A DNA stretch of 64,000 nucleotides from Desulfolithobacter dissulfuricans (GTDB lineage Bacteria; Desulfobacterota; Desulfobulbia; Desulfobulbales; Desulfobulbaceae), in NCBI RefSeq assembly GCF_025998535.1, contig NZ_AP024233.1, positions 966,217 to 1,030,216 of the forward strand, read 5' to 3'. A program made the translations under genes and the position numbers. Under the pieces are notes generated by a model. It did no database searches. It was not told the DNA's origin and saw only the letters and a list, made by a program, of their open reading frames with translations. Below are positions 1 to 64,000 of the stretch, one piece after another; the first letter of the stretch is position 1; each line of letters opens with the position of its first letter.

Positions 1-417
1 CCGCTCAAAAAGGAATATGGCCACATATTCCTCGACTGCCCCCCCAATGTGACGCTCCTGTCCGAAAACATCTTCCATGCCGCCGACTGGATCCTGGTTC
101 CCCTCATTCCCACAACCCTGTCCCACCTGGCCATGCAGCAGCTGCTGAACTTTCTGGAGGAAATCGGCCAGGATCGGTCCAAAGTACTGGTGTTCTTTTC
201 CATGGTGGAAAAACGCAAGAACATGCACGGGGAGATGATGCGGCAGCTCGAGGGCCAGCCTGGAATCCTGCGCAGTCATATTCCCTTTCTTGCCGATGTG
301 GAAAAGATGGGGCTCTACCGACAGCCGGTGACCGCGGCCCTGCCTTCATCCGCGGCGTCTGCAGCCTACCGGGAACTGTGGGATGAAATCTGTGCCCATA
401 TTGGAGCAGACCGGTAG
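1..417 (+). CDS. ParA/MinD-family ATPase, C-terminal part (cut by window start)
   Basis: The frame is open from base 1, so the N-terminal part, including the P-loop, lies outside the window. The 138 visible residues begin with a hydrophobic strand ending 'FLDCPPNVTLLSEN', which matches the Walker B/switch region of ParA/Soj ATPases. 'ADWILVPLIPTTLSH' and 'PFLADVEKMGLYRQPV' follow and are typical of the family's C-terminal half. Such ATPases position DNA or protein complexes on the nucleoid or membrane. No ParB-like or other partner is visible, so the cargo is unknown. sixA follows 147 bp later on the same strand. The family call is fairly firm; the role is open. Confidence 0.75.
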   Translation, partial: PLKKEYGHIFLDCPPNVTLLSENIFHAADWILVPLIPTTLSHLAMQQLLNFLEEIGQDRSKVLVFFSMVEKRKNMHGEMMRQLEGQPGILRSHIPFLADVEKMGLYRQPVTAALPSSAASAAYRELWDEICAHIGADR

Positions 418-564
418 ACCGGTGACAGAGGTACCAGATGGTGGGGGATGGCTGTGTCCGGTTCTGGCAGGGGCTGCGCCGGCCGTATTCTTGCCTGGAA
501 GATTCACTGTTCCGTTTTCCGACCGTCTGAATGTTGTCAACCATGCCAAAATGATGCGAGATCG

Positions 565-1071
565 ATGAAACAGATACTGCTGTGCCGCCATGCCAAATCA
601 AGCTGGAAAGATCCTGGTCTGGTCGACCGGGACCGGCCGCTTGCCAGACGCGGCAGGCGTGATGCGCCGCGCATGGGCCGCGAGCTCGCCCGTCGCTGTA
701 TACGTGTGGACAGAATTCTCTGCAGTCCGGCAAAAAGAACCCGCAAGACCGCCCGCAAGATAGCCCGGGAAATCGACTTTCCCCGCAGGGGTATAGTTCT
801 GGTGGAAGAGATCTATGGTGCCGACTCCGGTATGCTGCTTAAGCTGATCCGGGCCCAGAAGAAAAAATACCATCACCTGATGCTGGTGGGGCACAACTCA
901 GCCATAACGGAGCTGGCAAACACCCTGGGTGATCTGGATATCGCCAACGTACCTACCTGTGGGGTGGTTGGTTTTTCCTTTGCTGTGGAGCGGTGGGAAG
1001 ATGTGCGGCAAGGCTGCGGGACTCCCCTGTTCTTCCTCTATCCCAAACTGCTTGCCCGGCAGTCTGACTGA
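565..1071 (+). CDS. sixA: Phosphohistidine phosphatase SixA-like
   Basis: This 168-residue protein has the size and layout of SixA, a small branch of the histidine phosphatase superfamily that removes phosphate from phosphohistidine. The N-terminal 'LLCRHAKSSW' carries the catalytic His9 (RHA form). 'LMLVGHNSAI' supplies the second conserved His, at about residue 110. I chose the ATG at 565 because the protein then begins directly with the RHA strand; the frame is open further upstream, but those residues do not resemble the family. The ClC gene starts 2 bp after the stop, so the two are probably cotranscribed. The target phosphohistidine protein cannot be told from sequence. Confidence 0.85.
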   Translation: MKQILLCRHAKSSWKDPGLVDRDRPLARRGRRDAPRMGRELARRCIRVDRILCSPAKRTRKTARKIAREIDFPRRGIVLVEEIYGADSGMLLKLIRAQKKKYHHLMLVGHNSAITELANTLGDLDIANVPTCGVVGFSFAVERWEDVRQGCGTPLFFLYPKLLARQSD

Positions 1072-1073
1072 CC

Positions 1074-3167
1074 ATGGCCGACAAGATAAGCAGATCCGGG
1101 CGTCTGCTCGACAGGACAACCCTGCCCGAGGGACTTCTGCCGCTGATTCTGGCCACGGTGATCGGGGCCCTGACCGGCCTGGCCGCCGTGTTTTTCATTC
1201 ATCTCATCGCCTGGATCCAGCACGGCTCCTATACGGCGGCTTATTATCTGTTTCCCCGCCTGGGCATGTGGACCTATGTTCTGGTGCCGGTTGGTGGAGC
1301 CCTGCTTGGCGGCCCGCTGATCGCATGGTTTGCCAGCGAGGCCAAGGGACATGGAGTCCCTGAGGTTATGCAGGCCCTGGTCATGCGCGGTGGCCGGATC
1401 CGACCGCGGGTGGCCATTGTCAAGATCCTGGCCTCGGCGCTCTGTATCGGCACCGGTGGGTCGGCCGGCCGGGAAGGACCCATCGTCCAGGTCGGCTCGG
1501 CACTCGGTTCGGTGACAGGCCAGCTCCTTCACCTGTCTGACGAGCGAATCAAGAACCTTGTTTCCTGCGGGGCTGCTGCCGGTATCGCCGCCACTTTCAA
1601 CGCTCCCATCGCCGGGGTGGCCTTTGCCATCGAGGTCCTGATGGGTGAGCTGCAGGTCCGGATGTTTGGCAACGTGGTGATCTCGGCGGTGGCGGCCTCC
1701 ATTGTCAGCCAGAAGTTTCTCGGTGACCGGCCCGCCTTCACCGTCCCTACCTATACCTTTGATTCCCCGGTGGCCATCCTGCTCTACCTGGCTCTGGGTC
1801 TGGTGGCGGCCCTGGTGGGGGTGATGTTCATACGCATGCTGAGCTGGTTCGAGGATCTGTTCGATAACTGGCGCTTTCCCGATGTCCTCAAGCCGGCGGT
1901 CGGTGCCCTGCTCCTTGGCCTGCTCGGATTCGGCTACCTGCACCTGCCGGGGATCAGTTTCTCCGGACCGACCGAGTTCCAGCTCGGCATGCCGCTGATT
2001 GAGAACATCCCCCATGTCTACGGTTCCGGGTTCACTTTCATCGAGGAGGCTCTGCATGGGCAGGTGAGTTTCTGGCTCCTTTTCCTGCTCATCTTTTTGA
2101 AACCGCTGGCCACCTCGTTTACCCTGGGTTCGGGTAACTCGGGCGGTGTTTTTGCGCCATCTCTTTTTATCGGCGCCATGCTCGGCGGTGCTATGGGCAT
2201 GCTCTTCCAGTATATTCTGCCCCAGTACGCCGGCTCTCCCGGGGCCTATGCCCTGGTCGGCATGAGTGCGGTTTTTGCCGCTGCGGCCCAAGCGCCGCTG
2301 ACCGCCATGCTCATCGTCTTTGAAATGAGCAATGATTATTCCCTGATTCTGCCCCTGATGGTCACGGCGGTGACCGCGACCTTTTTTGCCCAGTGGCTTT
2401 ATCCGGAATCCATTTACACCATCAAGCTCACCCGGCGGGGGATCCGATTTTCCCAGGGGCGCGACATGGATATCATGCAGGGGGTTCAGGTTCGTGAGGT
2501 CATGAATCCCGATCCGGTCACTGTTCATGCCTCGCAGCCCCTGGCCGAGCTCTACCAGAAGTTCCAGGAAACCAATTACCTGGGGTTCCCGGTCCTCGAT
2601 GATCAGGACCGTCTCTGGGGGATAGTCACCCTGCAGGACATGCGGCGGGCTCTCTCCCAGGACAGCGTCAAACTCCGGGGGCTCACCGTCTCCGACGTGG
2701 CTGTTCCGGATCCGATCACGGTTTATCCCGATGAACCGATCTGGACCGCTATCCAGAAGATGGCGCCCCGCGACCTGGCGCGGTTGCCGGTGATCAGCCG
2801 CGAGGAAAAGAATAAACTCGTCGGTCTGATAAGCCGCTCGGACATCCTCCGGGCCTATGATGTGGGGCTGGTCCGCAAACAGCGGGGTCAGATGCTGGAG
2901 AAAAACACCTCCCTGCGCCGGCAGAATCAAAACGAGTTCATCGAATTCTGCCTCATGCCCGGACATCAGGCAGTGGGCAGGCAGCTTGGCGATCTCAACC
3001 TGCCAGGACAGGTCAACGTGGTCTCCATCGAGCGGGCAGGGGAGATTATCATACCCCAGCAGGACACCCGTTTTGAGGCCGGAGATATCGTGACCGTCTT
3101 TGGTCGCAAGGACGTGCTGGATCAGGTCCAGCGTATCTTTTCCTCGGCCGGGGAGGAGGATTCGTGA
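1074..3167 (+). CDS. ClC-family chloride transporter with CBS pair and TrkA-C-like domain
   Basis: This 697-residue membrane protein has the ClC selectivity-filter motifs 'GGSAGREGP' (residues 128-136, with the gating Glu134) and 'GSGNSGGVFAPS' (near 355). Two CBS domains follow (about 465-600), then a C-terminal beta-rich TrkA-C/RCK-C-like domain (about 615-690, 'GDIVTVFGRKDVLDQVQ'). ClC proteins move chloride or other anions as channels or as anion/proton antiporters. The CBS and TrkA-C-like modules normally sense adenine nucleotides or other small ligands. The residue aligned by eye with the internal proton glutamate of E. coli ClC is Val188 ('FAIEVLMGE'), so the mechanism may differ from the classical 2:1 exchanger. 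It follows sixA by 2 bp, and its TGA overlaps the next start. Confidence 0.9.
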   Translation: MADKISRSGRLLDRTTLPEGLLPLILATVIGALTGLAAVFFIHLIAWIQHGSYTAAYYLFPRLGMWTYVLVPVGGALLGGPLIAWFASEAKGHGVPEVMQALVMRGGRIRPRVAIVKILASALCIGTGGSAGREGPIVQVGSALGSVTGQLLHLSDERIKNLVSCGAAAGIAATFNAPIAGVAFAIEVLMGELQVRMFGNVVISAVAASIVSQKFLGDRPAFTVPTYTFDSPVAILLYLALGLVAALVGVMFIRMLSWFEDLFDNWRFPDVLKPAVGALLLGLLGFGYLHLPGISFSGPTEFQLGMPLIENIPHVYGSGFTFIEEALHGQVSFWLLFLLIFLKPLATSFTLGSGNSGGVFAPSLFIGAMLGGAMGMLFQYILPQYAGSPGAYALVGMSAVFAAAAQAPLTAMLIVFEMSNDYSLILPLMVTAVTATFFAQWLYPESIYTIKLTRRGIRFSQGRDMDIMQGVQVREVMNPDPVTVHASQPLAELYQKFQETNYLGFPVLDDQDRLWGIVTLQDMRRALSQDSVKLRGLTVSDVAVPDPITVYPDEPIWTAIQKMAPRDLARLPVISREEKNKLVGLISRSDILRAYDVGLVRKQRGQMLEKNTSLRRQNQNEFIEFCLMPGHQAVGRQLGDLNLPGQVNVVSIERAGEIIIPQQDTRFEAGDIVTVFGRKDVLDQVQRIFSSAGEEDS

Positions 3168-3358
3168 CTTCCCGGGTACCCATGTCTCCGGACTGCCTGG
3201 GCTGCCGCCATTTTTTCATCACCTACCAGCCCCGTCAGCCGCGGGGATGCCGGGCCTATGGCTTCAAGAGCCAGCAGATGCCTTCCCGGGTGGTTCTGGC
3301 CAGTTCCGGCAAGCCGTGTCAGTTGTTTGCTCCGAAGTCGGCAGGGAAAGGGAAATAA
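3164..3358 (+). CDS. Small four-cysteine conserved protein of unknown function
   Basis: This 64-residue ORF starts at a GTG that overlaps the ClC stop (GTGA), with a strong GGAGGAGGA ribosome-binding site 5 bp upstream. This is translational coupling. The protein has Cys at 11, 14, 29 and 52 ('DCLGCRHF', 'RGCRAYGF', 'GKPCQLF'), with aromatic and Gly residues around them, suggesting a small metal-binding fold. I recall similar small proteins with a GCRAYGFKS-like core in other deltaproteobacteria but know of no assigned function. A link to the ClC transporter is suggested only by the coupling. Confidence 0.65.
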   Translation: MTSRVPMSPDCLGCRHFFITYQPRQPRGCRAYGFKSQQMPSRVVLASSGKPCQLFAPKSAGKGK

Positions 3359-3471
3359 AGGAAAAATTATTTTTAAAATGACCGGCCGCATGATAACATG
3401 GATCTGTGGACATGAAGAAATGTCGAACCTGTTGATTTTCCCACAGGATTAACCGGACTGGCAAGAGACAG

Positions 3472-4194
3472 ATGGTGCAAGAGAGCGGTTCCCCCGGTAC
3501 AGGGTCCATAGGCGGCGTATCCCTGGCTTCCTTTCTGCAGATGCTTGAGCAGGAACGGCGCAGCTGCACCCTGATTGTCCACTGTGGCGAGGGAGAAGGA
3601 CAGTTCTTCTTCGACGAGGGAGATCTCGTAGATGCCCAGTGCGGGGACAAGGCAGGGGAAGAAGCGGTCTACGCCCTGCTGACGGCAAAAGATCCGGTCT
3701 TTCGGGTTGAAGAGGCCCAGGACCGGCTGCGGCGAATCAGCCTGCCCCTGGCACACCTGCTGCTCAACGCCGCAACCAGGCAGGATGAGGCTACGAGTGA
3801 ACAGGCAGGGAAGGGTGATACCATGCATGCTTCAAAACGGGCCATGAGTGCGGCCGTGCAGGGGAATCCGGCTCTGCGACGGCTGGTGGAGGCCATTGTC
3901 TCCATTGCGGGGGTGAAACATTATTATCTCCTGAACCGCCAGGGAAAGGTTATTGTCCAGTCCTCGAAAAATCGCAAAGTCGGCGATTTTATCACCTACT
4001 GCATTGTCAGCGGCATCCAGATCCGTAAGGCGCTTGAGGCCCGGGGCCCCCATCAGATCCGCCTGGAGCTGCAGGGCGGAGACGTGCTGCTGATTCTTCC
4101 CGGGGCGGGAATGATTATCGGTCTGCTTCTTGATCAGGATGTCTCGACGGCTGAGGTTGCAGCCCGGCTGCGGCCGGCTCTTACGGCGAGATAA
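3472..4194 (+). CDS. PATAN (DUF4388) and roadblock/LC7 domain protein
   Basis: This 240-residue soluble protein has an N-terminal PATAN/DUF4388-like domain (about 15-85; 'SLASFLQMLEQERRSCTLIV', 'FFDEGDLVDAQCG') and a C-terminal roadblock/LC7 domain (about 130-235; 'LVEAIVSIAGVKHYYLLNRQ'). PATAN proteins are common adaptors in deltaproteobacterial gliding, chemosensory and c-di-GMP circuits. Roadblock domains bind or regulate small Ras-like GTPases. A second roadblock-like protein follows 23 bp downstream. The ATG at 3472 has only a weak upstream ribosome-binding site. The nearest Ras-like GTPase in the window is the MglA homologue at 27.9 kb; whether they interact is inference. Confidence 0.75.
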   Translation: MVQESGSPGTGSIGGVSLASFLQMLEQERRSCTLIVHCGEGEGQFFFDEGDLVDAQCGDKAGEEAVYALLTAKDPVFRVEEAQDRLRRISLPLAHLLLNAATRQDEATSEQAGKGDTMHASKRAMSAAVQGNPALRRLVEAIVSIAGVKHYYLLNRQGKVIVQSSKNRKVGDFITYCIVSGIQIRKALEARGPHQIRLELQGGDVLLILPGAGMIIGLLLDQDVSTAEVAARLRPALTAR

Positions 4195-4217
4195 CCGGCA
4201 GGGGATACAGTGAGGTT

Positions 4218-4853
4218 ATGAGAAAACTGCTCAAGGAGATATCGGTTATTCCCGGAGTCACCGGATCCTGTATCTTTGATAAATCCGAGGGGCCGTTGTG
4301 CGAGGAGCTCCATCCAAGCCTGTCGGCGGATCTGTCGGAAACCGTTGGAACCTACCTGGTACGGCTCTTCCAGATGGGTGGCATGATCGGCCTGGATACC
4401 CGGTCGGTCTACTTTCGTTTTGACAAGTACACCGTGCTGGGCATGCCCCTTGATACCGGAGCGGTCCTCCTTACCATCTGCGAGTCCCAGGCCAACTGTT
4501 CCCTGGTTGCCACCACTGCTGCCATGCTGGTGGCCGATATGCGTGATGAACTCAACGCGCCTGTCTATCCCCCTGAAGAAGAGGTGCTCGAAGAGGTGGA
4601 GGCGGTGGCCATCGAGGAGGATGACGGCGATGATGCCGAGCTGGAGCCGCTCTTCAAGGAGATGGAGCAGGCCCTGGCCGCAGCTATCGGCCCGGTGGCC
4701 GGGGTGGTGATGCAGGATTACATCCAGAGATGGAAAGAGTCAGGACCGGCTGTGCCGGCCCGGATTTCCGAGCTGGCCAAAATGCTGGTCGAAGAGATCG
4801 GCGACGAGCATCTGGCCCGGGAGTTCACCTCCCATATTCACACCATCCTGTGA
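4218..4853 (+). CDS. Roadblock/LC7-like protein with acidic linker and helical C-terminus
   Basis: This 211-residue protein starts with a roadblock/LC7-like fold (about 1-110; 'LLKEISVIPGVTGSCIFDKS', 'VYFRFDKYTVLGMPL'). A strongly acidic linker follows (about 118-143, rich in Glu and Asp), then a helical C-terminal segment (about 145-211; 'PLFKEMEQALAAAIGPVAGV'). The C-terminal helices resemble a short module seen after regulatory domains in bacterial signalling proteins, but I cannot name it with confidence. It follows the PATAN-roadblock gene by 23 bp and is the last gene before a strong terminator, so the two probably form one signalling unit. Confidence 0.65.
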   Translation: MRKLLKEISVIPGVTGSCIFDKSEGPLCEELHPSLSADLSETVGTYLVRLFQMGGMIGLDTRSVYFRFDKYTVLGMPLDTGAVLLTICESQANCSLVATTAAMLVADMRDELNAPVYPPEEEVLEEVEAVAIEEDDGDDAELEPLFKEMEQALAAAIGPVAGVVMQDYIQRWKESGPAVPARISELAKMLVEEIGDEHLAREFTSHIHTIL

Positions 4854-4872
4854 CAACACCCGCTGGAAGCTG

Positions 4873-4914
4873 AAAAAGCCTGCTGACAAGCCATGGCTTG
4901 TCAGCAGGCTTTTT
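4873..4914. terminator. Perfect palindromic bidirectional terminator
   Basis: A 42-bp perfect palindrome (two 21-bp arms meeting at CCATGG) begins with A5 and ends with T6. It therefore works as an intrinsic terminator on both strands. It lies 19 bp after the roadblock gene and also faces the end of the convergent heme-sensor gene. Confidence 0.9.
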
Positions 4915-4933
4915 TGTCTTGAAGGAAAGTGCC

Positions 4934-4974
4934 CTCTCTGATCCCGCCCGGACCTGCAGGGCGGGATCAGAGAG
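4934..4974. terminator. Second hairpin between convergent genes
   Basis: Two perfect 16-bp arms (4934-4949 and 4959-4974) flank a 9-nt loop. Only three T follow on the plus strand and no T-run follows on the minus strand. It may be a back-up terminator or RNA-stabilising end for the minus-strand heme-sensor transcript. Confidence 0.6.
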
Positions 4975-5006
4975 TTTGTCCATGCCTGTTACCTGTTACT
5001 GACGGC

Positions 5007-5879
5007 TCACTTGAAACGTTTGAGCATTTTGTCCACACTGATCCGCAGCCGGTCCACGGCCCGGGCCAGGGTGCCTATCTCATCCCGGGATGGGGTGACG
5101 ATGGGTTCGCTCAGGTTTTTGCCCAGGCTGATTTCCGTAGCCCGTTTTTCCAGCATGGTCACCGGTTTGACCACGTAGCGGCTGAAAAAGAACCAGATGA
5201 TCAGCATGAGCAGCAGAACTCCGCTGCTGCCGATGAGAACCAGGTTGATGGCTGATTGTCTGGCCTTGGTCAGGGCTTTTGCCAGCGGCACGTAAACCAC
5301 GTAGGCCGAGGCGATACTGCCGGCTTCCCAGTTGTAGCCATGCTCGGTCCCGTAGCGCTCGATCTGCTCTTTTGGGGCATCGGCCGGGTCGCCGTGACAG
5401 CGCAGGCATCCCCGGGAGATCCGGATGGGCTGGGCAAAGTAATAGAACTGACTGCCTTCCTTGGTGATGGTGCCTTCGGCCAGCTTCTTTTTGGGATCCT
5501 GCTGGAAGATTTCGATGATCTGCAGGTCATACTTGTCGGCCTTGTTGTCGGAATGGAGCGGGTCGATGGTGGCCTGCTTGAACTGATAGTCCTGGTTGCG
5601 CTTCTGGAACTCGTTCCAGACCCCGCGGGTCAGGGTAAAGCCGGAGATGAGTTCGGGGATGAACTGGTTCCTGTCCATCATCTCCATTATTCTTGGCCGC
5701 TGGTGGTCTTTGAAATAGAGCCGGGACGCCTGCAGGGCGTCAAAGACCAGGTGTCCCTTGGCCTTGGCTTCTTCAACGGCATTGCTGACACTGAAACGAT
5801 AACTGGCCACTGCGATGCCAACAGTGGCGATCAGGCTGAGTATGCCGATAAGGATAATGAATCGTGTACGAATACTCAT
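5007..5879 (-). CDS. DUF3365 (Tll0287-like) c-heme sensor with HAMP domain
   Basis: This 290-residue inner-membrane protein has TM1 at about 7-28, a periplasmic DUF3365/Tll0287-like sensor domain with one c-type heme site 'CLRCH' (Cys158, Cys161, His162), TM2 at about 211-232, and a HAMP domain (about 233-285; 'VVKPVTMLEKRATEIS', 'DEIGTLARAVDRL'). The domain family senses redox or small ligands through its heme. No output domain (kinase, methyl-accepting or GGDEF) follows the HAMP, so the signal must pass to a separate partner. Heme attachment implies export and the cytochrome c maturation machinery. It is monocistronic and convergent with the roadblock genes. Confidence 0.85.
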   Translation of the reverse strand: MSIRTRFIILIGILSLIATVGIAVASYRFSVSNAVEEAKAKGHLVFDALQASRLYFKDHQRPRIMEMMDRNQFIPELISGFTLTRGVWNEFQKRNQDYQFKQATIDPLHSDNKADKYDLQIIEIFQQDPKKKLAEGTITKEGSQFYYFAQPIRISRGCLRCHGDPADAPKEQIERYGTEHGYNWEAGSIASAYVVYVPLAKALTKARQSAINLVLIGSSGVLLLMLIIWFFFSRYVVKPVTMLEKRATEISLGKNLSEPIVTPSRDEIGTLARAVDRLRISVDKMLKRFK

Positions 5880-6167
5880 GCAGTTCTCCGGGTTAAGGGG
5901 TTAACGGAAGAGTGGCTTCGAATCTTGTTGTAGTGAATCACAACCTCACCGGCAAAATCAAGGAAAGTATTCTTTCCGACATGGACAGGGGTGGGGCCAG
6001 CGGGGTTGCACGATGGAGGGAAATGGTTTAATGGCTCTATTGAAAATCCCTTTTCCTCCGCAAAGAGAGGTCCTGTTCGGTTTTTGCTTTACCGGGCGGT
6101 TCGCACAGGGCCACAGAGTGGTTGGCGGTGGCCCGGATATTTTTTCACCAGGAGTGGTAACGAGATC

Positions 6168-7424
6168 ATGAAACTGTCTTCATTTGGCAAACGCTTTTCC
6201 ACCGGTTCGGGTATCTTGTCCCTGATGGATGATCTGGGCAATGCCCTGGCCGGCGGTGATATGATCATGATGGGCGGAGGAAATCCCGGCCATGTCCCGG
6301 AAGTGCAGGAAATGCTTCGCCGCCGGTTGCGGGAGCTCGCCGAGGATCCGGCCGAATTTCGTAAACTGATCGGCATCTATGATCCTCCCCGGGGTGAAAA
6401 GGATTTCCTCCAGGCTCTGGCAGCCCTTTTGCGAAGCGAGTATGGCTGGGACCTGGGGCCGGAAAACATCTGCCTGACCAACGGCAGTCAGGGCTCGTTT
6501 TTTCTGCTGTTCAACATGTTTGCCGGCCGGTTTGACGATGGCAGTCACAAGAAGGTCCTGCTGCCCCTGGCTCCGGAATATATCGGCTATGCCGACCTGG
6601 GGCTCAGCGATGATTTCTTCACCGCGGTCCGGCCGCGGATCGATTTTCTGGAAGACAACCTGTTCAAGTACCGGGTCGATTTTGACCATATCGAAGTGAA
6701 CACGGACATCGGTGTCATCTGCGCCTCGCGGCCCACCAACCCCACCGGCAACGTGCTGACCGATGACGAGATCCAGGGACTGGCCCGGCTGGCGGCGGAA
6801 AATGATATCCCCTTTATCATCGACAACGCCTACGGGGTACCCTTTCCCGGGATCATCTATACCGAGGCCACCCCGGTCTGGAACGAGAATCTCATCGTCT
6901 GCATGAGCCTGTCCAAGTTCGGCCTGCCGGCGGCCCGGACCGGGATCGTCATTGCCCGTACCGAGATCATCGAGGTCCTCTCCGGCATCAACTCCATCCT
7001 GAATCTGGCTCCGGGCAGCTTCGGCGCCATGCTGACCACCGATATCGTCCGGTCCGGGGAGATCATCCGTCTCAGCCGTGAGGTGATCATGCCTTTTTAT
7101 CGCCGCAAGATGGAAAAGGCCATGCACTGGATCAACACCTATTTCACCGGGTTTGATTACCGGGTCCATACCCCGGAGGGGGCGATGTTCCTCTGGCTCT
7201 GGTTTCCGGAGCTGCCCATCTCCAGCCGCACCCTTTATGAGCGGCTCAAGGAGCGCGGGGTGCTGGTGGTATCCGGTGACTATTTCTTCCCGGGCCTGGA
7301 GCCGGGCTGGAGCCATACCGGAGAGTGCATCCGCATAACCTATTCTCAGGATGAAGAGGATGTCCACCAGGGCCTGCGGATCATCGGCGAAGAGGTTCGC
7401 CGGGCCTGCGGCGACAGCGGTTGA
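6168..7424 (+). CDS. avtA: Valine-pyruvate aminotransferase AvtA
   Basis: This 418-residue PLP-dependent fold-type I aminotransferase is close to AvtA, which interconverts valine + pyruvate with 2-oxoisovalerate + alanine. The N-terminus 'MKLSSFGKRFSTGSGI' and 'MMGGGNPGHVPEV' match the family, as do 'SRPTNPTGNVLTDDEI' and the PLP-lysine motif 'SLSKFGLPAARTG'. I chose the ATG at 6168, with GGAG about 13 bp upstream; the frame extends to 5991, but the added residues are not family-like. It is divergent from the heme-sensor gene across a roughly 290-bp gap that holds nothing else I can recognise. AvtA is cytoplasmic and normally dispensable beside IlvE. Confidence 0.9.
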   Translation: MKLSSFGKRFSTGSGILSLMDDLGNALAGGDMIMMGGGNPGHVPEVQEMLRRRLRELAEDPAEFRKLIGIYDPPRGEKDFLQALAALLRSEYGWDLGPENICLTNGSQGSFFLLFNMFAGRFDDGSHKKVLLPLAPEYIGYADLGLSDDFFTAVRPRIDFLEDNLFKYRVDFDHIEVNTDIGVICASRPTNPTGNVLTDDEIQGLARLAAENDIPFIIDNAYGVPFPGIIYTEATPVWNENLIVCMSLSKFGLPAARTGIVIARTEIIEVLSGINSILNLAPGSFGAMLTTDIVRSGEIIRLSREVIMPFYRRKMEKAMHWINTYFTGFDYRVHTPEGAMFLWLWFPELPISSRTLYERLKERGVLVVSGDYFFPGLEPGWSHTGECIRITYSQDEEDVHQGLRIIGEEVRRACGDSG

Positions 7425-7486
7425 GCTTTTTCACCTGAAGTTTTTGTCACTGGTGAGATGTTCTGAGAAAAAAACAGGAGAGAGAA

Positions 7487-7879
7487 ATGAGACGCTTTGT
7501 TTATCGAACCATCCTGTTTGAATATCAGAAAGACAGGTTGCTGGGCGACAGGTACATCAATGACGAGGAAGTGGAAAAGACCCTCAACGAGCAGGGAGCT
7601 CTGGGCTGGGAACTGGTGGGCGTGACCACCACTCAGGAAGGGCTGCTGGCCATCTGCAAGCGTCCTGACGGGTCGGAAGCGTGTGTGGATCGTCCCCCGG
7701 TCACTGTTTCAGAAAGTGGTTGCGACTCCATGGAGGAGGAAGAGGTTGTCTCTGCCAGAGCTCTCCAGGAGCGGGAACGGGCCCACATCATGGAGCTTGA
7801 GGCCCGGCGCCGTCAGGCCATGCAGCAGCAGGAAGAGGAGCAGGACCAGGATCTGGTCGGCAAGATACGGATCTTCTGA
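7487..7879 (+). CDS. DUF4177-domain protein
   Basis: This 130-residue soluble protein opens with a DUF4177-like domain (about 1-62; 'RRFVYRTILFEYQKDR', 'LNEQGALGWELVGVTT'), a small alpha/beta fold of unknown function. A charged, Glu/Gln-rich probably coiled-coil tail follows ('LQERERAHIMELEARRRQAM', 'QQQEEEQDQ'). A good AGGAGAG ribosome-binding site precedes the ATG. It lies 62 bp after avtA and may share its transcript. No function can be assigned. Confidence 0.75.
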   Translation: MRRFVYRTILFEYQKDRLLGDRYINDEEVEKTLNEQGALGWELVGVTTTQEGLLAICKRPDGSEACVDRPPVTVSESGCDSMEEEEVVSARALQERERAHIMELEARRRQAMQQQEEEQDQDLVGKIRIF

Positions 7880-8042
7880 CCGGTTACGGTTAGACGGAGT
7901 TGCTGGCTGACCAGGGTCCCCGTGGTATCCATAAGCTGAACAAAGGGTCACCACAGCGGGTGTCGCCCGCAACCTGATTAATCGTAGCGACTTGGTAATT
8001 TTCTTGTTTTTACGACAGGAGCCAAGAAGTAAGGTACTAAAA

Positions 8043-9251
8043 GTGAAATCGCGGCTGGCTTGTACAGATAGGAAAAAAAAGAATCCGGCAGGGGCGATCG
8101 ATCAGGAATTGTTTGCCTGGATGAGGGAGATCCGTCGCAGTCTGCACCGGTACCCGGAGCTTGCCTACCAGGAAGAACGTACCGGTCGTCGTATCGTTGA
8201 GGAACTGGACCGGCTGGGGGTCAAATGGCGGGGTGGTTTCGCCTCCACCGGCATCGTGGCCGAGATCGGCCAGGGAGGCGACACTCCATGCGTCGCCCTG
8301 CGGGCCGACATGGACGCGCTGCCTATCACTGAAGAGACCGGGGTTTCCTTTGCCTCGACCCGTCCCGGGGTCATGCATGCCTGCGGCCACGACGGTCATG
8401 TGGCCATGCTGCTCGGGACTGCGGCCCTGCTGCGGGACCAGGAACTGCCAGGTCGCGTCCGGCTGCTTTTTCAGCCGGCCGAGGAGTCCGGTAACGGGGC
8501 GGCCAGGATGATCGACGATGGGGCTCTGGACGGGGTGGATATGATATTTGGCGGCCATATCGACACCCATTATCCCGTGGGGCGGTTTACTGTGGACCAG
8601 GGGTTGGTCTGTTCCTATACCGATCCCTTTGTCATCCGGATCCACGGTCAGGGCGGTCATGCTGCCCGTCCCCATGAGGCCATCGATTCGGTGGTGGTGG
8701 CCTCGAACCTGGTCATGAGTCTGCAGACCCTTATTTCCCGGCAGATCGATCCGGCCCAGGCGGCCGTGATCACGGTGGGCCGATTCGTGGCCGGAACCGT
8801 TCACAATGTTATTGCCGAACACGCCCTGCTCGAGGGGACGATTCGCAGTGCCCATCCCGGAACCAGGGAGCGCATTTTAAGCGGTATCCGACGGGTGATA
8901 CAGGGTTTTGGCGAGATGTGCAACGCCAGTATCGAGCTTGAATTCTTTGGTCACCTGCCGGCGGTGATCAATGATGAAACCGCCACCGCCATCGCCCGCC
9001 ATGCCGCCGATCGGGTGGTGGGGACGGACAATGTTATCAGCCAGGGCCACCCCAGTCTCGGCGGCGAGGATTTCGCCTTTTACCAGCAGCGCATTCCCGG
9101 CTGTCTTGTTCGGTTCGGGGGTGCATGCACCACCAGGGAGACCGGCCCTGCCCATTCCAGCCGGTTTGACTTTGATGAAGCCGTTCTGGGCCTTGGTGCG
9201 GCCTGGCTGGCCGAGGTTGCCCGGGCCGGGCTCCATTCCCTGGGGTCGTAG
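8043..9251 (+). CDS. M20D-family amidohydrolase (hippurate/N-acyl-amino acid deacylase type)
   Basis: The protein is about 402 residues with all landmarks of M20D metallo-amidohydrolases: 'LRADMDALP' (metal-binding Asp), 'MHACGHDGHVAMLLG' (metal ligands), 'QPAEESGNGA' (catalytic Glu), 'GGHAARPHEAIDSVV' (dimerisation-domain His) and 'GGEDFAFY'. The family hydrolyses N-acyl or amide bonds of amino acids and small peptides in the cytoplasm. I prefer the GTG at 8043, which has AAGG upstream; a TTG at 7992 is an alternative. It starts a tight cluster with a carboxylate-amine ligase, a gamma-glutamyltransferase and peptide permeases, so its substrate may be a gamma-glutamyl or other small peptide. 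Confidence 0.88.
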   Translation: MKSRLACTDRKKKNPAGAIDQELFAWMREIRRSLHRYPELAYQEERTGRRIVEELDRLGVKWRGGFASTGIVAEIGQGGDTPCVALRADMDALPITEETGVSFASTRPGVMHACGHDGHVAMLLGTAALLRDQELPGRVRLLFQPAEESGNGAARMIDDGALDGVDMIFGGHIDTHYPVGRFTVDQGLVCSYTDPFVIRIHGQGGHAARPHEAIDSVVVASNLVMSLQTLISRQIDPAQAAVITVGRFVAGTVHNVIAEHALLEGTIRSAHPGTRERILSGIRRVIQGFGEMCNASIELEFFGHLPAVINDETATAIARHAADRVVGTDNVISQGHPSLGGEDFAFYQQRIPGCLVRFGGACTTRETGPAHSSRFDFDEAVLGLGAAWLAEVARAGLHSLGS

Positions 9252-9272
9252 CCGGGGAGCAGGGAGGAACTG

Positions 9273-10388
9273 GTGGATTCGATACCCTTTGCACAGAGCA
9301 GGCTCGCCACCCTGGGCGTGGAGCTGGAGTTTCAGATCCTTGATCGGGAAACCCTGGCCCTGGTACCGGGAGCGCGACAGATCCTCGCCGCCGCGCCAGC
9401 GGAATTTGCCTCCCGGCTGGCACCGGAATTCATCCAGTCCATGCTTGAGGTCCTCACCGGGGTCTGCAGCGATGTGGACGAGGTGGCCGAGGATCTGCGC
9501 CACACCATCCATATGCTCGCCGACGTGGCCGGAGACCAGGGCATGGTACTCCACGCGGCCAGTCTCCATCCCTTTGCCGAACCCCTGGATCAGGTCCTGA
9601 CTCCGGATCCGCGTTACGAACGGATCATGGACGAACTGCAGTTCGTTGGCCGCCAGTTCATCACCCAGGGGCTCCATGTCCACGTGGGCATGGATGATCG
9701 GGAGATGGCGGTGCGGGTCTGCGATGTTCTCCAGGGCTATCTGCCCGTGTTCCTGGCCCTCACCGGTTCGTCCCCCTGGTTCCGCGGTCTCGATACCGGT
9801 CTGGCCTCCTACCGGACCAAGTTGTTCGAGGCCTTGCCGCTGGCCGGTCTTTCCGGTTATTTCGGTTCCTGGCAGGCCTACGAAGACGAGTTGCACATGC
9901 TCATGGAGCAGGGGATCATCCACCAGGTGCGGGATCTCTGGTCGGATGTGCGGATCAATCCCTTTTTCGGGACAGTGGAGGTCCGGTCCTGTGACCTGCC
10001 TGCCCGCTTTGCGGAAATTGTCGGCATGGCCGGTCTCATTCAGGCCTTTGCCGTCGCCATTGTCGAGGGTGTGGTGGCCCCGGCCCGGATCAATCAGCGG
10101 ATTCTTGGTTATAACAAGTGGCAGGCGGCCCGGTATGGCCTGGAGGGCCGGTTTCTCGATCCGCTGGGACTTTTTGATTACCGGGTCCTGACCCTGCACC
10201 AGGCTGCCGAACAACTTTTTTCCCTGCTTGGCCCCTGGATGGACCGGTTTGGCTCCAGGCAGTGGTGCCACCAGCTGGAAGGGATCCTTGAACGTGGTAC
10301 CAGTGCCCGGCAGCAGCGGGAGCTGATGCAACAGGAAAACAGCTTTGCAAAAATGATACAGAGCATGCGGGCTCAATTCTGGGAATAA
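9273..10388 (+). CDS. GCS2-family carboxylate-amine ligase (YbdK-like)
   Basis: This 371-residue protein belongs to the glutamate-cysteine ligase type 2 (GCS2/YbdK) family, ATP-dependent enzymes that join a carboxylate, usually the gamma-carboxylate of glutamate, to an amine. Evidence includes the N-terminal 'LATLGVELEFQILDRETL' metal-binding strand, 'GLHVHVGMDDREMAVRV', and 'FGTVEVRSCDLPARFAEIVG'. The start is a GTG at 9273 with GGGAGG 5 bp upstream. The stop overlaps the start of the GGT gene by one base. YbdK homologues show weak glutamate-cysteine ligase activity, and the true substrate here is unknown. The neighbouring GGT suggests gamma-glutamyl chemistry. Confidence 0.88.
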   Translation: MDSIPFAQSRLATLGVELEFQILDRETLALVPGARQILAAAPAEFASRLAPEFIQSMLEVLTGVCSDVDEVAEDLRHTIHMLADVAGDQGMVLHAASLHPFAEPLDQVLTPDPRYERIMDELQFVGRQFITQGLHVHVGMDDREMAVRVCDVLQGYLPVFLALTGSSPWFRGLDTGLASYRTKLFEALPLAGLSGYFGSWQAYEDELHMLMEQGIIHQVRDLWSDVRINPFFGTVEVRSCDLPARFAEIVGMAGLIQAFAVAIVEGVVAPARINQRILGYNKWQAARYGLEGRFLDPLGLFDYRVLTLHQAAEQLFSLLGPWMDRFGSRQWCHQLEGILERGTSARQQRELMQQENSFAKMIQSMRAQFWE

Positions 10389-11932
10389 TGACTGATAAAG
10401 AAATTCGATACACCAGGTCCGTGGTCGCCACCGGGCACGAACTGGTGAGCCAGGCGGCGGCCGATATCCTCGGTGCCGGCGGCAATGCTTTTGACGCCGC
10501 CGTGGCTGCCGGTTTTGCCGGTGCGGTTGCCGAACAGACCCTGACCAGTCTGGGCGGCGGTGGATTTCTCCTGGCCCGGACCAGCGGCAAGGATGGGCCG
10601 GTGGAGGAAATCGTCTTTGATTTTTTTGTCGATACGCCGGGCAGGGGGCTGGCCGAGATGCCCCGGCCGCATTTTTTTCCGGTTACGGTACAGTTCGGCG
10701 GTTCGGATCAGGAATTCAACATCGGCCTTGGTTCGGTGGCCGTGCCCGGGACACTCAAGGGCCTTCTCCATGTCCATGAGCGGCTTGGCCGACTGCCCCT
10801 TGCAGATATCCTGTCTCCGGCCATTGACCTGGCCCGGGGGCACCGGCTCAACGATTTTCAGGCCGGTTTTCTCCGGTTGCTCCACCCCATCGTCACCCTG
10901 ACCCCGGAAGGTCGGGCGCTTTATGAGCCTGGGGACCAGTTTCTCCGGCCGGGCGATGTTCTGCAGAATCCAGCCCTGGCGGCTTTTCTCCAGGACCTGG
11001 TCAAAGACCGGGGTGCGAGTTTTTATCGCGGGGACATAGCCCGGGTCATGGCCAGGGACATGCGTGAGGGTGGCGGCCTGCTGACCCTGGAAGACCTGGC
11101 CGGCTACCAGGTGGTGGAACGAAAACCCCTGCGTGCCCGATACAGGGACCATACCCTGCTCACCGTGGGGCCGCCGTCCCTTGGCGGCAGCCTTATTGCC
11201 CTGTCCCTGGCGATCCAGGAACAGCTGGAACCGGTGGATACCTGGGGCTCGGCCGAGTACCTGCTCCGGACCACCGGGCTGATGCAGACCGTGGAGCAGC
11301 TCCGGGAACAGGGCGTGACCTCGCCGGAGGCCCTGGAAAAATTGCGGACCGACGGGGCTCTTGAACAGGCTGCCGAAAAGGTCCGGCTTTTCAGCCGCGG
11401 TACCACCCATCTCTCCATTGCCGACCGGGAGGGTAATATCGCCTCCATGACCTGTTCCAATGGCGAGGGATCCGGCTACTTCGCTCCGGGCACCGGCATC
11501 ATGCTCAACAACATGATGGGTGAGGATGATCTTCATCCGCAGGGTTTTCATTCCAGCCCTCCGGGGATCCGGGTGAGTTCGATGATGTCGCCTTCCGCCC
11601 TGCTGCGTGACGGAGAGGTGGAGCTGGTACTTGGCAGCGGCGGTTCCAAGAGGATCCGCACCGCCATCACCCAGGTCCTGGTCCAGGTCATCGATTATGG
11701 CCGCGATATTGAGACAGCGGTCCAGGCGCCCCGGCTGCACTGGGACGGCAGCGTGGTCCAGGTGGAGCCGGGATTTGCCGACCAGGATCTGCAGGTGCTG
11801 GAGCAGCGGGTGGCCATCAATGTGTGGCAGGAAAAAAACGTCTACTTCGGCGGGGTGCACACGGTGGTGCCTGGCAGCCATGGTGTGGGTGATCCCCGGC
11901 GGGGCGGGGCCGTACGGGTGGTGGAAGAATGA
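10388..11932 (+). CDS. ggt: Gamma-glutamyltransferase (GGT)
   Basis: This 514-residue Ntn-hydrolase of the GGT family cleaves or transfers gamma-glutamyl groups after self-cleavage at a threonine. The N-terminal 'AAADILGAGGNAFDAAVAA' block and 'SLGGGGFLLAR' fit the large subunit. 'GTTHLSIADREGN' supplies the new N-terminal Thr (about 339), and 'SGGSKRIRTAITQVL' fits the small subunit. No signal peptide is visible, so this GGT is probably cytoplasmic, unlike the periplasmic E. coli enzyme. It overlaps both neighbours (1 bp with the ligase, 4 bp with yejB), so the unit is translationally coupled. It may break down imported gamma-glutamyl peptides. Confidence 0.92.
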   Translation: MTDKEIRYTRSVVATGHELVSQAAADILGAGGNAFDAAVAAGFAGAVAEQTLTSLGGGGFLLARTSGKDGPVEEIVFDFFVDTPGRGLAEMPRPHFFPVTVQFGGSDQEFNIGLGSVAVPGTLKGLLHVHERLGRLPLADILSPAIDLARGHRLNDFQAGFLRLLHPIVTLTPEGRALYEPGDQFLRPGDVLQNPALAAFLQDLVKDRGASFYRGDIARVMARDMREGGGLLTLEDLAGYQVVERKPLRARYRDHTLLTVGPPSLGGSLIALSLAIQEQLEPVDTWGSAEYLLRTTGLMQTVEQLREQGVTSPEALEKLRTDGALEQAAEKVRLFSRGTTHLSIADREGNIASMTCSNGEGSGYFAPGTGIMLNNMMGEDDLHPQGFHSSPPGIRVSSMMSPSALLRDGEVELVLGSGGSKRIRTAITQVLVQVIDYGRDIETAVQAPRLHWDGSVVQVEPGFADQDLQVLEQRVAINVWQEKNVYFGGVHTVVPGSHGVGDPRRGGAVRVVEE

Positions 11933-12978
11933 GCTGGTATATCCTCAAACGGTTGCTCCTGATGATCCCGACCATCTTCGGGGTCATGCTGATCACCTTT
12001 GTCATCACCCAGTTCGTCCCGGGTGGGCCGGTGGAGCGGATGATGGCCCAGATCGAGGGCCGTACCGGTGGCGGTGAGGCCACCTCCGGCAGTACCGGGC
12101 TCTACCAGGGCAATAAGGGGCTTGATCAGCAGCGTATCGAACAGCTGCGCAAACTCTATGGCTTTGACAAACCGCCCCTGGTCCGGTTTCTTTCCATGAT
12201 GCGCGACTACCTGACCTTTGATTTCGGCGAATCCTATTACCACCACATGAAGGTGGTGGACCTGGTCATCTCCAAGCTGCCGGTTTCCATGTCGCTGGGG
12301 TTGTGGTCTTTTCTGATTGTCTATTCGGTCTGCATACCGCTGGGCATCGCCAAGGCGGTCCGGGACGGATCCCGGTTTGACGTCATTACCTCCACCATCA
12401 TCCTGGTCGGATACGCGATTCCGGGTTTTGTGCTCGGTATCGTTTTGATTGTCCTCTTCGGCGGTGGCAGTTTTTTCAATATCTTTCCCCTGCGCGGCCT
12501 GGTCTCGGACAACTGGAGTGAGCTGAGCCTGATCGGCAAGATACTTGACTACCTCTGGCACATGGTCCTGCCGATCATTTCATCCACTGTGGGCAGTCTG
12601 GCGGTGATGACACTTCTGACCAAGAACTCCTTTCTGGAGGAGATCCGCAAGCAGTACGTGATGACCGCCCGGGCCAAGGGGCTCAATGAACGTCAGGTCC
12701 TCTACAAGCACGTGTTCCGCAACGCCATCATTCCTATCATCACCGGGTTTCCGGGCTCGTTCATCACCGCCTTCTTCACAGGCAGCCTGCTCATCGAGAC
12801 CATCTTCTCCCTGGACGGCATGGGGCTGCTGGCCTATGAATCGGTGATGAACCGCGATTACCCGGTGGTCCTCGGCACCCTGTACTTTTTCACCATTATC
12901 GGCCTGGTGTCCCGGCTGCTGTCCGACCTGAGCTATGTGATGGTGGATCCGCGGATCAGCTTTGAGCGGGTTCGGTAG
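11929..12978 (+). CDS. yejB: Peptide ABC transporter permease, YejB-like
   Basis: This 349-residue inner-membrane permease belongs to the DppB/OppB family and is closest by eye to YejB of the YejABEF peptide (microcin C) transporter. It shows 'YILKRLLLMIPTIFGVMLIT' TM1, the long insert after it, and the EAA loop 'YVMTARAKGLNERQVLYKHV' that contacts the ATPase. About six TM segments are expected. It overlaps ggt by 4 bp (ATGA) and is followed 3 bp later by the YejE-like partner. The periplasmic binding protein and the ATPase of such a system are not in this cluster. Confidence 0.88.
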   Translation: MSWYILKRLLLMIPTIFGVMLITFVITQFVPGGPVERMMAQIEGRTGGGEATSGSTGLYQGNKGLDQQRIEQLRKLYGFDKPPLVRFLSMMRDYLTFDFGESYYHHMKVVDLVISKLPVSMSLGLWSFLIVYSVCIPLGIAKAVRDGSRFDVITSTIILVGYAIPGFVLGIVLIVLFGGGSFFNIFPLRGLVSDNWSELSLIGKILDYLWHMVLPIISSTVGSLAVMTLLTKNSFLEEIRKQYVMTARAKGLNERQVLYKHVFRNAIIPIITGFPGSFITAFFTGSLLIETIFSLDGMGLLAYESVMNRDYPVVLGTLYFFTIIGLVSRLLSDLSYVMVDPRISFERVR

Positions 12979-12981
12979 GAA

Positions 12982-14016
12982 ATGAAAACAGGAAAAAGAA
13001 AAAACAGCCTGGCCGCCCGGCGCTGGCGCAACTTTAAAAACAATAAACGGGGCTATTACAGCCTGATCCTGTTCTCCATTCTTTTTTTTCTGAGCCTGTT
13101 TGCCGAGGTGCTCAGCAACGACAAGCCGTTCCTGGTCTACTACAACGGCCACTATTATTTTCCGCTTTTCCGGGAGTACCCGGAGACCACCTTTGGTGGT
13201 GATTTCGAAACCGAGACCGACTACCGCGATCCCTATATCCTCGAAAAGCTGCAGACGAACGGCAACAGGGTCTGGTTTCCCCCCAATCCCCACTCCTATA
13301 ATTCCATCAACCTGGATCTGGACGTGCCGGTGCCTTCACCCCCGACCAGGGAGAACCTGCTCGGAACCGATGACCGGGGCCGTGATGTCCTGGCCCGGCT
13401 TATCTACGGCTTTCGTCTTTCGGTACTGTTCGGCTTTGCCCTGACAGCGGTGGGAACCCTGCTCGGCATTGTGGCCGGGGCGGTGCAGGGCTATTTCGGG
13501 GGCAAGGTGGATCTGTTCTTTCAGCGTTTTATCGAGATATGGAGTGCCATGCCCGAGCTCTACCTGCTCATTATCTTTGCCTCCATCTTCAAACCATCCA
13601 TCCTGCTCTTGCTGATCCTGCTTTCCATGTTCGGCTGGATGGGGCTGTCCGACTATGTCCGGGCCGAGTTCCTGCGCGGCCGGAATATGGAATACGTCAA
13701 GGCGGCCAAGGCGCTGGGTGTCTCCCATTTCACCATCATGTACCGCCACCTGCTGCCAAACGGCATGACCCCGGTAATCACCTTCCTGCCCTTTCGCATG
13801 TCCGGGGCGATCCTGGCCCTGACCAGCCTGGATTTTCTCGGCCTGGGCGTGCCGCCCTCCACGCCAAGCCTCGGCGAACTGCTGGCCCAGGGTAAGGCCA
13901 ATATCGATGCCTGGTGGCTCTCCCTCTCCACCTTTGTCGTCCTGGTGGGAACCCTGGTACTGCTGATTTTCATCGGCGAGGCGTTGCGCGAGGCCTTTGA
14001 TCCCAGAAAACAGTGA
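12982..14016 (+). CDS. yejE: Peptide ABC transporter permease, YejE-like
   Basis: This 344-residue permease of the DppC/OppC family has YejE character. It has N-terminal TM1 ('YYSLILFSILFFLSLFAEVL'), a large periplasmic segment with 'ENLLGTDDRGRDVLARLIYG', and the EAA-loop 'YVKAAKALGVSHFTIMYRHL'. It pairs with the YejB-like protein to form the membrane channel of a peptide importer. It is the last gene of the plus-strand run and converges on the MSHA-type operon with under 100 bp between stops. The missing substrate-binding protein and ATPase must be supplied in trans if this transporter works. Confidence 0.88.
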   Translation: MKTGKRKNSLAARRWRNFKNNKRGYYSLILFSILFFLSLFAEVLSNDKPFLVYYNGHYYFPLFREYPETTFGGDFETETDYRDPYILEKLQTNGNRVWFPPNPHSYNSINLDLDVPVPSPPTRENLLGTDDRGRDVLARLIYGFRLSVLFGFALTAVGTLLGIVAGAVQGYFGGKVDLFFQRFIEIWSAMPELYLLIIFASIFKPSILLLLILLSMFGWMGLSDYVRAEFLRGRNMEYVKAAKALGVSHFTIMYRHLLPNGMTPVITFLPFRMSGAILALTSLDFLGLGVPPSTPSLGELLAQGKANIDAWWLSLSTFVVLVGTLVLLIFIGEALREAFDPRKQ

Positions 14017-14113
14017 AGTCTGCTCAACAGGCTCTGTTTTGGAGCGTCACAGTTGCTCAACAGGATGTTTAGAGATCTTTTTCCGGGGAATGATGGCCTG
14101 AATATCAGGACGT

Positions 14114-15028
14114 TCAAGGCCCACCATGCCCACCATGTCCACCCCCGCCGCCACCGCCGCTGGTCGCGGGATTCACCGCGATGGAGAGAGTGGACCGGGC
14201 GGTCCTGCCGATGCCATCGGTCACCCGGACCTCAAAGGCATAGGTGCCCGCACTGGTGGGCGTGCCCGATATAACGCCATCGGAGGACAGGCTGAGGCCG
14301 GGCGGCAGGGTGCCACCGGTCTGGTCCCAGACATAGTTGCCGCCACCGGTGGCCGCGAGTTGGGCCGTGGGATAGACTTCGCCGACCGTGCCGTAATGGA
14401 GGAAGGTGGTGGAAATCCACAGCTGGCCGCAGGCCGAGTTGACCAGGCTGACGATGTCAAGATAGCGAACCTCGTCATCATACTCCAGGCTGCCCTGGGG
14501 ACAGCCTGTGGTCACGGTGCCAGCCTGGAGAACCTGGTAGGGTGAACTGGTTCCGGTCTGGTTGCAGAGGTTTTTGCCCTTGCTGAGAAGTATGAAGGCA
14601 ATGTTGTTTTTCAGGGTGCCCCGGTCATTGACCTGGAGATAGGTGCCCGGCGTCGTGCACACATTGGCCCCGGCAGGGGCGTAGGTGGCGTAGTACAGAT
14701 CCTGGGTATAGGCATCGGTGGTCTTGACCCCGAGTGTCGTCAGGGAGGTGGGCAGGGCCTTGTAACGGTCCACATAGGCGAGAATGGACTCGTAGGCCTG
14801 GTCAACGCTGTTCCTCGTTTCAGAGAGTTTCTGCCTCTCCACGGCAATTTTCATGATCCCGCCGCCCATTCCGGCCAGCAGGCCGATGATGACCAGGACA
14901 ATGGCCATCTCCACCAGGCTGAATCCCCTGCTGTCACCGGTCCACTCGGCCGGTAGTCCTTTGGCTGCTGATTTTTTTTTCAGAGGAGATGCCAGATGAT
15001 CATGTGTTGGCCGGGGGAAGGAAACCAT
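14114..15028 (-). CDS. Type IV prepilin-like protein with putative Ig domain and Gly/His tail
   Basis: This 304-residue prepilin has a 35-residue basic leader ending 'TGDSRG', the cleavage motif G35/F36 and Glu at +5 ('FSLVEMAIVLVIIGLL'), then a long alpha-1 helix. The globular part is followed by a putative Ig (He_PIG-like) repeat (about 215-290; 'LPPGLSLSSDGVISGTPTSA', 'GTYAFEVRVTDGIG'). The tail is very Gly-rich with two His ('GGGGHGGHGGP'). It is the last gene of the MSHA-type operon and lies 2 bp after the TPR gene, so it is probably a minor or tip pilin. The Ig domain suggests adhesion. The long leader is unusual. Confidence 0.8.
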   Translation of the reverse strand: MVSFPRPTHDHLASPLKKKSAAKGLPAEWTGDSRGFSLVEMAIVLVIIGLLAGMGGGIMKIAVERQKLSETRNSVDQAYESILAYVDRYKALPTSLTTLGVKTTDAYTQDLYYATYAPAGANVCTTPGTYLQVNDRGTLKNNIAFILLSKGKNLCNQTGTSSPYQVLQAGTVTTGCPQGSLEYDDEVRYLDIVSLVNSACGQLWISTTFLHYGTVGEVYPTAQLAATGGGNYVWDQTGGTLPPGLSLSSDGVISGTPTSAGTYAFEVRVTDGIGRTARSTLSIAVNPATSGGGGGGGHGGHGGP

Positions 15029-15030
15029 GG

Positions 15031-15900
15031 TTATTTCTCCACTTGTCCGCTGACGAGCGTCCGGGCGGCTTCAAAATTATACTCCAGGTCCGCATCGCCG
15101 GGATGTCTTTCAAGGGCCTGCTGGAGAATGGCGAGGGCCTCCCGGTTCTTGCCAAGCATCATCAGGGAGGCAGCCAGATTGTTCGCCACCAGGGGATCGC
15201 CGGATTTCTCCCACACCTTGCGGTACAGTCTGGCCGCCTCGGCAAAGTCTCCCCGGTTCCTGCACTCCTCCGCCGTCTGGACCAGCTGCTTGTGGCGGCG
15301 ATCCATCAACATACCTGATACAGCCAGGCTGGTGTCCGGGGGTGGGGCGATTTCCCTGGCGTTTTTGACCGTTTTTTCCGTAACAGGCCGGGGGGGCGGA
15401 TTTTCTGCTGTCCTGGCGAGTTGCTCCTGACTGGTGGCAGCTGGCCCTGGCTCACGGATCTTTGTTCCCTCATCCGTTCGTGCAGCGTCGTGGGGTCCAG
15501 GCGCCGGCAATGATTCCGGCCTGGCCTGACTGTCCGGTGATGGCGCAGCGGCCATTCGGGCCGGACCAGCCGGCTTGCTGTCGTCCTGGGCGGTAATCCC
15601 CGGAAGGGCCGGGTTTGTCCGGGCTTTGGATGCCCGGGTGGCAGAGGTTGACTGACCGCCTGCCGGACTGGCGACAGAGGTGGCCATGGTTTTCGTGCTA
15701 CTGGTCAGGAACCGGGGCAGGAAGACCACGGTCGCTGCCCCGCTGAGGATAAAGAAGAGCAGGATCGCGATGATCTTTTTTCTGCTTCCCGTCCTTTCCG
15801 GAGTGGAACTGCGGGCAGGGGGCGGCGCCTGCTCCGGAAGGGAGCCGCTCTCTTTCTGCCGCTGTTCGAGATGTTTGAGCGTCGTGAAGAGTTTGCTCAT
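15031..15900 (-). CDS. MshN-like TPR protein of the MSHA-type pilus system
   Basis: This 289-residue protein has a short cytoplasmic N-terminus, one TM segment (about 43-65; 'KKIIAILLFFILSGAATVVF'), a long low-complexity Pro/Ala/Thr-rich linker, and C-terminal TPR repeats (about 205-285; 'RGDFAEAARLYRKVWEKSG', 'NREALAILQQALERHPGDA'). The layout and position right after the secretin match MshN of MSHA systems. It probably helps pilus assembly in the periplasm by protein-protein contacts. It starts on the base next to the secretin stop. Confidence 0.72.
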   Translation of the reverse strand: MSKLFTTLKHLEQRQKESGSLPEQAPPPARSSTPERTGSRKKIIAILLFFILSGAATVVFLPRFLTSSTKTMATSVASPAGGQSTSATRASKARTNPALPGITAQDDSKPAGPARMAAAPSPDSQARPESLPAPGPHDAARTDEGTKIREPGPAATSQEQLARTAENPPPRPVTEKTVKNAREIAPPPDTSLAVSGMLMDRRHKQLVQTAEECRNRGDFAEAARLYRKVWEKSGDPLVANNLAASLMMLGKNREALAILQQALERHPGDADLEYNFEAARTLVSGQVEK

Positions 15901-17430
15901 CTACAGTACCTGCAACCTCAGGATGATGACCAGTTCCACCCGCTGGCGGCGGTCGGCACTGTATTTGAACATGGAGCCGATAAGCGGGATATCCTGAAAA
16001 CCAGGCAGGCCGGAGTCGTCGTCCTGTTTCTTGTCCTGGATAAGGCCGCCCAGAATGACCAGTTCACCGGATCTGGCCCGGACCACGGTGGAGGCCTCCC
16101 GCAGGTTCACCACCGGAAAGGCGTAGCGGTTGCCGCCCTGGTATTCTTTCTCGGCCAGGGAGATGATCTCGCTCTTGATGGGCACCAGGTGCAGGCTGAC
16201 ATTGCCCGACTCTTCGATTTCCGGGGTCACCCCCAGGAGCACGCCGTCAAACAGGGAGCCGATTTCCACGGTCGGTGACTGGGTGGTGCCCACGTCGGTG
16301 CCGGTGGTCTCGAGCTCGAAACTTCGCAGGTAGGAGACCGACTGGCCTACGCTGATCATGGCCGACTGGCCGTTGAGCACCTTGAGACGTGGATTGGACA
16401 GGGTGTTCACCGAGCCATATTCCTCCAGGGCATGGAGGATGGTGCTGACATTGTAATACTGATCCGATAACTGCAGGCCGTACCAGACCGAATTTTCATT
16501 GAGCGCTTCGCTGATCACATTCAGGGTGGTACCGGTGGTCCGCAGGGCGTTCTGGCTTATGGTTGCCTCGAATTTTTTCCAGTCAATGCCCAGCTCATGG
16601 GAGCTATTGAGGTTCACCTCGAGAATCTTGGCCTCGATCAGCACCTGGCGGCGGTATTTTTCCTTTATGGTCTCCATATAGGAGTTGATTTCCTGGACGA
16701 TATGGGGCCGGGCGATGACCATGAGGGTGCCGGTAGCCCGGTTGAGGGAGTAGGTGCCACCGCTTCCTACATGCTCGGCGACAAAAGACTGGATTTCCCC
16801 GTAGATATCCCGACTTTCGCCGGCCTGTCCGCCCGAGAGCTCGAAGTTGCCCTTGAGCGGGGTCAGCATATCGGTATCGCTGCTCCCGGAAGAACCCCCT
16901 CCCAGAACGTCCCCACCGACATTGAACCGGGACTCCTGCACCGAGGAGAGAAAGTCGAGATCAAGGATCAGCCTCTGGAGCCCACGGACATATATGGTGC
17001 CGTTTTCTTCCGTCCAGGTCACGTCCAGGGCGCGGCACACATGGTCCAGCACGGTTCGGACCGGTCGTTCGCTGAAATCGGCGGTCAGGGCCCGGCCGCT
17101 GCCCAGGATCTGTTCGGCCTCGTCGTCGATGACCAGGTTGAAACCGGCCGCCCGGGCCAGGACCTGGAGAACGGCCCGGTAATCCTCCTGGTAAAAGGAA
17201 ATCGAGACCTTCTGCAGATCAAGGGGGGAGAGATTTTTGAACCTGGGTTTGGGAGGTTCCTTGTCGGCCGGCGGGGTCGGAGGCCGGCTTACCTGGGTCT
17301 CGGGTGGAACCAGGGTGCTTTCGCCCCACTGCGGCATCTTATCCCTGGCCGGCGAGGTGGTGTGCGCACATCCACTGAGGAACAGGGAGGCCATCAACAG
17401 CCAGGTGAGGAGCGTCTTGTTACTGTACAT
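15901..17430 (-). CDS. mshL: MSHA-type secretin MshL (PilQ/GspD superfamily)
   Basis: This 509-residue outer-membrane secretin begins with a lipoprotein signal peptide (lipobox 'LFLSGC'). A STN/N0-type domain follows (about 70-150; 'VSISFYQEDYRAVLQVLARA'), then a secretin N1-like domain, a Gly/Ser-rich gate loop and the C-terminal secretin barrel ('VGQSVSYLRSFE', 'VRARSGELVILGGLIQDKKQ'). It forms the pore through which the pilus exits. It overlaps the upstream MshK-like gene by 11 bp and abuts the TPR gene. Size and operon order fit MshL better than PilQ or GspD. Confidence 0.9.
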   Translation of the reverse strand: MYSNKTLLTWLLMASLFLSGCAHTTSPARDKMPQWGESTLVPPETQVSRPPTPPADKEPPKPRFKNLSPLDLQKVSISFYQEDYRAVLQVLARAAGFNLVIDDEAEQILGSGRALTADFSERPVRTVLDHVCRALDVTWTEENGTIYVRGLQRLILDLDFLSSVQESRFNVGGDVLGGGSSGSSDTDMLTPLKGNFELSGGQAGESRDIYGEIQSFVAEHVGSGGTYSLNRATGTLMVIARPHIVQEINSYMETIKEKYRRQVLIEAKILEVNLNSSHELGIDWKKFEATISQNALRTTGTTLNVISEALNENSVWYGLQLSDQYYNVSTILHALEEYGSVNTLSNPRLKVLNGQSAMISVGQSVSYLRSFELETTGTDVGTTQSPTVEIGSLFDGVLLGVTPEIEESGNVSLHLVPIKSEIISLAEKEYQGGNRYAFPVVNLREASTVVRARSGELVILGGLIQDKKQDDDSGLPGFQDIPLIGSMFKYSADRRQRVELVIILRLQVL

Positions 17431-17890
17431 CGGTGGTCATCCCCGGGGTATTGAGGTACAGGACAGCGGGCTGCTGGTCGGCATCGAAGATGATTTCCAC
17501 ATGGGTATCGTCAATCCTCGTTACCTGGAATCCGTCGCCCGGCTGGCCTTCTGAAAAAAGTTGTCCATTTATTCTGCATATTTTTTTTGCTCCGGCCACG
17601 GCAATGAGGGTCAGCTTCAGGGGTGGCAACTCTTTTTCCTCGCTGACCTCGGTGGCGGAATTGTTCTCGTAGGCAAAGGGGCTGACGCGAACAGTCTGGT
17701 TCGACGGGTCGGTCTTCCCGGTCCCCGGGCGGTTCCGTACACCGGGGACGGGTGGTTGGCTGAAATGCCACTGGGGCATGGAGATCACCGGATACCTGGT
17801 CGAATCTCCGGTGGCCGTGGTCATCATGACCAGAAAAACGCCCAGGGCCAGGCTCCACAGCGGCATGAGAACCAGGGTCCAGTCTTTCAT
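17420..17890 (-). CDS. MshK/PilP-like pilus assembly protein
   Basis: This 156-residue protein has one N-terminal TM segment (about 7-26; 'MPLWSLALGVFLVMMTTATG') and a small periplasmic domain (about 90-150; 'PPLKLTLIAVAGAKKICRIN', 'GFQVTRIDDTHVEIIFD') similar to the HR/PilP-like folds that connect the inner-membrane platform to the secretin. In MSHA operons MshK takes this place between mshJ and mshL. The assignment rests on size, topology and position, because sequence similarity in this family is low. It overlaps both neighbours. Confidence 0.62.
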   Translation of the reverse strand: MKDWTLVLMPLWSLALGVFLVMMTTATGDSTRYPVISMPQWHFSQPPVPGVRNRPGTGKTDPSNQTVRVSPFAYENNSATEVSEEKELPPLKLTLIAVAGAKKICRINGQLFSEGQPGDGFQVTRIDDTHVEIIFDADQQPAVLYLNTPGMTTDVQ

Positions 17891-18354
17891 GGCTCCTCAC
17901 CTCCGCATACCGAGAGGAGATATCCTCTGATGAGGAACCGGACCGGCCCGGTGGTGGCACCGGCTCTGTCTTGCTGCGCCATCTGCATGGTCTCCATGAC
18001 AAACATGCCATCCCTGCCATACTGGTTTTGGATATCCTGGTGGAGAAACCTGAGGTGATGGAGGAGGTCAAAAAATCCCAGCTCCTCCAGGTGGATTTCT
18101 ATCTGTTCCCAGACAAGGGGGGTGCGGATGTCCCGGCAGGCCATGATCTTTTCCCGCAGCGAGATATAGCTCTCCACACTGCTTTTGATACGGTCATATT
18201 TCGTTTTTTCATATCGCAGGGTCTGGATGGCCCGGTTCAGTTCAAGTTTCTCTGTCCTGGTCTGCATGAAGAACCAGAGACTGAAGCAGAACAGGCAGAC
18301 AACCGCTGTCTGAAACACGATCTGCCAGGCAGAGGGACGGGGTATACGGTTCAT
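17887..18354 (-). CDS. MshJ/PilO-like pilus assembly protein
   Basis: This 155-residue protein has an N-terminal TM segment (about 10-30; 'IVFQTAVVCLFCFSLWFFMQ') followed by a coiled-coil stretch ('LELNRAIQTLRYEKTKYDRI') and a compact periplasmic part. This is the PilO/GspM/MshJ layout for inner-membrane platform proteins. It overlaps the PilM/PilN-like gene and the MshK-like gene by 4 bp each, which implies translational coupling. The assignment depends on topology and operon order. Confidence 0.62.
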   Translation of the reverse strand: MNRIPRPSAWQIVFQTAVVCLFCFSLWFFMQTRTEKLELNRAIQTLRYEKTKYDRIKSSVESYISLREKIMACRDIRTPLVWEQIEIHLEELGFFDLLHHLRFLHQDIQNQYGRDGMFVMETMQMAQQDRAGATTGPVRFLIRGYLLSVCGGEEP

Positions 18355-19865
18355 CGACGATCCTCCCCGTCCGGTTTTGTCAGGACAAGATCACATTCAA
18401 GTAATCCTGCCCCGGCTTCCTGGCCATAGTTCCACTCTACATTTTCCAGGGTGTACTTTTTCGCCAGTCCGGATATGGCCTCCTCAAAACTGCTCCTGGC
18501 CTCCAGCAGGTCACCTCGGGTGGTGAACACGATGTGAAGCCGGCCGGTGCCACCAAGAAGACCGTTCACCCGCATGGCCCTGTTTCCGCTGTCCGTTCCC
18601 TGACCGGGACTTTGCTGGCCGGGCGCAGGTGGGTAGCCGGGTCCGGGGGATGAGGTGCCCGGTGGCATTGTCCCTGCTGCGCCTGCACGGTAGGTAAAGG
18701 AGACTATCTTTACAGAATCGGGAATGGTTGCGGCAATGGTGGCCAGAATATTCTCGAGACGGGGCTGAACCCTGATTCTGGCCTGCAGGGAGGCCACCTG
18801 TTCCACCAGCTGTCTTTCTTCGTCCGATGGGAGCATAATACCAAGTTCCCGCTGCCTGGCAGAGGTCTCCTGGAATAACCGCTGATACTGTTGCCGCATT
18901 TCTCCGAGCCCGGCGCGACCAGTGTACCCCATGGCGCCCAGGCCGGCAGCTGCCAGGAGCAGGCCTGCCGTCACCCAGCCAGTGGCCTGTTGGAGGGCAT
19001 AGGAGGCCCTCCAGGATCGGGGCAGGCAATCATAGTCCGGGTCGGCAAACCAGGTTCCGTACAGCTCCGGGTACCGGTATACATCTTCCAGAGACTCGGC
19101 CTCAAGGATCAGGTTCCAGTCCGGTTGCCACGAGTCCTCGCCACCGATCCTGTCCGGGCAGGTTTCATGACCCTGGCCAAGGCAGATGAACTTGTCGACC
19201 TCGAGGGAGAAGAGCCGGCGGATATTCTGTCGGACCGTCTCGAAGGTCTGGGCCAGCATCGCTTCTTCAAAAAGACCTGATATGTCCGGCGGAACCATCT
19301 GGGAGTACAGGGGCTGGCTGTCCCTGACCAGGAGAACCTGGAGTCCTTCCTCGGAGAAGATCGCGGCCAGGACCGGTTCGATGGTGAACTGTCCGAGGAG
19401 ACCGGCTATGGCAACCGGTGCCGGGACGATGCGTCGGATCCTGAGACCATGGTCGGCCAGCTCGGGATCGAGCAGCGGGTTCAGGTCTGTGGAAGGGATG
19501 GAGACGACCGACAGCTTCTGGCTATCTCCCCGCCGGTCAAGCTTTTTTATTTTCTGGATAAAATGAATATCTTCGCCGTACAGTCCCTCCTGGCGGATCC
19601 GTTCATTGATCTGCAGGGTGAGAAGCTCTTTTTTCAGCTTGGGAAATTCGGCCAGAAGCAGGTGGGTTCTGGGCGTGGCGAGGCTGCAGTAGAGATCGGC
19701 GCCACTGTTTCCTGTCGGCTCCCAGTCGGCTACGGCGCCGGAAAAGACCGGTTTTCTGCCCGATCTTCTGACTTCAGCCATGGACCAGCGCATCCTCACG
19801 GGATCGAAACAGGCGAGGAATTTTTTCTTGTTGGAGCCCAGTGCCATATATCTCGCTTTGATCAC
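18351..19865 (-). CDS. MshI-like PilM-PilN fusion protein
   Basis: This 504-residue protein combines an N-terminal PilM-like actin fold (about 1-285; 'LLAEFPKLKKELLTLQINER', 'IRRIVPAPVAIAGLLGQF') with a TM segment (about 300-320; 'GWVTAGLLLAAAGLGAMG') and a PilN-like coiled coil and periplasmic domain. MSHA systems carry this arrangement as MshI and related proteins, while type IVa systems have separate PilM and PilN. It links the cytoplasmic motor to the periplasmic MshJ/MshK-like proteins. A Pro/Gly-rich insert lies near residue 405. The ATG at 19865 is 75 bp after the upstream gene. Confidence 0.75.
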   Translation of the reverse strand: MIKARYMALGSNKKKFLACFDPVRMRWSMAEVRRSGRKPVFSGAVADWEPTGNSGADLYCSLATPRTHLLLAEFPKLKKELLTLQINERIRQEGLYGEDIHFIQKIKKLDRRGDSQKLSVVSIPSTDLNPLLDPELADHGLRIRRIVPAPVAIAGLLGQFTIEPVLAAIFSEEGLQVLLVRDSQPLYSQMVPPDISGLFEEAMLAQTFETVRQNIRRLFSLEVDKFICLGQGHETCPDRIGGEDSWQPDWNLILEAESLEDVYRYPELYGTWFADPDYDCLPRSWRASYALQQATGWVTAGLLLAAAGLGAMGYTGRAGLGEMRQQYQRLFQETSARQRELGIMLPSDEERQLVEQVASLQARIRVQPRLENILATIAATIPDSVKIVSFTYRAGAAGTMPPGTSSPGPGYPPAPGQQSPGQGTDSGNRAMRVNGLLGGTGRLHIVFTTRGDLLEARSSFEEAISGLAKKYTLENVEWNYGQEAGAGLLECDLVLTKPDGEDRR

Positions 19866-19940
19866 GACGCTGTTTTCCTAAACAGCGTCTATTGGTCCTG
19901 GTGTCTGGCCGGTCCACGGGCCGACCACGGATTTTCTTAT

Positions 19941-21200
19941 CTATCGCTTCTCTGTCCGGGTCACCAGCTCACCCTTGATCCAGCCAGTGGTCTGATGGCC
20001 GGCCGGATCAAAGACACGGATGGCAAACCAACCGTCTTTTTCACCGACGAGCTCGAATTCCTGGCCACGTACACCGGTGGTTATCCGGGGATGGCTTGTG
20101 CCCGGGGCCTGACGGATCAGGGCCTTGTCCACCGTGATCCGCACTCTTTCTATCGGTGCAGTGGCCGGTACGGTCGCTGTTTTCTGCTGTGGCACCATCT
20201 CTGTGGATGCTTTCTGGACGCCCTGGGACAGGGCTGAAATCACATCCTGGACCATGATACCAGAAAAATTGGAAAATTTATAGAGTCCGAGGATAAGAAG
20301 TATGAGGGCGGCGATGGTAAAGAGAGCCGGACCAGGGAGTGGCAGCCTGACCCTTGTGCGGTCCCTGGTGAAATCGGGCAGGGTCTTGTCCGCCCGGGTG
20401 ATGTGCCTGCCTGTTATGGTGTGCGATCCTTCGGAGGCTGCGATGAGCAGGGCCCGGTCCATGATCCTGTTGATAAGCCGGGGGATGCCCGAGGTCCTGG
20501 CGTGGATTCGCCCCAGGGCGGATCGGCCAAGGGTGATATCGGTCCGGCCGGCCCGGCTGAGCCTGAACGTTATATACTGGCCGGTTTCTTTCCGGGTCAG
20601 GGGACGAAGTTCTTCTGTGATGGAGATTCGCTGGGAGAGTTGAAACAGCCTTGGAGAACCAAGCAGTTCCTTGAGTTCAGGCTGTCCGGCCAGCAGGATC
20701 TGCACGAGTTTCCTGGAGCTGGTTTCGATGTTTGAAAGCAGCCTGAGCTGTTCCAGGGTCTCCAGGGGCAGGTTCTGGGCTTCATCGATTATTATCAGGA
20801 GTTCACAACCCTGCTCTGCCAGCAGAAGCAGGGCCTTTTCAAATTCTTTGACCAGGACACCCAGGTCCTGCTTACCATCGGCCACCACCACCTCGAGTTC
20901 GTCGAGCACCATCCTGAGCAGGCTCTGTGGGTCAAGGGCCGGGGTGACGATAATCGCTGTCTTTTTACCGGGAGGCAGGTTCTGGATCAGGATGCGTAGC
21001 AGGAGGGATTTGCCGGTTCCGGCTGTCCCCATCAGGACCATGAACCCGTCCCCACGCCGGATGCCATATTCCAGTACTTCCTTGGCGGCCAGGTGCGGTC
21101 GGGTGTGAAAGAAAAAATCCGGATCGGGCGACAGCCTGAACGGCGGTTCGTCAAAACCGAAAAAGTCGAGATAATCCAGGGAGTGATGAGATGCCATCAT
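19941..21200 (-). CDS. MshM/ExeA-like AAA ATPase with SH3-like C-terminus
   Basis: This 419-residue protein has an AAA domain of the ExeA/GspA type: Walker A 'GTAGTGKSLLLRILIQ' (about 59-74), Walker B 'CELLIIIDEAQNLPLETLEQ', and the sensor region 'AGQPELKELLGSPRLFQLSQ'. A single TM segment (about 292-312; 'ALFTIAALILLILGLYKF') and a periplasmic bacterial SH3-like domain (about 350-415; 'GVRGQEFELVGEKDGWFAIR') follow. This topology matches proteins that use ATP to insert or remodel secretins across peptidoglycan. MSHA operons carry the shorter MshM at this place; the added SH3 domain suggests peptidoglycan contact. Confidence 0.8.
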   Translation of the reverse strand: MMASHHSLDYLDFFGFDEPPFRLSPDPDFFFHTRPHLAAKEVLEYGIRRGDGFMVLMGTAGTGKSLLLRILIQNLPPGKKTAIIVTPALDPQSLLRMVLDELEVVVADGKQDLGVLVKEFEKALLLLAEQGCELLIIIDEAQNLPLETLEQLRLLSNIETSSRKLVQILLAGQPELKELLGSPRLFQLSQRISITEELRPLTRKETGQYITFRLSRAGRTDITLGRSALGRIHARTSGIPRLINRIMDRALLIAASEGSHTITGRHITRADKTLPDFTRDRTRVRLPLPGPALFTIAALILLILGLYKFSNFSGIMVQDVISALSQGVQKASTEMVPQQKTATVPATAPIERVRITVDKALIRQAPGTSHPRITTGVRGQEFELVGEKDGWFAIRVFDPAGHQTTGWIKGELVTRTEKR

Positions 21201-21303
21201 GTTGGATACGAAAGAGAGTGCAGCTCCCGGGGCTGCTTTGTCAGGCCCGGGTACGCAGTACCGCTCCGAGAGATGACGGTGCTCTGTTTCTTGAATACAG
21301 GGT

Positions 21304-22506
21304 TCATTTGATCTGGGTCATCAGGTCGTATATGGGGCCAAGCAGGCCAACTGCTATGACCATGAAGATGAGGCCGGAAAAGGTGATGAGCAGCGGCTCC
21401 AGGGTCTTGGCCATGGTATCAACCAGCTTGTTGACCCTGGCAAGATAGAAATCAGCCAGGATTTTCAGCTGGCTCGGCATGGTGCCTGTCTGTTCTCCCA
21501 CACTGATCATGCGGATGATGAAGGGCTCGAACATGTGGACCTGGGTGAAGGATTCAGCCAGTCCCCGACCCTCCATGACACTGGTCTCGATCTGCTTCAC
21601 CCCTTTTTGGAGGACCTGGTGATTGATGGATTCTTCCATGATCTGCAGGCTGCGAACGATGTGGATGCCTGCCTCGGAGAGCAGGGAGAGGTATTCGAAC
21701 AGAAAGGCAAGCTGGGAGGCTTTGAGGATCCTGCCCACCAGGGGCATGCTGGACCAGCAGAGATCCCAGGCATACTTGATCCTGGTATTTTTGCGGGCCA
21801 GGAAACCTGCCAGGCTGACAAACAGGACAATACCGGGAACAAGGGGCCACCAGGTCCTGCAGATGTCGACGCTGACGATCAGTACCCGGGTGGCCAGCGG
21901 CAGGTCGGTCATGCCCATGCTTTTAAAAAGGGTCAGTAGCTGGGGCAGGACATAGAGCATCCAGAAGGCCAGGGCCGCGGTCATGGCCACGGCGATGAAA
22001 GCAGGGTAGGTAACGGCCCGCCTGGTGTTGGAGATTATCTCTTCGGTCCGTTCCAGGTGACGGGCCGCGTCGTTGAGGGTGCGGTCAAGGGTGCCGGTTT
22101 CCTCGCCGATGGTCACCAGAACCACCAGGATCTTGCCAAAGACACGCGGCTGGGCCTTCATTGCTTCTGAAAGCAACTCGCCGCCCTCGATCTTGTGGCT
22201 TATCTCTTTCAGGGCCGCTTTCAGGGCTGGATCGCCGGGATTCAAGTAAAGGTCCTGAATGGCCTGGCGCAGCGGTACTCCTCCCTGGACCAGCAGGCTC
22301 AGGTTACGGAAGAACTCGGCCAGGACCAGTCGCCTGACTTTCCGCTGCCCGATGGAAAGATTGAGCTGCAGTTTTTTCCGGTAGTCAAGGAGAGTGAGGC
22401 CTTGGCCCCTGAGATCGGTATACAGGGCGGCGACAGACGGGTACTCCCCCTCGTCCCGTATTTTCTGACCGGAGGTATCGGCGGCTTCATAGATAAAGAA
22501 CGGCAT
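21304..22506 (-). CDS. MshG/GspF-like inner-membrane platform protein
   Basis: This 400-residue polytopic protein of the GspF/PilC family has two repeated T2SSF domains (about 68-190 and 270-392). It contains 'FFRNLSLLVQGGVPLRQAIQ' and 'LFEYLSLLSEAGIHIVRSLQ' as the matching starts of the two repeats, plus TM segments near 165-190, 215-235 and 372-395. It forms the inner-membrane platform that the ATPase turns or pushes to add pilins. Its ATG overlaps the gspE stop by one base (TAATG). A gap of about 100 bp separates it from the AAA ATPase gene. Confidence 0.9.
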   Translation of the reverse strand: MPFFIYEAADTSGQKIRDEGEYPSVAALYTDLRGQGLTLLDYRKKLQLNLSIGQRKVRRLVLAEFFRNLSLLVQGGVPLRQAIQDLYLNPGDPALKAALKEISHKIEGGELLSEAMKAQPRVFGKILVVLVTIGEETGTLDRTLNDAARHLERTEEIISNTRRAVTYPAFIAVAMTAALAFWMLYVLPQLLTLFKSMGMTDLPLATRVLIVSVDICRTWWPLVPGIVLFVSLAGFLARKNTRIKYAWDLCWSSMPLVGRILKASQLAFLFEYLSLLSEAGIHIVRSLQIMEESINHQVLQKGVKQIETSVMEGRGLAESFTQVHMFEPFIIRMISVGEQTGTMPSQLKILADFYLARVNKLVDTMAKTLEPLLITFSGLIFMVIAVGLLGPIYDLMTQIK

Positions 22507-24151
22507 TATCCAATCACCCTCCTGAGTTCCTCTATGCTCGTCTCGCCCTGGACGACTTTCCTGATCGCTGCTTCCCTGATGTCATAAAAGCCTTCTTTTC
22601 TGGCCTGTTCCTCGATGGCGCCAAGCGGAGCTTCCTGGGAGATGAGCTTGAGCAATTCCCTGGACAGACCAAGAATCTCGCCCACCACCACCCGACCCAG
22701 GTAACCGGTGTTCTGGCATTCGGGACAGCTTCCCGCCTTGAAATACCTGCCGTCGGGGGCAGGCCGAGGGCTTCGAGCTCTTCCGGCTCCGGGGTGTATT
22801 CGATCCGGCATTTCCAGCACAGGCGGCGGACCAGCCGCTGGGAGATAATACCGATAAGCGAGGTCGAGAGCAGGTAGGGGGAGACCCCCAGGTCGATGAG
22901 CCGGGCCAGTGCGCCGATGGCGGTGTTGGTGTGGAGGGTTGAGAGGACCAGGTGACCGGTGAGCGCGGCTCGGGTGGCCAGCAGGGCGGTTTCCTCGTCC
23001 CGGATCTCGCCCACAAGGATGACGTCCGGATCCTGGCGCAGAAAGGTTCTGATGGCGGAAGAAAAGGTATATCCGGCCCGTTCATTGACCTGGGTCTGGC
23101 GGATCATGAGAAATTCATACTCGATGGGATCTTCGACGGTCATGATGTTCTTGCCGATGGCATCCTGTTCCCGCAGGGCAGAGTAGAGGGTCGTGGTCTT
23201 GCCGCTGCCGGTGGGTCCGGTGACCAGCACCATGCCGTAAGGCTTGGCAAAGAGCTGCCTGACCGTGCGCAGCTGGTCCTTTTCAAAACCGAGCTCAGCG
23301 ATGGACAGGGTGGAGCCGCCCCGGGATGGCAGCAGGCGCAGGACCATGTTCTCGCCAAAATTGGACCGGATGGACGAAACCCGCACATCAAAGGTGTCAC
23401 CGAGAAATTCGAAGCTCATCCGTCCGTCCTGGGGTTTGCGCTGTTCCGAGATGTCCATCCCCGAGCGGACCTTGATGTTGGTGACCAGCCGGTTGTGGAT
23501 GGTGGAGGGGAAGACATGGGCCGGCCGCAGCACCCCGTCGATTCGGAACATGACCCGGGTGGAGAGATCGCTTGGCGAAAAATGGATATCTGTGGTCCTG
23601 TGGCTGACCGCCGAAGTCAGGATAAGGTCGACAAGCTGGGTGATGTCGACGCTGGCGCCCGGTGTTGCCCGCAGCCGCTCAGTGATGGCGGTAATGGCCT
23701 CATCGGCCGGATGTTCGAGCAGGTGGTAGAACCACTCGATGAGCTTTTCGAGCTGATTTTTGGCCCCCACGTGGAGCCTGGGGGCGAGACCGGTCAGCCG
23801 ATAGACGGTCTCGGCTATGGTCTGATCAAAGGGATCAGCGACGGCCACGTGGATTTCGTTGTTCTCGAGCCAGAGAGGGAGAATCTTTTTCTGTCGGGCC
23901 GCCTGGACCGGCAATTTCTGCAGGGTTGTTTTTTCCGGGGTAAAGGCCCGTAGATCAATATAACTGTAACCGCTCTGCCGGGCCAGGGCCCGGGCCAGTT
24001 CCGTGTCTGTGACCAGGCCCAGGCGGGTCAGGCTTTCGCCGAGACGCTCTCCGGTTGCCTTCTGCTCGTGTAGGGCATAGCGGATCTGTTCCTCGGTTAC
24101 AAGGCCATGCTCCTTGAGGAGCTGGCCTAAGGGAAGCTGGGTTGGCGGCAT
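22506..24151 (-). CDS. MshE/GspE-type pilus assembly ATPase, interrupted by a -1 frameshift
   Basis: The product would be about 548 residues from the ATG at 24151 (a TTG at 24241 is possible). It has an N-terminal MshEN-like domain ('LGQLLKEHGLVTEEQIRYAL'), Walker A 'VTGPTGSGKTTTLYSAL', the Asp box 'GKNIMTVEDPIEYE', Walker B 'PDVILVGEIRDEETALLATR' and the tetracysteine zinc site. The zinc site is split: the first pair 'CWKC' is in one frame, and the second pair 'CPECQNTGYLGR' plus the C-terminus is in another. The frames join cleanly if one C (minus strand) is added to the five-base run at 22755-22759. MshEN domains can bind c-di-GMP. The gene powers pilin polymerisation. Confidence 0.85.
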
Positions 24152-24184
24152 GGATGCGTGGCAGCGAAGAGGGGCCTGGGAGCC

Positions 24185-24229
24185 ATTTCCCGTTCCCGAA
24201 GGTTTTTTTCTTTTTCGGGAACGGGAAAT
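24185..24229 (-). terminator. Long hairpin between pilin gene and gspE
   Basis: A perfect 16-bp stem (24185-24200 and 24214-24229) has a 13-nt A-rich loop (minus strand). It lies right after the pilin stop and before the gspE start. No T-run follows on the minus strand, so it is more likely an mRNA processing or stabilising structure, or a partial attenuator, that keeps pilin mRNA in excess. Confidence 0.6.
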
Positions 24230-24246
24230 ATCCGGAGCCAACAGGA

Positions 24247-24819
24247 CTAAAATTTGATGTAGGTGTTGCCTATGTTGTTGCTCGCCGGGACATAGTCCTC
24301 ATTGGCAACGACACTGCCGGTGTTGTAGACACCGTCATCGAGCTTGAGGTCGATCTCCAGGGCCACGTCCCAGGGCAGGTTGTCCAGCCGGAACCAGTGA
24401 TTGGTGGTTCCACCAGAAGGGGTAACCCAGTAGAAAAGCAGGCTATCGCCATAGGCGTGCCGGGGAAGGTCCGTGGTGCCGTCGTAATTACCGGAGATGA
24501 TACCGGCGAGCTGCAGGTCGCGGAAGAGGTTGTACATCTCGCCGGCGTATTCCACCTGGCCATCGCCGTCGCCAACGGTATCGTCGTCCCCGTTGGGAAT
24601 GTTGCTCAGTGTCTCATCGCCGGGGTACTGGCCGTAGCGGTCATAAAATGTCAGGATAGCGGCTCGAAAGCTGTCGATCTGGTCGATGACGTTTTTGACC
24701 TTTGCCTGCTGGATCAGGGACTGTCCTTTCATCACCGCGCCAAGCAGCAGACCGATGATGACCAGCACAATGGCCATCTCAACCAGAGTAAAACCTTTGT
24801 TGTCAAGTTTTCGTTGCAT
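24247..24819 (-). CDS. Type IV prepilin, probable major pilin of the MSHA-type system
   Basis: This 190-residue prepilin has a short basic leader 'MQRKLDNKG', the cleavage site G9/F10, Glu at +5 ('FTLVEMAIVLVIIGLLLGAV') and a long helix ('IQQAKVKNVIDQIDSFRAAI') with 'FYDRYGQYPGD', as in GspG/MshA-like pilins. It comes first in the operon, directly before gspE, with a hairpin in between; this is the usual place of a highly expressed major subunit. The C-terminal part has an acidic DDDTVGDGDG stretch that may bind calcium. Whether it is a pilus or a pseudopilus subunit is not certain, but the secretin and motor set favour a pilus. Confidence 0.82.
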   Translation of the reverse strand: MQRKLDNKGFTLVEMAIVLVIIGLLLGAVMKGQSLIQQAKVKNVIDQIDSFRAAILTFYDRYGQYPGDETLSNIPNGDDDTVGDGDGQVEYAGEMYNLFRDLQLAGIISGNYDGTTDLPRHAYGDSLLFYWVTPSGGTTNHWFRLDNLPWDVALEIDLKLDDGVYNTGSVVANEDYVPASNNIGNTYIKF

Positions 24820-24966
24820 CGTCGTATCTCCTCAGTTTGTGTTTTTAATGAACAGTCCATGTGGTCCTGCAATAATCTTTACCGGAGGTCCAGGTGGTCC
24901 CGGGCTCTGGTATATACACTGGTCTGCCTCTTCGTGGCAAGGCCAGAGACGGCAGGTGTCCAGGAT

Positions 24967-27561
24967 TTATTTCTCCCTGAGTTCCCTGCGCAGGGCGTCG
25001 ATTTCCTCTTTCATAATCCGGCGCAGCCCGGCCAGTTCCTCTCGCAGTTCGCCGACAACATCCTGCAGAACCTCGGGGTGCCTGGTGACACTCTCCGCGG
25101 TTTCTAGGACAGTGGTTGAGGTCATCAGTCTCACCAGGCTCTTCTGCCAGTCGGTGAACCGGTTGACCGCTTCCAGGAGAAAATCGGGCGTATCGTGCTG
25201 CTTCCTGGCACCCTGGAGAAGAAAAAGGCAGACGTCGGAGGTTTCTCCGGGGACCAGTCGGTCGTCTTCAGGCAGCATGGTCAGCAGGGACGAGAGAAGT
25301 TGCAGCAGAACCACATTGTTGCTTCCTGCCTGTTTCTCCTGTAACCTGCTTATCCGGGCGAGAAACTCGCCACGCTGAGGCTCAGCCATGGACTCCGGAA
25401 GGCTGGACAGCCACTCCTCAAGTTGCACCAGCTCATCGTCGCTGTCGGCAGAGGATTCAATTACCGGTAGTTTCCGGGCCAGCGGTTCCAACACCTCGTC
25501 CTGGTTCAACGGTTCACTGCTGCCGAAAAAGGCATCCTGTCTTTTTCCCAGATCTTCTGCAGTGGTGGTCTCGTCCTGATCTTCGGCAAGGGCTGGCAGC
25601 TCTTCCCCGTCATGCTCCGTGGAGGCCAGCGCCGGTTCCACGGGTTCCAGCTCTTCTGCCGGACCAACCGGGGCACCACTTGTGGCCCCGGTCGCCTCCG
25701 CCTGGGCGGGCGACTGTTCTTCGGCAAAAAAGAGATCCAGGTTCTTCTCCAGTTCCGTGTCTAGTGGTTCGTCCGTATCTTCCAGATCGAAGATATCCTC
25801 CCCTTCAGTTCCGGCAAGTGCTGGTTCAGGTTCTGAGCTCTCCTCTTCTTCTACAGTACCAGGGAATTCAGAGTCATGCTGAGCTTTGGATGATGTCTCG
25901 GTTTTGTCATGAACCTTTTCGCCGGCAACCATTTTTTCTCCCGGTACAGGGGCTGATACCTCCTCTTCCTCTGTGAAAAAGAAATCGAGTTTTTCCTCTA
26001 TCTCCCTGGCAACGATTTCTTCGTCGCTGGCGATAACCTCGCCCTCGCCAGGCTTTTCTTCTACCACATCGGCCAGGGCCGGGGCCAGTTCGTTTTCCAA
26101 CTCATCGTCAAACAGATCCCCCATGTCTGTACCGGTCTTCTGCCTGTCGCCTTCCAGGACGAGATCGTCGCCGTCTTCTCCAAAGAGGAGGTCGAGTTTT
26201 TTCTCAATGTCTGACTGGATATCCCGTTCATCATCCCCGGTGGTCGCTTCGGGTTCGGAAGACAGTGGAGCGGCAGCCAGAGCCGGCTCCACCGCGGGTT
26301 CTTCCTTCAGGCTGGCCGGTTCCTCGTCGCTGAAAAACAAATCAAACTGTTCTTCAATGCTTTCAGACAACTCCGAGTCCACGGGCAGGGGATGCTCTTC
26401 CCGCAAGGAGATGTCGGAATCGGCCAGGGCCGAGGTGAGCTCGGAGGATATTTTCAGCTCTTCTTCGATGAAGTCATCGGCCAGCCTGTCCTCCAGCGGT
26501 TGGATGGCCTCGGCATCCAGTTCGTCCTCGGGATACGGGGCAGGTTCCAAAGTGGGGCTGGCTGTGGACACCGGTTCTTCGCCACCAATCGGTCCGCCTG
26601 CCGTCTGATCCAGGTCGCCCGGTCCCGCCGCTTCCGAGGCTTTGGCGGTCGGAAGCGGCGCTCCGGCCACCATGGCTTTCAGAGTGTTGAGGCGACCGAC
26701 CCGGTCTATGAGGATTTTCTCCTGCTCTACCTCGTCCAGGTCCGGGTGTTCAACCAGCCTGGTCAGTCCTTCGTGGAAGTTGTCCAGGAGCGAAAAGGCC
26801 TCTGGTCTGGCCCTGGCCCGTTTCTCGCCGATGTACCGGCCCAGGGCATGCAGTCCCTGGAGCAGGATTGTCGCCGGCTTGTTCTCCTGGTATTCGCCCA
26901 GGCATCTCTGGACCTGGGTTTCAAATCGTTCGAGATTTTCGTCGGTGACCTCCCAGTCCAGCCCGAGGATCGCGGCCTTAAGTCCATGGAGGGGCGGCGC
27001 CACTGGAACATCGGCGACAACTTCGTCATCGCTGCCTCCGGGAGGTGTGAGAACCTCCTCGATTACGTCTTCCCGGGAAACGGGCATCTTTGCCTGCTCC
27101 TGGGCCTGGGTGATCTGATACTGGAGAATTTTGAATTTCCGGACATCGGTCTTCAGCAGCGTGGTAATTTCATCGCCGGTGATGCTTTCCGACGAGATGA
27201 TCTTTTCAAAGTCATAGTAAAAGGTCAAAAGCAGTTTGATGGCATTAGGATGGGCATAGGCCCCCTCCTCCCGGAGATAACGGCCCAGCTTGTCCAGTCC
27301 CTGGAGATACACCCGGGCAATCTTGTCACCCTGCCAGAGCTGTTGCAGGCTGGCGGTTTCATCGGAAAGCTCCTGGAGAATCTCGTCGTTGATTTCCCAG
27401 TCCAGCGAAAGGATGATCGATTTGAGACGGGTCAACGGGGAGTCGTCAATACCCGTGAACTCAAAGAGGTCAACTTCGTCGGTGTCGAACTCTTCATCGG
27501 CGAACAGGGTGAGATCTTCGACTTCATCCAGCGAATGGGTGGGGGTTTCTGAGCTTTTCAT
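24967..27561 (-). CDS. Large acidic protein with duplicated DWE-type domain and repeated IEEKLDLFF motif
   Basis: This 864-residue soluble protein has no signal peptide or TM segment. Two related domains lie at about 43-122 and 191-270, each with an 'ILSLDWEI/ILGLDWEV' start and 'LQGLDKLGRYL/LQGLHALGRYI'. A very acidic disordered region (about 300-700) follows. It carries at least five copies of a short motif of the form (D/E)(I/L)E(E/K)x(L/F)D(L/F)(F/L)F (near 402, 452, 520, 603 and 670), alternating with 'PALA' motifs. A helical region (about 700-864) ends the protein. I cannot name a family. The regular spacing suggests a scaffold with several binding sites. It is 147 bp upstream of the pilus operon on the same strand. 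Confidence 0.75.
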   Translation of the reverse strand: MKSSETPTHSLDEVEDLTLFADEEFDTDEVDLFEFTGIDDSPLTRLKSIILSLDWEINDEILQELSDETASLQQLWQGDKIARVYLQGLDKLGRYLREEGAYAHPNAIKLLLTFYYDFEKIISSESITGDEITTLLKTDVRKFKILQYQITQAQEQAKMPVSREDVIEEVLTPPGGSDDEVVADVPVAPPLHGLKAAILGLDWEVTDENLERFETQVQRCLGEYQENKPATILLQGLHALGRYIGEKRARARPEAFSLLDNFHEGLTRLVEHPDLDEVEQEKILIDRVGRLNTLKAMVAGAPLPTAKASEAAGPGDLDQTAGGPIGGEEPVSTASPTLEPAPYPEDELDAEAIQPLEDRLADDFIEEELKISSELTSALADSDISLREEHPLPVDSELSESIEEQFDLFFSDEEPASLKEEPAVEPALAAAPLSSEPEATTGDDERDIQSDIEKKLDLLFGEDGDDLVLEGDRQKTGTDMGDLFDDELENELAPALADVVEEKPGEGEVIASDEEIVAREIEEKLDFFFTEEEEVSAPVPGEKMVAGEKVHDKTETSSKAQHDSEFPGTVEEEESSEPEPALAGTEGEDIFDLEDTDEPLDTELEKNLDLFFAEEQSPAQAEATGATSGAPVGPAEELEPVEPALASTEHDGEELPALAEDQDETTTAEDLGKRQDAFFGSSEPLNQDEVLEPLARKLPVIESSADSDDELVQLEEWLSSLPESMAEPQRGEFLARISRLQEKQAGSNNVVLLQLLSSLLTMLPEDDRLVPGETSDVCLFLLQGARKQHDTPDFLLEAVNRFTDWQKSLVRLMTSTTVLETAESVTRHPEVLQDVVGELREELAGLRRIMKEEIDALRRELREK

Positions 27562-27590
27562 GTGCTGGTTAATCTCAAGGTACAGGTTAC

Positions 27591-27731
27591 ACAGGCCGTT
27601 GAAAAACTACTGCGCTTGATGATACTGCGTCAAAATTCGGCTCCAAAGGCTCATGTGCTCGATGTACACTGCGCTTTTCGCCTCATTTTTTCTTGTCTCA
27701 TCTTCGCTCACTACGTTTTTCAACAGCCTGT
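27591..27731. repeat. MITE-like element with 17-bp terminal inverted repeats
   Basis: This 141-bp element has ends 27591-27607 and 27715-27731 that are inverted repeats with one mismatch (ACAGGCCGTTGAAAAAC against ACAGGCTGTTGAAAAAC). It holds no coding capacity. Part of it recurs in diverged form at 51702-51747. The rest of the 312-bp gap 27562-27873 shows nothing recognisable. Confidence 0.7.
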
Positions 27732-27873
27732 TACAGGTGCAACTGCCAGGACTGCCGGAGTGTCATAATGGCTGCAGAGGTTGGGGTTCCGGCGGGATCA
27801 GGAAGATACCGTGAACCTTGCCCTGTGGTCCGGTGAAGCGAATTGCTCTTATACATGCAGGACACCAGATTTC

Positions 27874-28479
27874 CTAAAGCAGCTTCCTCTGGATGGACAC
27901 AACCGTGGAAGATATTATCTTTTTTAGTGTTTCAGGTACGTTATATCCTGTCAGGGCGCTGGCCTCAAAGGAGGGGACCCTGAGTTTGCTGTTGAGATCC
28001 TTCTCCAGGACACTGATGGGGAGAATGGGGACACCCTGGTTGCGCAGGTCGACCTTGTTGTACTGCATGACAAGGGGAATTTTGAAAATGGACTCCTTGT
28101 AGGCCAGCAGGTTCTCGTGCAACTGGTTGAGGGACCTGATGTTTTTCTGCCGCATCTGTTCCTGGGCATCGGCAACAAAGACGATGCCGTCCACCCCTTT
28201 CAGGACAAGTTTTCTGGTGGCATTGTATTTGACCTGCCCGGGCACGGTATACAGCTGTATTTTCAGATCATAACCCTTGATCTGGCCCATGTTGAAGGGC
28301 AGGAAGTCGAAAAACAGGGTGCGGTCGCCGTGGGTTTTGAGGCTGACCATCTCGGACTGGATCTGCTTTCTGAATCTTCGGTTAATGTACTCGAGATTGG
28401 TGGTTTTTCCTCCCCGACCGGGCCCGTAATAAACGATCTTTACCTGAACAATTTTGTCTTTGAGGTTGATGAAGCTCAA
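27874..28479 (-). CDS. MglA-like Ras-family GTPase
   Basis: This 201-residue small GTPase is of the MglA/Ras-like type. It has the P-loop 'GPGRGGKTTNLE' (about 19-30), 'FDFLPFNMGQIKGYDLKIQL' before the switch-2 motif 'YTVPGQVKYN', 'GVDGIVFVADAQ', the base-specificity motif 'YNKVDL' and 'FEASALTG'. In Myxococcus, MglA sets cell polarity for gliding and type IV pili, with its roadblock partner MglB as GTPase-activating protein. A roadblock protein gene lies just upstream (69 bp) on the same strand, and the MSHA-type pilus operon is downstream. A role in pilus or flagellar polarity is inference. Confidence 0.88.
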   Translation of the reverse strand: MSFINLKDKIVQVKIVYYGPGRGGKTTNLEYINRRFRKQIQSEMVSLKTHGDRTLFFDFLPFNMGQIKGYDLKIQLYTVPGQVKYNATRKLVLKGVDGIVFVADAQEQMRQKNIRSLNQLHENLLAYKESIFKIPLVMQYNKVDLRNQGVPILPISVLEKDLNSKLRVPSFEASALTGYNVPETLKKIISSTVVSIQRKLL

Positions 28480-28547
28480 GATGCTCTCCTGTTCTTCGAA
28501 GCCTGCTCTGGGGCTGAAAAGAGGATAAGGCTTCGGACGCAGCCTGG

Positions 28548-28949
28548 TTACTCGTTACGAGGCCAGAGTTTTTTGATCTGGTCGATGGCCTCAACCACGT
28601 TGAGACGTAGAAAGCCCAGGGAAATGTCTTTGCCGAACATGGAAATCAGCAGGAGCTCATCGTCGATTTTGGAGAAATGGATGTTGCTGTCATTTCCCTT
28701 GTGGAACAGGAGGGAGAATTCTTCTTCGCCAACCAGCTTGGCCATTGCATCCACAGTGGCAAAGTTTCCCGCTGCCAGGGCGGCAAAGGAATAGACATCA
28801 TATTTTGATCTGCCATTGTCCCTGGCCGTGATGATGTTGCCGGCCATATCAATGATAATGACACAGTCTACACCGATCTTGATCAGTTTTTCAGTCAGTA
28901 TCTCGTCGATTTGTTCCAGTTGCTCCTGACTGACTACCCCATAATTCAT
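28548..28949 (-). CDS. Roadblock/LC7 protein, MglB-like partner of the GTPase
   Basis: This 133-residue single-domain roadblock/LC7 protein has 'QLEQIDEILTEKLIKIGVDC', 'VIIIDMAGNIITARDNGRSK' and 'EEFSLLFHKGNDSNIHFSKI'. MglB-type proteins dimerise and act on MglA-like GTPases. I chose the ATG at 28949 because a clear GAGGTAAC ribosome-binding site lies just upstream; an upstream in-frame start at 28985 is less likely. The MglA-like gene follows 68 bp downstream, giving an mglB-mglA order as in Myxococcus. Confidence 0.82.
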   Translation of the reverse strand: MNYGVVSQEQLEQIDEILTEKLIKIGVDCVIIIDMAGNIITARDNGRSKYDVYSFAALAAGNFATVDAMAKLVGEEEFSLLFHKGNDSNIHFSKIDDELLLISMFGKDISLGFLRLNVVEAIDQIKKLWPRNE

Positions 28950-29071
28950 AGTGTTACCTCTCAAACAGTTCGATCCAAGCCCCACAGCGGGAAAAGTACG
29001 TAAGCAATCTTGTTTGTGATCCAGTATACGTCAGAAAGATTTTTATATGAAATTGTTTTTGCACGGAATCC

Positions 29072-29371
29072 TTATTTTTGCGGGTCTTTCTCTGCCTTGT
29101 ATTTTTCATTGACCAGATAGACAAAGGCCAGGATATCGGCGATGCTGCGATAGAGTTCCTCGGGGATCTCCTCGCCCACCGGCACCTTGGCCAGCAGCTC
29201 GACGAGGTCCGGATCTTCCTGGATGAACACGCCTGCATCCCGGGCCGTCTGGAGGATCTTCTGCGCCACAAGGCCCGATCCGCTGGCAACGACCTGGGGC
29301 GCTGCTGATTTTTCCTGGTCGTACAGCAGGGCCACGGCCTTTTCCGATATTTTCCCTGTGGGTTTATCCAT
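29072..29371 (-). CDS. FlhB C-terminal domain homologue (FlhB2/YlqH type)
   Basis: This 99-residue protein matches the cytoplasmic C-terminal part of FlhB/YscU export-switch proteins without the membrane domain: 'KAVALLYDQEKSAAPQVVAS', 'GSGLVAQKILQTARDAGVFI', 'LVELLAKVPVGEEIPEELYR', 'IADILAFVYLVNEKY'. Full FlhB has an NPTH autocleavage site just before this part; here the equivalent is absent. Such FlhB2 proteins occur next to fliK in many bacteria, as here (14 bp after fliK), and may bind FliK or export substrates. The role is inferred from family and context. Confidence 0.82.
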   Translation of the reverse strand: MDKPTGKISEKAVALLYDQEKSAAPQVVASGSGLVAQKILQTARDAGVFIQEDPDLVELLAKVPVGEEIPEELYRSIADILAFVYLVNEKYKAEKDPQK

Positions 29372-29385
29372 GGTGTCCTATGTCC

Positions 29386-30750
29386 TTATATCCTTGTGTC
29401 CAGTATTCCCGAGCCCCGGGGCGCGAGTCTCTCGAGGATGTTTCTAAGCGGCTCGTCTGCCCCGGTCAGGAACTGGACAGAGTGCAGCCTGGCAGGGGCG
29501 ATGCAGCGGTGCAGCTCATCCCTGAAGCCGGAGAAGAACGCGGCCTGCTCAGGACCTTCGGTACGAAAGCAAAGGGTCAGCTCATCTTCCTGCTGGCGAA
29601 TTTCTATGTTCAGGTTTCCCAGTCCCTGAAGCTTGAGATACAGGGAGAAGATTCTAGGGGCATCGGTGTTTTTTTCCTGCTTGTTCCGATGGTTCCGGTC
29701 CTTTTCAAGAAGCAGGTAACCCTGTTCGAGAAAGGGAAGGGGCAGGGGGATGAAGAACAGTCCCTCGGAAGAAAGTTTTGCCTGCAGCAGGCCAAAAAGG
29801 TCCAGGGTCTTGAGCAGTTGGCTGGTCTGGCCGGGTAGTTTTCCCCCTTCCTGCAGCTGTTGCAGCTCATGCAGGGCGCCCTTGAGGGTCCCGGCGGCCT
29901 CTTTACCCTGTCCCCGGGCCAACAGTTGTTCGAAATTCAGTCCCAGGCGGTTGAGGAACTCTCTGAGCGCCGGTGCCTCGAGTTCGACAGGGGGACGATC
30001 CCGGGAAAGCTGGTGCACCAGGCCGGCCAGCAGCTCGGTGAGCTGTTTTTTTTCCAGCCCATGGCCGGGCAGCAATTCCTGGTCCAGCATGGTATGCAGG
30101 GTTCCCGCAAGTTGCTCCGGTACCAGGGTGGAGCGGGAACCTGGAGTTTCTCGCGAGGCAAATTGGCCAAGAAAGTTTTGCAGGATCTGTCGTACAGCCT
30201 GGGTGGACTGCAGGGTCGGTTGGCCCCGGTCGGCGGAGGACTGAAAAAGGAGCTGGCTGAGTTTTTCTTCCAGGTGCGCGGTTTCAGCCTGGGAGAGGAT
30301 GAGTAAAGGTTTGGGAGTCAGACGGTCGAGCAGTTGGGAAATCTGGCCAAGGGCCTCTCTGGTTGCTTTGGAAAGGGCCGGGTTCTCGCTGAATTGGCGT
30401 GCCAGGTCCGCGAGGGGAGCCAGAGTCCTGGCCTGCCTGTCAAAGAGGTGGAGATTCTGGCCTATCCTGCGGCTGAGTGGATCATGTATGATCTGCAGTT
30501 CCACCTGGGGGGTTGTGGAGACAACCTGGAGGTCAAGGCGGCTGCCAATGGTCAGGGGAGCTCTGGCCTCGGCGGTTACCTGTCTGCTGCCGATGTCGAG
30601 GATGAACTGGCCGTCACCGGTCTTGCCGCTGACTGTTGCCTGAAGCATCTGGCCCTGGGTGAAGGGGGTACGCTGATCCTGCCTGTTCCCCTGGAATCCC
30701 GTCAGTCTCTGTACTCGGAGTACCGGTGGCAGGGGAGTGGTCGGCTTCAT
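29386..30750 (-). CDS. fliK: Flagellar hook-length control protein FliK-like
   Basis: This 454-residue protein is Gln/Leu-rich and largely helical or disordered, with a C-terminal Flg_hook-type domain (about 365-445; 'LYLKLQGLGNLNIEIRQQED', 'ELTLCFRTEGPEQAAF'). FliK is secreted, measures hook length and switches FlhB export from hook to filament proteins. The pairing with an FlhB C-terminal homologue directly downstream supports the call. The N-terminal 'VSGKTGDGQFILDIGSRQVT' block is seen in many FliK-like proteins of this lineage. It is separate from the main flg block at the end of the window. Confidence 0.72.
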   Translation of the reverse strand: MKPTTPLPPVLRVQRLTGFQGNRQDQRTPFTQGQMLQATVSGKTGDGQFILDIGSRQVTAEARAPLTIGSRLDLQVVSTTPQVELQIIHDPLSRRIGQNLHLFDRQARTLAPLADLARQFSENPALSKATREALGQISQLLDRLTPKPLLILSQAETAHLEEKLSQLLFQSSADRGQPTLQSTQAVRQILQNFLGQFASRETPGSRSTLVPEQLAGTLHTMLDQELLPGHGLEKKQLTELLAGLVHQLSRDRPPVELEAPALREFLNRLGLNFEQLLARGQGKEAAGTLKGALHELQQLQEGGKLPGQTSQLLKTLDLFGLLQAKLSSEGLFFIPLPLPFLEQGYLLLEKDRNHRNKQEKNTDAPRIFSLYLKLQGLGNLNIEIRQQEDELTLCFRTEGPEQAAFFSGFRDELHRCIAPARLHSVQFLTGADEPLRNILERLAPRGSGILDTRI

Positions 30751-30762
30751 GGAGGATCATTA

Positions 30763-31437
30763 TTATTCGACGCGTATTTTTTCCCGGAGCTGGCGGCGCT
30801 GTTCCTGAAGACAGCAGGAGATGATCTGGTCCCTGGTCTTTTGCTCGATATCCGTGAAATGGAAGGCGGCCTGATACTTTTTTTTGCGCATTCTATAGGT
30901 CCGCACCACCTCGGCTATGCAGACCACCGGTTCGGACTGGGTCGGCAATTCTATTTCAAGGCGGATGTTCCGTCGGTTTTCCGGTTTGCCGGGAAAGAGG
31001 GCGAGTACGCCTCCCCCGCTGAGATCGATGGTCTCTCCGGTCATGGTCCAGGGTTTGCTGCGGGTTTCCCTTGGGCCGGGCTGGTAAGAGGCGACAATCT
31101 TGGAACGCAGGGAGACACGGAAGTATTCCCTGAGCAACTCGGGCCTGATGGGTTCCTGCCCGGTGAGATGGAGGATGCGGTCGTCTTCCAGGGCGTCGAT
31201 CTTGGCGATCAGGGTGACAGGATCGTTGGACTGGTTGATCGACAGTCGGCAGGTGGAATCTGTGTCGATATCTTCCAGGGGCAGGGTGTTGGGCGGAAAA
31301 ACAAGTTGGAATTCCGGGGATTCTTTCCGCTTGAAGACACAGGTCAACCGCTTCCGTTTTCCCCCGTTCAGGGGCAGATCAATGATCACGGTGGAGCTGT
31401 CTCTTATTTCGTCTATTATTTCAGATATCTCTGGCAC
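30763..31437 (-). CDS. PilZ-domain protein with intact c-di-GMP motifs (YcgR-like)
   Basis: This 224-residue protein has an N-terminal YcgR-like domain (about 10-95) and a C-terminal PilZ domain (about 103-215). The PilZ domain carries both c-di-GMP motifs: RxxxR as 'REYFRVSLRSK' and DxSxxG as 'TIDLSGGGVLA'. YcgR-type proteins act as a flagellar brake or link c-di-GMP to surface organelles. It lies 12 bp upstream of fliK on the same strand and 150 bp after a paralogue that lacks one Arg. The match to both motifs makes c-di-GMP binding likely. Confidence 0.85.
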   Translation of the reverse strand: MPEISEIIDEIRDSSTVIIDLPLNGGKRKRLTCVFKRKESPEFQLVFPPNTLPLEDIDTDSTCRLSINQSNDPVTLIAKIDALEDDRILHLTGQEPIRPELLREYFRVSLRSKIVASYQPGPRETRSKPWTMTGETIDLSGGGVLALFPGKPENRRNIRLEIELPTQSEPVVCIAEVVRTYRMRKKKYQAAFHFTDIEQKTRDQIISCCLQEQRRQLREKIRVE

Positions 31438-31587
31438 GGTTGCGGTTCCGGGAAAAAATCCTGTTTTTTCGACTCAGTGTGCATGTATACATCTAACGCC
31501 TTTATACCATAAAAAAAATCTTTTACAACGCAGGATGTTGCAAATATTGCCGAATTTCAGGTCGGGAAATACCTGACAGGATGCTTT

Positions 31588-32280
31588 TTACTCGCTGTCG
31601 CGCACCCGGACTTTGAGACGCAGGTTCCGGCGCTGGATGCCGAAACAGGTGGCCACTATCTTGTCCTGGTCTTCGGTGGACAGCTCGTCAAAATGAAAGG
31701 CAATGTGGTAGGTATCGTCGTTGACCTTGGTGGTCCGGACGATGTGGGCAAGGGCGTGAACTATTTCCGGCTTGGCCTGGGGCAGCACGAGCTCTATCCG
31801 GACAGGGCCCTTGTCTTCGATGGGTTTGTTGAAGACGGCCAGCAGTCCGTTGCCACTGACATCGATGGTCTCGCCGGTTATACGCCAGGCCGAGTCGTCG
31901 TCGGCCAGCTCCTCGGGAATAATCGAGGCGGCGGCGACCGGAGTGGTGACATCGACTCGGAAATACTCTCGGGTCTGGTCCGGGACGACCACCTCCCGGC
32001 CGATGAGCCGCATGGTGCGTTTGTCCTTTATTTCCAGGATGTCTGCCAGGAGCAGGTAGGTCTGGCCCTCGACATTGACGTTGATGGCGCATTTCCTGTT
32101 CTTGTCAATGCGTTCCACCGGCAGGGTATCCAGGGGAAAGACGATGGTGAACCGCTCTTCCTCTTCGGGATGATAGACCCCGGTCAACCGCAGTTTTTCA
32201 CCGCTGTCAACGACGGGCAGAGCCACCCGAACCGTGGTATCCGGAGCGAGTTTTTCAATGAGTTGCGGCAGGGTAAGCAT
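31588..32280 (-). CDS. PilZ-domain paralogue with degenerate RxxxR motif
   Basis: This 230-residue protein is clearly paralogous to the neighbouring PilZ protein in both domains ('LPVERIDKNRKCAINVNVEG', 'REYFRVDVTTPVAAAS', 'TIDVSGNGLLAVF'). The DxSxxG motif is kept, but the RxxxR motif reads R-V-D-V-T, so the second Arg is lost. PilZ proteins with such changes often do not bind c-di-GMP, or bind weakly. The pair may therefore have one c-di-GMP-responsive and one unresponsive member. A gap of 150 bp separates them. Confidence 0.82.
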   Translation of the reverse strand: MLTLPQLIEKLAPDTTVRVALPVVDSGEKLRLTGVYHPEEEERFTIVFPLDTLPVERIDKNRKCAINVNVEGQTYLLLADILEIKDKRTMRLIGREVVVPDQTREYFRVDVTTPVAAASIIPEELADDDSAWRITGETIDVSGNGLLAVFNKPIEDKGPVRIELVLPQAKPEIVHALAHIVRTTKVNDDTYHIAFHFDELSTEDQDKIVATCFGIQRRNLRLKVRVRDSE

Positions 32281-32427
32281 GGTTGTCTGTCCTGGGATAT
32301 CCGAAAGCCACTGAAGGCTACTAATAAGACTATCGGTGAGTATTCACAATTTCTTCAGTAATCTTGCCATATCTAAGGGGGGAAAAAAAGTTTTTTCTGA
32401 TTACCATCAATCTTCAGCATTGAAACC

Positions 32428-32532
32428 GGTGTCGAGCTCCCGTGTTTCACGGGATGCCATAAACCCGTCCCTGGGGACTTGACTGTGGCCATCCAGGCCA
32501 CAGACACCCGTGAAACGGGTGAGGTCGACACC
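32428..32532. repeat. Imperfect inverted repeat with inner stem, intergenic
   Basis: Arms of about 26 bp at 32428-32453 and 32507-32532 pair with few mismatches around CCCGTGTTTCACGGG/CCCGTGAAACGGG. A smaller perfect 7-bp stem lies inside (32484-32490 and 32496-32502). The element sits in the 477-bp gap between divergent pilZ and maf genes. No credible gene is visible in this gap. It could be a REP-like repeat or a structured RNA. Confidence 0.5.
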
Positions 32533-32757
32533 TTCAGGTATCGGTGGCTGAATTTCAGTGGTAATCACAAAGTTTTTTCTCTTTTGCGGGATAAATGGGC
32601 TGTGCCGGGCAAACCACGGTTTGCTGATCTGCCCGAGTATGCCCGCCGATATCTGAGGAAGTTATGAGTGGGAGCATATTGTGTTTTCGCCCTGTTTCTG
32701 CTATTTCATCAAGGATGAAATGATGCTTCCTTCCGTCATCAGACAAGGACAGATTAA

Positions 32758-34746
32758 ATGAATCAGTCAATGATAGACAGGCTCCGATGCCTTTCTCCAG
32801 AGGAGCGCCCGCTTCTTCTCCAGAAGACATATGAGAGCAATATGGAATTTTTCCGTCAACGGCATCCAGTCCTGTTGTCGCTTGTCCGGAAACAGAAATG
32901 TCCTTACCAGTTGAATATCACGCCGGAATTTCTGTCAATAACGCATGAAGAGAGCGGTCAGCTGGCCCACCCGGAAGCCGGGTTGGATATGTTTGCCGCC
33001 ATGATGGGAGACTGGGTCCATGACACCTGGATCGATCTCTGCAATTTCAAGATACCTGCCATGGACAGGTACCCACTGCATGGGAAGCCGTTGCGAACAA
33101 TTTACCAGCAGCTCCTGACAGAGTTCCCGGAATCCCTGTTCCGTTTTTCCCTCAAACAGATCAACCTCAAGGAGCTTTCTGATGGCCGCCGTTTTTCTCC
33201 TCCAGTTGTTTTTCTCGGTATTTTCCATGGGTTACATGTAGATTACTATCTTTCGCGTACCGAAGTGAGTCACATTCTTCTGGTGGAACCGGATCTGGAA
33301 CGGTTTGAGGTCTCCTGTTATTTTCTTGATTACCGGAAGATAAGCGACCAGGCTGAGGTGGTGTTTTCCCTCGGGACCGATCCTCAGAGCGAGGCAATAA
33401 GGTATTTTTTCAGCAATTATTCGGTGAGCCGTCAGCTCTGGACCCGTGTCCTGCCGGGGTACGAATGCCCGGAAAATCCGCATCTGATCGAATCATTTCG
33501 CATGCACCAGGCCACCATGTCCAACGTGGTCTTTCCGCTTGATTACGAGTATGATGCCATTTGTCAGATTATGGCCAATCTCAGGCAACAGCGTCCTTTG
33601 CTGACAAGCCGTCCCCGTCTGTCCAAAAAATCCAGGATTGCTGTTGTGGCATCAGGGCCTTCCCTTGATCATGATCTTGAGTGGCTAAGAGCAAACCAGG
33701 ATAATCTGATTATTTTCGCAGTGTTCAGTGCGGTTAAGCCTTTGTTGCGTCATGGAATCAGGCCTGATTTCCAAGTTACAATCGAGACGATGTTACATCA
33801 GGAAGGTTTGCGTGAACCTCTTGGTCTTGATCCGGACATACCTGTGATTGCGGGCTGTAATGCTCCGGTATCGATAGTGCGATATTTCAATGAAATCCTG
33901 CTCTGTGGCATGGGAGACAAGGTCGCGCCGGTTCATTTCACGATGCCCATGCACAGGGTTCTGCCCTCCAGTACCAACATGGCGTTTTCCTTTGCCTGTC
34001 TGTGTCAACCCGGTGAGATATATCTACTTGGCTGCGATTTCGGTTATTATTCTATCGATAAAAGTCATGCCGGAGCCACCATATATGAAAAGCCGGAGCA
34101 TGGCTCGGATGAACAGTCGGTTGATGATTACCTGGACAAAATGCAGCAGATTATTGTTGAGGCAAATTTTTCATCTAAAGACCGGGAGGTTGTCACCAGT
34201 ACGCCATTTTTGACCCATGTACGGATCGTTGTCGAGCAGGCCATCGAGGCGGCAGGTAAAAAGACGAAAGTGTACAACCTCTCCGACGGTGCCAGGGTCA
34301 GGGGCGCACGGGCCAGGCGGTCCCGGGCCATCAGCCTGCGGAATTACCCACGCAGGCAGGATGATATCGACCGGATAAGAAAGGCCTTTTTGCCGGCTCA
34401 AGAGGGAAAAAACTGGAAATCATATACCAAAGATTCGAGTCAGGTGGCAGAAGGATTGAAAAGAGATGTGATCCGCGGGCTGGAACTCGAAACTTTTACC
34501 TGGAAGAAATTTAACCAGGTTGTCGACCGGGCGGTTCTGGATGCGGTTATGGCGAACAGGGAGAATGAAAGGGACAGGCGACCAGAGGTCTTTGTCCTGT
34601 TTATTCTTCACCTGTTGACCGCCTGGTACAAGGTATTGCTGTTTGCCGATCAACAGGAGATGGCGGAGGAAATTTATCGCTCCGGCCTGGAAAAGATCAG
34701 GGCCGTGGTCGAAAAACTCGAATGGCCGGTGAAGGAGTTGAATTAG
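32758..34746 (+). CDS. Maf-type (DUF115) flagellin glycosyltransferase
   Basis: This 662-residue protein has the DUF115 (MptE-like) core (about 295-440; 'IAVVASGPSLDHDLEWLRAN', 'FAVFSAVKPLLRHGIRPDFQ', 'EIYLLGCDFGYYSIDKSHAG') with long N- and C-terminal helical parts. Motility accessory factors (Maf) of this type transfer nonulosonic acids such as pseudaminic acid to flagellin. It sits beside the fliT-fliS-fliD-flaG-flagellin block and near pseB, pseC and a CMP-sugar pathway, which strongly supports that role. It is convergent with the fliT-like gene, and the two stops overlap by 4 bp. The donor sugar is inferred. Confidence 0.87.
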   Translation: MNQSMIDRLRCLSPEERPLLLQKTYESNMEFFRQRHPVLLSLVRKQKCPYQLNITPEFLSITHEESGQLAHPEAGLDMFAAMMGDWVHDTWIDLCNFKIPAMDRYPLHGKPLRTIYQQLLTEFPESLFRFSLKQINLKELSDGRRFSPPVVFLGIFHGLHVDYYLSRTEVSHILLVEPDLERFEVSCYFLDYRKISDQAEVVFSLGTDPQSEAIRYFFSNYSVSRQLWTRVLPGYECPENPHLIESFRMHQATMSNVVFPLDYEYDAICQIMANLRQQRPLLTSRPRLSKKSRIAVVASGPSLDHDLEWLRANQDNLIIFAVFSAVKPLLRHGIRPDFQVTIETMLHQEGLREPLGLDPDIPVIAGCNAPVSIVRYFNEILLCGMGDKVAPVHFTMPMHRVLPSSTNMAFSFACLCQPGEIYLLGCDFGYYSIDKSHAGATIYEKPEHGSDEQSVDDYLDKMQQIIVEANFSSKDREVVTSTPFLTHVRIVVEQAIEAAGKKTKVYNLSDGARVRGARARRSRAISLRNYPRRQDDIDRIRKAFLPAQEGKNWKSYTKDSSQVAEGLKRDVIRGLELETFTWKKFNQVVDRAVLDAVMANRENERDRRPEVFVLFILHLLTAWYKVLLFADQQEMAEEIYRSGLEKIRAVVEKLEWPVKELN

Positions 34747-35156
34747 TTGGCTGTGTTGACATGGCGACCCCTGCCATCTGTATGCTGCTGGTAACCCTGC
34801 ATTGTGACTATGCCGTTCTTGATCTTCAGGATCTCGGTGCGATAGCCGGTGAGTCTGGTCTTCAACTTGGGTAAAAGTTTTCTGTTCTGTTCGAGGATAT
34901 CGGTTACCAGCTCTTTGCGCCTGGCAAAAGAGTCGGTCATGCGTTTCATGTTTTCAGCCGTATCGGATTGTACAGCCTCGAGGAGTTCCTCGTCCGCAGC
35001 CACAATCCGCTTGTGCAGCTGCTCGAGTCCGTCGGCGGACTGAAGGGTTGTTTCCAGGTCGAGAACCGGGAGTTTTTCCTCGATCTGGTCCATGGTCACC
35101 TTGAGCTCCCGATAGAGATCCATGGATTTTTCCATGCTTTTTTCTGTTGATGTCAT
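34743..35156 (-). CDS. FliT-like flagellar export chaperone
   Basis: This 137-residue, almost all-helical protein ('LYRELKVTMDQIEEKLPVLD', 'ELLEAVQSDTAENMKRMTDS', 'RRKELVTDILEQNRKLLPKL') lies directly after fliS (2 bp) and fliD. FliT chaperones are small helical proteins that bind FliD, and this is the usual gene order. Sequence conservation in FliT is low, so the call rests on position and helical character. FlgN-type chaperones are another possibility, but a flgN gene is present elsewhere in the window. Confidence 0.6.
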   Translation of the reverse strand: MTSTEKSMEKSMDLYRELKVTMDQIEEKLPVLDLETTLQSADGLEQLHKRIVAADEELLEAVQSDTAENMKRMTDSFARRKELVTDILEQNRKLLPKLKTRLTGYRTEILKIKNGIVTMQGYQQHTDGRGRHVNTAN

Positions 35157-35158
35157 GG

Positions 35159-35608
35159 CTACAGGGCGGCTGCTATTTTGGTGTGCCCCGGAGCAGGGTC
35201 ACTGTCCAGGTTCTGGGAAGCCGGTTCCACCTGCTCGTTTTTGGCAAGAGCTATGGCCTCGGCCCAGGTTTCGCGCAACTCCTTGAGCATCTTGATGATA
35301 GCCTTGAGAGGTTCCGGATCATTGTCCTTGTTGGCATTCATGAACTCTTTGAGCATGTAATGATACAGGGCATCGAGGTTCTCGGCCAGGTTGGCATCCT
35401 GGTCGTGATCCAGGGTTGCATCGAGCTCGGATATGATAGCCGAGGCCTTGTTTATGTAATAGGCCCGCTTGGGGATATCATTGCTTTCAATGGCCTTGAC
35501 TGCCAGGGTCGTGAAGCGGATGGCGCCGTCATAAAGCATGAGCAGGAGCTGTTCCGGAGTGGCACTGGCGATCTGGTTGGTGAGGTACTGGTTGGTGTAT
35601 CCGTTCAT
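35159..35608 (-). CDS. fliS: Flagellin export chaperone FliS
   Basis: This 149-residue protein has the conserved FliS start 'NGYTNQYLTNQIASATPEQL' and the core 'LLMLYDGAIRFTTLAVKAIE', followed by a four-helix bundle. It binds the C-terminus of flagellin and prevents early polymerisation in the cytoplasm. In many bacteria it also helps FliW/CsrA control. I chose the ATG at 35608. It lies just downstream of fliD (9 bp) and upstream of the fliT-like gene. Confidence 0.93.
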   Translation of the reverse strand: MNGYTNQYLTNQIASATPEQLLLMLYDGAIRFTTLAVKAIESNDIPKRAYYINKASAIISELDATLDHDQDANLAENLDALYHYMLKEFMNANKDNDPEPLKAIIKMLKELRETWAEAIALAKNEQVEPASQNLDSDPAPGHTKIAAAL

Positions 35609-35617
35609 GATCAATCC

Positions 35618-36976
35618 CTATTTCTTGGACAGGCTGGAAATGGAATCCAGCTGCTGCATCAGGTAATCCCCGGTTGAGTTCCACTGGCTGACCAGCTGTT
35701 CCATGGCCAGGTACTGGGCCCGCAGGGTCTCTTCCCGCTTGGCGAGACGGGCCTCGGTCCGCTCTATTTGTGCATCAATCTGTTCAATATTATTGTTGAT
35801 CGCCTCCTTGCGTCCCGCCAGCATGCCGTTGCTGGAATCGGTCATGGATTCAAGATAATCCTGAAACTCACTGGCCAGGCCACTTTGGCCGTCGTCCCCT
35901 GCCAGAAGGCTGGTAACGGAATCCAGGTTGGTGTCGATGGCGTCGCTGAGCTTCTCGCTGTTGACCACAAGGGTACCGTCTTTCTGGGTTTCGAAGCCCA
36001 GTTCCGAAAGGGTTGAGAAGACACCACTGTTTGAATAGGGATCGGTGAGCATGTTCTGAAGATGCCGCTTGATGGAGTTGATACCCGCGTCGCCGGCCAG
36101 CACGCCCGCTTCGGTGTCGCCCATGGTGGACTGGCCGGTGATGAACTGGATAACCTCGTTGTACCCTTTGGCAAACTCCTCGATGGTGGACTGGATGCTT
36201 GTCTTGTTCAGTTCTACATCGACCCTGGTTGTGGTGCCTGTGGATGTCTGGGTGAGATCCAGGGTGACGCCGGGGATAGCCTCACTGATCGTATTGTTGT
36301 CACTGTATATATCTATCCCGTCCACCTGGATGTGGGCCTGGGTTGCGGTCTGGGTGTCCGTGAAGGTGCCCAGGGTGTCTGTGCCACCGGTGAGACCTGT
36401 GGTGTCCAGTGAAAAGGAGGTACCGACATCCTCGCCGGTGAGCATGAGCCGGTAGGGGCTGGCGGTACCGTCGTTGATGATGGAGGCGGTCACTCCGAGG
36501 CCGGCATCGTTGATGGCCTGCATGATTCCTTCCAGGGAGTTGTTCTCCGCCGTGATCTCGATACCTGTCGTGGTGGTTCCCACGGTCAGGTTCAGGGTGC
36601 CGGTGCCAAAGGTGTTGGAGGTCTTGTCAGCAAATCCCGCGTCCGAGACAGTTTTCTGAACCTGAGCGATGGAAAGGACTTCCACCTGGTAGCTGGTTCC
36701 AGCCAGCGCTTCGCTGGAAACAGTGGCAGAAAAATAATCGCTGCTGCTCAGGCTGACAGACCGTTTGGCCAGCACATCCGGGTCGCCGAGATTGGCGATG
36801 GAGTCCAGGAAGGTATTGAGCTTGGAGTCAAGCTCGGTGAAGGCGGAAAGACGGTTGTTGAGCCAGGTTTTGTCGGTTTCCAGACGGGCAAGTGGCTGGC
36901 GTTCGACGTTCATGATGGCGTCGATAATGCCATTGGTGTCGAGTCCTGTGGCCAGTCCGCCAAATGAGATAGTCAT
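35618..36976 (-). CDS. fliD: Flagellar filament cap protein FliD
   Basis: This 452-residue protein has the conserved FliD N-terminal region ('SFGGLATGLDTNGIIDAIMN', 'LSAFTELDSKLNTFLDSIAN') and C-terminal coiled region ('NIEQIDAQIERTEARLAKRE', 'QYLAMEQLVSQWNSTGDYLM'). FliD forms the pentameric or hexameric cap that folds flagellin at the tip. Length is in the usual range. It lies between flaG and fliS on the minus strand. Confidence 0.94.
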   Translation of the reverse strand: MTISFGGLATGLDTNGIIDAIMNVERQPLARLETDKTWLNNRLSAFTELDSKLNTFLDSIANLGDPDVLAKRSVSLSSSDYFSATVSSEALAGTSYQVEVLSIAQVQKTVSDAGFADKTSNTFGTGTLNLTVGTTTTGIEITAENNSLEGIMQAINDAGLGVTASIINDGTASPYRLMLTGEDVGTSFSLDTTGLTGGTDTLGTFTDTQTATQAHIQVDGIDIYSDNNTISEAIPGVTLDLTQTSTGTTTRVDVELNKTSIQSTIEEFAKGYNEVIQFITGQSTMGDTEAGVLAGDAGINSIKRHLQNMLTDPYSNSGVFSTLSELGFETQKDGTLVVNSEKLSDAIDTNLDSVTSLLAGDDGQSGLASEFQDYLESMTDSSNGMLAGRKEAINNNIEQIDAQIERTEARLAKREETLRAQYLAMEQLVSQWNSTGDYLMQQLDSISSLSKK

Positions 36977-36998
36977 GACTGCTCCCCGGAGTTTTTTT

Positions 36999-37352
36999 TC
37001 AGCTAACGGTATCGACGATATTGCCGCGCAGTTCCTGGAGATGCTTGCTCAGGTTGACCATCTCCTCCGGTGGAATCTGCCGGATGATCTCGTTGGTTTC
37101 CTGATCGACAACCTTGACGATCAGTGCGTTGATGTCATTGTCTTTCTCGAAGCGAACGCTGTATGCACCACCTTCGGTGATGGACTTGATCTGATCCAGC
37201 AGTTCTTCGGGCTGGATCATGTTCTGTTTCTGATTGCCAGGTTCAGCGGGTTTGTTGACTTTTTCCTGTTGCCGCTGCCTGGTGATTTGCTCCGCGGGTT
37301 CCTGGGTGCGGGGCGGTGACGCGCTGGTCATGGTGATGGAATCAATATTCAT
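36999..37352 (-). CDS. flaG: FlaG family protein
   Basis: This 117-residue protein has the FlaG C-terminal domain (about 60-117; 'YSVRFEKDNDINALIVKVVD', 'TNEIIRQIPPEEMVNLSKHL') after a Pro/Gln-rich variable N-terminus. FlaG proteins affect filament length in several bacteria and often sit beside fliD, as here (22 bp upstream of fliD). Confidence 0.9.
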   Translation of the reverse strand: MNIDSITMTSASPPRTQEPAEQITRQRQQEKVNKPAEPGNQKQNMIQPEELLDQIKSITEGGAYSVRFEKDNDINALIVKVVDQETNEIIRQIPPEEMVNLSKHLQELRGNIVDTVS

Positions 37353-37385
37353 TTCAGTTCCCTCCCTGTGGAATTCGCCGGTTAT

Positions 37386-37413
37386 TTCCCCGGGCCGGCA
37401 AGGGCCCGGGGAA
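37386..37413 (-). terminator. Hairpin between flagellin 1 and flaG
   Basis: A perfect 11-bp GC-rich stem (37386-37396 and 37403-37413) with a 6-nt loop lies 21 bp after the first flagellin stop. No T-run follows on the minus strand, so it may act as a partial terminator or protect the 3' end of the flagellin mRNA. Confidence 0.55.
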
Positions 37414-37434
37414 GCAGAGTTGAGGTTACTGTTC

Positions 37435-38922
37435 TTACTGGAGCAGGGACAGTGCCATCTGCGGGGCCTGGTTGGCCTGGGCCAGGATGGAGATACCGGC
37501 CTGCTGCAGGATGTTCTGCTTGGTCATCTCCGAGGTCTCCTGGGCGATGTCCGCGTCGAGAATTCGGGAGCGTGCCGCAGAGATATTTTCGGAAATATTC
37601 TGCAGATTGGCGATCGTGGACTCGAACCGGTTCTGAACCGCACCAAGGTTACCACGCTGGGAGTCGATCTTGCCAAGCGCCTTGTCGATGACGTCAATGG
37701 CCGACTGGGCACCGGTCTGGGTAGATATGTCGATTGCGCTGACATAGTCGGTGGACGAGTTGACAAAGGTATCTGCCGCCACGTCCAGGACACTGCCGGC
37801 CGTGTTGGCGATGCTGGAGCGGACCGAGAAGGACTCAGTGGAGCTGAACTCGATCCGGCCGGCGATGGTGGTGGAATCGGTATCGGCATCGGTCAGGGTT
37901 TCCGTGTTGCCGTCCAGGGACTCAACAGAGAGGGTGGCATTGGAAACCGAATGGGTGAAATCCCCAATATCGATGTCCTTGCCTTCCGACTGGATCAGTT
38001 TGACGTTCCCGCCGTCGAGCTCGGCCGAGATCCCGGTGGTGCCAGCGACCTTGTTGATGGCATCAACCAGGTTGCTGAGATCACTGGTGGTCACCGAAGC
38101 CGAGATGGTGGCCGTGCTGCCGCCGGAACCCAGGGTCATCTGCACCGTTCCGTCACTGCTGACCGCGGTGATCGACGCCTCGTTGTAGGCCGATGCTTCA
38201 ACACCGGTGCTTGAGGTGACGTTGTTGATGTTGCTGGCAATGGTGTACGCCGAATCTCCGGCGGTGACAGATACGGTATCTGTTCCTTCGGAACCGGCGA
38301 TGGTCAGGGTCTGGGCCGCGATGGAGTTGTTGGTGGGCAGAGAGGTGGCCGCCGTGGTGGCGGAACCGGTGCCCTGGTTAGCTGTGGTATTGGTGACGGT
38401 TTTCGCTGCCCGCCCCAGGTCGTCTGCTGCCATGGAGTCAATGGAGACACTGATGGTCTGGTTGGCATTGGCACCGATCTGGAATTTCTGGGAAGAGAAG
38501 GAGCCGTCAAGGATCTTCAGACCGTTGAACGTCGTCGTGTTGGCGATCCGGTTCATCTCGCTCTGCAGCTGGTTGACCTCGTCCTGAAGCGCGGCGCGGT
38601 CAGCGGCGGAGTTGGAGGCGTTGGCCGACTGAACAGCCAGCTCGCGCATCCGCTGCAGGATATTGGTGGACTCCTGCATGGCTCCTTCCGCGGTCTGGGC
38701 CAGGGAGATGCCGTCGTTGGCATTCCGGACGGCCTGGTTGAGACCACGGATCTGAGCGGTCATCCGGTCGGAGATGGCCAGCCCTGCCGCATCGTCCTTG
38801 GCAGAGTTGATCCGCAGACCTGAAGAGAGGCGCTGCATGGAGCGGGAGAGAGCACTCTGGGTTTTACCCAGGTTACGTTGAGCATTGAGAGACGCTACGT
38901 TTGTGTTGATTACAAGACCCAT
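37435..38922 (-). CDS. fliC: Flagellin 1
   Basis: This 495-residue flagellin has the conserved D0/D1 ends: '[20 protein letters not shown]', '[20 protein letters not shown]' at the start, and '[20 protein letters not shown]', '[20 protein letters not shown]' at the end. The central variable part (about 170-390) is Thr/Ser/Gly-rich with flagellin IN-type repeats and is the likely site of glycosylation. The Shine-Dalgarno lies in a hairpin loop that fits CsrA control. A paralogue (flagellin 2) lies upstream in the same orientation. The filament is probably built from both. Confidence 0.96.
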
Positions 38923-38923
38923 G

Positions 38924-38941
38924 ATATTCCTCCTTGAATAT
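38924..38941 (-). promoter_or_regulatory. Putative CsrA-binding hairpin over flagellin 1 Shine-Dalgarno
   Basis: On the minus strand ATATTC-AAGGAG-GAATAT forms a perfect 6-bp stem with a hexaloop. The loop carries an ANGGA motif and most of the AAGGAGG ribosome-binding site, 6 nt before the ATG. This is the classic shape of a CsrA site on a flagellin leader. Confidence 0.65.
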
Positions 38942-38954
38942 GTGTTGGGTAGAT

Positions 38955-38985
38955 TTCGGTTGGCATCCTTGCCGGTGAAACGTAC
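38955..38985 (-). promoter_or_regulatory. Promoter-like element shared with flagellin 2 (tentative)
   Basis: On the minus strand TACGTTT is followed about 16-18 bp later by AACCGAAAT. The same arrangement (TACGTTT, then TCGGATCA) lies at the same distance before flagellin 2. It might be a variant sigma-28 promoter but is far from consensus. Confidence 0.3.
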
Positions 38986-39192
38986 AACTTAAAAAAATGT
39001 GTTGCGGATGTGTTTTTTGTTGGCCGTCACCTCCTTGGTTCACAGAATCACTTTTTTGGAGAATCCTCGTTTTCAGAAAGAAAATGAAGAATATTTACCC
39101 TTGCTATTCGTATCGAAACCTTGGTGGATAATCTTTAGAGAAAAAATCCAGTTGTTCGTTTTTTTTGTCAAGGGCGGCAGAAAGTCCGGGGG

Positions 39193-39253
39193 AAAACTTC
39201 ACGGAGACCCGGATCCAGCGCCTGCGTTTTCGTTCGGATCACCGTGAAGTTTT
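39193..39253 (-). terminator. Stem-loop downstream of flagellin 2
   Basis: A perfect 12-bp stem (39193-39204 and 39242-39253; AAAACTTCACGG) with a longer loop lies 37 bp after the flagellin 2 stop. The transcript ends with four T on the minus strand. It is the only structure seen in the 367-bp gap 38923-39289 apart from the flagellin 1 leader. Confidence 0.6.
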
Positions 39254-39289
39254 GTTGTGAATTTATGGCCACAGGGTTGTTCGAACTGA

Positions 39290-40780
39290 TTAGCCCTGGA
39301 GCAACTGGAGGGCCAGCTGCGGCGTCTGGTTAGCCTGGGTAAGAATGGATACACCTGCCTGCTGCAGAATATTGGCCTTGGTCATCTCCGAGGTCTCCTG
39401 GGCAATATCGGCATCCCGGATCCGCGACCGGGCAGCGGTGAGGTTTTCAGCCACGTTCTGCAGGTTGGCGATGGTGGATTCGAACCGGTTCTGCAGCGCA
39501 CCCAGGTCACCCCGCTGGGCGTCTATCTTGTCGAGGGCCGCGTCAATGATCTTGATGGCGTCATTGGCGCTTGTCACAGTGCTGATATCCACCTGGGTAA
39601 CTTCCTCCATGGGAGGTATTTCCGTTGTGTCGGCCGCCTGGTTGAGGATAGATCCGCTTGACGCTGCAATGTTTGAAGAAACCGTGTAAGCGTCCGGAGA
39701 CGAAAATTCAATGGTACCTGAGACCCTGGTCGAGTCGTCTCCACCTGTCGTCAGGTCCGTGGTGTTCCCGGATGCACCCGTCACTGTGATGGTGGCACTG
39801 GAGGTGGTATGGGTGAAATCCTCCAGGACGATGTCTTTTCCTTCGGCCTGGACCAGAGTGATGGTGCCTCCGCTTACGGTTGCCGTGACACCGGTGGTGC
39901 CGCTCTGGGCATTGATGACCGTTGCCAGCTCGCTCAAATCTCCGGTGGTTACCGAAGCATTGACCGTGGCTGTGTTGCCTCCACTGCCAATGGTCAGACT
40001 CACCTGGCCGGCATCACTGAGGCCGGACAGTGTCGCCTCGGTCCGGGCTGTTGCCGTGACCCCGGTTTCCGCTGCCGCGTCGGTTATCTTGTTGGCAATT
40101 GTGTAGGCCGTGTCTCCATCCAGGATGCTTACCGTGCTGTTTCCTTTGCTCCCGTTGATGGTCAGTGTCTGAGCTGCGATGGTGTTGTTGGATGGTGCTG
40201 CAGTAGCTGCTGTTGAGGGTGTTCCCGTTCCTTCATTGGCTGTGGTATTGTTGGCATCGAAGGCGTACCTGCCAAGGTCGTCGGCGGCCATGCTCTGGAT
40301 GGAAACCCCGATGGTTTCATTGGCGTTGGGGCCGACCTGGAACTGCTGGGAAACAAAGGTTCCGTCCAGGATATTCAACCCGTTAAAGGTGGTTGAATTG
40401 GCAATCCGGTTCATTTCGGTTTTGAGTTGGTTGACCTCAGCCTGGAGGGCAGCGCGGTCGGCGGCGGAGTTGGTGGCATTGGCAGCCTGGACTGCAAGCT
40501 CACGCATCCGCTGCAGGATGTTGGTGGATTCCTGCATGGCACCTTCCGCGGTCTGGGCCAGGGAAATACCATCGTTTGCGTTTCGTGCAGCCTGGTTGAG
40601 GCCGCGGATCTGGGCCGTCATCCGGTCGGAAATGGCAAGACCGGCGGCATCGTCCTTGGCGGAGTTTATGCGGAGTCCGGAAGAGAGTCTCTCCATGGAC
40701 CTGGAGAGATCGAGTTGGGTTTTAGAGAGATTGCGCTGGGCATTCAGGGACGCTACGTTTGTATTGATCGTCAAAGCCAT
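39290..40780 (-). CDS. fliC: Flagellin 2
   Basis: This 496-residue flagellin is very similar to flagellin 1 at both ends ('[20 protein letters not shown]', '[20 protein letters not shown]') and with the same middle architecture ('[20 protein letters not shown]', '[20 protein letters not shown]'), though the central sequence has diverged. The two genes thus come from a tandem duplication. It has its own leader with a Shine-Dalgarno in a hairpin loop and its own downstream stem-loop, so it is probably transcribed separately from flagellin 1. Confidence 0.96.
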
Positions 40781-40782
40781 GG

Positions 40783-40797
40783 TTCATCCTCCATGAA
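40783..40797 (-). promoter_or_regulatory. Putative CsrA-binding hairpin over flagellin 2 Shine-Dalgarno
   Basis: On the minus strand TTCAT-GGAGG-ATGAA gives a 5-bp perfect stem with the GGAGG ribosome-binding site as the whole loop, 7 nt before the ATG. It can be extended with one bulged base. It parallels the flagellin 1 leader hairpin, although the sequences differ. Confidence 0.55.
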
Positions 40798-40981
40798 ACT
40801 GTGTTCTGCCTGGTCGTCAATGATCCGACCGCTGGCTCGCGATACAAACGTAACATCTCTCAAACTATACTTTTTTTGTCTCTCGGTTACCTTTTCGGAG
40901 CAGGAGGTGCTTTCCTTTAGCTCTTTTTGGCTCACCTGGTTGTGCTTTTGACGGTAAGAGGGGCGGGAGTTTTCATTTGAC

Positions 40982-41007
40982 TAATGTTTTATTGCGCAAT
41001 AACATTA
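40982..41007. promoter_or_regulatory. AT-rich palindrome upstream of pseB
   Basis: TTATTGCGCAATAA (40989-41002) is a perfect 14-bp palindrome, and TAATGTT/AACATTA extends it outward with one extra base. It lies about 75 bp before pseB in an AT-rich stretch and may be an operator or part of the pseB promoter. The remaining 302-bp gap 40781-41082 holds only the flagellin 2 leader. Confidence 0.4.
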
Positions 41008-41052
41008 ATATTATTTATATTTTTTGCCGTCAAGGGGGCCGGGGTATGATGA

Positions 41053-43241
<2,189 letters not shown>

Positions 43242-43284
43242 TGCCCGGCTATTTTTCCTGCCGTGAGTGCCTTCCGCAGGTATC

Positions 43285-44340
43285 TTACGCCTTCAGAATT
43301 TTTTCCTGTGGTATGGCAATCAATATCTTTTCACCCAGGGACGGCGAGTAGGACTCCATGAAAAAGAGATATTCTTTACACATGGAAAAGATCCAGAGAG
43401 GGATCTGAAAGTAGTCTTCCGGGGAATGGTATATGGATACTGCCAGCTGGGGCCGGTGCCTCTTTATAGTTTGTGCTGCCCCCTGCAACACCGCCATTTC
43501 CGCACCTTCCACGTCCAGCTTTATATAGTCAACTTGTTGTCCCCTGAGATAGCTGTCCAGGTCCACGGCACGTACCGGTTCCGCGTTGTTGACCTGGAAT
43601 CGGGAAACAGTGGAATCAGGTCCTTTGGCGACCAGATAAAGGGTGGTTGTTTCGTTCCACAGGGCCATGTTTTCCACCTGTACCTGTGGCGGCAAATCCG
43701 GGATGCGGGCAGGTAACGGGTCAAAGGCGATGATCTTGCCCTCCGGTCCCACAATTTCGGCGAATTGCCTGGTGTTGGTGCCGTCAAACATGCCACCTTC
43801 GATAACCGTGTACTTTTTTTTCAGTATCACGTGATCAAGATACTGTTGGCCCTGCCTTGTCAGGAACAGCTGCAGCAGGCAGGACAGGTCGCCCCTCATC
43901 CCCTGGATGACCGCCTGCCAGACCATTTTTGAACGGGTTCCGGTCAACTGTTTTTCTATGATTCGAATATTCTGCAGGTGTTTGTCCAGAACCTGGGAGT
44001 ACTCCAAGGTTTCTTCCGGGATTATCGCAGAAATGATGATGTTGACAAGGCCATGATCCTGCAGCAGTGCCAGTACCTCCCTGAGCCAGAAATGGGTTGC
44101 AACGACCACGAGATGATCTTTTTCCGTACGTTTGAAAAATATCTCGGGATTCAGGACAGGGATGTTGTTCAGGCTACCGGTTTTGTTTTTGTCCACAAAC
44201 GACCGGATGGTGATGTCTTTCCTGTCGCGCTGCAGGGCCTCGGCCAGGGATTCCCCCAGCCTGCCGGCCCCGAAAATTGAAAGTTCTATATTTCCGGGAA
44301 GATCGAAAACACTGGTGAGAAAGGGAACTTGCGCAGGCAT
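43285..44340 (-). CDS. FkbM-family methyltransferase with N-terminal Rossmann-like domain
   Basis: This 351-residue protein has an N-terminal Rossmann-like part (about 15-125; 'IELSIFGAGRLGESLAEALQ', 'DKNKTGSLNNIPVLNPEIFF') of the kind seen in sugar-modifying fusion proteins. A C-terminal FkbM-type SAM methyltransferase follows (about 180-340; 'VIEGGMFDGTNTRQFAEIVG', 'KIIAFDPLPARIPDLP', 'VDYIKLDVEGAEMAVLQGA'). FkbM enzymes O-methylate sugars or polyketides. It is the last gene of the minus-strand glycan operon, 27 bp after the GH57-like gene, so methylation of the flagellar sugar is likely. Confidence 0.85.
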   Translation of the reverse strand: MPAQVPFLTSVFDLPGNIELSIFGAGRLGESLAEALQRDRKDITIRSFVDKNKTGSLNNIPVLNPEIFFKRTEKDHLVVVATHFWLREVLALLQDHGLVNIIISAIIPEETLEYSQVLDKHLQNIRIIEKQLTGTRSKMVWQAVIQGMRGDLSCLLQLFLTRQGQQYLDHVILKKKYTVIEGGMFDGTNTRQFAEIVGPEGKIIAFDPLPARIPDLPPQVQVENMALWNETTTLYLVAKGPDSTVSRFQVNNAEPVRAVDLDSYLRGQQVDYIKLDVEGAEMAVLQGAAQTIKRHRPQLAVSIYHSPEDYFQIPLWIFSMCKEYLFFMESYSPSLGEKILIAIPQEKILKA

Positions 44341-44367
44341 GGCAGGAGGGCCTCAGGTCGGAATTGT

Positions 44368-46410
44368 TCAGTAGGTATCGCCATCATTCCGGGTCACTTT
44401 GTGGGTTGGCGTACCCTGGCTGTGGGCCGTTATTTTGAAGCTCAGGCTCATTTCACCTTTCCAGAATACATTGGCCACATCGTCGCGTTCACAGATCGAA
44501 TGGTATACCCGCAGGTAATAATCAGGTGTTGTCGTGTTGGTGGCGACTTCTTCATAGTGGACCAGGGGAACCGAATAGAGCTCAACCGGATTCGAGACAA
44601 TGGTCAACCATTTTGTCGCGTCGCCCACGACCAGGCGCCCATCGGTGTTGCCCAGGCAGTGCCTGCAGGTAACGATATGGTTTGCCGGTGAGCCCTGAAC
44701 GACTTTCCTGCCCTTGAGGTAAAATCGTTCAGTTCTGTCGCCACCGTTTGCTGTTTCGTAAAACAGTGTTTCCCTGTGGAATGATCGGGGCGGGAAGGTG
44801 CAGATCCCAAGGCGCAGCGAGGTGGGCCTGAGATCTCTGGCATACATGTCGTAGCGGATTGTCAGACTGTTTTCGCCCAGGTACAGTGATTTGAAGACTG
44901 TGAGGCCCGGCAGTTCCATTGGTAGCTTGTTTCTCACCAGGACGAAATTTTCCTGGTCGGTTATCTCAAGTTTCGGGACCTTTACCGAGAGATCGGTGTA
45001 CTGCCGCCCGTCCTGGGTAAGCAGCATGATGTGGCCAGTATAGAAATCTGATGCCAGCGATATATCGGGGAAGTACCCATGGGGGATGGTTCCAAGAAGT
45101 GGGTGGGGCCCGCATTGACGACAGGTGAACGTTTCTATGGCCATGCCCCGGTTTTTCAGGATGGTCAGCGACGTTCCGCCCTTTTCAAGAGAGATCTTGC
45201 GCCCGCTCTTTCCCGAGATACAGGTCAACAAGGGTGGGGAGGACGACCCCTCGATACGGCAATTTCTTCCTGAATCCTCCCTGGCACCGGCCAGAAAAAG
45301 CGCTGCTCCCATTCTGTTTCTGAAGTTCTCTATCTTTTCATCGGTCGTGTGGGTCCGGAAATCGCTGCCCCAGAGGCTGACCAGTTCTTTTTGCAGGAAA
45401 TCAAGCCGCCCGGGCGGGCAGGTGGTGGCGGACTCATGCTTGCTGATGGCGGCAAAAAGTCTGTAACACTGAGTATTCATTCTCGCGGAAGCCCGTCCGG
45501 TTACCGCCCATCGGGTGACGTTGTATTTATCCTGTTTCTTGGTCCGGACAGGGTAGGAGGGGGTGCATACCCGTTCAATTTCAGGCAGGGAAGCGGTTCT
45601 GGCCCTGGCGAGGGCCTGGGACGGCAACAGGATGGATGCTTTCCCCTTTGTTGTCAGCCCGGCAAGCAGGTTGTGGAGTTTTTTGAAATGTCCCCTGTCG
45701 GCCGTCCATGTTTCCAGGGTCCCGGGATGGTAATCGAAAACCTCGGCATCGGATGCATAGAGAGAAAAGAGAGGGTTGGCCACGGATGAGCTGTTCGCTC
45801 TGCCCTGACAGGCATTGATGAAATCTTCCCATTCCTCTTCATCCAGCTCTCCCCAGACCGTTCTCTGCAGTTTTTGAAAGGAGATGCAGTCACTCCACAG
45901 GAAAATCAGCCCGGTCCCGGCGTGGATTACGGGCTGGTAACGCCAGCTTTCCGGCCAGGAGTGCTCTTTCCTGGCATTCATCCAGTCAAAGATGATGGCT
46001 TCGTAGCCGGCCTCCCGGTACAGGCCGGCCAGGCTGTCCGAATAACACTGTTCATTGACAAGGGCTGTTTTTGGTCTGGTCCCGAGTATTTTTTCGTATG
46101 TTTCGATGCCGTATTTCAGATTCCAGCGATTGACCCTGGCTGGGATCAACGGGAAGATGGCCTGTGAGTAACTCGAACCGATCAGCTCGGCCCGCCCGCT
46201 TGCAAGCAGCGTCCCAAGCCTGGTGATGTACGATGGCTGCAGGTCGGCGATGAGTTCAAGGGTCTCCCCGGTGTATTCCAGACCCAGCGGGATGCCGTTT
46301 TCCGCAATATCCAGCAGTCGACCGTACACATTATCTACCAAGTACCGGTAGTGTTTTGTGGGAATCGACGAAAAGGCGAGATTGTGATGGAAGATAAGGA
46401 AAAAGTTCAT
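44368..46410 (-). CDS. GH57-like glycoside hydrolase family protein
   Basis: This protein of about 680 residues has an N-terminal GH57-type domain: 'NFFLIFHHNLAFSSIPTKHY', 'LGLEYTGETLELIADLQPSY', 'ELIGSSYSQAIFPLIPARVN', 'TALVNEQCYSDSLAGLYREA' (position of the catalytic Glu in the family). A long beta-rich C-terminal region follows ('LRLGICTFPPRSFHRETLFY'). GH57 enzymes act on alpha-glucans, and some members in polysaccharide clusters have no known substrate. The ATG at 46410 overlaps the ATP-grasp stop (ATGA); upstream in-frame codons are probably not used. In this operon a trimming or transglycosylation role on the flagellar glycan is possible but unproven. Confidence 0.72.
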   Translation of the reverse strand: MNFFLIFHHNLAFSSIPTKHYRYLVDNVYGRLLDIAENGIPLGLEYTGETLELIADLQPSYITRLGTLLASGRAELIGSSYSQAIFPLIPARVNRWNLKYGIETYEKILGTRPKTALVNEQCYSDSLAGLYREAGYEAIIFDWMNARKEHSWPESWRYQPVIHAGTGLIFLWSDCISFQKLQRTVWGELDEEEWEDFINACQGRANSSSVANPLFSLYASDAEVFDYHPGTLETWTADRGHFKKLHNLLAGLTTKGKASILLPSQALARARTASLPEIERVCTPSYPVRTKKQDKYNVTRWAVTGRASARMNTQCYRLFAAISKHESATTCPPGRLDFLQKELVSLWGSDFRTHTTDEKIENFRNRMGAALFLAGAREDSGRNCRIEGSSSPPLLTCISGKSGRKISLEKGGTSLTILKNRGMAIETFTCRQCGPHPLLGTIPHGYFPDISLASDFYTGHIMLLTQDGRQYTDLSVKVPKLEITDQENFVLVRNKLPMELPGLTVFKSLYLGENSLTIRYDMYARDLRPTSLRLGICTFPPRSFHRETLFYETANGGDRTERFYLKGRKVVQGSPANHIVTCRHCLGNTDGRLVVGDATKWLTIVSNPVELYSVPLVHYEEVATNTTTPDYYLRVYHSICERDDVANVFWKGEMSLSFKITAHSQGTPTHKVTRNDGDTY

Positions 46411-47651
46411 GGAGTGCTGGTGACTATTTTGATCGTCCGGTACACCCAGTCGGCATGGTCTTCCGCTTCTTCTCTTGTATTTGCGCATATAACAAAGACC
46501 CCGAACCTGTCGGCATGGCTCTGTACCGGTGGAACCCGGTCTCCGGGCTGATACCAGAATTCCAGTTTATGCAGCCATGGCTGTCGTCGGACATTCTCCG
46601 CTCCCTCTATGCGGATCAGAGTCCCGGGCTCGGGGAAAAAATACCTATTGACCACCCCTTTCTGGAACCGGGGCCTAAGTAAATCCAGGTCCGGTTCGCG
46701 TCCGATAGCGATATTGATGGCTGCCACAACGATATTGACGCCGCAGCCCAGCGGGATGAGGCTTTCGGAAAAATCACCGCCTGAGAGGCGGGTGGCCATT
46801 TCTATCATTCTGGGACCTTCCGGGGTGAGGACCACATCACCTTTGACCACGCCGTTTTCGACCCCGAGAGCTAAAGCCGCCTGCTCCACCAGCCGTTCAA
46901 CAGCCTGTCGTTGTCCGGAGGTGACACGGCTGGGAACCCAGCCGCCGTTTTCAATGATATTGGGCGCATAACGGTGCAGCATTTCATAGTTACGGTCAGC
47001 AAAGCCAGGTGTATGGGCCCTGCCCTGCCACATAACTGTTTCCGTGCTGATCTGCAGGCCGGGCAGAAACTCCTCTACCATGACCTGTCCCGTGAAAGAG
47101 AGGGCCCGGGACTGCTCGTACAGTACCTTGAGATCGCAGCCCCGGTTCAGATAGAATACCCCCCGGGCTCCGGAACGATCCACCGGTTTGAGAACCAGCG
47201 GATATCCCTGCTGCTCGACCGTCTGGATCAACTCATCGAGGCTGTGGATGGCCCGAAACCAGGGAACGGGTACGCCGTGATCGGCGAAACAGCGCTTCAT
47301 CAGGTACTTGTTGGTCGACAGCTTTGCCGACCTCATGGGGATGTGCGGGGTGCCGAGATACGATGCAAGTTCACAGACAACCTGCGGAATATCGCTTCCC
47401 ATGACAAGCACTCCGGCGATGGGACCCTTATCCCGCTGATATCGATCGATCAGTCTTTTCAGTGCCGGAATGTCCGTGGTGCTGATCTGCGCATGGTCGT
47501 CAGCGAGCTTGAAACCGGGAGACGTTGCCTGTCTGTCCACCACCAGCACCCGTAACCCCATGCTTCGGGCCGTTCGGATAGCAAAGATCTGGTCCGCACT
47601 GGCTCCCAGCAGAAGAATGGTCTGCCGGGCCTGTTGTTCCTTCTCAGCCAA
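46407..47651 (-). CDS. ATP-grasp ligase (carbamoyl-phosphate synthase-like fold)
   Basis: This 414-residue ATP-grasp enzyme has an N-terminal pre-ATP-grasp domain ('TILLLGASADQIFAIRTARS', 'GVLVMGSDIPQVVCELASYL') and the ATP-binding core ('LVLKPVDRSGARGVFYL', 'VMVEEFLPGLQISTETVM', 'PRMIEMATRLSGGDFSESLI'). Such enzymes join a carboxylate to an amine or thiol through an acyl phosphate. It starts with TTG, preceded by CGGAGGGG, and overlaps the SDR gene by 8 bp and the GH57-like gene by 4 bp. A likely job is attaching an amino acid or other acyl group to an amino sugar. The substrate is unknown. Confidence 0.82.
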   Translation of the reverse strand: MAEKEQQARQTILLLGASADQIFAIRTARSMGLRVLVVDRQATSPGFKLADDHAQISTTDIPALKRLIDRYQRDKGPIAGVLVMGSDIPQVVCELASYLGTPHIPMRSAKLSTNKYLMKRCFADHGVPVPWFRAIHSLDELIQTVEQQGYPLVLKPVDRSGARGVFYLNRGCDLKVLYEQSRALSFTGQVMVEEFLPGLQISTETVMWQGRAHTPGFADRNYEMLHRYAPNIIENGGWVPSRVTSGQRQAVERLVEQAALALGVENGVVKGDVVLTPEGPRMIEMATRLSGGDFSESLIPLGCGVNIVVAAINIAIGREPDLDLLRPRFQKGVVNRYFFPEPGTLIRIEGAENVRRQPWLHKLEFWYQPGDRVPPVQSHADRFGVFVICANTREEAEDHADWVYRTIKIVTSTP

Positions 47652-48393
47652 GGTAGGCCCCTCCGCTGACGCTGATCACCTGACCGGTGATATAGTTCTG
47701 TTCGTCAGAGGCCAGCAGGATGCAGGTGCTGGACACGTCCTGCAGCTGACCGGGCCTTTTCACCAGGGTCATGTCGATTATCTTCTGTCCGGCGGGGCTG
47801 GCCAGCTCGTCCGCTGTCTGATCGGTCCACATGATGCCCGGGGCCACTGCATTCACCAGAATATTATGTTCGGCACCATAACGGGCGATCACCTTGGTGA
47901 GGCTGTTGAGTCCGGCCTTGGAAACGGCATAATGAACGGTCTTGGGCCCGTGGTATTGGCCGGCAACAGAGGAAATGTTGATGATTCGGCCGCTTTGTTG
48001 CCTCTTCATGTAGGGAAAAACTTCCTGGCTGCAGATGAAAGGCCCCTTGAGGTTGACTTCCATGATCCGGTCCCAGTCTTCATCGGTCGCCTCTTCAAAC
48101 CAGCCCCGCCTGTTGATCCCGGCATTGTTGACCAGTATATCTATCCGGCCAAACTCATCTATCGCCCTGCAAAACATCTCTCTGACTTCCGGCCGTCGGG
48201 ATATGTCGGCCCGGATAGCCATGGCCCGGCTTCCGGCTGCCTCTATTGTCTTTACGGTCTCGTCGGCGAGATCGACCCGGGATATATAGTTGACGACTAT
48301 GCGACATCCTTCCCTGGCAAAGGCCAGAGCGATCTCCCTGCCGATTCCGCGGGATCCACCTGTAATGACGGCGACCTTGTCTTTCAGGCGCAT
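47644..48393 (-). CDS. Short-chain dehydrogenase/reductase (FabG-like)
   Basis: This 249-residue classical SDR has the NAD(P) motif 'VAVITGGSRGIGREIALAFA', 'ILVNNAGINRRGWFEE', and the catalytic Ser-Tyr-Lys set ('NISSVAGQYHGPKTVHYAVS', YxxxK as 'YAVSK'). It is FabG-like in length, but the operon suggests a sugar or acyl-intermediate substrate, as for PtmA-type flagellin modification oxidoreductases. I chose the ATG at 48393, with GGTGGAGG upstream. It lies 17 bp after the radical SAM gene and overlaps the ATP-grasp gene by 8 bp. Confidence 0.86.
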   Translation of the reverse strand: MRLKDKVAVITGGSRGIGREIALAFAREGCRIVVNYISRVDLADETVKTIEAAGSRAMAIRADISRRPEVREMFCRAIDEFGRIDILVNNAGINRRGWFEEATDEDWDRIMEVNLKGPFICSQEVFPYMKRQQSGRIINISSVAGQYHGPKTVHYAVSKAGLNSLTKVIARYGAEHNILVNAVAPGIMWTDQTADELASPAGQKIIDMTLVKRPGQLQDVSSTCILLASDEQNYITGQVISVSGGAYLG

Positions 48394-48410
48394 ATTTTCC
48401 TCCACCTGGT

Positions 48411-49700
48411 TTATCCTTGAAAGAATTCGAATTCCTTTCTGAATGTCTCGAAATAATGTTTCAGGGTGGTCCGTGAAACATTTTCCTCGTTGAGATAAAT
48501 GGCCTTCTCAAGATCAAAGGACTCCTTCTTCAGGTAATCGATATTGAGTCGGCTCCAGTCCATATCTTCGCTGACCAGTCCTTTCTGCATGGCCAGATCC
48601 CAGTAAGGCGTGCCGGGGATGGGCATGGTGAGATAAAACCCGTGGATCTTTAGCACCCCCTTGTTCCTTTTCAGGAACTGGTAGGTCAGCTCCAGGTCCT
48701 CTTCCGTCTCCCCCGGGCTGCCGAAAATAAAGGAAGCGCGTACGTCCAGACCCAGTTCCCGGCACAGATTTATACAGCGCTGATGATGGGCAACCGAGGC
48801 ATGCGGGCCCTTGATCTCCTTGAGTAATCGGTCTGATCCTGTTTCTCCTCCGAATTTTATGGAAGTGAAACCCATCTCCCTGGCCATGAGGAGGATGTCT
48901 CTGGAGGCAAGGTTGGAGGAGATGAAGCTGTCGAACCGAAACTGATCGGAGAGTCCTTCGGTTCGCATCATCGTCACGATCTCGCGAACCCTTTTAGGAT
49001 CGGCAAAAAACAGGTCATCGAGGAGATGGATGCTTGTGGCATCATAGGTTTTCTGCAGATATTTCAATTCCTGGACAAAGTAGGCTGCACTGTGTGGCCG
49101 GAATTTTCTCCAGTGTCGGGACGATGCACAGAACTTGCATCGATAGATACAGCCCCGGGAAGAGAACTGAAAGATATTTTTCGCTCCGGGCGAGATATTC
49201 CGCTTGGGATATGGCAACAGGTCTATGGAAGATAACGGTTCAACGGGCTCGGTGATTTTGACGGTTCCTGATTCGTCATGATAACAGATTCCCGGAATGT
49301 GGCGGAGACTGGATGGGGAAAATGCGCCCTCGTCTTGCAGGAGCCTCACAAGGTTGAGGAACGTCGTTTCTCCCTCGCCGATGACGCCTGCATCAAAGCA
49401 GCTTTGGAGTTGCTGCGGTAGCGAGGTCACATGGTATCCACCAAGCAGGACAGGGATTGCGAGGTGTTTTTTTATCTTTCTGGCATGTTCCAGAGCTGCG
49501 TTGAAGCATTGGGAAACAGAGCTGATCCCGACCAGATCCGGTTTCTGGAGGAAGATGTCATTGATGTCGGCCGTGATGTCTACCGTGACATCGGGTAGAT
49601 GTTTTTCCACGTAGGAGGCAAGATAGCCGATCCCGAGCGGAAGTTGCCTTTTGTGTAGCTCGTCCTCTTTGAGCGATGTAACAAGGAGTGTGATCTTCAT
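48411..49700 (-). CDS. B12-binding-domain radical SAM protein
   Basis: This 429-residue protein has an N-terminal cobalamin-binding Rossmann domain (about 1-130; 'RQLPLGIGYLASYVEKHLPD', 'VGISSVSQCFNAALEHARKI', 'PVLLGGYHVTSLPQ') and a radical SAM core with the cluster motif 'CIYRCKFC' (CxxxCxxC) and 'FDSFISSNLASRDILLMA'. Such enzymes catalyse methylations at unreactive carbons or phosphorus, or ring rearrangements. The ATG at 49700 overlaps the upstream methyltransferase stop (ATGA). Its place in a flagellar glycan operon suggests C-methylation of a sugar, but this is inference. Confidence 0.88.
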   Translation of the reverse strand: MKITLLVTSLKEDELHKRQLPLGIGYLASYVEKHLPDVTVDITADINDIFLQKPDLVGISSVSQCFNAALEHARKIKKHLAIPVLLGGYHVTSLPQQLQSCFDAGVIGEGETTFLNLVRLLQDEGAFSPSSLRHIPGICYHDESGTVKITEPVEPLSSIDLLPYPKRNISPGAKNIFQFSSRGCIYRCKFCASSRHWRKFRPHSAAYFVQELKYLQKTYDATSIHLLDDLFFADPKRVREIVTMMRTEGLSDQFRFDSFISSNLASRDILLMAREMGFTSIKFGGETGSDRLLKEIKGPHASVAHHQRCINLCRELGLDVRASFIFGSPGETEEDLELTYQFLKRNKGVLKIHGFYLTMPIPGTPYWDLAMQKGLVSEDMDWSRLNIDYLKKESFDLEKAIYLNEENVSRTTLKHYFETFRKEFEFFQG

Positions 49701-50368
49701 GTGGTGTGTCGGCCCCCGGTTTCCCATGTTGTTATAGCTTTCAGGTCTGAGGGAACAGTACAGTAAAATACATATGTTGTTTCTTCGACATGGTATAGGG
49801 CAATGTCGCGGGAGAGCCGGTCAAGGAATCCGGTGATTTCATACCGGGGATTTTTGTAGTCATGCCACACGATAAACCCTCTCTTGCCACCTCTGAGCAT
49901 TTTGAAGGCTTGCTCTGTGTCCGAGGCAACCACATCGATATGGTGTCCGCCGTCGATGAGGATGAAGTCGATCTGTCCGGTGAACCGCGAAAGATCCATT
50001 GTGGTGGAATCCCCATGGAGTTCCTTGATACGTCCGGCCTCTGCCAGCCCGTGGAACATTTTCTCTCCTTGCCTGCCGGTGGCGAAGTTCTTTTTTTCAA
50101 AGTCATCAAGAGGTGTCTTGGCGGTTATTTCGTCGAGGTCGACAGTGAAAACTGTGGCCTTGCTGTTGAGCGCAAGAAGGGTGGTCGTTTCCCCGATATA
50201 GGTGCCGAACTCAAAAATGGTTTCCGGCCGACCAAGTTTCACGAGCGCCGTCAGAATAGCCCGCTCCAGCATGGAGGTGAGAGAGTGTTTGCCCGGCAGG
50301 GGAATGGTGGCCAATTTTTCGTTCTCGTCAAGAAGGTCGAAGATGGTGTGTGGTCGTAAGCAATGCAT
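49697..50368 (-). CDS. Class I SAM methyltransferase (Methyltransf_24-like)
   Basis: This 223-residue methyltransferase has motif I 'ETIFEFGTYIGETTTLLAL', the acidic strand 'ATVFTVDLDEITAKTP', and 'FILIDGGHHIDVVASDTEQA' with 'GFIVWHDYKNP', the layout of Methyltransf_24 sugar or small-molecule methyltransferases. It overlaps the radical SAM gene by 4 bp, so the two products are probably made in step. The target is unknown; an O- or N-methyl group on the sugar is plausible. Confidence 0.82.
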   Translation of the reverse strand: MHCLRPHTIFDLLDENEKLATIPLPGKHSLTSMLERAILTALVKLGRPETIFEFGTYIGETTTLLALNSKATVFTVDLDEITAKTPLDDFEKKNFATGRQGEKMFHGLAEAGRIKELHGDSTTMDLSRFTGQIDFILIDGGHHIDVVASDTEQAFKMLRGGKRGFIVWHDYKNPRYEITGFLDRLSRDIALYHVEETTYVFYCTVPSDLKAITTWETGGRHTT

Positions 50369-50457
50369 CGCTGTCCTGGGTGGTTGTCTGGTCGTCCATG
50401 AAGGTAGTCGATTCTGGTCCGGGGCGTTGGAAGACCCCTGGCTCCGGCAAGACGCTG

Positions 50458-51666
50458 TTACCGCATCAGGTCACAGGCCAGATCAGCATACCGGTTGATT
50501 TCTGTTCTGGCCCGGTCGATCTTGTTTCGGACCGCCGCGGATACGGAAATTTTGTTTCGCATCAGGTCCTCTGTTTTATGGATAATGGTTTCCGGAAGAA
50601 GGTGATCCAGAGAAATGCAGTAGTTGTCACAGCCGATGAAATCCATGAAGCTTGTTACCTTGGGATGGTAGCTAATGGCCACCGATGGTACCCCTTGGAT
50701 CGCCGCATAGACATTGGCATGCAGCCGGGTACAAATGGCGAGGTTGCAGTTTCTGTAGAGCGCCAGGGATTCGTCAACAGACAGGTGGTCGTCGACTCTG
50801 AGTACAGAATCATGGTGCTGCATTCGCCCGGAAATGGCCCGGGCCACGGTCCGGTCGTCCTGTTCAGGGGCGCCATGCTCGTAGGTGCAATGCGGAATGA
50901 AGAGCATGTTGACGTTGAAATGTTCGATCAGTTGATCAAGGGATGAGGCCATCGTGTCAATATATCGTTGGTAATCCATCCCCATCTGTCTGGTTACCGC
51001 CCGAACAGAAACCGCGAAGACCTGTCTTTCGCCCCCGCTGCAGCCGGTTGGGAACGGGTGGCGAGGCCGGGAGCCGGGATCAAGGCCCAGAACAGGATCC
51101 GGCAGCAGGTGTATTTCACCCTTATGATCAAGTGATCGGAGGTATTGCAGGCTCCCTTGGTCCCGTACCGTGATGATATCTGCCAGTTTCGCGGCCAGCC
51201 GTGTCATTCTGCAACCGAGATCCGTTGTCAGGGGACCGATGGAGATGCCGAACCAGAGTACAGGGGTGTCTGTCATCTGGGCCATGAGGGTGAGAATAAC
51301 AAAATAGGGTATGGGGCCTTTGAGCAGGTCTATCGTGTAGTCGACAAAGGCATTGCCTGCACCAAGAATCAGGAGATCGGCGCGTTCAATCTGCCGGAGC
51401 AGGGAGTGCAGGTGGCGCCGGTCGTCGTCGTGGTTAAAGCCCTGAAACCATTTTCCCAGACCAGCCGCTCTGCTCTCGTATTCAAAATTGGGCAGAACCT
51501 CGAGTCCATAGGGCGCATACAGTTTTTCCGAGGCGTGGCGGCAAAGCACCACCCCTTCCAGGTGCTGGTGGCGACGCTGAAGCTCCCGGTACAGGACCAG
51601 GAGGGCGGCATCGTCGCCCTGGCTGCGAATACCGTACGCTCCGGCAAACAGAACTCTTTTGGCCAT
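50458..51666 (-). CDS. Polysaccharide pyruvyl transferase family protein
   Basis: This 402-residue protein of the polysaccharide pyruvyl transferase family has 'RVLFAGAYGIRSQGDDAALL', 'LLILGAGNAFVDYTIDLLKG', 'VLWFGISIGPLTTDLGCRMT' and 'IITVRDQGSLQYLRSL'. The family transfers pyruvate from PEP to sugars as ketals; some members act on flagellar or spore-coat glycans. The ATG at 51666 opens the tightly spaced part of the operon. An 89-bp gap separates it from the methyltransferase gene. Confidence 0.85.
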   Translation of the reverse strand: MAKRVLFAGAYGIRSQGDDAALLVLYRELQRRHQHLEGVVLCRHASEKLYAPYGLEVLPNFEYESRAAGLGKWFQGFNHDDDRRHLHSLLRQIERADLLILGAGNAFVDYTIDLLKGPIPYFVILTLMAQMTDTPVLWFGISIGPLTTDLGCRMTRLAAKLADIITVRDQGSLQYLRSLDHKGEIHLLPDPVLGLDPGSRPRHPFPTGCSGGERQVFAVSVRAVTRQMGMDYQRYIDTMASSLDQLIEHFNVNMLFIPHCTYEHGAPEQDDRTVARAISGRMQHHDSVLRVDDHLSVDESLALYRNCNLAICTRLHANVYAAIQGVPSVAISYHPKVTSFMDFIGCDNYCISLDHLLPETIIHKTEDLMRNKISVSAAVRNKIDRARTEINRYADLACDLMR

Positions 51667-51701
51667 TGGTCACTCCGCTTGATGTATGTCGGAATCCTGA
51701 G

Positions 51702-51747
51702 CAGGTTGTTGAAAAACCGCTGCGCTCGATGATACTGCGCCAAAATC
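51702..51747. repeat. Diverged partial copy of the MITE-like element at 27.6 kb
   Basis: The first roughly 45 bp of the 27591-27731 element recur here with about 6 differences, beginning with CAGGTTGTTGAAAAAC. The rest of the element is missing. It lies next to a possible transposase remnant. Confidence 0.65.
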
Positions 51748-51753
51748 CAAGGT

Positions 51754-51995
51754 CTAGTGCTTCACAACACGCTCATACGCAAGAACCTTTCGCTTGCGTC
51801 CGTAGAGGTTGATGAAATATTTTCTGTCCTGCTTCCGGTACTTGCCGGCCAGGGGTGAAGAAGTCCTGGTTCCATCTGATCCCGGGAAACGAAAATGTGA
51901 GCCTGTTTGTGATCTGTTGCATAAAACATTGCGTCGTCTCTTGGATTGCTGACATGGCATTGCCAAGTATTAGTAAGGTTGGTCCTGGTTTGCAA
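51754..51995 (-). pseudogene. Possible transposase remnant (tentative)
   Basis: Two overlapping minus-strand frames look like pieces of one protein: 'DAMFYATDHKQAHIF' near the upstream end in one frame and 'KYRKQDRKYFINLYGRKRKV' near the downstream end in another. Neither forms a full gene. The first fragment reminds me of the start of some IS transposases, but I cannot name the family. It fills the 344-bp gap 51667-52010 together with the repeat fragment, which suggests an internally deleted insertion sequence. Confidence 0.35.
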
Positions 51996-52010
51996 TTTAA
52001 ATATGCATAT

Positions 52011-53248
52011 TTATTCTGTGAAATTAATAAGTTGCCACTTAGTTTCTTTTTGCGGGTCCAACATGCATGGCGTCTCCTTGAGCCGGAACAGACAGCGGAA
52101 AGGTACTCCGGGAAAGCGTACCGCTGCCGCGTCGCGGATGTCCTCAAGCAAGGTCCGGTTACCCACGCCCGCCAGAATCAGCCGGGGGGCGAGATTCTCA
52201 AGGGCGTGGTCGTCCAGGATGGAGGCCGCCAACAGCTTGTGGTTCTGCTTGGCGGGGTTGGCGTCATACACGCACAGCCGGGCCTGCAACTCCACAGGCA
52301 GGTACTGTAGAACGCCAAGCAGGTCAACTCCTGCACCCCAGACGAGCACGCCGTCAGCCGCGGGCGCATCGTTTTCCAACAGGGCGGCCAGTTCGGCAGC
52401 AGCCCGGCGAGAGGATCGTTCCTGGCGGTCAAGCTGGCGGGCGAACAGCTTTCCGGCATCCAGACCCCTGTGGCGACCAGGCATAGGCAGGGATAGCGGC
52501 CTACGTCCCGGTCCGACAGATGCACGACGGCCAGTCCTCGTTCGGTGATAGCCGAGGCCAGGCCCGGACCCGTAAAGTGGTGGAGGTGGGTGGTGTGGAT
52601 GTTCTGGCCGATATGGTAGCCGCCGTCTGATGCCAGCAGCAGGGAGGAGGGCACCTCCAGTAGCAGCCATCCGCTGTCGGCGACGAATCCCGCCAACTGG
52701 TCCAGGAACAAGGCGGGGTCGTGCACGTGTTCCAGGACGTGGCGGCAGATCACCAGGTCGCAGGAGGCCGGTTCCAGCTCTCCTGATGCCACCAGGTCGG
52801 CAAGGGTGCCGTGGATAATGCGGTGGGACGAGTATCTGTCGTTGGCGCTCGGCGCCGGCTCCAGGCCAACGGTCTCCAGTCCCCAGCGAGCAGCAACCAG
52901 GTCCAGGAGTGCTCCGTCGGCGCAGCCGACTTCCAGGCAACGGCCGCTGGTGAGCCCCGTTGTCTTCTGCAGCAGATCCAGGCGATCCTCCAGTACCGGG
53001 GTTTTGTAAGCCGTAGTTTCGGCCACTGTCCGAGGCGGCGGGGTGTTCGCGTAATAGCGGTCCAGCGCAGATGCCGTCGGCAGGGGATGCTGAGATACAG
53101 TGCCACAGTGGTCGCAGACCAGATAGGTCGCGGTAAGATGTTGCAGGGCCCGGGCCAGCTGCCGGTCGTCCATGACCGGCAGAACCTGGGTCCCTGCTTC
53201 GGTGCGTCCGCGAGCTCCGCACAGGGGGCAGAGTGAGGATCCAGGCAT
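52011..53248 (-). CDS. Zinc-binding SAM methyltransferase (Methyltransf_13/14 type), interrupted by a frameshift
   Basis: The restored product is about 412 residues. It has an N-terminal zinc motif ('CPLCG' and 'CDHCG', Methyltransf_13 type), a SAM core ('RCLEVGCADGALLDLVAARW', 'SCDLVICRHVLEHVHDPALF') and a C-terminal Methyltransf_14-like domain ('VLVWGAGVDLLGVLQYLPVE', 'LCVYDANPAKQNHKLLAASI'). The last domain is in another frame. Adding one G (minus strand) to the four-base run at 52465-52468 joins the two. Family members C-methylate or modify dNDP-sugars. I chose the ATG at 53248, with GGAGGAGG upstream. Confidence 0.82.
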
Positions 53249-53619
53249 CAGAAGCCCTCCTCCCGTGGTGTATGGCCGGTTCCGATTTTCAGCTCCAGTT
53301 CCCTGGTCACCGCCAACAGGAGATATATGGCGGAATCTGTCAGTGAAGATAAAACACTGTTTTTCATAACTTATGAATAGCCCTGATTGGCTCTGGTGGG
53401 CAACAGTTGAATTCACATCTGGAAAACCCTTTCACCCTTTGTGCCGATAAAATGTGGTCCTTGATACAGACATGGCTTGGCAAGCTGTTTTCGTGCCAGC
53501 TGTGCTGTTCAGGGAGGTGAAGCGTCCACCATCTCATTTCTCCGTTGTTTCCTTGACTCGTACTCTTGCAGGGTTCGCAAGTTATAGGCGCCTGTAAAGC
53601 GCTTTCTGGGCTTTTTCCA

Positions 53620-53775
53620 TCATCTCTGGATCGGGGATGGGACGACGGATTTTGCTGATGGTTGACCATCGTCCACAGAAGGAATTCTAGTCGCCCTACG
53701 GGCTCCTTTCGCTCTTCCCATGGGTGACGTTGTTTGATTTTGCATGGACTCGGGGTGTAATGGTACAGTTTTCAT
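53620..53775 (-). CDS. Possible small ORF in the methyltransferase-neuB gap (tentative)
   Basis: A 51-codon frame starts at an ATG with GGAG 8 nt upstream and encodes a basic peptide ('MGRAKGARRATRIPSVDDG'). I do not recognise it. It lies in the 623-bp gap 53249-53871, where no other gene or clear repeat was found. The gap is unusually long for this tight operon and may contain an eroded insertion. Confidence 0.3.
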   Translation of the reverse strand: MKTVPLHPESMQNQTTSPMGRAKGARRATRIPSVDDGQPSAKSVVPSPIQR

Positions 53776-53871
53776 GGTGATTACTCCTGCCCGCCCTCCA
53801 CTAATTTCTCAAGGGGCAGGTGACACTTTCTCATTGGCACAGAGGGTTCTGATCCATCGTAGAGGGTGGTT

Positions 53872-54722
53872 TCACAGATGGTCGCGGGTGGAGGCAAGGG
53901 GACGCAGTCCGTCATCGGGATCCCGGCGCCAGGCGCGATCAGGCTCTTCCGAGGGCATAACCTTTTTTCCGGGGGCACCATCAGCCTCCATGCCGAGCCG
54001 GATCGTTTCGATCACCTCTGTGGCTTTTTGCGGAAGCCAGCAATGGCCCAGGGGTATTCGGCACCCTGACCATCGATATCGAGATGGAATTCTATCATGG
54101 ATGCCTTCCATCTGTGCACGGCCCGGTACATCACGGCTGGCGATACACTGTGATCAGACCATCCGACCCGGCAACCGAAATGTTGCCGGAGTGTTTCGAT
54201 GACCGCCAGGTTGCACTGGTCCACGGGCGTCGGGTAGGCGGAGACGCAGTGAAGGAGTGTGAGGTCCCGACAGTCCGCCGCCTGCAATGTCGTGACCGCC
54301 TCGTCTATTTCCTCCATGGTCGCCATGCCGGTGGAGAGAACAACGGGTTTGCCGGTCTTGGCGCAGGCGATCAGGAGATCTTTCCAGAGCAGCTCGTAGG
54401 AGGCGATCTTGTAGAAGCTGACAAACGGGGCGAGTTCGTTCACCGCTTCCAGGTAGAAGGGCGTACATGAAAATGCAATATCATGTTCCGCGCATTTTTC
54501 ATGGAGAAGGGGAAGAAATTCGGTGGGTAATTCCCACTGTTTTCTTTTTCTGTGTTCCGCGCTTAGCTGCAGCACAGAGGGGGCAAAGAGCTTGTCGATC
54601 CGGAACAGCTGAAATTTAACCGCCGCACATCCTATTTGGGCAGCTGTCTCGATAAAGCGATAACAGCGCCCGAGATTCTGATTGTGGTTGCTGGATACCT
54701 CGGCGATAAATGTGACAGTCAT
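53872..54722 (-). CDS. NeuB/PseI-family nonulosonate synthase without SAF domain, interrupted by a frameshift
   Basis: The restored product is about 283 residues of the NeuB TIM-barrel family, which condenses PEP with an amino sugar to form a nonulosonic acid. Motifs are 'TFIAEVSSNHNQNLGRCYRF', 'FSCTPFYLEAVNELAPFVSF', 'KPVVLSTGMATMEEIDEAV', 'RVGWSDHSVSPAVMYRAVHR' and 'GHCWLPQKATEVIETIRLG'. The last motif is in another frame; one extra C (minus strand) in the four-base run at 54051-54054 restores it. The usual C-terminal SAF/antifreeze-like domain is absent. The ATG overlaps the SpsF-PseG stop (ATGA). Confidence 0.85.
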
Positions 54723-56476
54723 GCGCAGGGTTGCTTCAGGAGAGAGTTTATCTTACGGACAATGTTGGAGGTGCCGTCCTCAATGACCTGTCCTGTTTTC
54801 TCGACCAGGGCCTGATTGATGACCCTGGAAAGTTCGTCCTGCTTTGCATCGGTGGGTACCACGATCTCCCTGAGACCGGTCTGCCTGTAAAAGCATCGGG
54901 CATCGCGGCAATGGGCAGCGGAAAACGCCCAGGTTACCGGGTAGGTGCCCAGGGCAAGGGCCTCGTAAAAAGAAACGCCAAATCCGCTTAAAAACACACG
55001 GCTTCTCGCCATAAGATAATGGAAATCAGGACGTTGCCCCTCAATGATGTGAACAGTAAGATCAGTTGCTGCAGAAAATTTCTTGATGATATCTCTTTGC
55101 CACTCGTGATGCAGGTACGTCAGGAGATCAATGTTTTTGGGAATCTTCCGGTCCGTCAGTCTGCTGATTTCCCTGCGAAGAATCACATAGTCGCGTCCTG
55201 CAAGAATTTCAGGTTTCCCATCAGCGGACTGACTGTCGGGAACTTGTCCTGTAACACCAGGAATAATGACAAGGTCCGCTTCCCTGGTCCAGTCATCAAG
55301 CCGGTCGATGATTACGACCCTTGAACTTTCGGGAAGCCTCTGCCTCCACCCCGGTGGCAGGTTGTTCTGGCAGTTCAGATCCAGAATAACCAGGTCATAG
55401 GAGGCAAGCCAGGCGGTATTCCCGGGGGCGGAGAGACCAAGGAGTTCGACGGGATTTTTTCCATTGTACATTGGCAGGGATGCGGAGCGGTCTGTCGCGT
55501 CTTTATCCTTTGGCAGTACCCGGAGTCCGACCGCCTCCAGGGAGTTTGTCGCCTCCAGGTCGGTTACCAGGAAGGTGACCGACCATCCAAGCCGTTCCGT
55601 GATCTGCAACGCCAATTCACGGCTCCGCATGAGATGCCCGTATCCGTATTTTTCACCGGCATCTACCACCATGAGGACCTTCCTGTCGATTTCTCCCACA
55701 CCTTTCTGGTGGACATGGCTGTTGATGCTTACAAGGGATTGATCCTGCCGCAGGAGGTTGACGACCGCAGGGAGGCTGTAGGTGGAGCCGCTGGCTGCAA
55801 GGGTGTTGTGCACTACATTATGAAATTCAAGATCTGCCCAGGTATCTATGGAATAACGATGATGAAACGGGGCATAGAGGTCCTTTTGAAGCGCGATTCT
55901 GTGACAGGTAAAAAGGTCAGGACGTTGGTGGAGGATCGGAAAATGGTGTTCCTTCAGAGCCGGCCGGTCCGACAGGTCATCGGCACGCTGCCAGGTCTTG
56001 ATCCGGGCAACCGAGATACCCTGCAAGGCCGGCGGGTGCCCCTGGCTGTCTGGTTTGGCTGCGACAAAGTCTGCCTCCGGGTGGCATTTGAGTGACGAGA
56101 CCAGTTGATCGATGGCAGGGGCATGGATCAATGGGCAGTCGCCACTGACAAGCACGCATATCTCCGCGGAGAATTTTTCAGCTGCCCGCCGCAACCGGGT
56201 AGTTACATGGTTGACGCCTCCAGGATAACTGTAGGTGGATATGCCCTGCTTGTCGCTCCAGGAGAGAAGGGGGCCGTTTTCTGGCTCCGCAGAGGTGGCC
56301 AGGACTATTTTGTCGACTTGCCGACATCTCCTGAGTTCCTCCAAAAGCCACTCGAGGAGCATTTTGCGCCCGATTTTTCTAAACTGCTTTCCAGGAAGCC
56401 TGGACGATCCGAGACGGGCCACAATAAAGGCCACTGTTCGTTCCTGCTTAAACGTGTCCCTGCTGCTCTCCTGCAT
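54719..56476 (-). CDS. SpsF-type cytidylyltransferase fused to PseG-like glycosyltransferase
   Basis: This 585-residue fusion has an N-terminal nucleotidyltransferase of the SpsF/CMP-sugar type (about 14-245; 'VAFIVARLGSSRLPGKQFRK', 'VLVSGDCPLIHAPAIDQL'). The C-terminal half (about 268-580) is a PseG-like GT-B fold with 'VLMVVDAGEKYGYGHLMRSR' (the GxGHxxR catalytic-His motif) and 'FLSGFGVSFYEALALGTYPV'. PseG releases UDP from the UDP-sugar before the NeuB/PseI step, and the cytidylyltransferase activates the final sugar with CMP. Joining the two non-consecutive steps is notable. It is the first gene of the minus-strand operon and is coupled to the neuB-like gene. Confidence 0.87.
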   Translation of the reverse strand: MQESSRDTFKQERTVAFIVARLGSSRLPGKQFRKIGRKMLLEWLLEELRRCRQVDKIVLATSAEPENGPLLSWSDKQGISTYSYPGGVNHVTTRLRRAAEKFSAEICVLVSGDCPLIHAPAIDQLVSSLKCHPEADFVAAKPDSQGHPPALQGISVARIKTWQRADDLSDRPALKEHHFPILHQRPDLFTCHRIALQKDLYAPFHHRYSIDTWADLEFHNVVHNTLAASGSTYSLPAVVNLLRQDQSLVSINSHVHQKGVGEIDRKVLMVVDAGEKYGYGHLMRSRELALQITERLGWSVTFLVTDLEATNSLEAVGLRVLPKDKDATDRSASLPMYNGKNPVELLGLSAPGNTAWLASYDLVILDLNCQNNLPPGWRQRLPESSRVVIIDRLDDWTREADLVIIPGVTGQVPDSQSADGKPEILAGRDYVILRREISRLTDRKIPKNIDLLTYLHHEWQRDIIKKFSAATDLTVHIIEGQRPDFHYLMARSRVFLSGFGVSFYEALALGTYPVTWAFSAAHCRDARCFYRQTGLREIVVPTDAKQDELSRVINQALVEKTGQVIEDGTSNIVRKINSLLKQPCA

Positions 56477-56612
56477 CCCTGCTCAGCTCAAGTTTTGATG
56501 TTGGATTGTTAGTGGAAAGTTGAAGCCGGGACTACATCACGCACCGTCAATTGTCTTCCGCGAATTTTTGCCTGACCCGCTGCCCGGTACTTCATTCCAT
56601 CGCGTTCTTTTT

Positions 56613-57059
56613 TTATTTCCTGGATGCCTCCACCTTGGGCAGCGGAGTCCGGACATCATAGGGTGAATTTTCCAGTATCACCTGCACTGCCCGGTTGCTT
56701 TCAGGGGCAAAGAAGAGAGGGGCTGCCAGGTTCAGAGTGATCTCCTGGTTCGGATGCACGGTGACGATGGCCAGGATAAAGAGCTTGTCGTCCTTGCCCG
56801 CTTTCAGCCTTTTCAGGATCTCTTCTCCAGGTTCGGGTACCCCATAGTCGAGGAAGAAATTGGTCGGGTCGGTCACCACAAAGGCGAACTCCGGATTGTC
56901 CACGCACTGGATCCAGAACAGGGGACCTTCCTTCTTGTTGGGCATGACTATGAAGTGGTGGAGGTCTTCGAGTCCCACCAGGCCTTCTGGGAAATAAATA
57001 GTGTTTTCCGGGTCGTATTCCACCTCGCCAAAGCGGGTCATTATTTTCTTGAGCGTCAT
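56613..57059 (-). CDS. fliW: Flagellar assembly factor FliW
   Basis: This 148-residue protein is typical of FliW: 'TRFGEVEYDPENTIYFPEGL', 'LHHFIVMPNKKEGPLFWIQC', 'FAFVVTDPTNFFLDYGV', 'VTVHPNQEITLNLAAPLFF'. FliW binds CsrA and releases flagellin mRNA from repression; free flagellin in turn sequesters FliW. It overlaps csrA by 4 bp (ATGA). This supports a CsrA-FliW-flagellin feedback loop in this organism. Confidence 0.95.
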   Translation of the reverse strand: MTLKKIMTRFGEVEYDPENTIYFPEGLVGLEDLHHFIVMPNKKEGPLFWIQCVDNPEFAFVVTDPTNFFLDYGVPEPGEEILKRLKAGKDDKLFILAIVTVHPNQEITLNLAAPLFFAPESNRAVQVILENSPYDVRTPLPKVEASRK

Positions 57060-57298
57060 TTTTTTACCGTCCTGGTTGCAAGAGAATCACTGAGGATGTT
57101 GAGGTCCGTAATATCCCAGCGGGCAGCTTCAATGTTTTCCTGGCAGATACGGTCATAGACTTCCTGCCGGTAAATCTTGGTTTCCCGGGGCGCTTCTATG
57201 CCGATCCGGATGCCGCCTCCCTTGGCTTCTATGATCTTAACAACGATATTGTCGCCGATGACGATACCTTCACCGGGTTTTCTGGTCAGAACCAGCAT
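57056..57298 (-). CDS. csrA: Translational regulator CsrA
   Basis: This 80-residue CsrA has the start 'LVLTRKPGEGIVIGDNIVVK' and 'GGGIRIGIEAPRETKIYRQE' typical of the family. It is an RNA-binding dimer that recognises GGA in hairpin loops. The slightly longer C-terminal tail is usual in FliW-type CsrA. Hairpin loops with GGA are present in both flagellin leaders and, less perfectly, in the csrA leader itself (57304-57321). Confidence 0.96.
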   Translation of the reverse strand: MLVLTRKPGEGIVIGDNIVVKIIEAKGGGIRIGIEAPRETKIYRQEVYDRICQENIEAARWDITDLNILSDSLATRTVKK

Positions 57299-57303
57299 AA
57301 TTA

Positions 57304-57321
57304 GGTTACTCCTGTGTCACC
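57304..57321 (-). promoter_or_regulatory. Possible CsrA autoregulatory hairpin in the csrA leader
   Basis: On the minus strand GGTGAC-ACAGGA-GTAACC forms a stem with one mismatch and an ACAGGA loop that contains the start of the AGGAG ribosome-binding site, 10 nt before the csrA ATG. ACAGGA is close to the selected CsrA consensus. Confidence 0.4.
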
Positions 57322-57564
57322 TCAGTTCCAGGTGTTGGTCTTGTATTTCTGGTACGAGCAGCAGCGGGGTTGTGTATGGTCGGCAGGGTCGTTGATGATT
57401 CCCGAAACCAGAACGATGGAGTCTGAAAGTCTGCCTGCTCCACGAAATCGTTGTTCCCAGGTGGTAACATACCGGTGGAGAGGTTCTGCCGGGGCCTGCG
57501 TGTCTGTGGCCGGTTGCGCGATGCGGCCGTTTACCGTCTGCTTTGATATTGTCCGTTTTTTCAT
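57322..57564 (-). CDS. Small hypothetical protein upstream of csrA
   Basis: This 80-residue ORF has a basic N-terminus ('MKKRTISKQTVNGRIAQPAT') and a Cys pair near its end ('PRCCSYQ'). AAGGA lies just before the ATG. It is on the same strand between flgL and csrA, with a 23-bp gap to csrA. I do not recognise it, and coding is not certain. The 139-bp stretch before it (57565-57703) shows no clear feature. Confidence 0.4.
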   Translation of the reverse strand: MKKRTISKQTVNGRIAQPATDTQAPAEPLHRYVTTWEQRFRGAGRLSDSIVLVSGIINDPADHTQPRCCSYQKYKTNTWN

Positions 57565-57703
57565 GTCCTTGCAGTATGGGATAGATTAATCATAATTACA
57601 ACCGTAATTGTACCAGAAAATCAGAAGCCGGAAACCGGAATCAGACCCTCGCCGGCCGGGGGATACCATGCGATAACCCTGTAATTACCTGTTGTTGGGT
57701 AGT

Positions 57704-58660
57704 TTACATGTAATCCAGGATAGAGAGCTTGGAAACCTTGGACGTGATACTGAGTGCGGCCTCGTAGGCGGTTTCCTGCTCCATGATGGCGTTGAAGGCC
57801 TCGATGGCATCGGCATCCTCGTAGCGGGAGAGGATCTGCTTGAGATCGATCTTTACCTGCTGCTGGTGGTAGATGGCTTCTTCTATCCGGGCTGCCCGGT
57901 TGCCCATCTGGCTGCGGAGCCTTCTGTTCTGGTCGGCGGCCACATCGAGCTGGACAAGTTGCGTATCCAGGGCCGCCGTGTCACCGGTGCGGATGGCATC
58001 CTCGGTCAGGGCCAGGACCGCGAAGAGATCAACTTTGCCATCATCGACAACACCGTCCATGTCGGCATCGCCGAGGAAAAGTTCGGTCCCGGTCAGGTTG
58101 GTCTGCAGCTTCTCGCCCGGCGATATTTCCAGGTATACATGGTTTTCGTCGCCCTGATAGGTATAGGGCCAGGTGGTGGGATCGGCCGGGTCGTAGGTGG
58201 CAGCGTCAAAGGAGTCGTTCTTGACAAAGGGAATGGTCTTGTCTTCAAAACCGGCAAAGATGTAGCGGTCGTTGATCATCCCGTTGGCCGTGTCGGCAAG
58301 TTCGGCCTGGAGATTGGCCAGTTCGTCGGCCAGGACCGCCCGGTCTTCGGCGTTCAGGGTCGCGTTGCCGGCGTTGATAGCGATCTCCTTGGCCCGCTGC
58401 ATGATTCTTTCAACGTGCTCGAGAAATCCGTCAGTGGCCTGCATGGTATCGGACGAAATCCCCATGGTTTCCAGGTAGCGGTCCACGTTACTGATCTGTT
58501 TGCGCATGGACAGAACCGGGCGGATGGCGGCCGGATCGTCGGACGGTTTAATGAGCCGTTTGCCGGTGGCGCCGATGTTACGCAGCTCCTCGAGCCGGGT
58601 TGTTATATCATCCAGCCGCGAGCCAAGCATCCTGTAGGTGGTTCCCTGGGTTGCCTTCAT
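57704..58660 (-). CDS. flgL: Flagellar hook-filament junction protein FlgL (HAP3)
   Basis: This 318-residue protein has the flagellin-like N-terminal region ('TQGTTYRMLGSRLDDITTRL', 'KPSDDPAAIRPVLSMRKQIS') and C-terminal 'ALSITSKVSKLSILDYM', as in FlgL. It links the hook-associated protein FlgK to the filament. It starts 3 bp after flgK. Length is normal. It is followed by the small ORF and csrA-fliW, an order common in this lineage. Confidence 0.94.
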   Translation of the reverse strand: MKATQGTTYRMLGSRLDDITTRLEELRNIGATGKRLIKPSDDPAAIRPVLSMRKQISNVDRYLETMGISSDTMQATDGFLEHVERIMQRAKEIAINAGNATLNAEDRAVLADELANLQAELADTANGMINDRYIFAGFEDKTIPFVKNDSFDAATYDPADPTTWPYTYQGDENHVYLEISPGEKLQTNLTGTELFLGDADMDGVVDDGKVDLFAVLALTEDAIRTGDTAALDTQLVQLDVAADQNRRLRSQMGNRAARIEEAIYHQQQVKIDLKQILSRYEDADAIEAFNAIMEQETAYEAALSITSKVSKLSILDYM

Positions 58661-58663
58661 GGT

Positions 58664-60076
58664 TTACCTCTTGAGCTGGAGTAGGGAGTCCATCATCTCA
58701 TCGATAGTACTTAAGAATTTTGCCGATGATTCAAAACCGCGCTGGTACTGCACCAAGTCGATCATTTCTTCATCCAGGGACACGCCTGAGTAACCGTCCC
58801 GCAGGTTCTGCAGCTGAACGAGCGCATCTTCGGCGCCTCCCAGAGCCAGATCGTTGCGGCTGGCCTCGATACCGACGCTGGACACCATCTTGCTGAAATA
58901 GGCATCATAGGTGTCACCGTTCAGACCGGCAAGTCCTTCGCGCTCGAGGGCGGCCATGGCCAGAGCATTGGTGTTGTCGCCGGGTGCTGCCGGTGTGCCT
59001 GGCGGATCTGTCGGGCCGCCGGCGGCGAGTTGGTTGGCATCGGTGAGGACCACGGTCAGGTTCCGGCTTGGGTGCTCGATACTGGACAGGGTTGCCGGAT
59101 CAAGAAAAAAGTTCAGTCCTGTAGATCCGTCCAGGCCGGTACCTGACTGGTGGACCTGGTTGACCGAATTGGCAATCTCGGTGGCCAGCGTGTCAAGATC
59201 GTCACGTAAGCCGGCGATGAACTCGTCGCGCATATAAAAAAGACCTTTCATCTCTCCGCCAAGCTGATCAAGGCCAATGTCCTGGGTCGAGCCGGCAATG
59301 TTGACCTGCAGGTTGACATCGCTTCCGTTCATCACCGCCTCAAGCTGCATTGCCTGGCCTCCCTGGACCAGCGGCAGACCGCCGGGCAGCTGGACGGCGA
59401 GCATGCCCTGGCTGTCGGTGTAGGTCTGGACCCCAAGCGTCTGGGACAGGTCCTGGATCAGCAGGTCCCGCTGGTCCCGGGCCGCATTGGCGGTCTGGCC
59501 CGAGGTTTCGACCTGGCGGATACGGTCGTTGAGCTCGGCGATCTGCTGCAGTTGTTCGTTAATGGTATCAACCTTGGAGAGGACCGATGTGTTGATGTTC
59601 TGGCGGACGTTTTCCAGTTCGTCGTAGGTGTTCTTGAAGGCATCTCCCAGCAGCTGGCCCCGCTGGATAACCGTGTCCCGTTCCACCAGCCCGCTCGGGT
59701 TGGCTGCGAGCTGCTGCCAGGCATCGAAGAACCGGTCTATTTCCGAGGCCAGGTTGTCTTCCGAAATGCTGAATATACGCTCCAACTCGGCCAGGGAATT
59801 GGATTTTCCCAGTTCCTCGCCATAGTCAATGTTTTTTTCCTGCAATTGCCGGTTGATGAACACGTCGTAGTCTCGCTGCACATCGGTGACCGTCACTCCC
59901 TGGCCGATGAAGAAATCCCCCCAGTTGACCGCCGGGATCTGCGTCAGCTCGGCCCGTTGCCGGGAATAGCCCGGCGTGTTGACGTTGGCAATGTTGTTGC
60001 CGACAATCTCGATGGATTTCTGGTTGGCCGACAGGCTTGTCTTGCCGGCATTCAATGCTGTGAGGAGTCCGCCCAT
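58664..60076 (-). CDS. flgK: Flagellar hook-associated protein FlgK (HAP1)
   Basis: This 470-residue protein has the FlgK start 'LTALNAGKTSLSANQKSIEI' with 'GNNIANVNTPGYSRQRAEL' and the end 'EEMIDLVQYQRGFESSAKFL'. FlgK joins the hook to the filament. It lies directly upstream of flgL. A long 553-bp gap with a palindromic repeat separates it from flgN. Confidence 0.95.
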   Translation of the reverse strand: MGGLLTALNAGKTSLSANQKSIEIVGNNIANVNTPGYSRQRAELTQIPAVNWGDFFIGQGVTVTDVQRDYDVFINRQLQEKNIDYGEELGKSNSLAELERIFSISEDNLASEIDRFFDAWQQLAANPSGLVERDTVIQRGQLLGDAFKNTYDELENVRQNINTSVLSKVDTINEQLQQIAELNDRIRQVETSGQTANAARDQRDLLIQDLSQTLGVQTYTDSQGMLAVQLPGGLPLVQGGQAMQLEAVMNGSDVNLQVNIAGSTQDIGLDQLGGEMKGLFYMRDEFIAGLRDDLDTLATEIANSVNQVHQSGTGLDGSTGLNFFLDPATLSSIEHPSRNLTVVLTDANQLAAGGPTDPPGTPAAPGDNTNALAMAALEREGLAGLNGDTYDAYFSKMVSSVGIEASRNDLALGGAEDALVQLQNLRDGYSGVSLDEEMIDLVQYQRGFESSAKFLSTIDEMMDSLLQLKR

Positions 60077-60182
60077 GGTTCTCTGTCCGTGTTAAGGAAA
60101 TCGAGGCTTTTTGTGTATCCGTGCGTCAGGCACGGGCCAGGTTCTGCCTGTCTATCGTATCGGCAGAAAGGGCGCAGATGTT

Positions 60183-60363
60183 TAGCCCGCATATTTCACA
60201 AGCGATCTACTGCAAGGCCTGAAAACACCCCGCCTGCTACGTCACAGCTTCAAAAAGAGTCCTCGAAATATTTCAATATGTCTGCGGCTCTTTTTGAAGC
60301 TGTTCCTTACATCCACGGCGTTTTCAGGCCTTTCGCAACGATCATTGTGAAATATGCGGGCTA
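60183..60363. repeat. 181-bp palindromic repeat element between flgN and flgK
   Basis: The ends 60183-60201 and 60345-60363 are perfect 19-bp inverted repeats (TAGCCCGCATATTTCACAA). Pairing continues inward in blocks, for example AGCTTCAAAAAGAG against CTCTTTTTGAAGCT, so the whole unit could fold into one long hairpin. It has no coding content and looks like a MITE or a large REP-like element. The remaining 266 bp up to flgN (60364-60629) hold nothing recognisable. Confidence 0.75.
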
Positions 60364-60629
60364 GGGCCGCTTTGATCTGCAGCGGGATTGGAAAAATGAA
60401 AGGGGACGGACGGAGAAGGAGATTGCTGCGGTCGAGACAGCACAGCAGGAGCCGGAGATTGCAAATGTCGAAGTCTCCTGGGTGCTGCGGTTGGCAGCGA
60501 TGGCTCATGGGAACGGAGCAGTGTCTGTCCCATGGCCCGGTCAAGGGAGATAAGGGGAGCCGACTTGTTTCTCGGCCCGTGTCGGCAAGGAGTGGCCGAG
60601 GCCGGCAGGGAGGATGGGCCCGGGTCGCT

Positions 60630-60983
60630 TCAGATCCTGCCGGAGAGCAGGCGTCCGTTCACCGGTGCGGCAAGGGTGTGGCCCGTCTGGCCGTAGGTGG
60701 TCGGTGCGGTTCTACGGCCAAAAAATTCCATGGTCTCCTGGATCCAGTTCAGGGTCGATTTGAAGAGATAGGCATTGCGACGGTTTTCCTGCCGTATCTG
60801 GCGGGCATACTCGTAGTCACTGGGATGCAGTTCTTTGACACTGTCCAATATCTGGATGAGGGCCTCTTTTTCTTCCCTGATCCTGGCCATGGCCTCCAGG
60901 TCCATCTGCTTGGCATATTCGCGTTCCTCACGGATGAGGTCCCGCAGCCTTATGAGTTGCTGACGAACGGTTTCCCTGGTCAT
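60630..60983 (-). CDS. flgN: FlgN-like export chaperone
   Basis: This 117-residue helical protein has 'LIRLRDLIREEREYAKQMDL', 'EEKEALIQILDSVKELHPSD' and the C-terminal 'TYGQTG' motif common to FlgN proteins. FlgN is the chaperone for FlgK and FlgL. It lies 4 bp after flgM, the standard order. Confidence 0.85.
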   Translation of the reverse strand: MTRETVRQQLIRLRDLIREEREYAKQMDLEAMARIREEKEALIQILDSVKELHPSDYEYARQIRQENRRNAYLFKSTLNWIQETMEFFGRRTAPTTYGQTGHTLAAPVNGRLLSGRI

Positions 60984-60987
60984 GGAC

Positions 60988-61278
60988 TCAACCCTCTTCT
61001 ACCAGGAACTTGAGCAGGCTCGATGCTACCCGGTCAAGGTCCGGCTGGTAGGAGCCGTTGGCAACCTGCTCTTTGAGAGCCTGTACCCGGGCGGCCCGTT
61101 CGGTATCCTGTGTGCTGGTTGTTGCCTGCATTTCAGTTGCACCCTGCAGTGCGGAAGCAAAGGAGGTGGATTTCCCGGCTTCACTTTTCTCTGTCTTTTG
61201 CGGGCCACCGGTCTGGTCAGTTTTGCGGACGCCGCCGACCTGGCCAAATCCCTGTACACCGAAGAAGTTAACTGTCAT
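60988..61278 (-). CDS. flgM: Anti-sigma-28 factor FlgM
   Basis: This 96-residue protein has the FlgM C-terminal domain ('RAARVQALKEQVANGSYQPD', 'LDRVASSLLKFLVEE') after a disordered N-terminus. FlgM binds sigma-28 (FliA) and is exported when the hook is complete, releasing late gene expression. I chose the ATG at 61278, with AGGTGAG upstream. A near-consensus sigma-28 promoter lies about 135 bp upstream, consistent with feedback expression. Confidence 0.9.
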   Translation of the reverse strand: MTVNFFGVQGFGQVGGVRKTDQTGGPQKTEKSEAGKSTSFASALQGATEMQATTSTQDTERAARVQALKEQVANGSYQPDLDRVASSLLKFLVEEG

Positions 61279-61414
61279 GATACTCACCTATATGTAAATA
61301 AAATCAGGCTGTTTTCTGTGCCTGGTCTACCCAGGTGCCTGGTAGCCTCCCTGCATACGATCCAGTCATATGGATCCGGGTATTCAAGCTGTTTTTCTAC
61401 TTTCTGTTATATCT

Positions 61415-61442
61415 TTATCGGCAGGGAGAAAAAATAACTTTA
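61415..61442 (-). promoter_or_regulatory. Sigma-28 (FliA) type promoter for flgM-flgN
   Basis: On the minus strand TAAAGTTA (-35) and GCCGATAA (-10, a perfect match) are separated by 12 bp, so the TAAA to GCCGATAA distance is 16 instead of the E. coli 15. The site lies between flgJ and flgM and points toward flgM. Confidence 0.75.
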
Positions 61443-61537
61443 TACGAAAAGAGATTTTTTTTGTGCAATTCGCTCTGTTGGATCGGCCACGGTCCAGGAT
61501 AGGGCAACGGTTGACGTCCAGGGGGAGCCTTTCCGGA

Positions 61538-61858
61538 TCAGGGTGTCTCCGGATTGTCGCCCAGAAGTTTTTGCATCTGGCGGTACATGGTGTCTGCCAT
61601 GCCTGTACTCTGGGTCCGGGCCATGTCAGAGGCCAGTTGGGCATCGAGCATGTCCTGGTAGATATCGTGACCGTTGTCCTTCTCGAACAGGCCGCCATCG
61701 GGCACGGTTTTTCGCATGGATTTCAGCATGTACTGGATAAAGACCGCTTCGAAGTCCTGGCAGAGCTTCTTCATGGTCTCCGGATCATCCTTTGTGCCCT
61801 TTGCGGATGGATTGGTGGTAGGGCTGATAACTGTACGGGGGTCGATCTGCAGGTTCAT
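61538..61858 (-). CDS. flgJ: Rod-binding protein FlgJ (N-terminal type, no muramidase)
   Basis: This 106-residue protein has the FlgJ rod-binding domain ('KKLCQDFEAVFIQYMLKSMR', 'YQDMLDAQLASDMARTQSTG'). The C-terminal peptidoglycan hydrolase domain of enterobacterial FlgJ is absent, as in many deltaproteobacteria, where a separate enzyme acts. It lies 11 bp after flgI. The 259-bp gap to flgM holds the sigma-28 promoter. Confidence 0.9.
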   Translation of the reverse strand: MNLQIDPRTVISPTTNPSAKGTKDDPETMKKLCQDFEAVFIQYMLKSMRKTVPDGGLFEKDNGHDIYQDMLDAQLASDMARTQSTGMADTMYRQMQKLLGDNPETP

Positions 61859-61869
61859 GGTCTTTGCCC

Positions 61870-63006
61870 TTAGAGGATAACCAGTTCGCCCTGGAGGGCG
61901 CCGGCGGCCTTGATGGCCTGGAAAATAGCGATCAGATCGCGGGGCGTGGCGCCGATGGCATTGAGGGCCTTGGCGATGTCACCGATGGAGACACCCATTT
62001 CCAGAACAACCATGTTGCCCTGGTCTTCGTTCATGTTGATCGTGGTCCGGGGTGCGGCCACGGTCTCCCCGGTACCCAGGGGGTTGGGTTGAGTGACTTC
62101 GATGGGCTCGGTGATCACCAGGTTCAGGTTGCCATGGGATACGGCCACCGTGGAGATGCGCACGTCCTTGCCCATGACGATGGTGCCGGTGCGTTCGTTG
62201 ACCACGATCCGGGCCGGAGCATCTGTCTGGACCTCTATCTTTTCCAGGTCGGCGACAAAGGCCACCACGTCACCCTGGTATGTGGGAGGCATTTGTACCC
62301 TGACCGAGCTGGAATCCATGGAATGGGCTGTATCCTGACCGAAACGGGAATTAATCGCCTCGGTCATCCGGGCGGCAGTAGTAAAGTCCGGTTGGCGCAG
62401 CTGGTAAAGCAGGTTACCAGTGGCAGGAAGTTGGTAGTCGATCGGCCGTTCGATGACCGCGCCGCCGGGGATACGGCCCACGGTGGGATGGTTCTTCTGG
62501 ACCTTGGCGGTCTTGCCGCCGTACGAGATGGCGCCCACGTTGAGCGGCCCCTGGGCCACGGCATAGACCTTGCCATCCGGTCCTTTGAGAGTGGTCATTA
62601 ACAGCGAGCCGCCGGCCAGGCTGGTGGCATCGCCCATGGAGGAAACGGTGACGTCGATGGCTGTGCCCGGGCGGGCAAACGGGGGCAGGGAAGCGGTGAC
62701 CATGACCGAGGCCACGTTCTTGGTCTTCATCTGGTCAAAGGTGGCCGGGGTCAGGGCCATGCCCAGTCGTTTGACCATGTTGATCATGGCCTGCTTGGTG
62801 AACACGGATTTCTTGATGTCATCGCCGGTACCGTTGAGACCGATGACCAGACCGTAGCCGATCAGCTGGTTTTCGCGTACCCCCTGGATGTCGGCGATAT
62901 CCTTGATCCGTGCCGCCTGACTCCAGGAGCCGGCAAGCAGCGAAAAGATGATCGCCATGACTGCCACATGCAATCGGAATGTTGTCTGTTTCTGTTTCAT
63001 TGCCAT
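61870..63006 (-). CDS. flgI: Flagellar P-ring protein FlgI
   Basis: This 378-residue protein has a signal peptide ('LHVAVMAIIFSLLAGSWSQA') and the FlgI body ('IKDIADIQGVRENQLIGYGL', 'GLNGTGDDIKKSVFTKQAMI', 'VAAPRTTINMNEDQGNMVVL'). It forms the P ring in the peptidoglycan layer around the rod. It lies between flgH and flgJ, as is usual. A start at the second ATG (third codon) is also possible. Confidence 0.96.
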   Translation of the reverse strand: MAMKQKQTTFRLHVAVMAIIFSLLAGSWSQAARIKDIADIQGVRENQLIGYGLVIGLNGTGDDIKKSVFTKQAMINMVKRLGMALTPATFDQMKTKNVASVMVTASLPPFARPGTAIDVTVSSMGDATSLAGGSLLMTTLKGPDGKVYAVAQGPLNVGAISYGGKTAKVQKNHPTVGRIPGGAVIERPIDYQLPATGNLLYQLRQPDFTTAARMTEAINSRFGQDTAHSMDSSSVRVQMPPTYQGDVVAFVADLEKIEVQTDAPARIVVNERTGTIVMGKDVRISTVAVSHGNLNLVITEPIEVTQPNPLGTGETVAAPRTTINMNEDQGNMVVLEMGVSIGDIAKALNAIGATPRDLIAIFQAIKAAGALQGELVIL

Positions 63007-63039
63007 GTCTGTCTCGCGTCTGCCCGGAAAAAGGCCCGC

Positions 63040-63723
63040 TTAAAAGGGCCAGACGTTGTCCACGATCCGCATCAGCCAGCCCGGTTTCTGTTTGTCGGAC
63101 AACGCCCCTTTACCGGTATAGGCGATCTGGGCATTGAGAATATGGCTGGAGTCGATGGTGTTGTCGGCGGTGATATCCTCGGGCCGGACAATGCCGGTCA
63201 GGTAGATGATCTGTTCCTCGTTGTTGACAATGATGGATTTGCCGCCCCGGATTTTCATGGTGCCGTTGGGATAGACCTTGATCACCTGGGTGGTCAGGGT
63301 GGCGACCAGGTCCTCCTTGCGCATGGTCTTGCCGGAACCCTTGAACTGGTTGCTGAAGCTGGCATCGAGCAGGGAGGTCATATCCACTTTCTGGTTTTTG
63401 GCCATGATGGATTTCTCCAGGCCAAAGAGTGCGGGGATCCCGGCTGTCATCGTGGTGTCGCGGCCGCTTTCGGTGGAGGCCTCCTTGCTGGCACTGGCCT
63501 CTTCCTTGATGGTGATGGTGACGATGTCGCCAACCCGGCGCGCTTTCATATCCGCGTACAGGCCCTCCCGTTCACCGGCCCACAGCGAGCCCGGCGACTG
63601 GGGTCTGGGCGCCTCGGTCATGACCGGTTCCAGGGGTTCCGGGATGCGGACAATCTGAGGTTCCCGGCCTGCACAGCCACTGAGCAGCAGGGCAGAGAAA
63701 ATGAGAATTTTTAAAGGTCTCAT
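63040..63723 (-). CDS. flgH: Flagellar L-ring lipoprotein FlgH
   Basis: This 227-residue protein has a lipoprotein signal peptide (lipobox 'LLLSGC', Cys at about 17) and the FlgH body ('GSLWAGEREGLYADMKARRV', 'GDIVTITIKEEASASKEAST', 'GIVRPEDITADNTIDSSHIL'). It forms the L ring in the outer membrane. It lies between flgA and flgI. Confidence 0.96.
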   Translation of the reverse strand: MRPLKILIFSALLLSGCAGREPQIVRIPEPLEPVMTEAPRPQSPGSLWAGEREGLYADMKARRVGDIVTITIKEEASASKEASTESGRDTTMTAGIPALFGLEKSIMAKNQKVDMTSLLDASFSNQFKGSGKTMRKEDLVATLTTQVIKVYPNGTMKIRGGKSIIVNNEEQIIYLTGIVRPEDITADNTIDSSHILNAQIAYTGKGALSDKQKPGWLMRIVDNVWPF

Positions 63724-63725
63724 GA

Positions 63726-64000
63726 TTAAAACTCCACGGAAACAAGGCCCGGGGCATCCACCCGGCAGTAGATAAGTTTACCTGAATTCATGTTCTGTAC
63801 CCGGATCACATCACCGGGACGGCCATCCATCCTGGACATGCCGGTGGCCGTGAGCTGGAGGCCGCCGCGACTGGCCAGGATCTTGACCAGGTCGCCCTTA
63901 CGGATGACCGGGGGTGGTTCCACGTACCGCCGCTCGATGGCCTTGCCCGCATGCAGGGTTCGTTTGACCTGCATGCCGATCACGCTCCGGGGGCTGAAAA
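63726..64000 (-). CDS. flgA: P-ring assembly chaperone FlgA, C-terminal part (cut by window end)
   Basis: About 90 residues are visible and the frame runs out of the window, so the N-terminus is missing. The SAF-like C-terminal domain matches FlgA: 'KRTLHAGKAIERRYVEPPPV', 'RKGDLVKILASRGGLQLTAT', 'GRPGDVIRVQNMNSGKLIY'. FlgA is a periplasmic chaperone for P-ring (FlgI) assembly. It sits 2 bp upstream of flgH. Confidence 0.9.
   Translation of the reverse strand, partial: FSPRSVIGMQVKRTLHAGKAIERRYVEPPPVIRKGDLVKILASRGGLQLTATGMSRMDGRPGDVIRVQNMNSGKLIYCRVDAPGLVSVEF

Follow-up and report, generated by a model that had tools for sequence, protein, structure and literature searches.

A candidate exchangeable cassette for nonulosonate tailoring in a flagellin locus of Desulfolithobacter dissulfuricans

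Introduction

Five closely packed genes lie between flagellin/FliD and FlgK/FlgL genes in the window (the whole 64 000-nucleotide stretch of Desulfolithobacter dissulfuricans DNA analysed here), with Maf and Pse genes nearby, and the question is what a methyltransferase, a B12 radical SAM (rSAM) enzyme, a short-chain dehydrogenase/reductase (SDR), an ATP-grasp ligase and a GH57-like enzyme do together at this place. The reading preferred here, with a probability of about 0.58 for the whole including its mechanism, is that these genes represent one of several interchangeable alleles of a tailoring cassette in a flagellin nonulosonate (pseudaminate-type) locus; the cassette probably builds an unusual tail and attaches it to a sialic-acid-like flagellar sugar.

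Gene content of the locus

All five reading frames were located on the minus strand. Read in the direction of the genes, they encode a Methyltransf_24 SAM methyltransferase (49697..50368; PF13578, E 1e-10), a B12-binding rSAM enzyme (48411..49700; Pfam B12-binding and Radical_SAM), an SDR (47644..48393; adh_short, E 1.5e-62, motifs TGGSRGIG and YAVSK), an ATP-grasp ligase with an L-amino-acid-ligase C-terminal domain (46407..47651; LAL_C2, E 2.3e-18) and a GH57-like enzyme composed of a GH57 barrel and a galactose-mutarotase-like beta-sandwich (44368..46410; PF03065). The junctions were read from the DNA: methyltransferase and rSAM genes overlap by 4 bp, rSAM and SDR genes are separated by 17 bp (taking the SDR ATG at 48393), SDR and ATP-grasp genes overlap by 8 bp (the ATP-grasp start being TTG), and ATP-grasp and GH57-like genes overlap by 4 bp (taking the ATG at 46410). 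The coupling of five genes through three overlaps of 4–8 bp and one 17 bp gap, as given in a preliminary description, was thereby confirmed. An FkbM-type methyltransferase gene 27 bp downstream (43285..44340, minus strand; PF05050) and a polysaccharide pyruvyl transferase family gene 89 bp upstream (50458..51666, minus strand; PF04230) are probable extensions of the unit.

The surrounding genes are those of a flagellin/pseudaminate locus. On the plus strand, a Maf-type flagellin glycosyltransferase (32758..34746; Pfam MptE-like and Maf_flag10_N), a PseB-type 4,6-dehydratase (41083..42084; Polysacc_synt_2, E 1.6e-104) and a PseC aminotransferase (42081..43241; NCBIfam TIGR03588, 557.9 bits, cut-off 423.5) were identified. 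Two flagellin genes (37435–38922 and 39290–40780; Flagellin_N and Flagellin_C), a Methyltransf_23 protein (52178..53416; PF13489), a NeuB-type nonulosonate synthase with a short reading frame (54012..54722; Pfam NeuB, E 1.2e-57) and a cytidylyltransferase fused to a PseG-like domain (54719..56476; CTP_transf_3; NCBIfam PseG at 37.4 bits, below the cut-off of 153.55) are encoded on the minus strand. No PseH was found in the genome with E up to 1e-10, a non-discriminating result, as only 2 of 297 genomes scored above the cut-off. The placement of the coupled unit inside a flagellin-glycan locus was upheld, and its relatives likewise keep company with nonulosonate or flagellar genes.

Recurrence and order in related loci

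Gene order was compared across the best 80 of 308 related loci. The exact five-gene order was found in two of these 80 (L038 and L039, both Desulfobulbaceae MAGs); the recurring unit is formed by the last three genes, SDR – ATP-grasp – GH57-like. The ATP-grasp family was present in 65 and the SDR family in 48 of the 80 loci, the rSAM family in 23 and the Methyltransf_24 family in four. The first two genes are classed as accessory and variable and the other three as core. The ATP-grasp gene immediately preceded the GH57 gene in 35 of the 74 loci having an upstream gene, with the SDR gene before it in 24 of these 35. Median spacing was 0 bp between ATP-grasp and GH57 genes (35 loci including the window) and −8 bp between SDR and ATP-grasp genes (24 loci), overlaps being somewhat overstated because start codons in the relatives were set mechanically.

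Nonulosonate or flagellar genes were present in 72 of the 80 loci; the eight loci with neither (six of them shorter than 15 kb) count against the flagellin-tailoring reading. Among loci of at least 15 kb they accompanied 48 of 50, vs 2 of 20 random windows (Fisher 1.4e-12), and homologues thus lie near surface-glycan genes, not mainly elsewhere. This association speaks for the tailoring-cassette reading.

Close copies (64% or more) of the window rSAM were restricted, among the related loci, to L038, L039 and L088; elsewhere its position was occupied by transketolase pairs, thiamine-diphosphate (TPP) enzymes, transaldolase or KduI. Of 81 loci, 35 had a chain-building enzyme nearby, be it a transketolase pair, a TPP enzyme resembling DXS or acetolactate synthase, or a transaldolase, and 15 had a KduI isomerase nearby. 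The pyruvyl transferase gene lay immediately upstream of the methyltransferase in both L038 and L039, and a transketolase pair was inserted between the two genes in L088 and L101; the position of the FkbM-type methyltransferase was kept in L038 and missing in L039.

Co-inheritance and cassette exchange

Among 297 genomes of the phylum, a strong GH57-like match was found in 15 (one weak match, G116, was set aside) and an ATP-grasp match at E < 1e-90 in 15 (five weaker genomes were set aside); both were present in 14 (Fisher 6e-22), on a single contig in 12 of them. PseC exceeded its cut-off in 12 of the 15 carrier genomes vs 32 of 282 others.

In de-duplicated identity correlations SDR and ATP-grasp were co-inherited (0.64, 36 loci), and the GH57-like protein followed the adjacent SDR and ATP-grasp less closely than Maf, flagellin and PseG: over the same 16 loci, GH57/Maf reached 0.89 vs 0.02 for GH57/ATP-grasp. 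Other subsets gave up to 0.28 for GH57/ATP-grasp (32 loci; range 0.02 to 0.28) and 0.34 for GH57/SDR (25 loci; range 0.05 to 0.34), values reached in none of 500 permutations. Correlation with NeuB (0.27, 22 loci) and PseC (0.11, 151 pairs) was weak, and the constant sugar part that GH57 follows is therefore not the whole sugar pathway. These weak values and the higher ATP-grasp and SDR subsets count against the tailoring-cassette reading.

Exchange was observed in one pair of loci. DNA identity between the window and L040 was 95.9% at 53897–56145 and 90.9% at 40749–43180, fell to 64.8% in the GH57-like gene and gave no match across 46412–53896, that is, near-identical flanks (91–96%) enclose a different cassette. 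This whole-cassette swap between otherwise near-identical loci suggests selection for varied flagellar surfaces.

Cassette enzymes

The GH57-like protein matched PF03065 at 57.1 bits (cut-off 21.2), spanning positions 39–175 of 291. Its AlphaFold model (pLDDT 88.6) aligned with the GH57 structure 7e1y (Z 35.0, rmsd 2.9 over 353 residues), which indicates a GH57 fold, and the C-terminal domain aligned with mutarotase 3mwx (Z 18.8). Barrel, helical part and beta-sandwich are common to this protein, to Thermococcus litoralis 4-alpha-glucanotransferase (TLGT; 1k1w) and, by fold alone, to GH38 alpha-mannosidases. In the profile alignment to 1k1w, E120 corresponds to E123, the catalytic Glu nucleophile of TLGT, and D221 to D214, its Asp acid/base; E120, D221 and E223 did not vary in any of the 39 sequences aligned. 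Identity to 1k1w/1k1x is only 12–14%, and whole-length rmsd is near 17 with a different domain placement. The HQP motif belongs to GH57 conserved region I; here that region reads H8-H-N10 (HHNLAFS), the His being retained and Gln-Pro not. Unlike the T. litoralis enzyme, the window protein lacks HQP and is set in glycan synthesis.

The ATP-grasp protein carries ATP-grasp and LAL_C2 domains, with full-length PDB profile matches to 4dim and 3vot; enzymes of the L-amino-acid-ligase type usually make amides. In the rSAM protein a B12-binding domain is combined with a CX3CX2C motif (CIYRCKFC), and all 22 of its NCBIfam matches were far under their cut-offs. It probably acts in C-methylation, and the cassette methyltransferases probably in O-methylation.

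Comparison with described systems

The preliminary description knew of no precedent for the combination; one is provided by the sfmABCDE genes of Shewanella oneidensis, whose NeuB, TPP enzyme, SDR, methyltransferase and ATP-grasp act in flagellin modification, are required for the modified pseudaminate there and whose deletion alters flagellin mass (PMC3765264). By gene families rather than by protein sequences, sfmABCDE is the closest known system. NeuB, a FabG-like SDR, a SAM methyltransferase, an ATP-grasp ligase and a nearby Maf gene are shared; the sfm operon as described has a TPP enzyme and neither a GH57 nor a B12 rSAM gene, whereas the window cassette has GH57 and rSAM genes but lacks TPP and transketolase genes. 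The locus holds the NeuB homologue (54012–54722) and the unit the FabG-like SDR and ATP-grasp of Sfm-type systems; the unit is placed as a related variant, not a member, because the TPP-dependent enzyme is absent from the cassette. In the Clostridium difficile type B flagellin locus, the ATP-grasp gene CDR20291_0245 is required for the peptidyl-amido sugar at the glycan end, a likeness to the window ATP-grasp; nonulosonate, GH57 and an SDR/transketolase cassette are not mentioned in the passages considered (PMC5207246).

The window shares PseB, PseC, NeuB, cytidylyltransferase, a PseG-like domain (below cut-off) and Maf with the Campylobacter/Helicobacter pseudaminate pathway, and differs in that no PseH match was found at the threshold given above. 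The standard pathway consists of PseB, C, H, G, I and F with Maf/PseE, and to our knowledge does not include the extra cassette.

Proposed mechanism and alternatives

The mechanism draws on gene content, recurring order, genomic association, co-inheritance, cassette exchange and catalytic-residue conservation as observed; every chemical step and every substrate we infer. Upstream cassette enzymes would supply a small carbon chain (acid) free of nitrogen, by synthesis or by remodelling, the B12 rSAM enzyme and methyltransferases replacing the chain-building enzyme in the window. A keto group may then be reduced by the SDR, and the carboxylate converted by the ATP-grasp enzyme into an acyl phosphate, the acyl being joined to the nonulosonate or its UDP-sugar precursor through an amine (or hydroxyl). 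The GH57-like protein, a putative retaining glycosidase or transglycosidase of the cytoplasm, would work close to the Maf step and on the part of the sugar that varies less, not on the variable tail, and Maf would transfer the finished sugar to flagellin. The lack of a TPP or transketolase gene in the window cassette counts against the chain-building step there; Transketolase_C matches elsewhere in the genome were confined to frames of 641 and 661 aa, plus a partial match in a 411-aa frame.

A sugar or ester tail in place of an amide is the strongest alternative, though unlikely: the GH57-like transglycosidase would attach or trim a glycosyl group on the nonulosonate, and ATP-grasp would make an ester or other acyl intermediate. 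It is favoured by the GH57 fold, in which E120 and D221 match the glucanotransferase pair, and by the co-variation of GH57 with Maf, PseG and flagellin. The Shewanella glycan combines mono-N-acetyl pseudaminate with a nitrogen-free C9H16O7 to C11H20O7 group bearing O-methyl; an ester or glycoside fits this tail better than an amide, because the outer group readily comes off during mass spectrometry and a basic group seems to be present on the 274-Da core (PMC3765264), and this counts against the amide step. On the other side stand the usual amide product of such ATP-grasp enzymes, the weak co-variation of GH57 with the tail-varying ATP-grasp and SDR genes, and the absence of any glycosyltransferase or sugar-donor family constant among the cassettes of related loci.

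Decoration of another surface polymer (LPS, capsule or S-layer nonulosonate), with an accidental flagellar position here, is less probable still. It is favoured by GH57-like loci in Patescibacteria, WOR-1 and archaeal records whose covered stretch shows no flagellar gene, and by the similarity of the neighbouring pyruvyl transferase to CsaB, at a score below the cut-off; it is opposed by the position of the unit among flagellin/FliD, FlgK/FlgL, Maf and Pse genes, by flagellar genes in 42 of the best 80 of 308 loci, and by the co-variation of GH57 with Maf and flagellin. A storage-glucan or natural-product operon in the locus by chance, conceivable since the GH57, SDR and ATP-grasp families are also widespread away from glycan loci, is largely refuted by the association of related loci with nonulosonate or flagellar genes, which repeats in many lineages, and is highly improbable; the GH57 gene of the unit, the single one of the genome by PF03065, also speaks against it.

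The tailoring-cassette reading may tentatively be widened to a cartridge system that diversifies nonulosonate glycans, those of flagellin among them, in many lineages. A PseG-like enzyme, Maf and a dedicated GH57-like enzyme would be resident, and SDR and ATP-grasp would be swapped together with a varying companion (transketolase, TPP enzyme, transaldolase, KduI or rSAM); related strains would bear chemically different, serotype-like flagellar sugars, and the GH57-like protein would represent a new activity, with a glycosidase fold that catalyses sugar activation or transfer alongside Maf. If true, this would help to account for unsolved flagellin glycan masses, including the Shewanella 236–264 Da group, would provide a gene signature marking those bacteria and archaea that probably bear acid-tailed nonulosonates, and would name a glycosidase-fold enzyme family acting in sugar biosynthesis. 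Mutants of sfm already exist in Shewanella (PMC3765264). NeuB, SDR, TPP enzyme, ATP-grasp and GH57 were found all together in L186 and L189, and in the cultured carrier Solidesulfovibrio carbinolicus DSM 3852 the cluster is located on plasmid pDCAR1.

Architecture and setting of the five-gene unit

Five minus-strand genes were found at 44368-50368 of the window (G000:C1:966217-1030216, in a genome of 3.6 Mb), in the place and with the families named in the preliminary description; their Pfam matches were Methyltransf_24, B12-binding with Radical_SAM, adh_short (the SDR), ATP-grasp with an L-amino-acid-ligase C-terminal domain, and Glyco_hydro_57 (the GH57-like protein). The tight junctions were confirmed by reading the DNA (three overlaps, of 4, 8 and 4 bp, and a single 17-bp gap). 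The radical SAM enzyme carries CIYRCKFC, the SDR TGGSRGIG and YAVSK, and the GH57-like protein H8, E120, D221 and E223. An FkbM methyltransferase gene lies 27 bp after the unit and a pyruvyl-transferase-family gene 89 bp before it. The surroundings form a flagellin-glycan locus with PseB, PseC (scoring over the curated cut-off), NeuB, a cytidylyltransferase bearing a weak PseG-like domain, Maf, two flagellins, FliD, FlgK and a flagellin-like FlgL candidate. The five-gene finding is real, and its assignment to flagellin glycosylation has strong support. No sigma-28 promoter was found at the cassette (3 matches at ≤2 mismatches vs 2.05 expected by chance), and no split transketolase was evident elsewhere in the genome, Transketolase_C occurring only in frames of 641, 661 and (partial) 411 aa.

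The NeuB frame of the window has 236 aa, fewer than the 282-283 aa seen in the closely related L038 and L039 (L-numbers denote loci related to the GH57-like gene; region 53875-54722), and NeuB-like sequence goes on in another frame at 53875-54075; the gene therefore appears to carry a frameshift or truncation close to its 3' end, either natural or due to a sequencing error.

Distribution of related loci

A search with the GH57-like protein matched 16 of the 297 genomes of the phylum at E≤1e-10, including the window's own and a weak match in genome G116. A wider search with an alignment of this protein and 12 relatives gave 308 related stretches in genome contigs, from which the best 80 by query similarity were retained together with flanks of up to 10 kb; the set contains several near copies, and locus pairs cannot be treated as independent. 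These 80 were named as Deltaproteobacteria, Desulfobulbaceae, Pelobacter, Alpha- and Gammaproteobacteria, Acidobacteria/Terriglobia, Verrucomicrobia, Chloroflexi, Patescibacteria and two archaea; since most are metagenome assemblies, some may be misbinned. Profile models placed nonulosonate genes in 59 of these best 80, flagellar genes in 42 and either in 72. The expected proximity to nonulosonate or flagellar genes was borne out in 48 of 50 loci of at least 15 kb vs 2 of 20 random 20-kb windows (from six genomes, all of the window's phylum), a comparison partly favoured because the profiles were built from these loci and the window.

Archaeal and Patescibacteria records (L081, L113, L074, L103, L109 and L112) likewise contain GH57-like genes, some with the SDR/ATP-grasp core; unless these are misbinned, the carrier glycan there is unlikely to be on bacterial flagellin. 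In a plasmid collection, one record matched GH57 and 33 matched ATP-grasp, and among the 20 of these listed one was the GH57-matching plasmid. The cultured sulfate reducer Solidesulfovibrio carbinolicus DSM 3852 has a compact cluster on plasmid pDCAR1 (L174, NZ_CP026539.1 74767-116722), consisting of NeuB (opposite strand), pseF, a PseG-like gene, a methyltransferase, an SDR, a transketolase pair, a methyltransferase, ATP-grasp, GH57, pseB and pseC; several radical SAM genes lie nearby.

Conserved core and variable companions

As one conserved unit the five genes did not hold up: their exact order recurred solely in L038 and L039 of the 80 loci. What recurs is a smaller core: of the best 80 loci (out of 308), 65 have a member of the ATP-grasp family and 48 a member of the SDR family, and by the gene-order table the GH57-like gene usually comes last in the cassette. 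ATP-grasp stood immediately before GH57 in 35 of the 74 loci having an upstream gene, window included (median spacing 0 bp), and the median spacing from SDR to ATP-grasp was -8 bp (24 loci). Strong GH57-like and ATP-grasp matches coincided in 14 of 297 genomes, one genome each having the GH57-like gene alone (G159) or ATP-grasp alone (G133); the coincidence is partly favoured because the ATP-grasp profile was made from genes adjoining GH57 genes. The threshold (E<1e-90) was picked after the list had been seen, with five weaker genomes set aside, and Fisher values assume independent genomes. Both genes lay on one contig in 12 of the 14 and on different contigs in G066 and G242. PseC scored above cut-off in 12 of 15 GH57 carriers vs 32 of 282 other genomes.

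The companions near the core, by Pfam of representatives, include a transketolase pair, a DXS-like enzyme, an acetolactate-synthase-like TPP enzyme, transaldolase, KduI/IolB isomerase, GFO/IDH/MocA reductases and a radical SAM enzyme. When 81 loci (the 80 and the window) were typed by the first match from an ordered family list within 5.5 kb upstream, 60 received a type (KduI 15, transketolase 12, TPP 11, transaldolase 8, radical SAM 5, GFO 5, DXS 4) and 21 fell outside the typing. L088 has a transketolase pair with a radical SAM enzyme, SDR and ATP-grasp 64%, 78% and 68% identical to the window's, and L101 a transketolase pair with Methyltransf_24 (53%), SDR (79%) and ATP-grasp (64%); given such mixes beside the window's own gene set in L038 and L039, the five-gene unit represents just one of many combinations. 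A PIG-L deacetylase and a formyltransferase between ATP-grasp and GH57 in L086, L108 and L116 suggest N-acyl editing, with sugar N-deacetylation followed by N-formylation.

Companion type was mapped on quick trees built with a simple model. For 55 loci the GH57 tree needed at least 26 changes and the ATP-grasp tree at least 20, compared with a mean of 35.6 on both trees in 200 shuffles (lowest 27 and 30, respectively). After removal of near copies (47 loci), the ATP-grasp tree with 20 changes stayed under all shuffles (lowest 25) and the GH57 tree with 26 fell inside the shuffle range (lowest 24).

Exchange and co-inheritance

Between the window and L040, DNA identity was 95.9% at 53897-56145 and 90.9% at 40749-43180, with 64.8% in the GH57-like gene and no blastn match across 46412-53896. 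L040 encodes a different cassette, its radical SAM, SDR and ATP-grasp proteins being 25%, 42% and 42% identical to the window's. L039 and L040 are contigs of one Desulfobulbaceae bin (WFZC01) with two different cassettes and GH57-like genes, so the bin has two alleles, two loci or two strains.

Pairwise identities were correlated over loci de-duplicated at 70% GH57 identity. The correlation was 0.64 for ATP-grasp/SDR (36 loci), 0.68 for GH57/flagellin (20 loci), 0.70 for GH57/PseG (32 loci) and, on the same 16 loci, 0.89 for GH57/Maf vs 0.02 for GH57/ATP-grasp; the high values were reached by 0 of 500 permutations and 0.02 by 207 of 500. By these values the GH57-like gene groups by descent with Maf, flagellin and PseG, and the SDR with ATP-grasp, although the GH57-Maf agreement may partly be plain vertical descent within one Deltaproteobacteria group. 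The split is made less clean by modest values in other subsets (GH57/ATP-grasp 0.17 in 36 loci or 0.28 in 32 loci; GH57/SDR 0.05 or 0.34) and by weak GH57/NeuB (0.27, 22 loci) and GH57/PseC (0.11, 151 pairs) correlations. For these reasons confidence was reduced slightly in both readings: a tailoring cassette keeps a probability of roughly 0.6, and its organisation as a cartridge is put forward tentatively, the odds being somewhat against it.

The GH57-like protein

A 13-sequence profile matched the Thermococcus litoralis 4-alpha-glucanotransferase 1k1w (E 8.7e-13), with E120 aligned to E123 and D221 to D214, the catalytic pair of that enzyme; E120, D221 and E223 were invariant across 39 sequences. 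The AlphaFold model (mean pLDDT 88.6, pTM 0.89) matched the GH57 amylopullulanase 7e1y with Z 35.0 over 353 residues and, over most of its length, GH38 alpha-mannosidases (best Z 23.1, rmsd 4.7, 567 residues), and its C-terminal domain matched galactose mutarotases (best Z 18.8). The natural reading is a predicted active cytoplasmic retaining glycosidase or transglycosidase. A storage-glucan enzyme as the main reading was rejected, given the nonulosonate/flagellar association and this being the only PF03065 (GH57) gene in the genome.

Relation to known systems

The Shewanella oneidensis operon sfmABCDE encodes, in the available text of PMC3765264, NeuB, a TPP enzyme, a 3-oxoacyl-ACP-reductase-like SDR, a methyltransferase and an ATP-grasp protein; its deletion mutants have flagellin of altered mass and poorer motility, with milder effects when the ATP-grasp gene is deleted. 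The same text gives a pseudaminate-type core with one N-acetyl (C11H18N2O6) and a nitrogen-free, O-methylated outer group (C9H16O7 to C11H20O7). Should this group be an acyl, arithmetic on these formulae (PMC3765264) would make the acid C9H18O8, its unsaturation solely the carboxyl, hence a linear polyhydroxy acid; its ready loss in the instrument, described there, disfavours the acyl reading. Masses for the glycan formulae were checked by computation. Transketolase, transaldolase, acetolactate-synthase-like and KduI enzymes suit the building or reshaping of such carbon chains.

Within Gammaproteobacteria, the class to which the Solemya velesiana symbiont belongs, ATP-grasp matched at E≤1e-50 in 13 of 369 genomes; of eight of these loci examined, four had a GH57-like gene as well, and two of the other four are on contigs that end nearby. 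L186 and L189 combine NeuB, SDR, TPP enzyme, ATP-grasp and GH57, and so bridge the sfm set and that of the window. In Clostridium difficile, the ATP-grasp gene CDR20291_0245 is required for the peptidyl-amido end of the type B flagellin glycan (PMC5207246, available text); the available text of PMC13317340, on Clostridium flagellar nonulosonates, has no mention of 'SDR', 'transketolase', 'ligase' or 'radical'. Because sfm is a close functional precedent and the five genes do not evolve as a unit, 'undescribed five-gene pathway' was too strong a wording. In the open-licence literature searched, no description was found of the cartridge organisation, its breadth across lineages or the GH57-like partner.

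Acetyltransferases and other associated genes

For the idea that ATP-grasp replaces PseH, PseH was counted: 25 of 297 genomes matched at E≤1e-10, 2 of them over cut-off, with weak matches in 3 of 15 GH57 carriers (G092, G119 and G213). Among 59 small frames of nonulosonate loci (taken from 123 unassigned ones), the 25 of 55 families listed held no GNAT-type acetyltransferase, and two members matched Hexapep, to which some sugar acetyltransferases belong. A gene between Maf and flagellin (e.g. L050:13945-14550) encodes a conserved protein of about 200 aa; the family occurs in 21 loci, and its representative gave no Pfam match. Sulfotransferase-family genes in two Desulfobulbaceae contigs (L039:3856-4662 and L040:4696-5568) suggest sulfated glycans.
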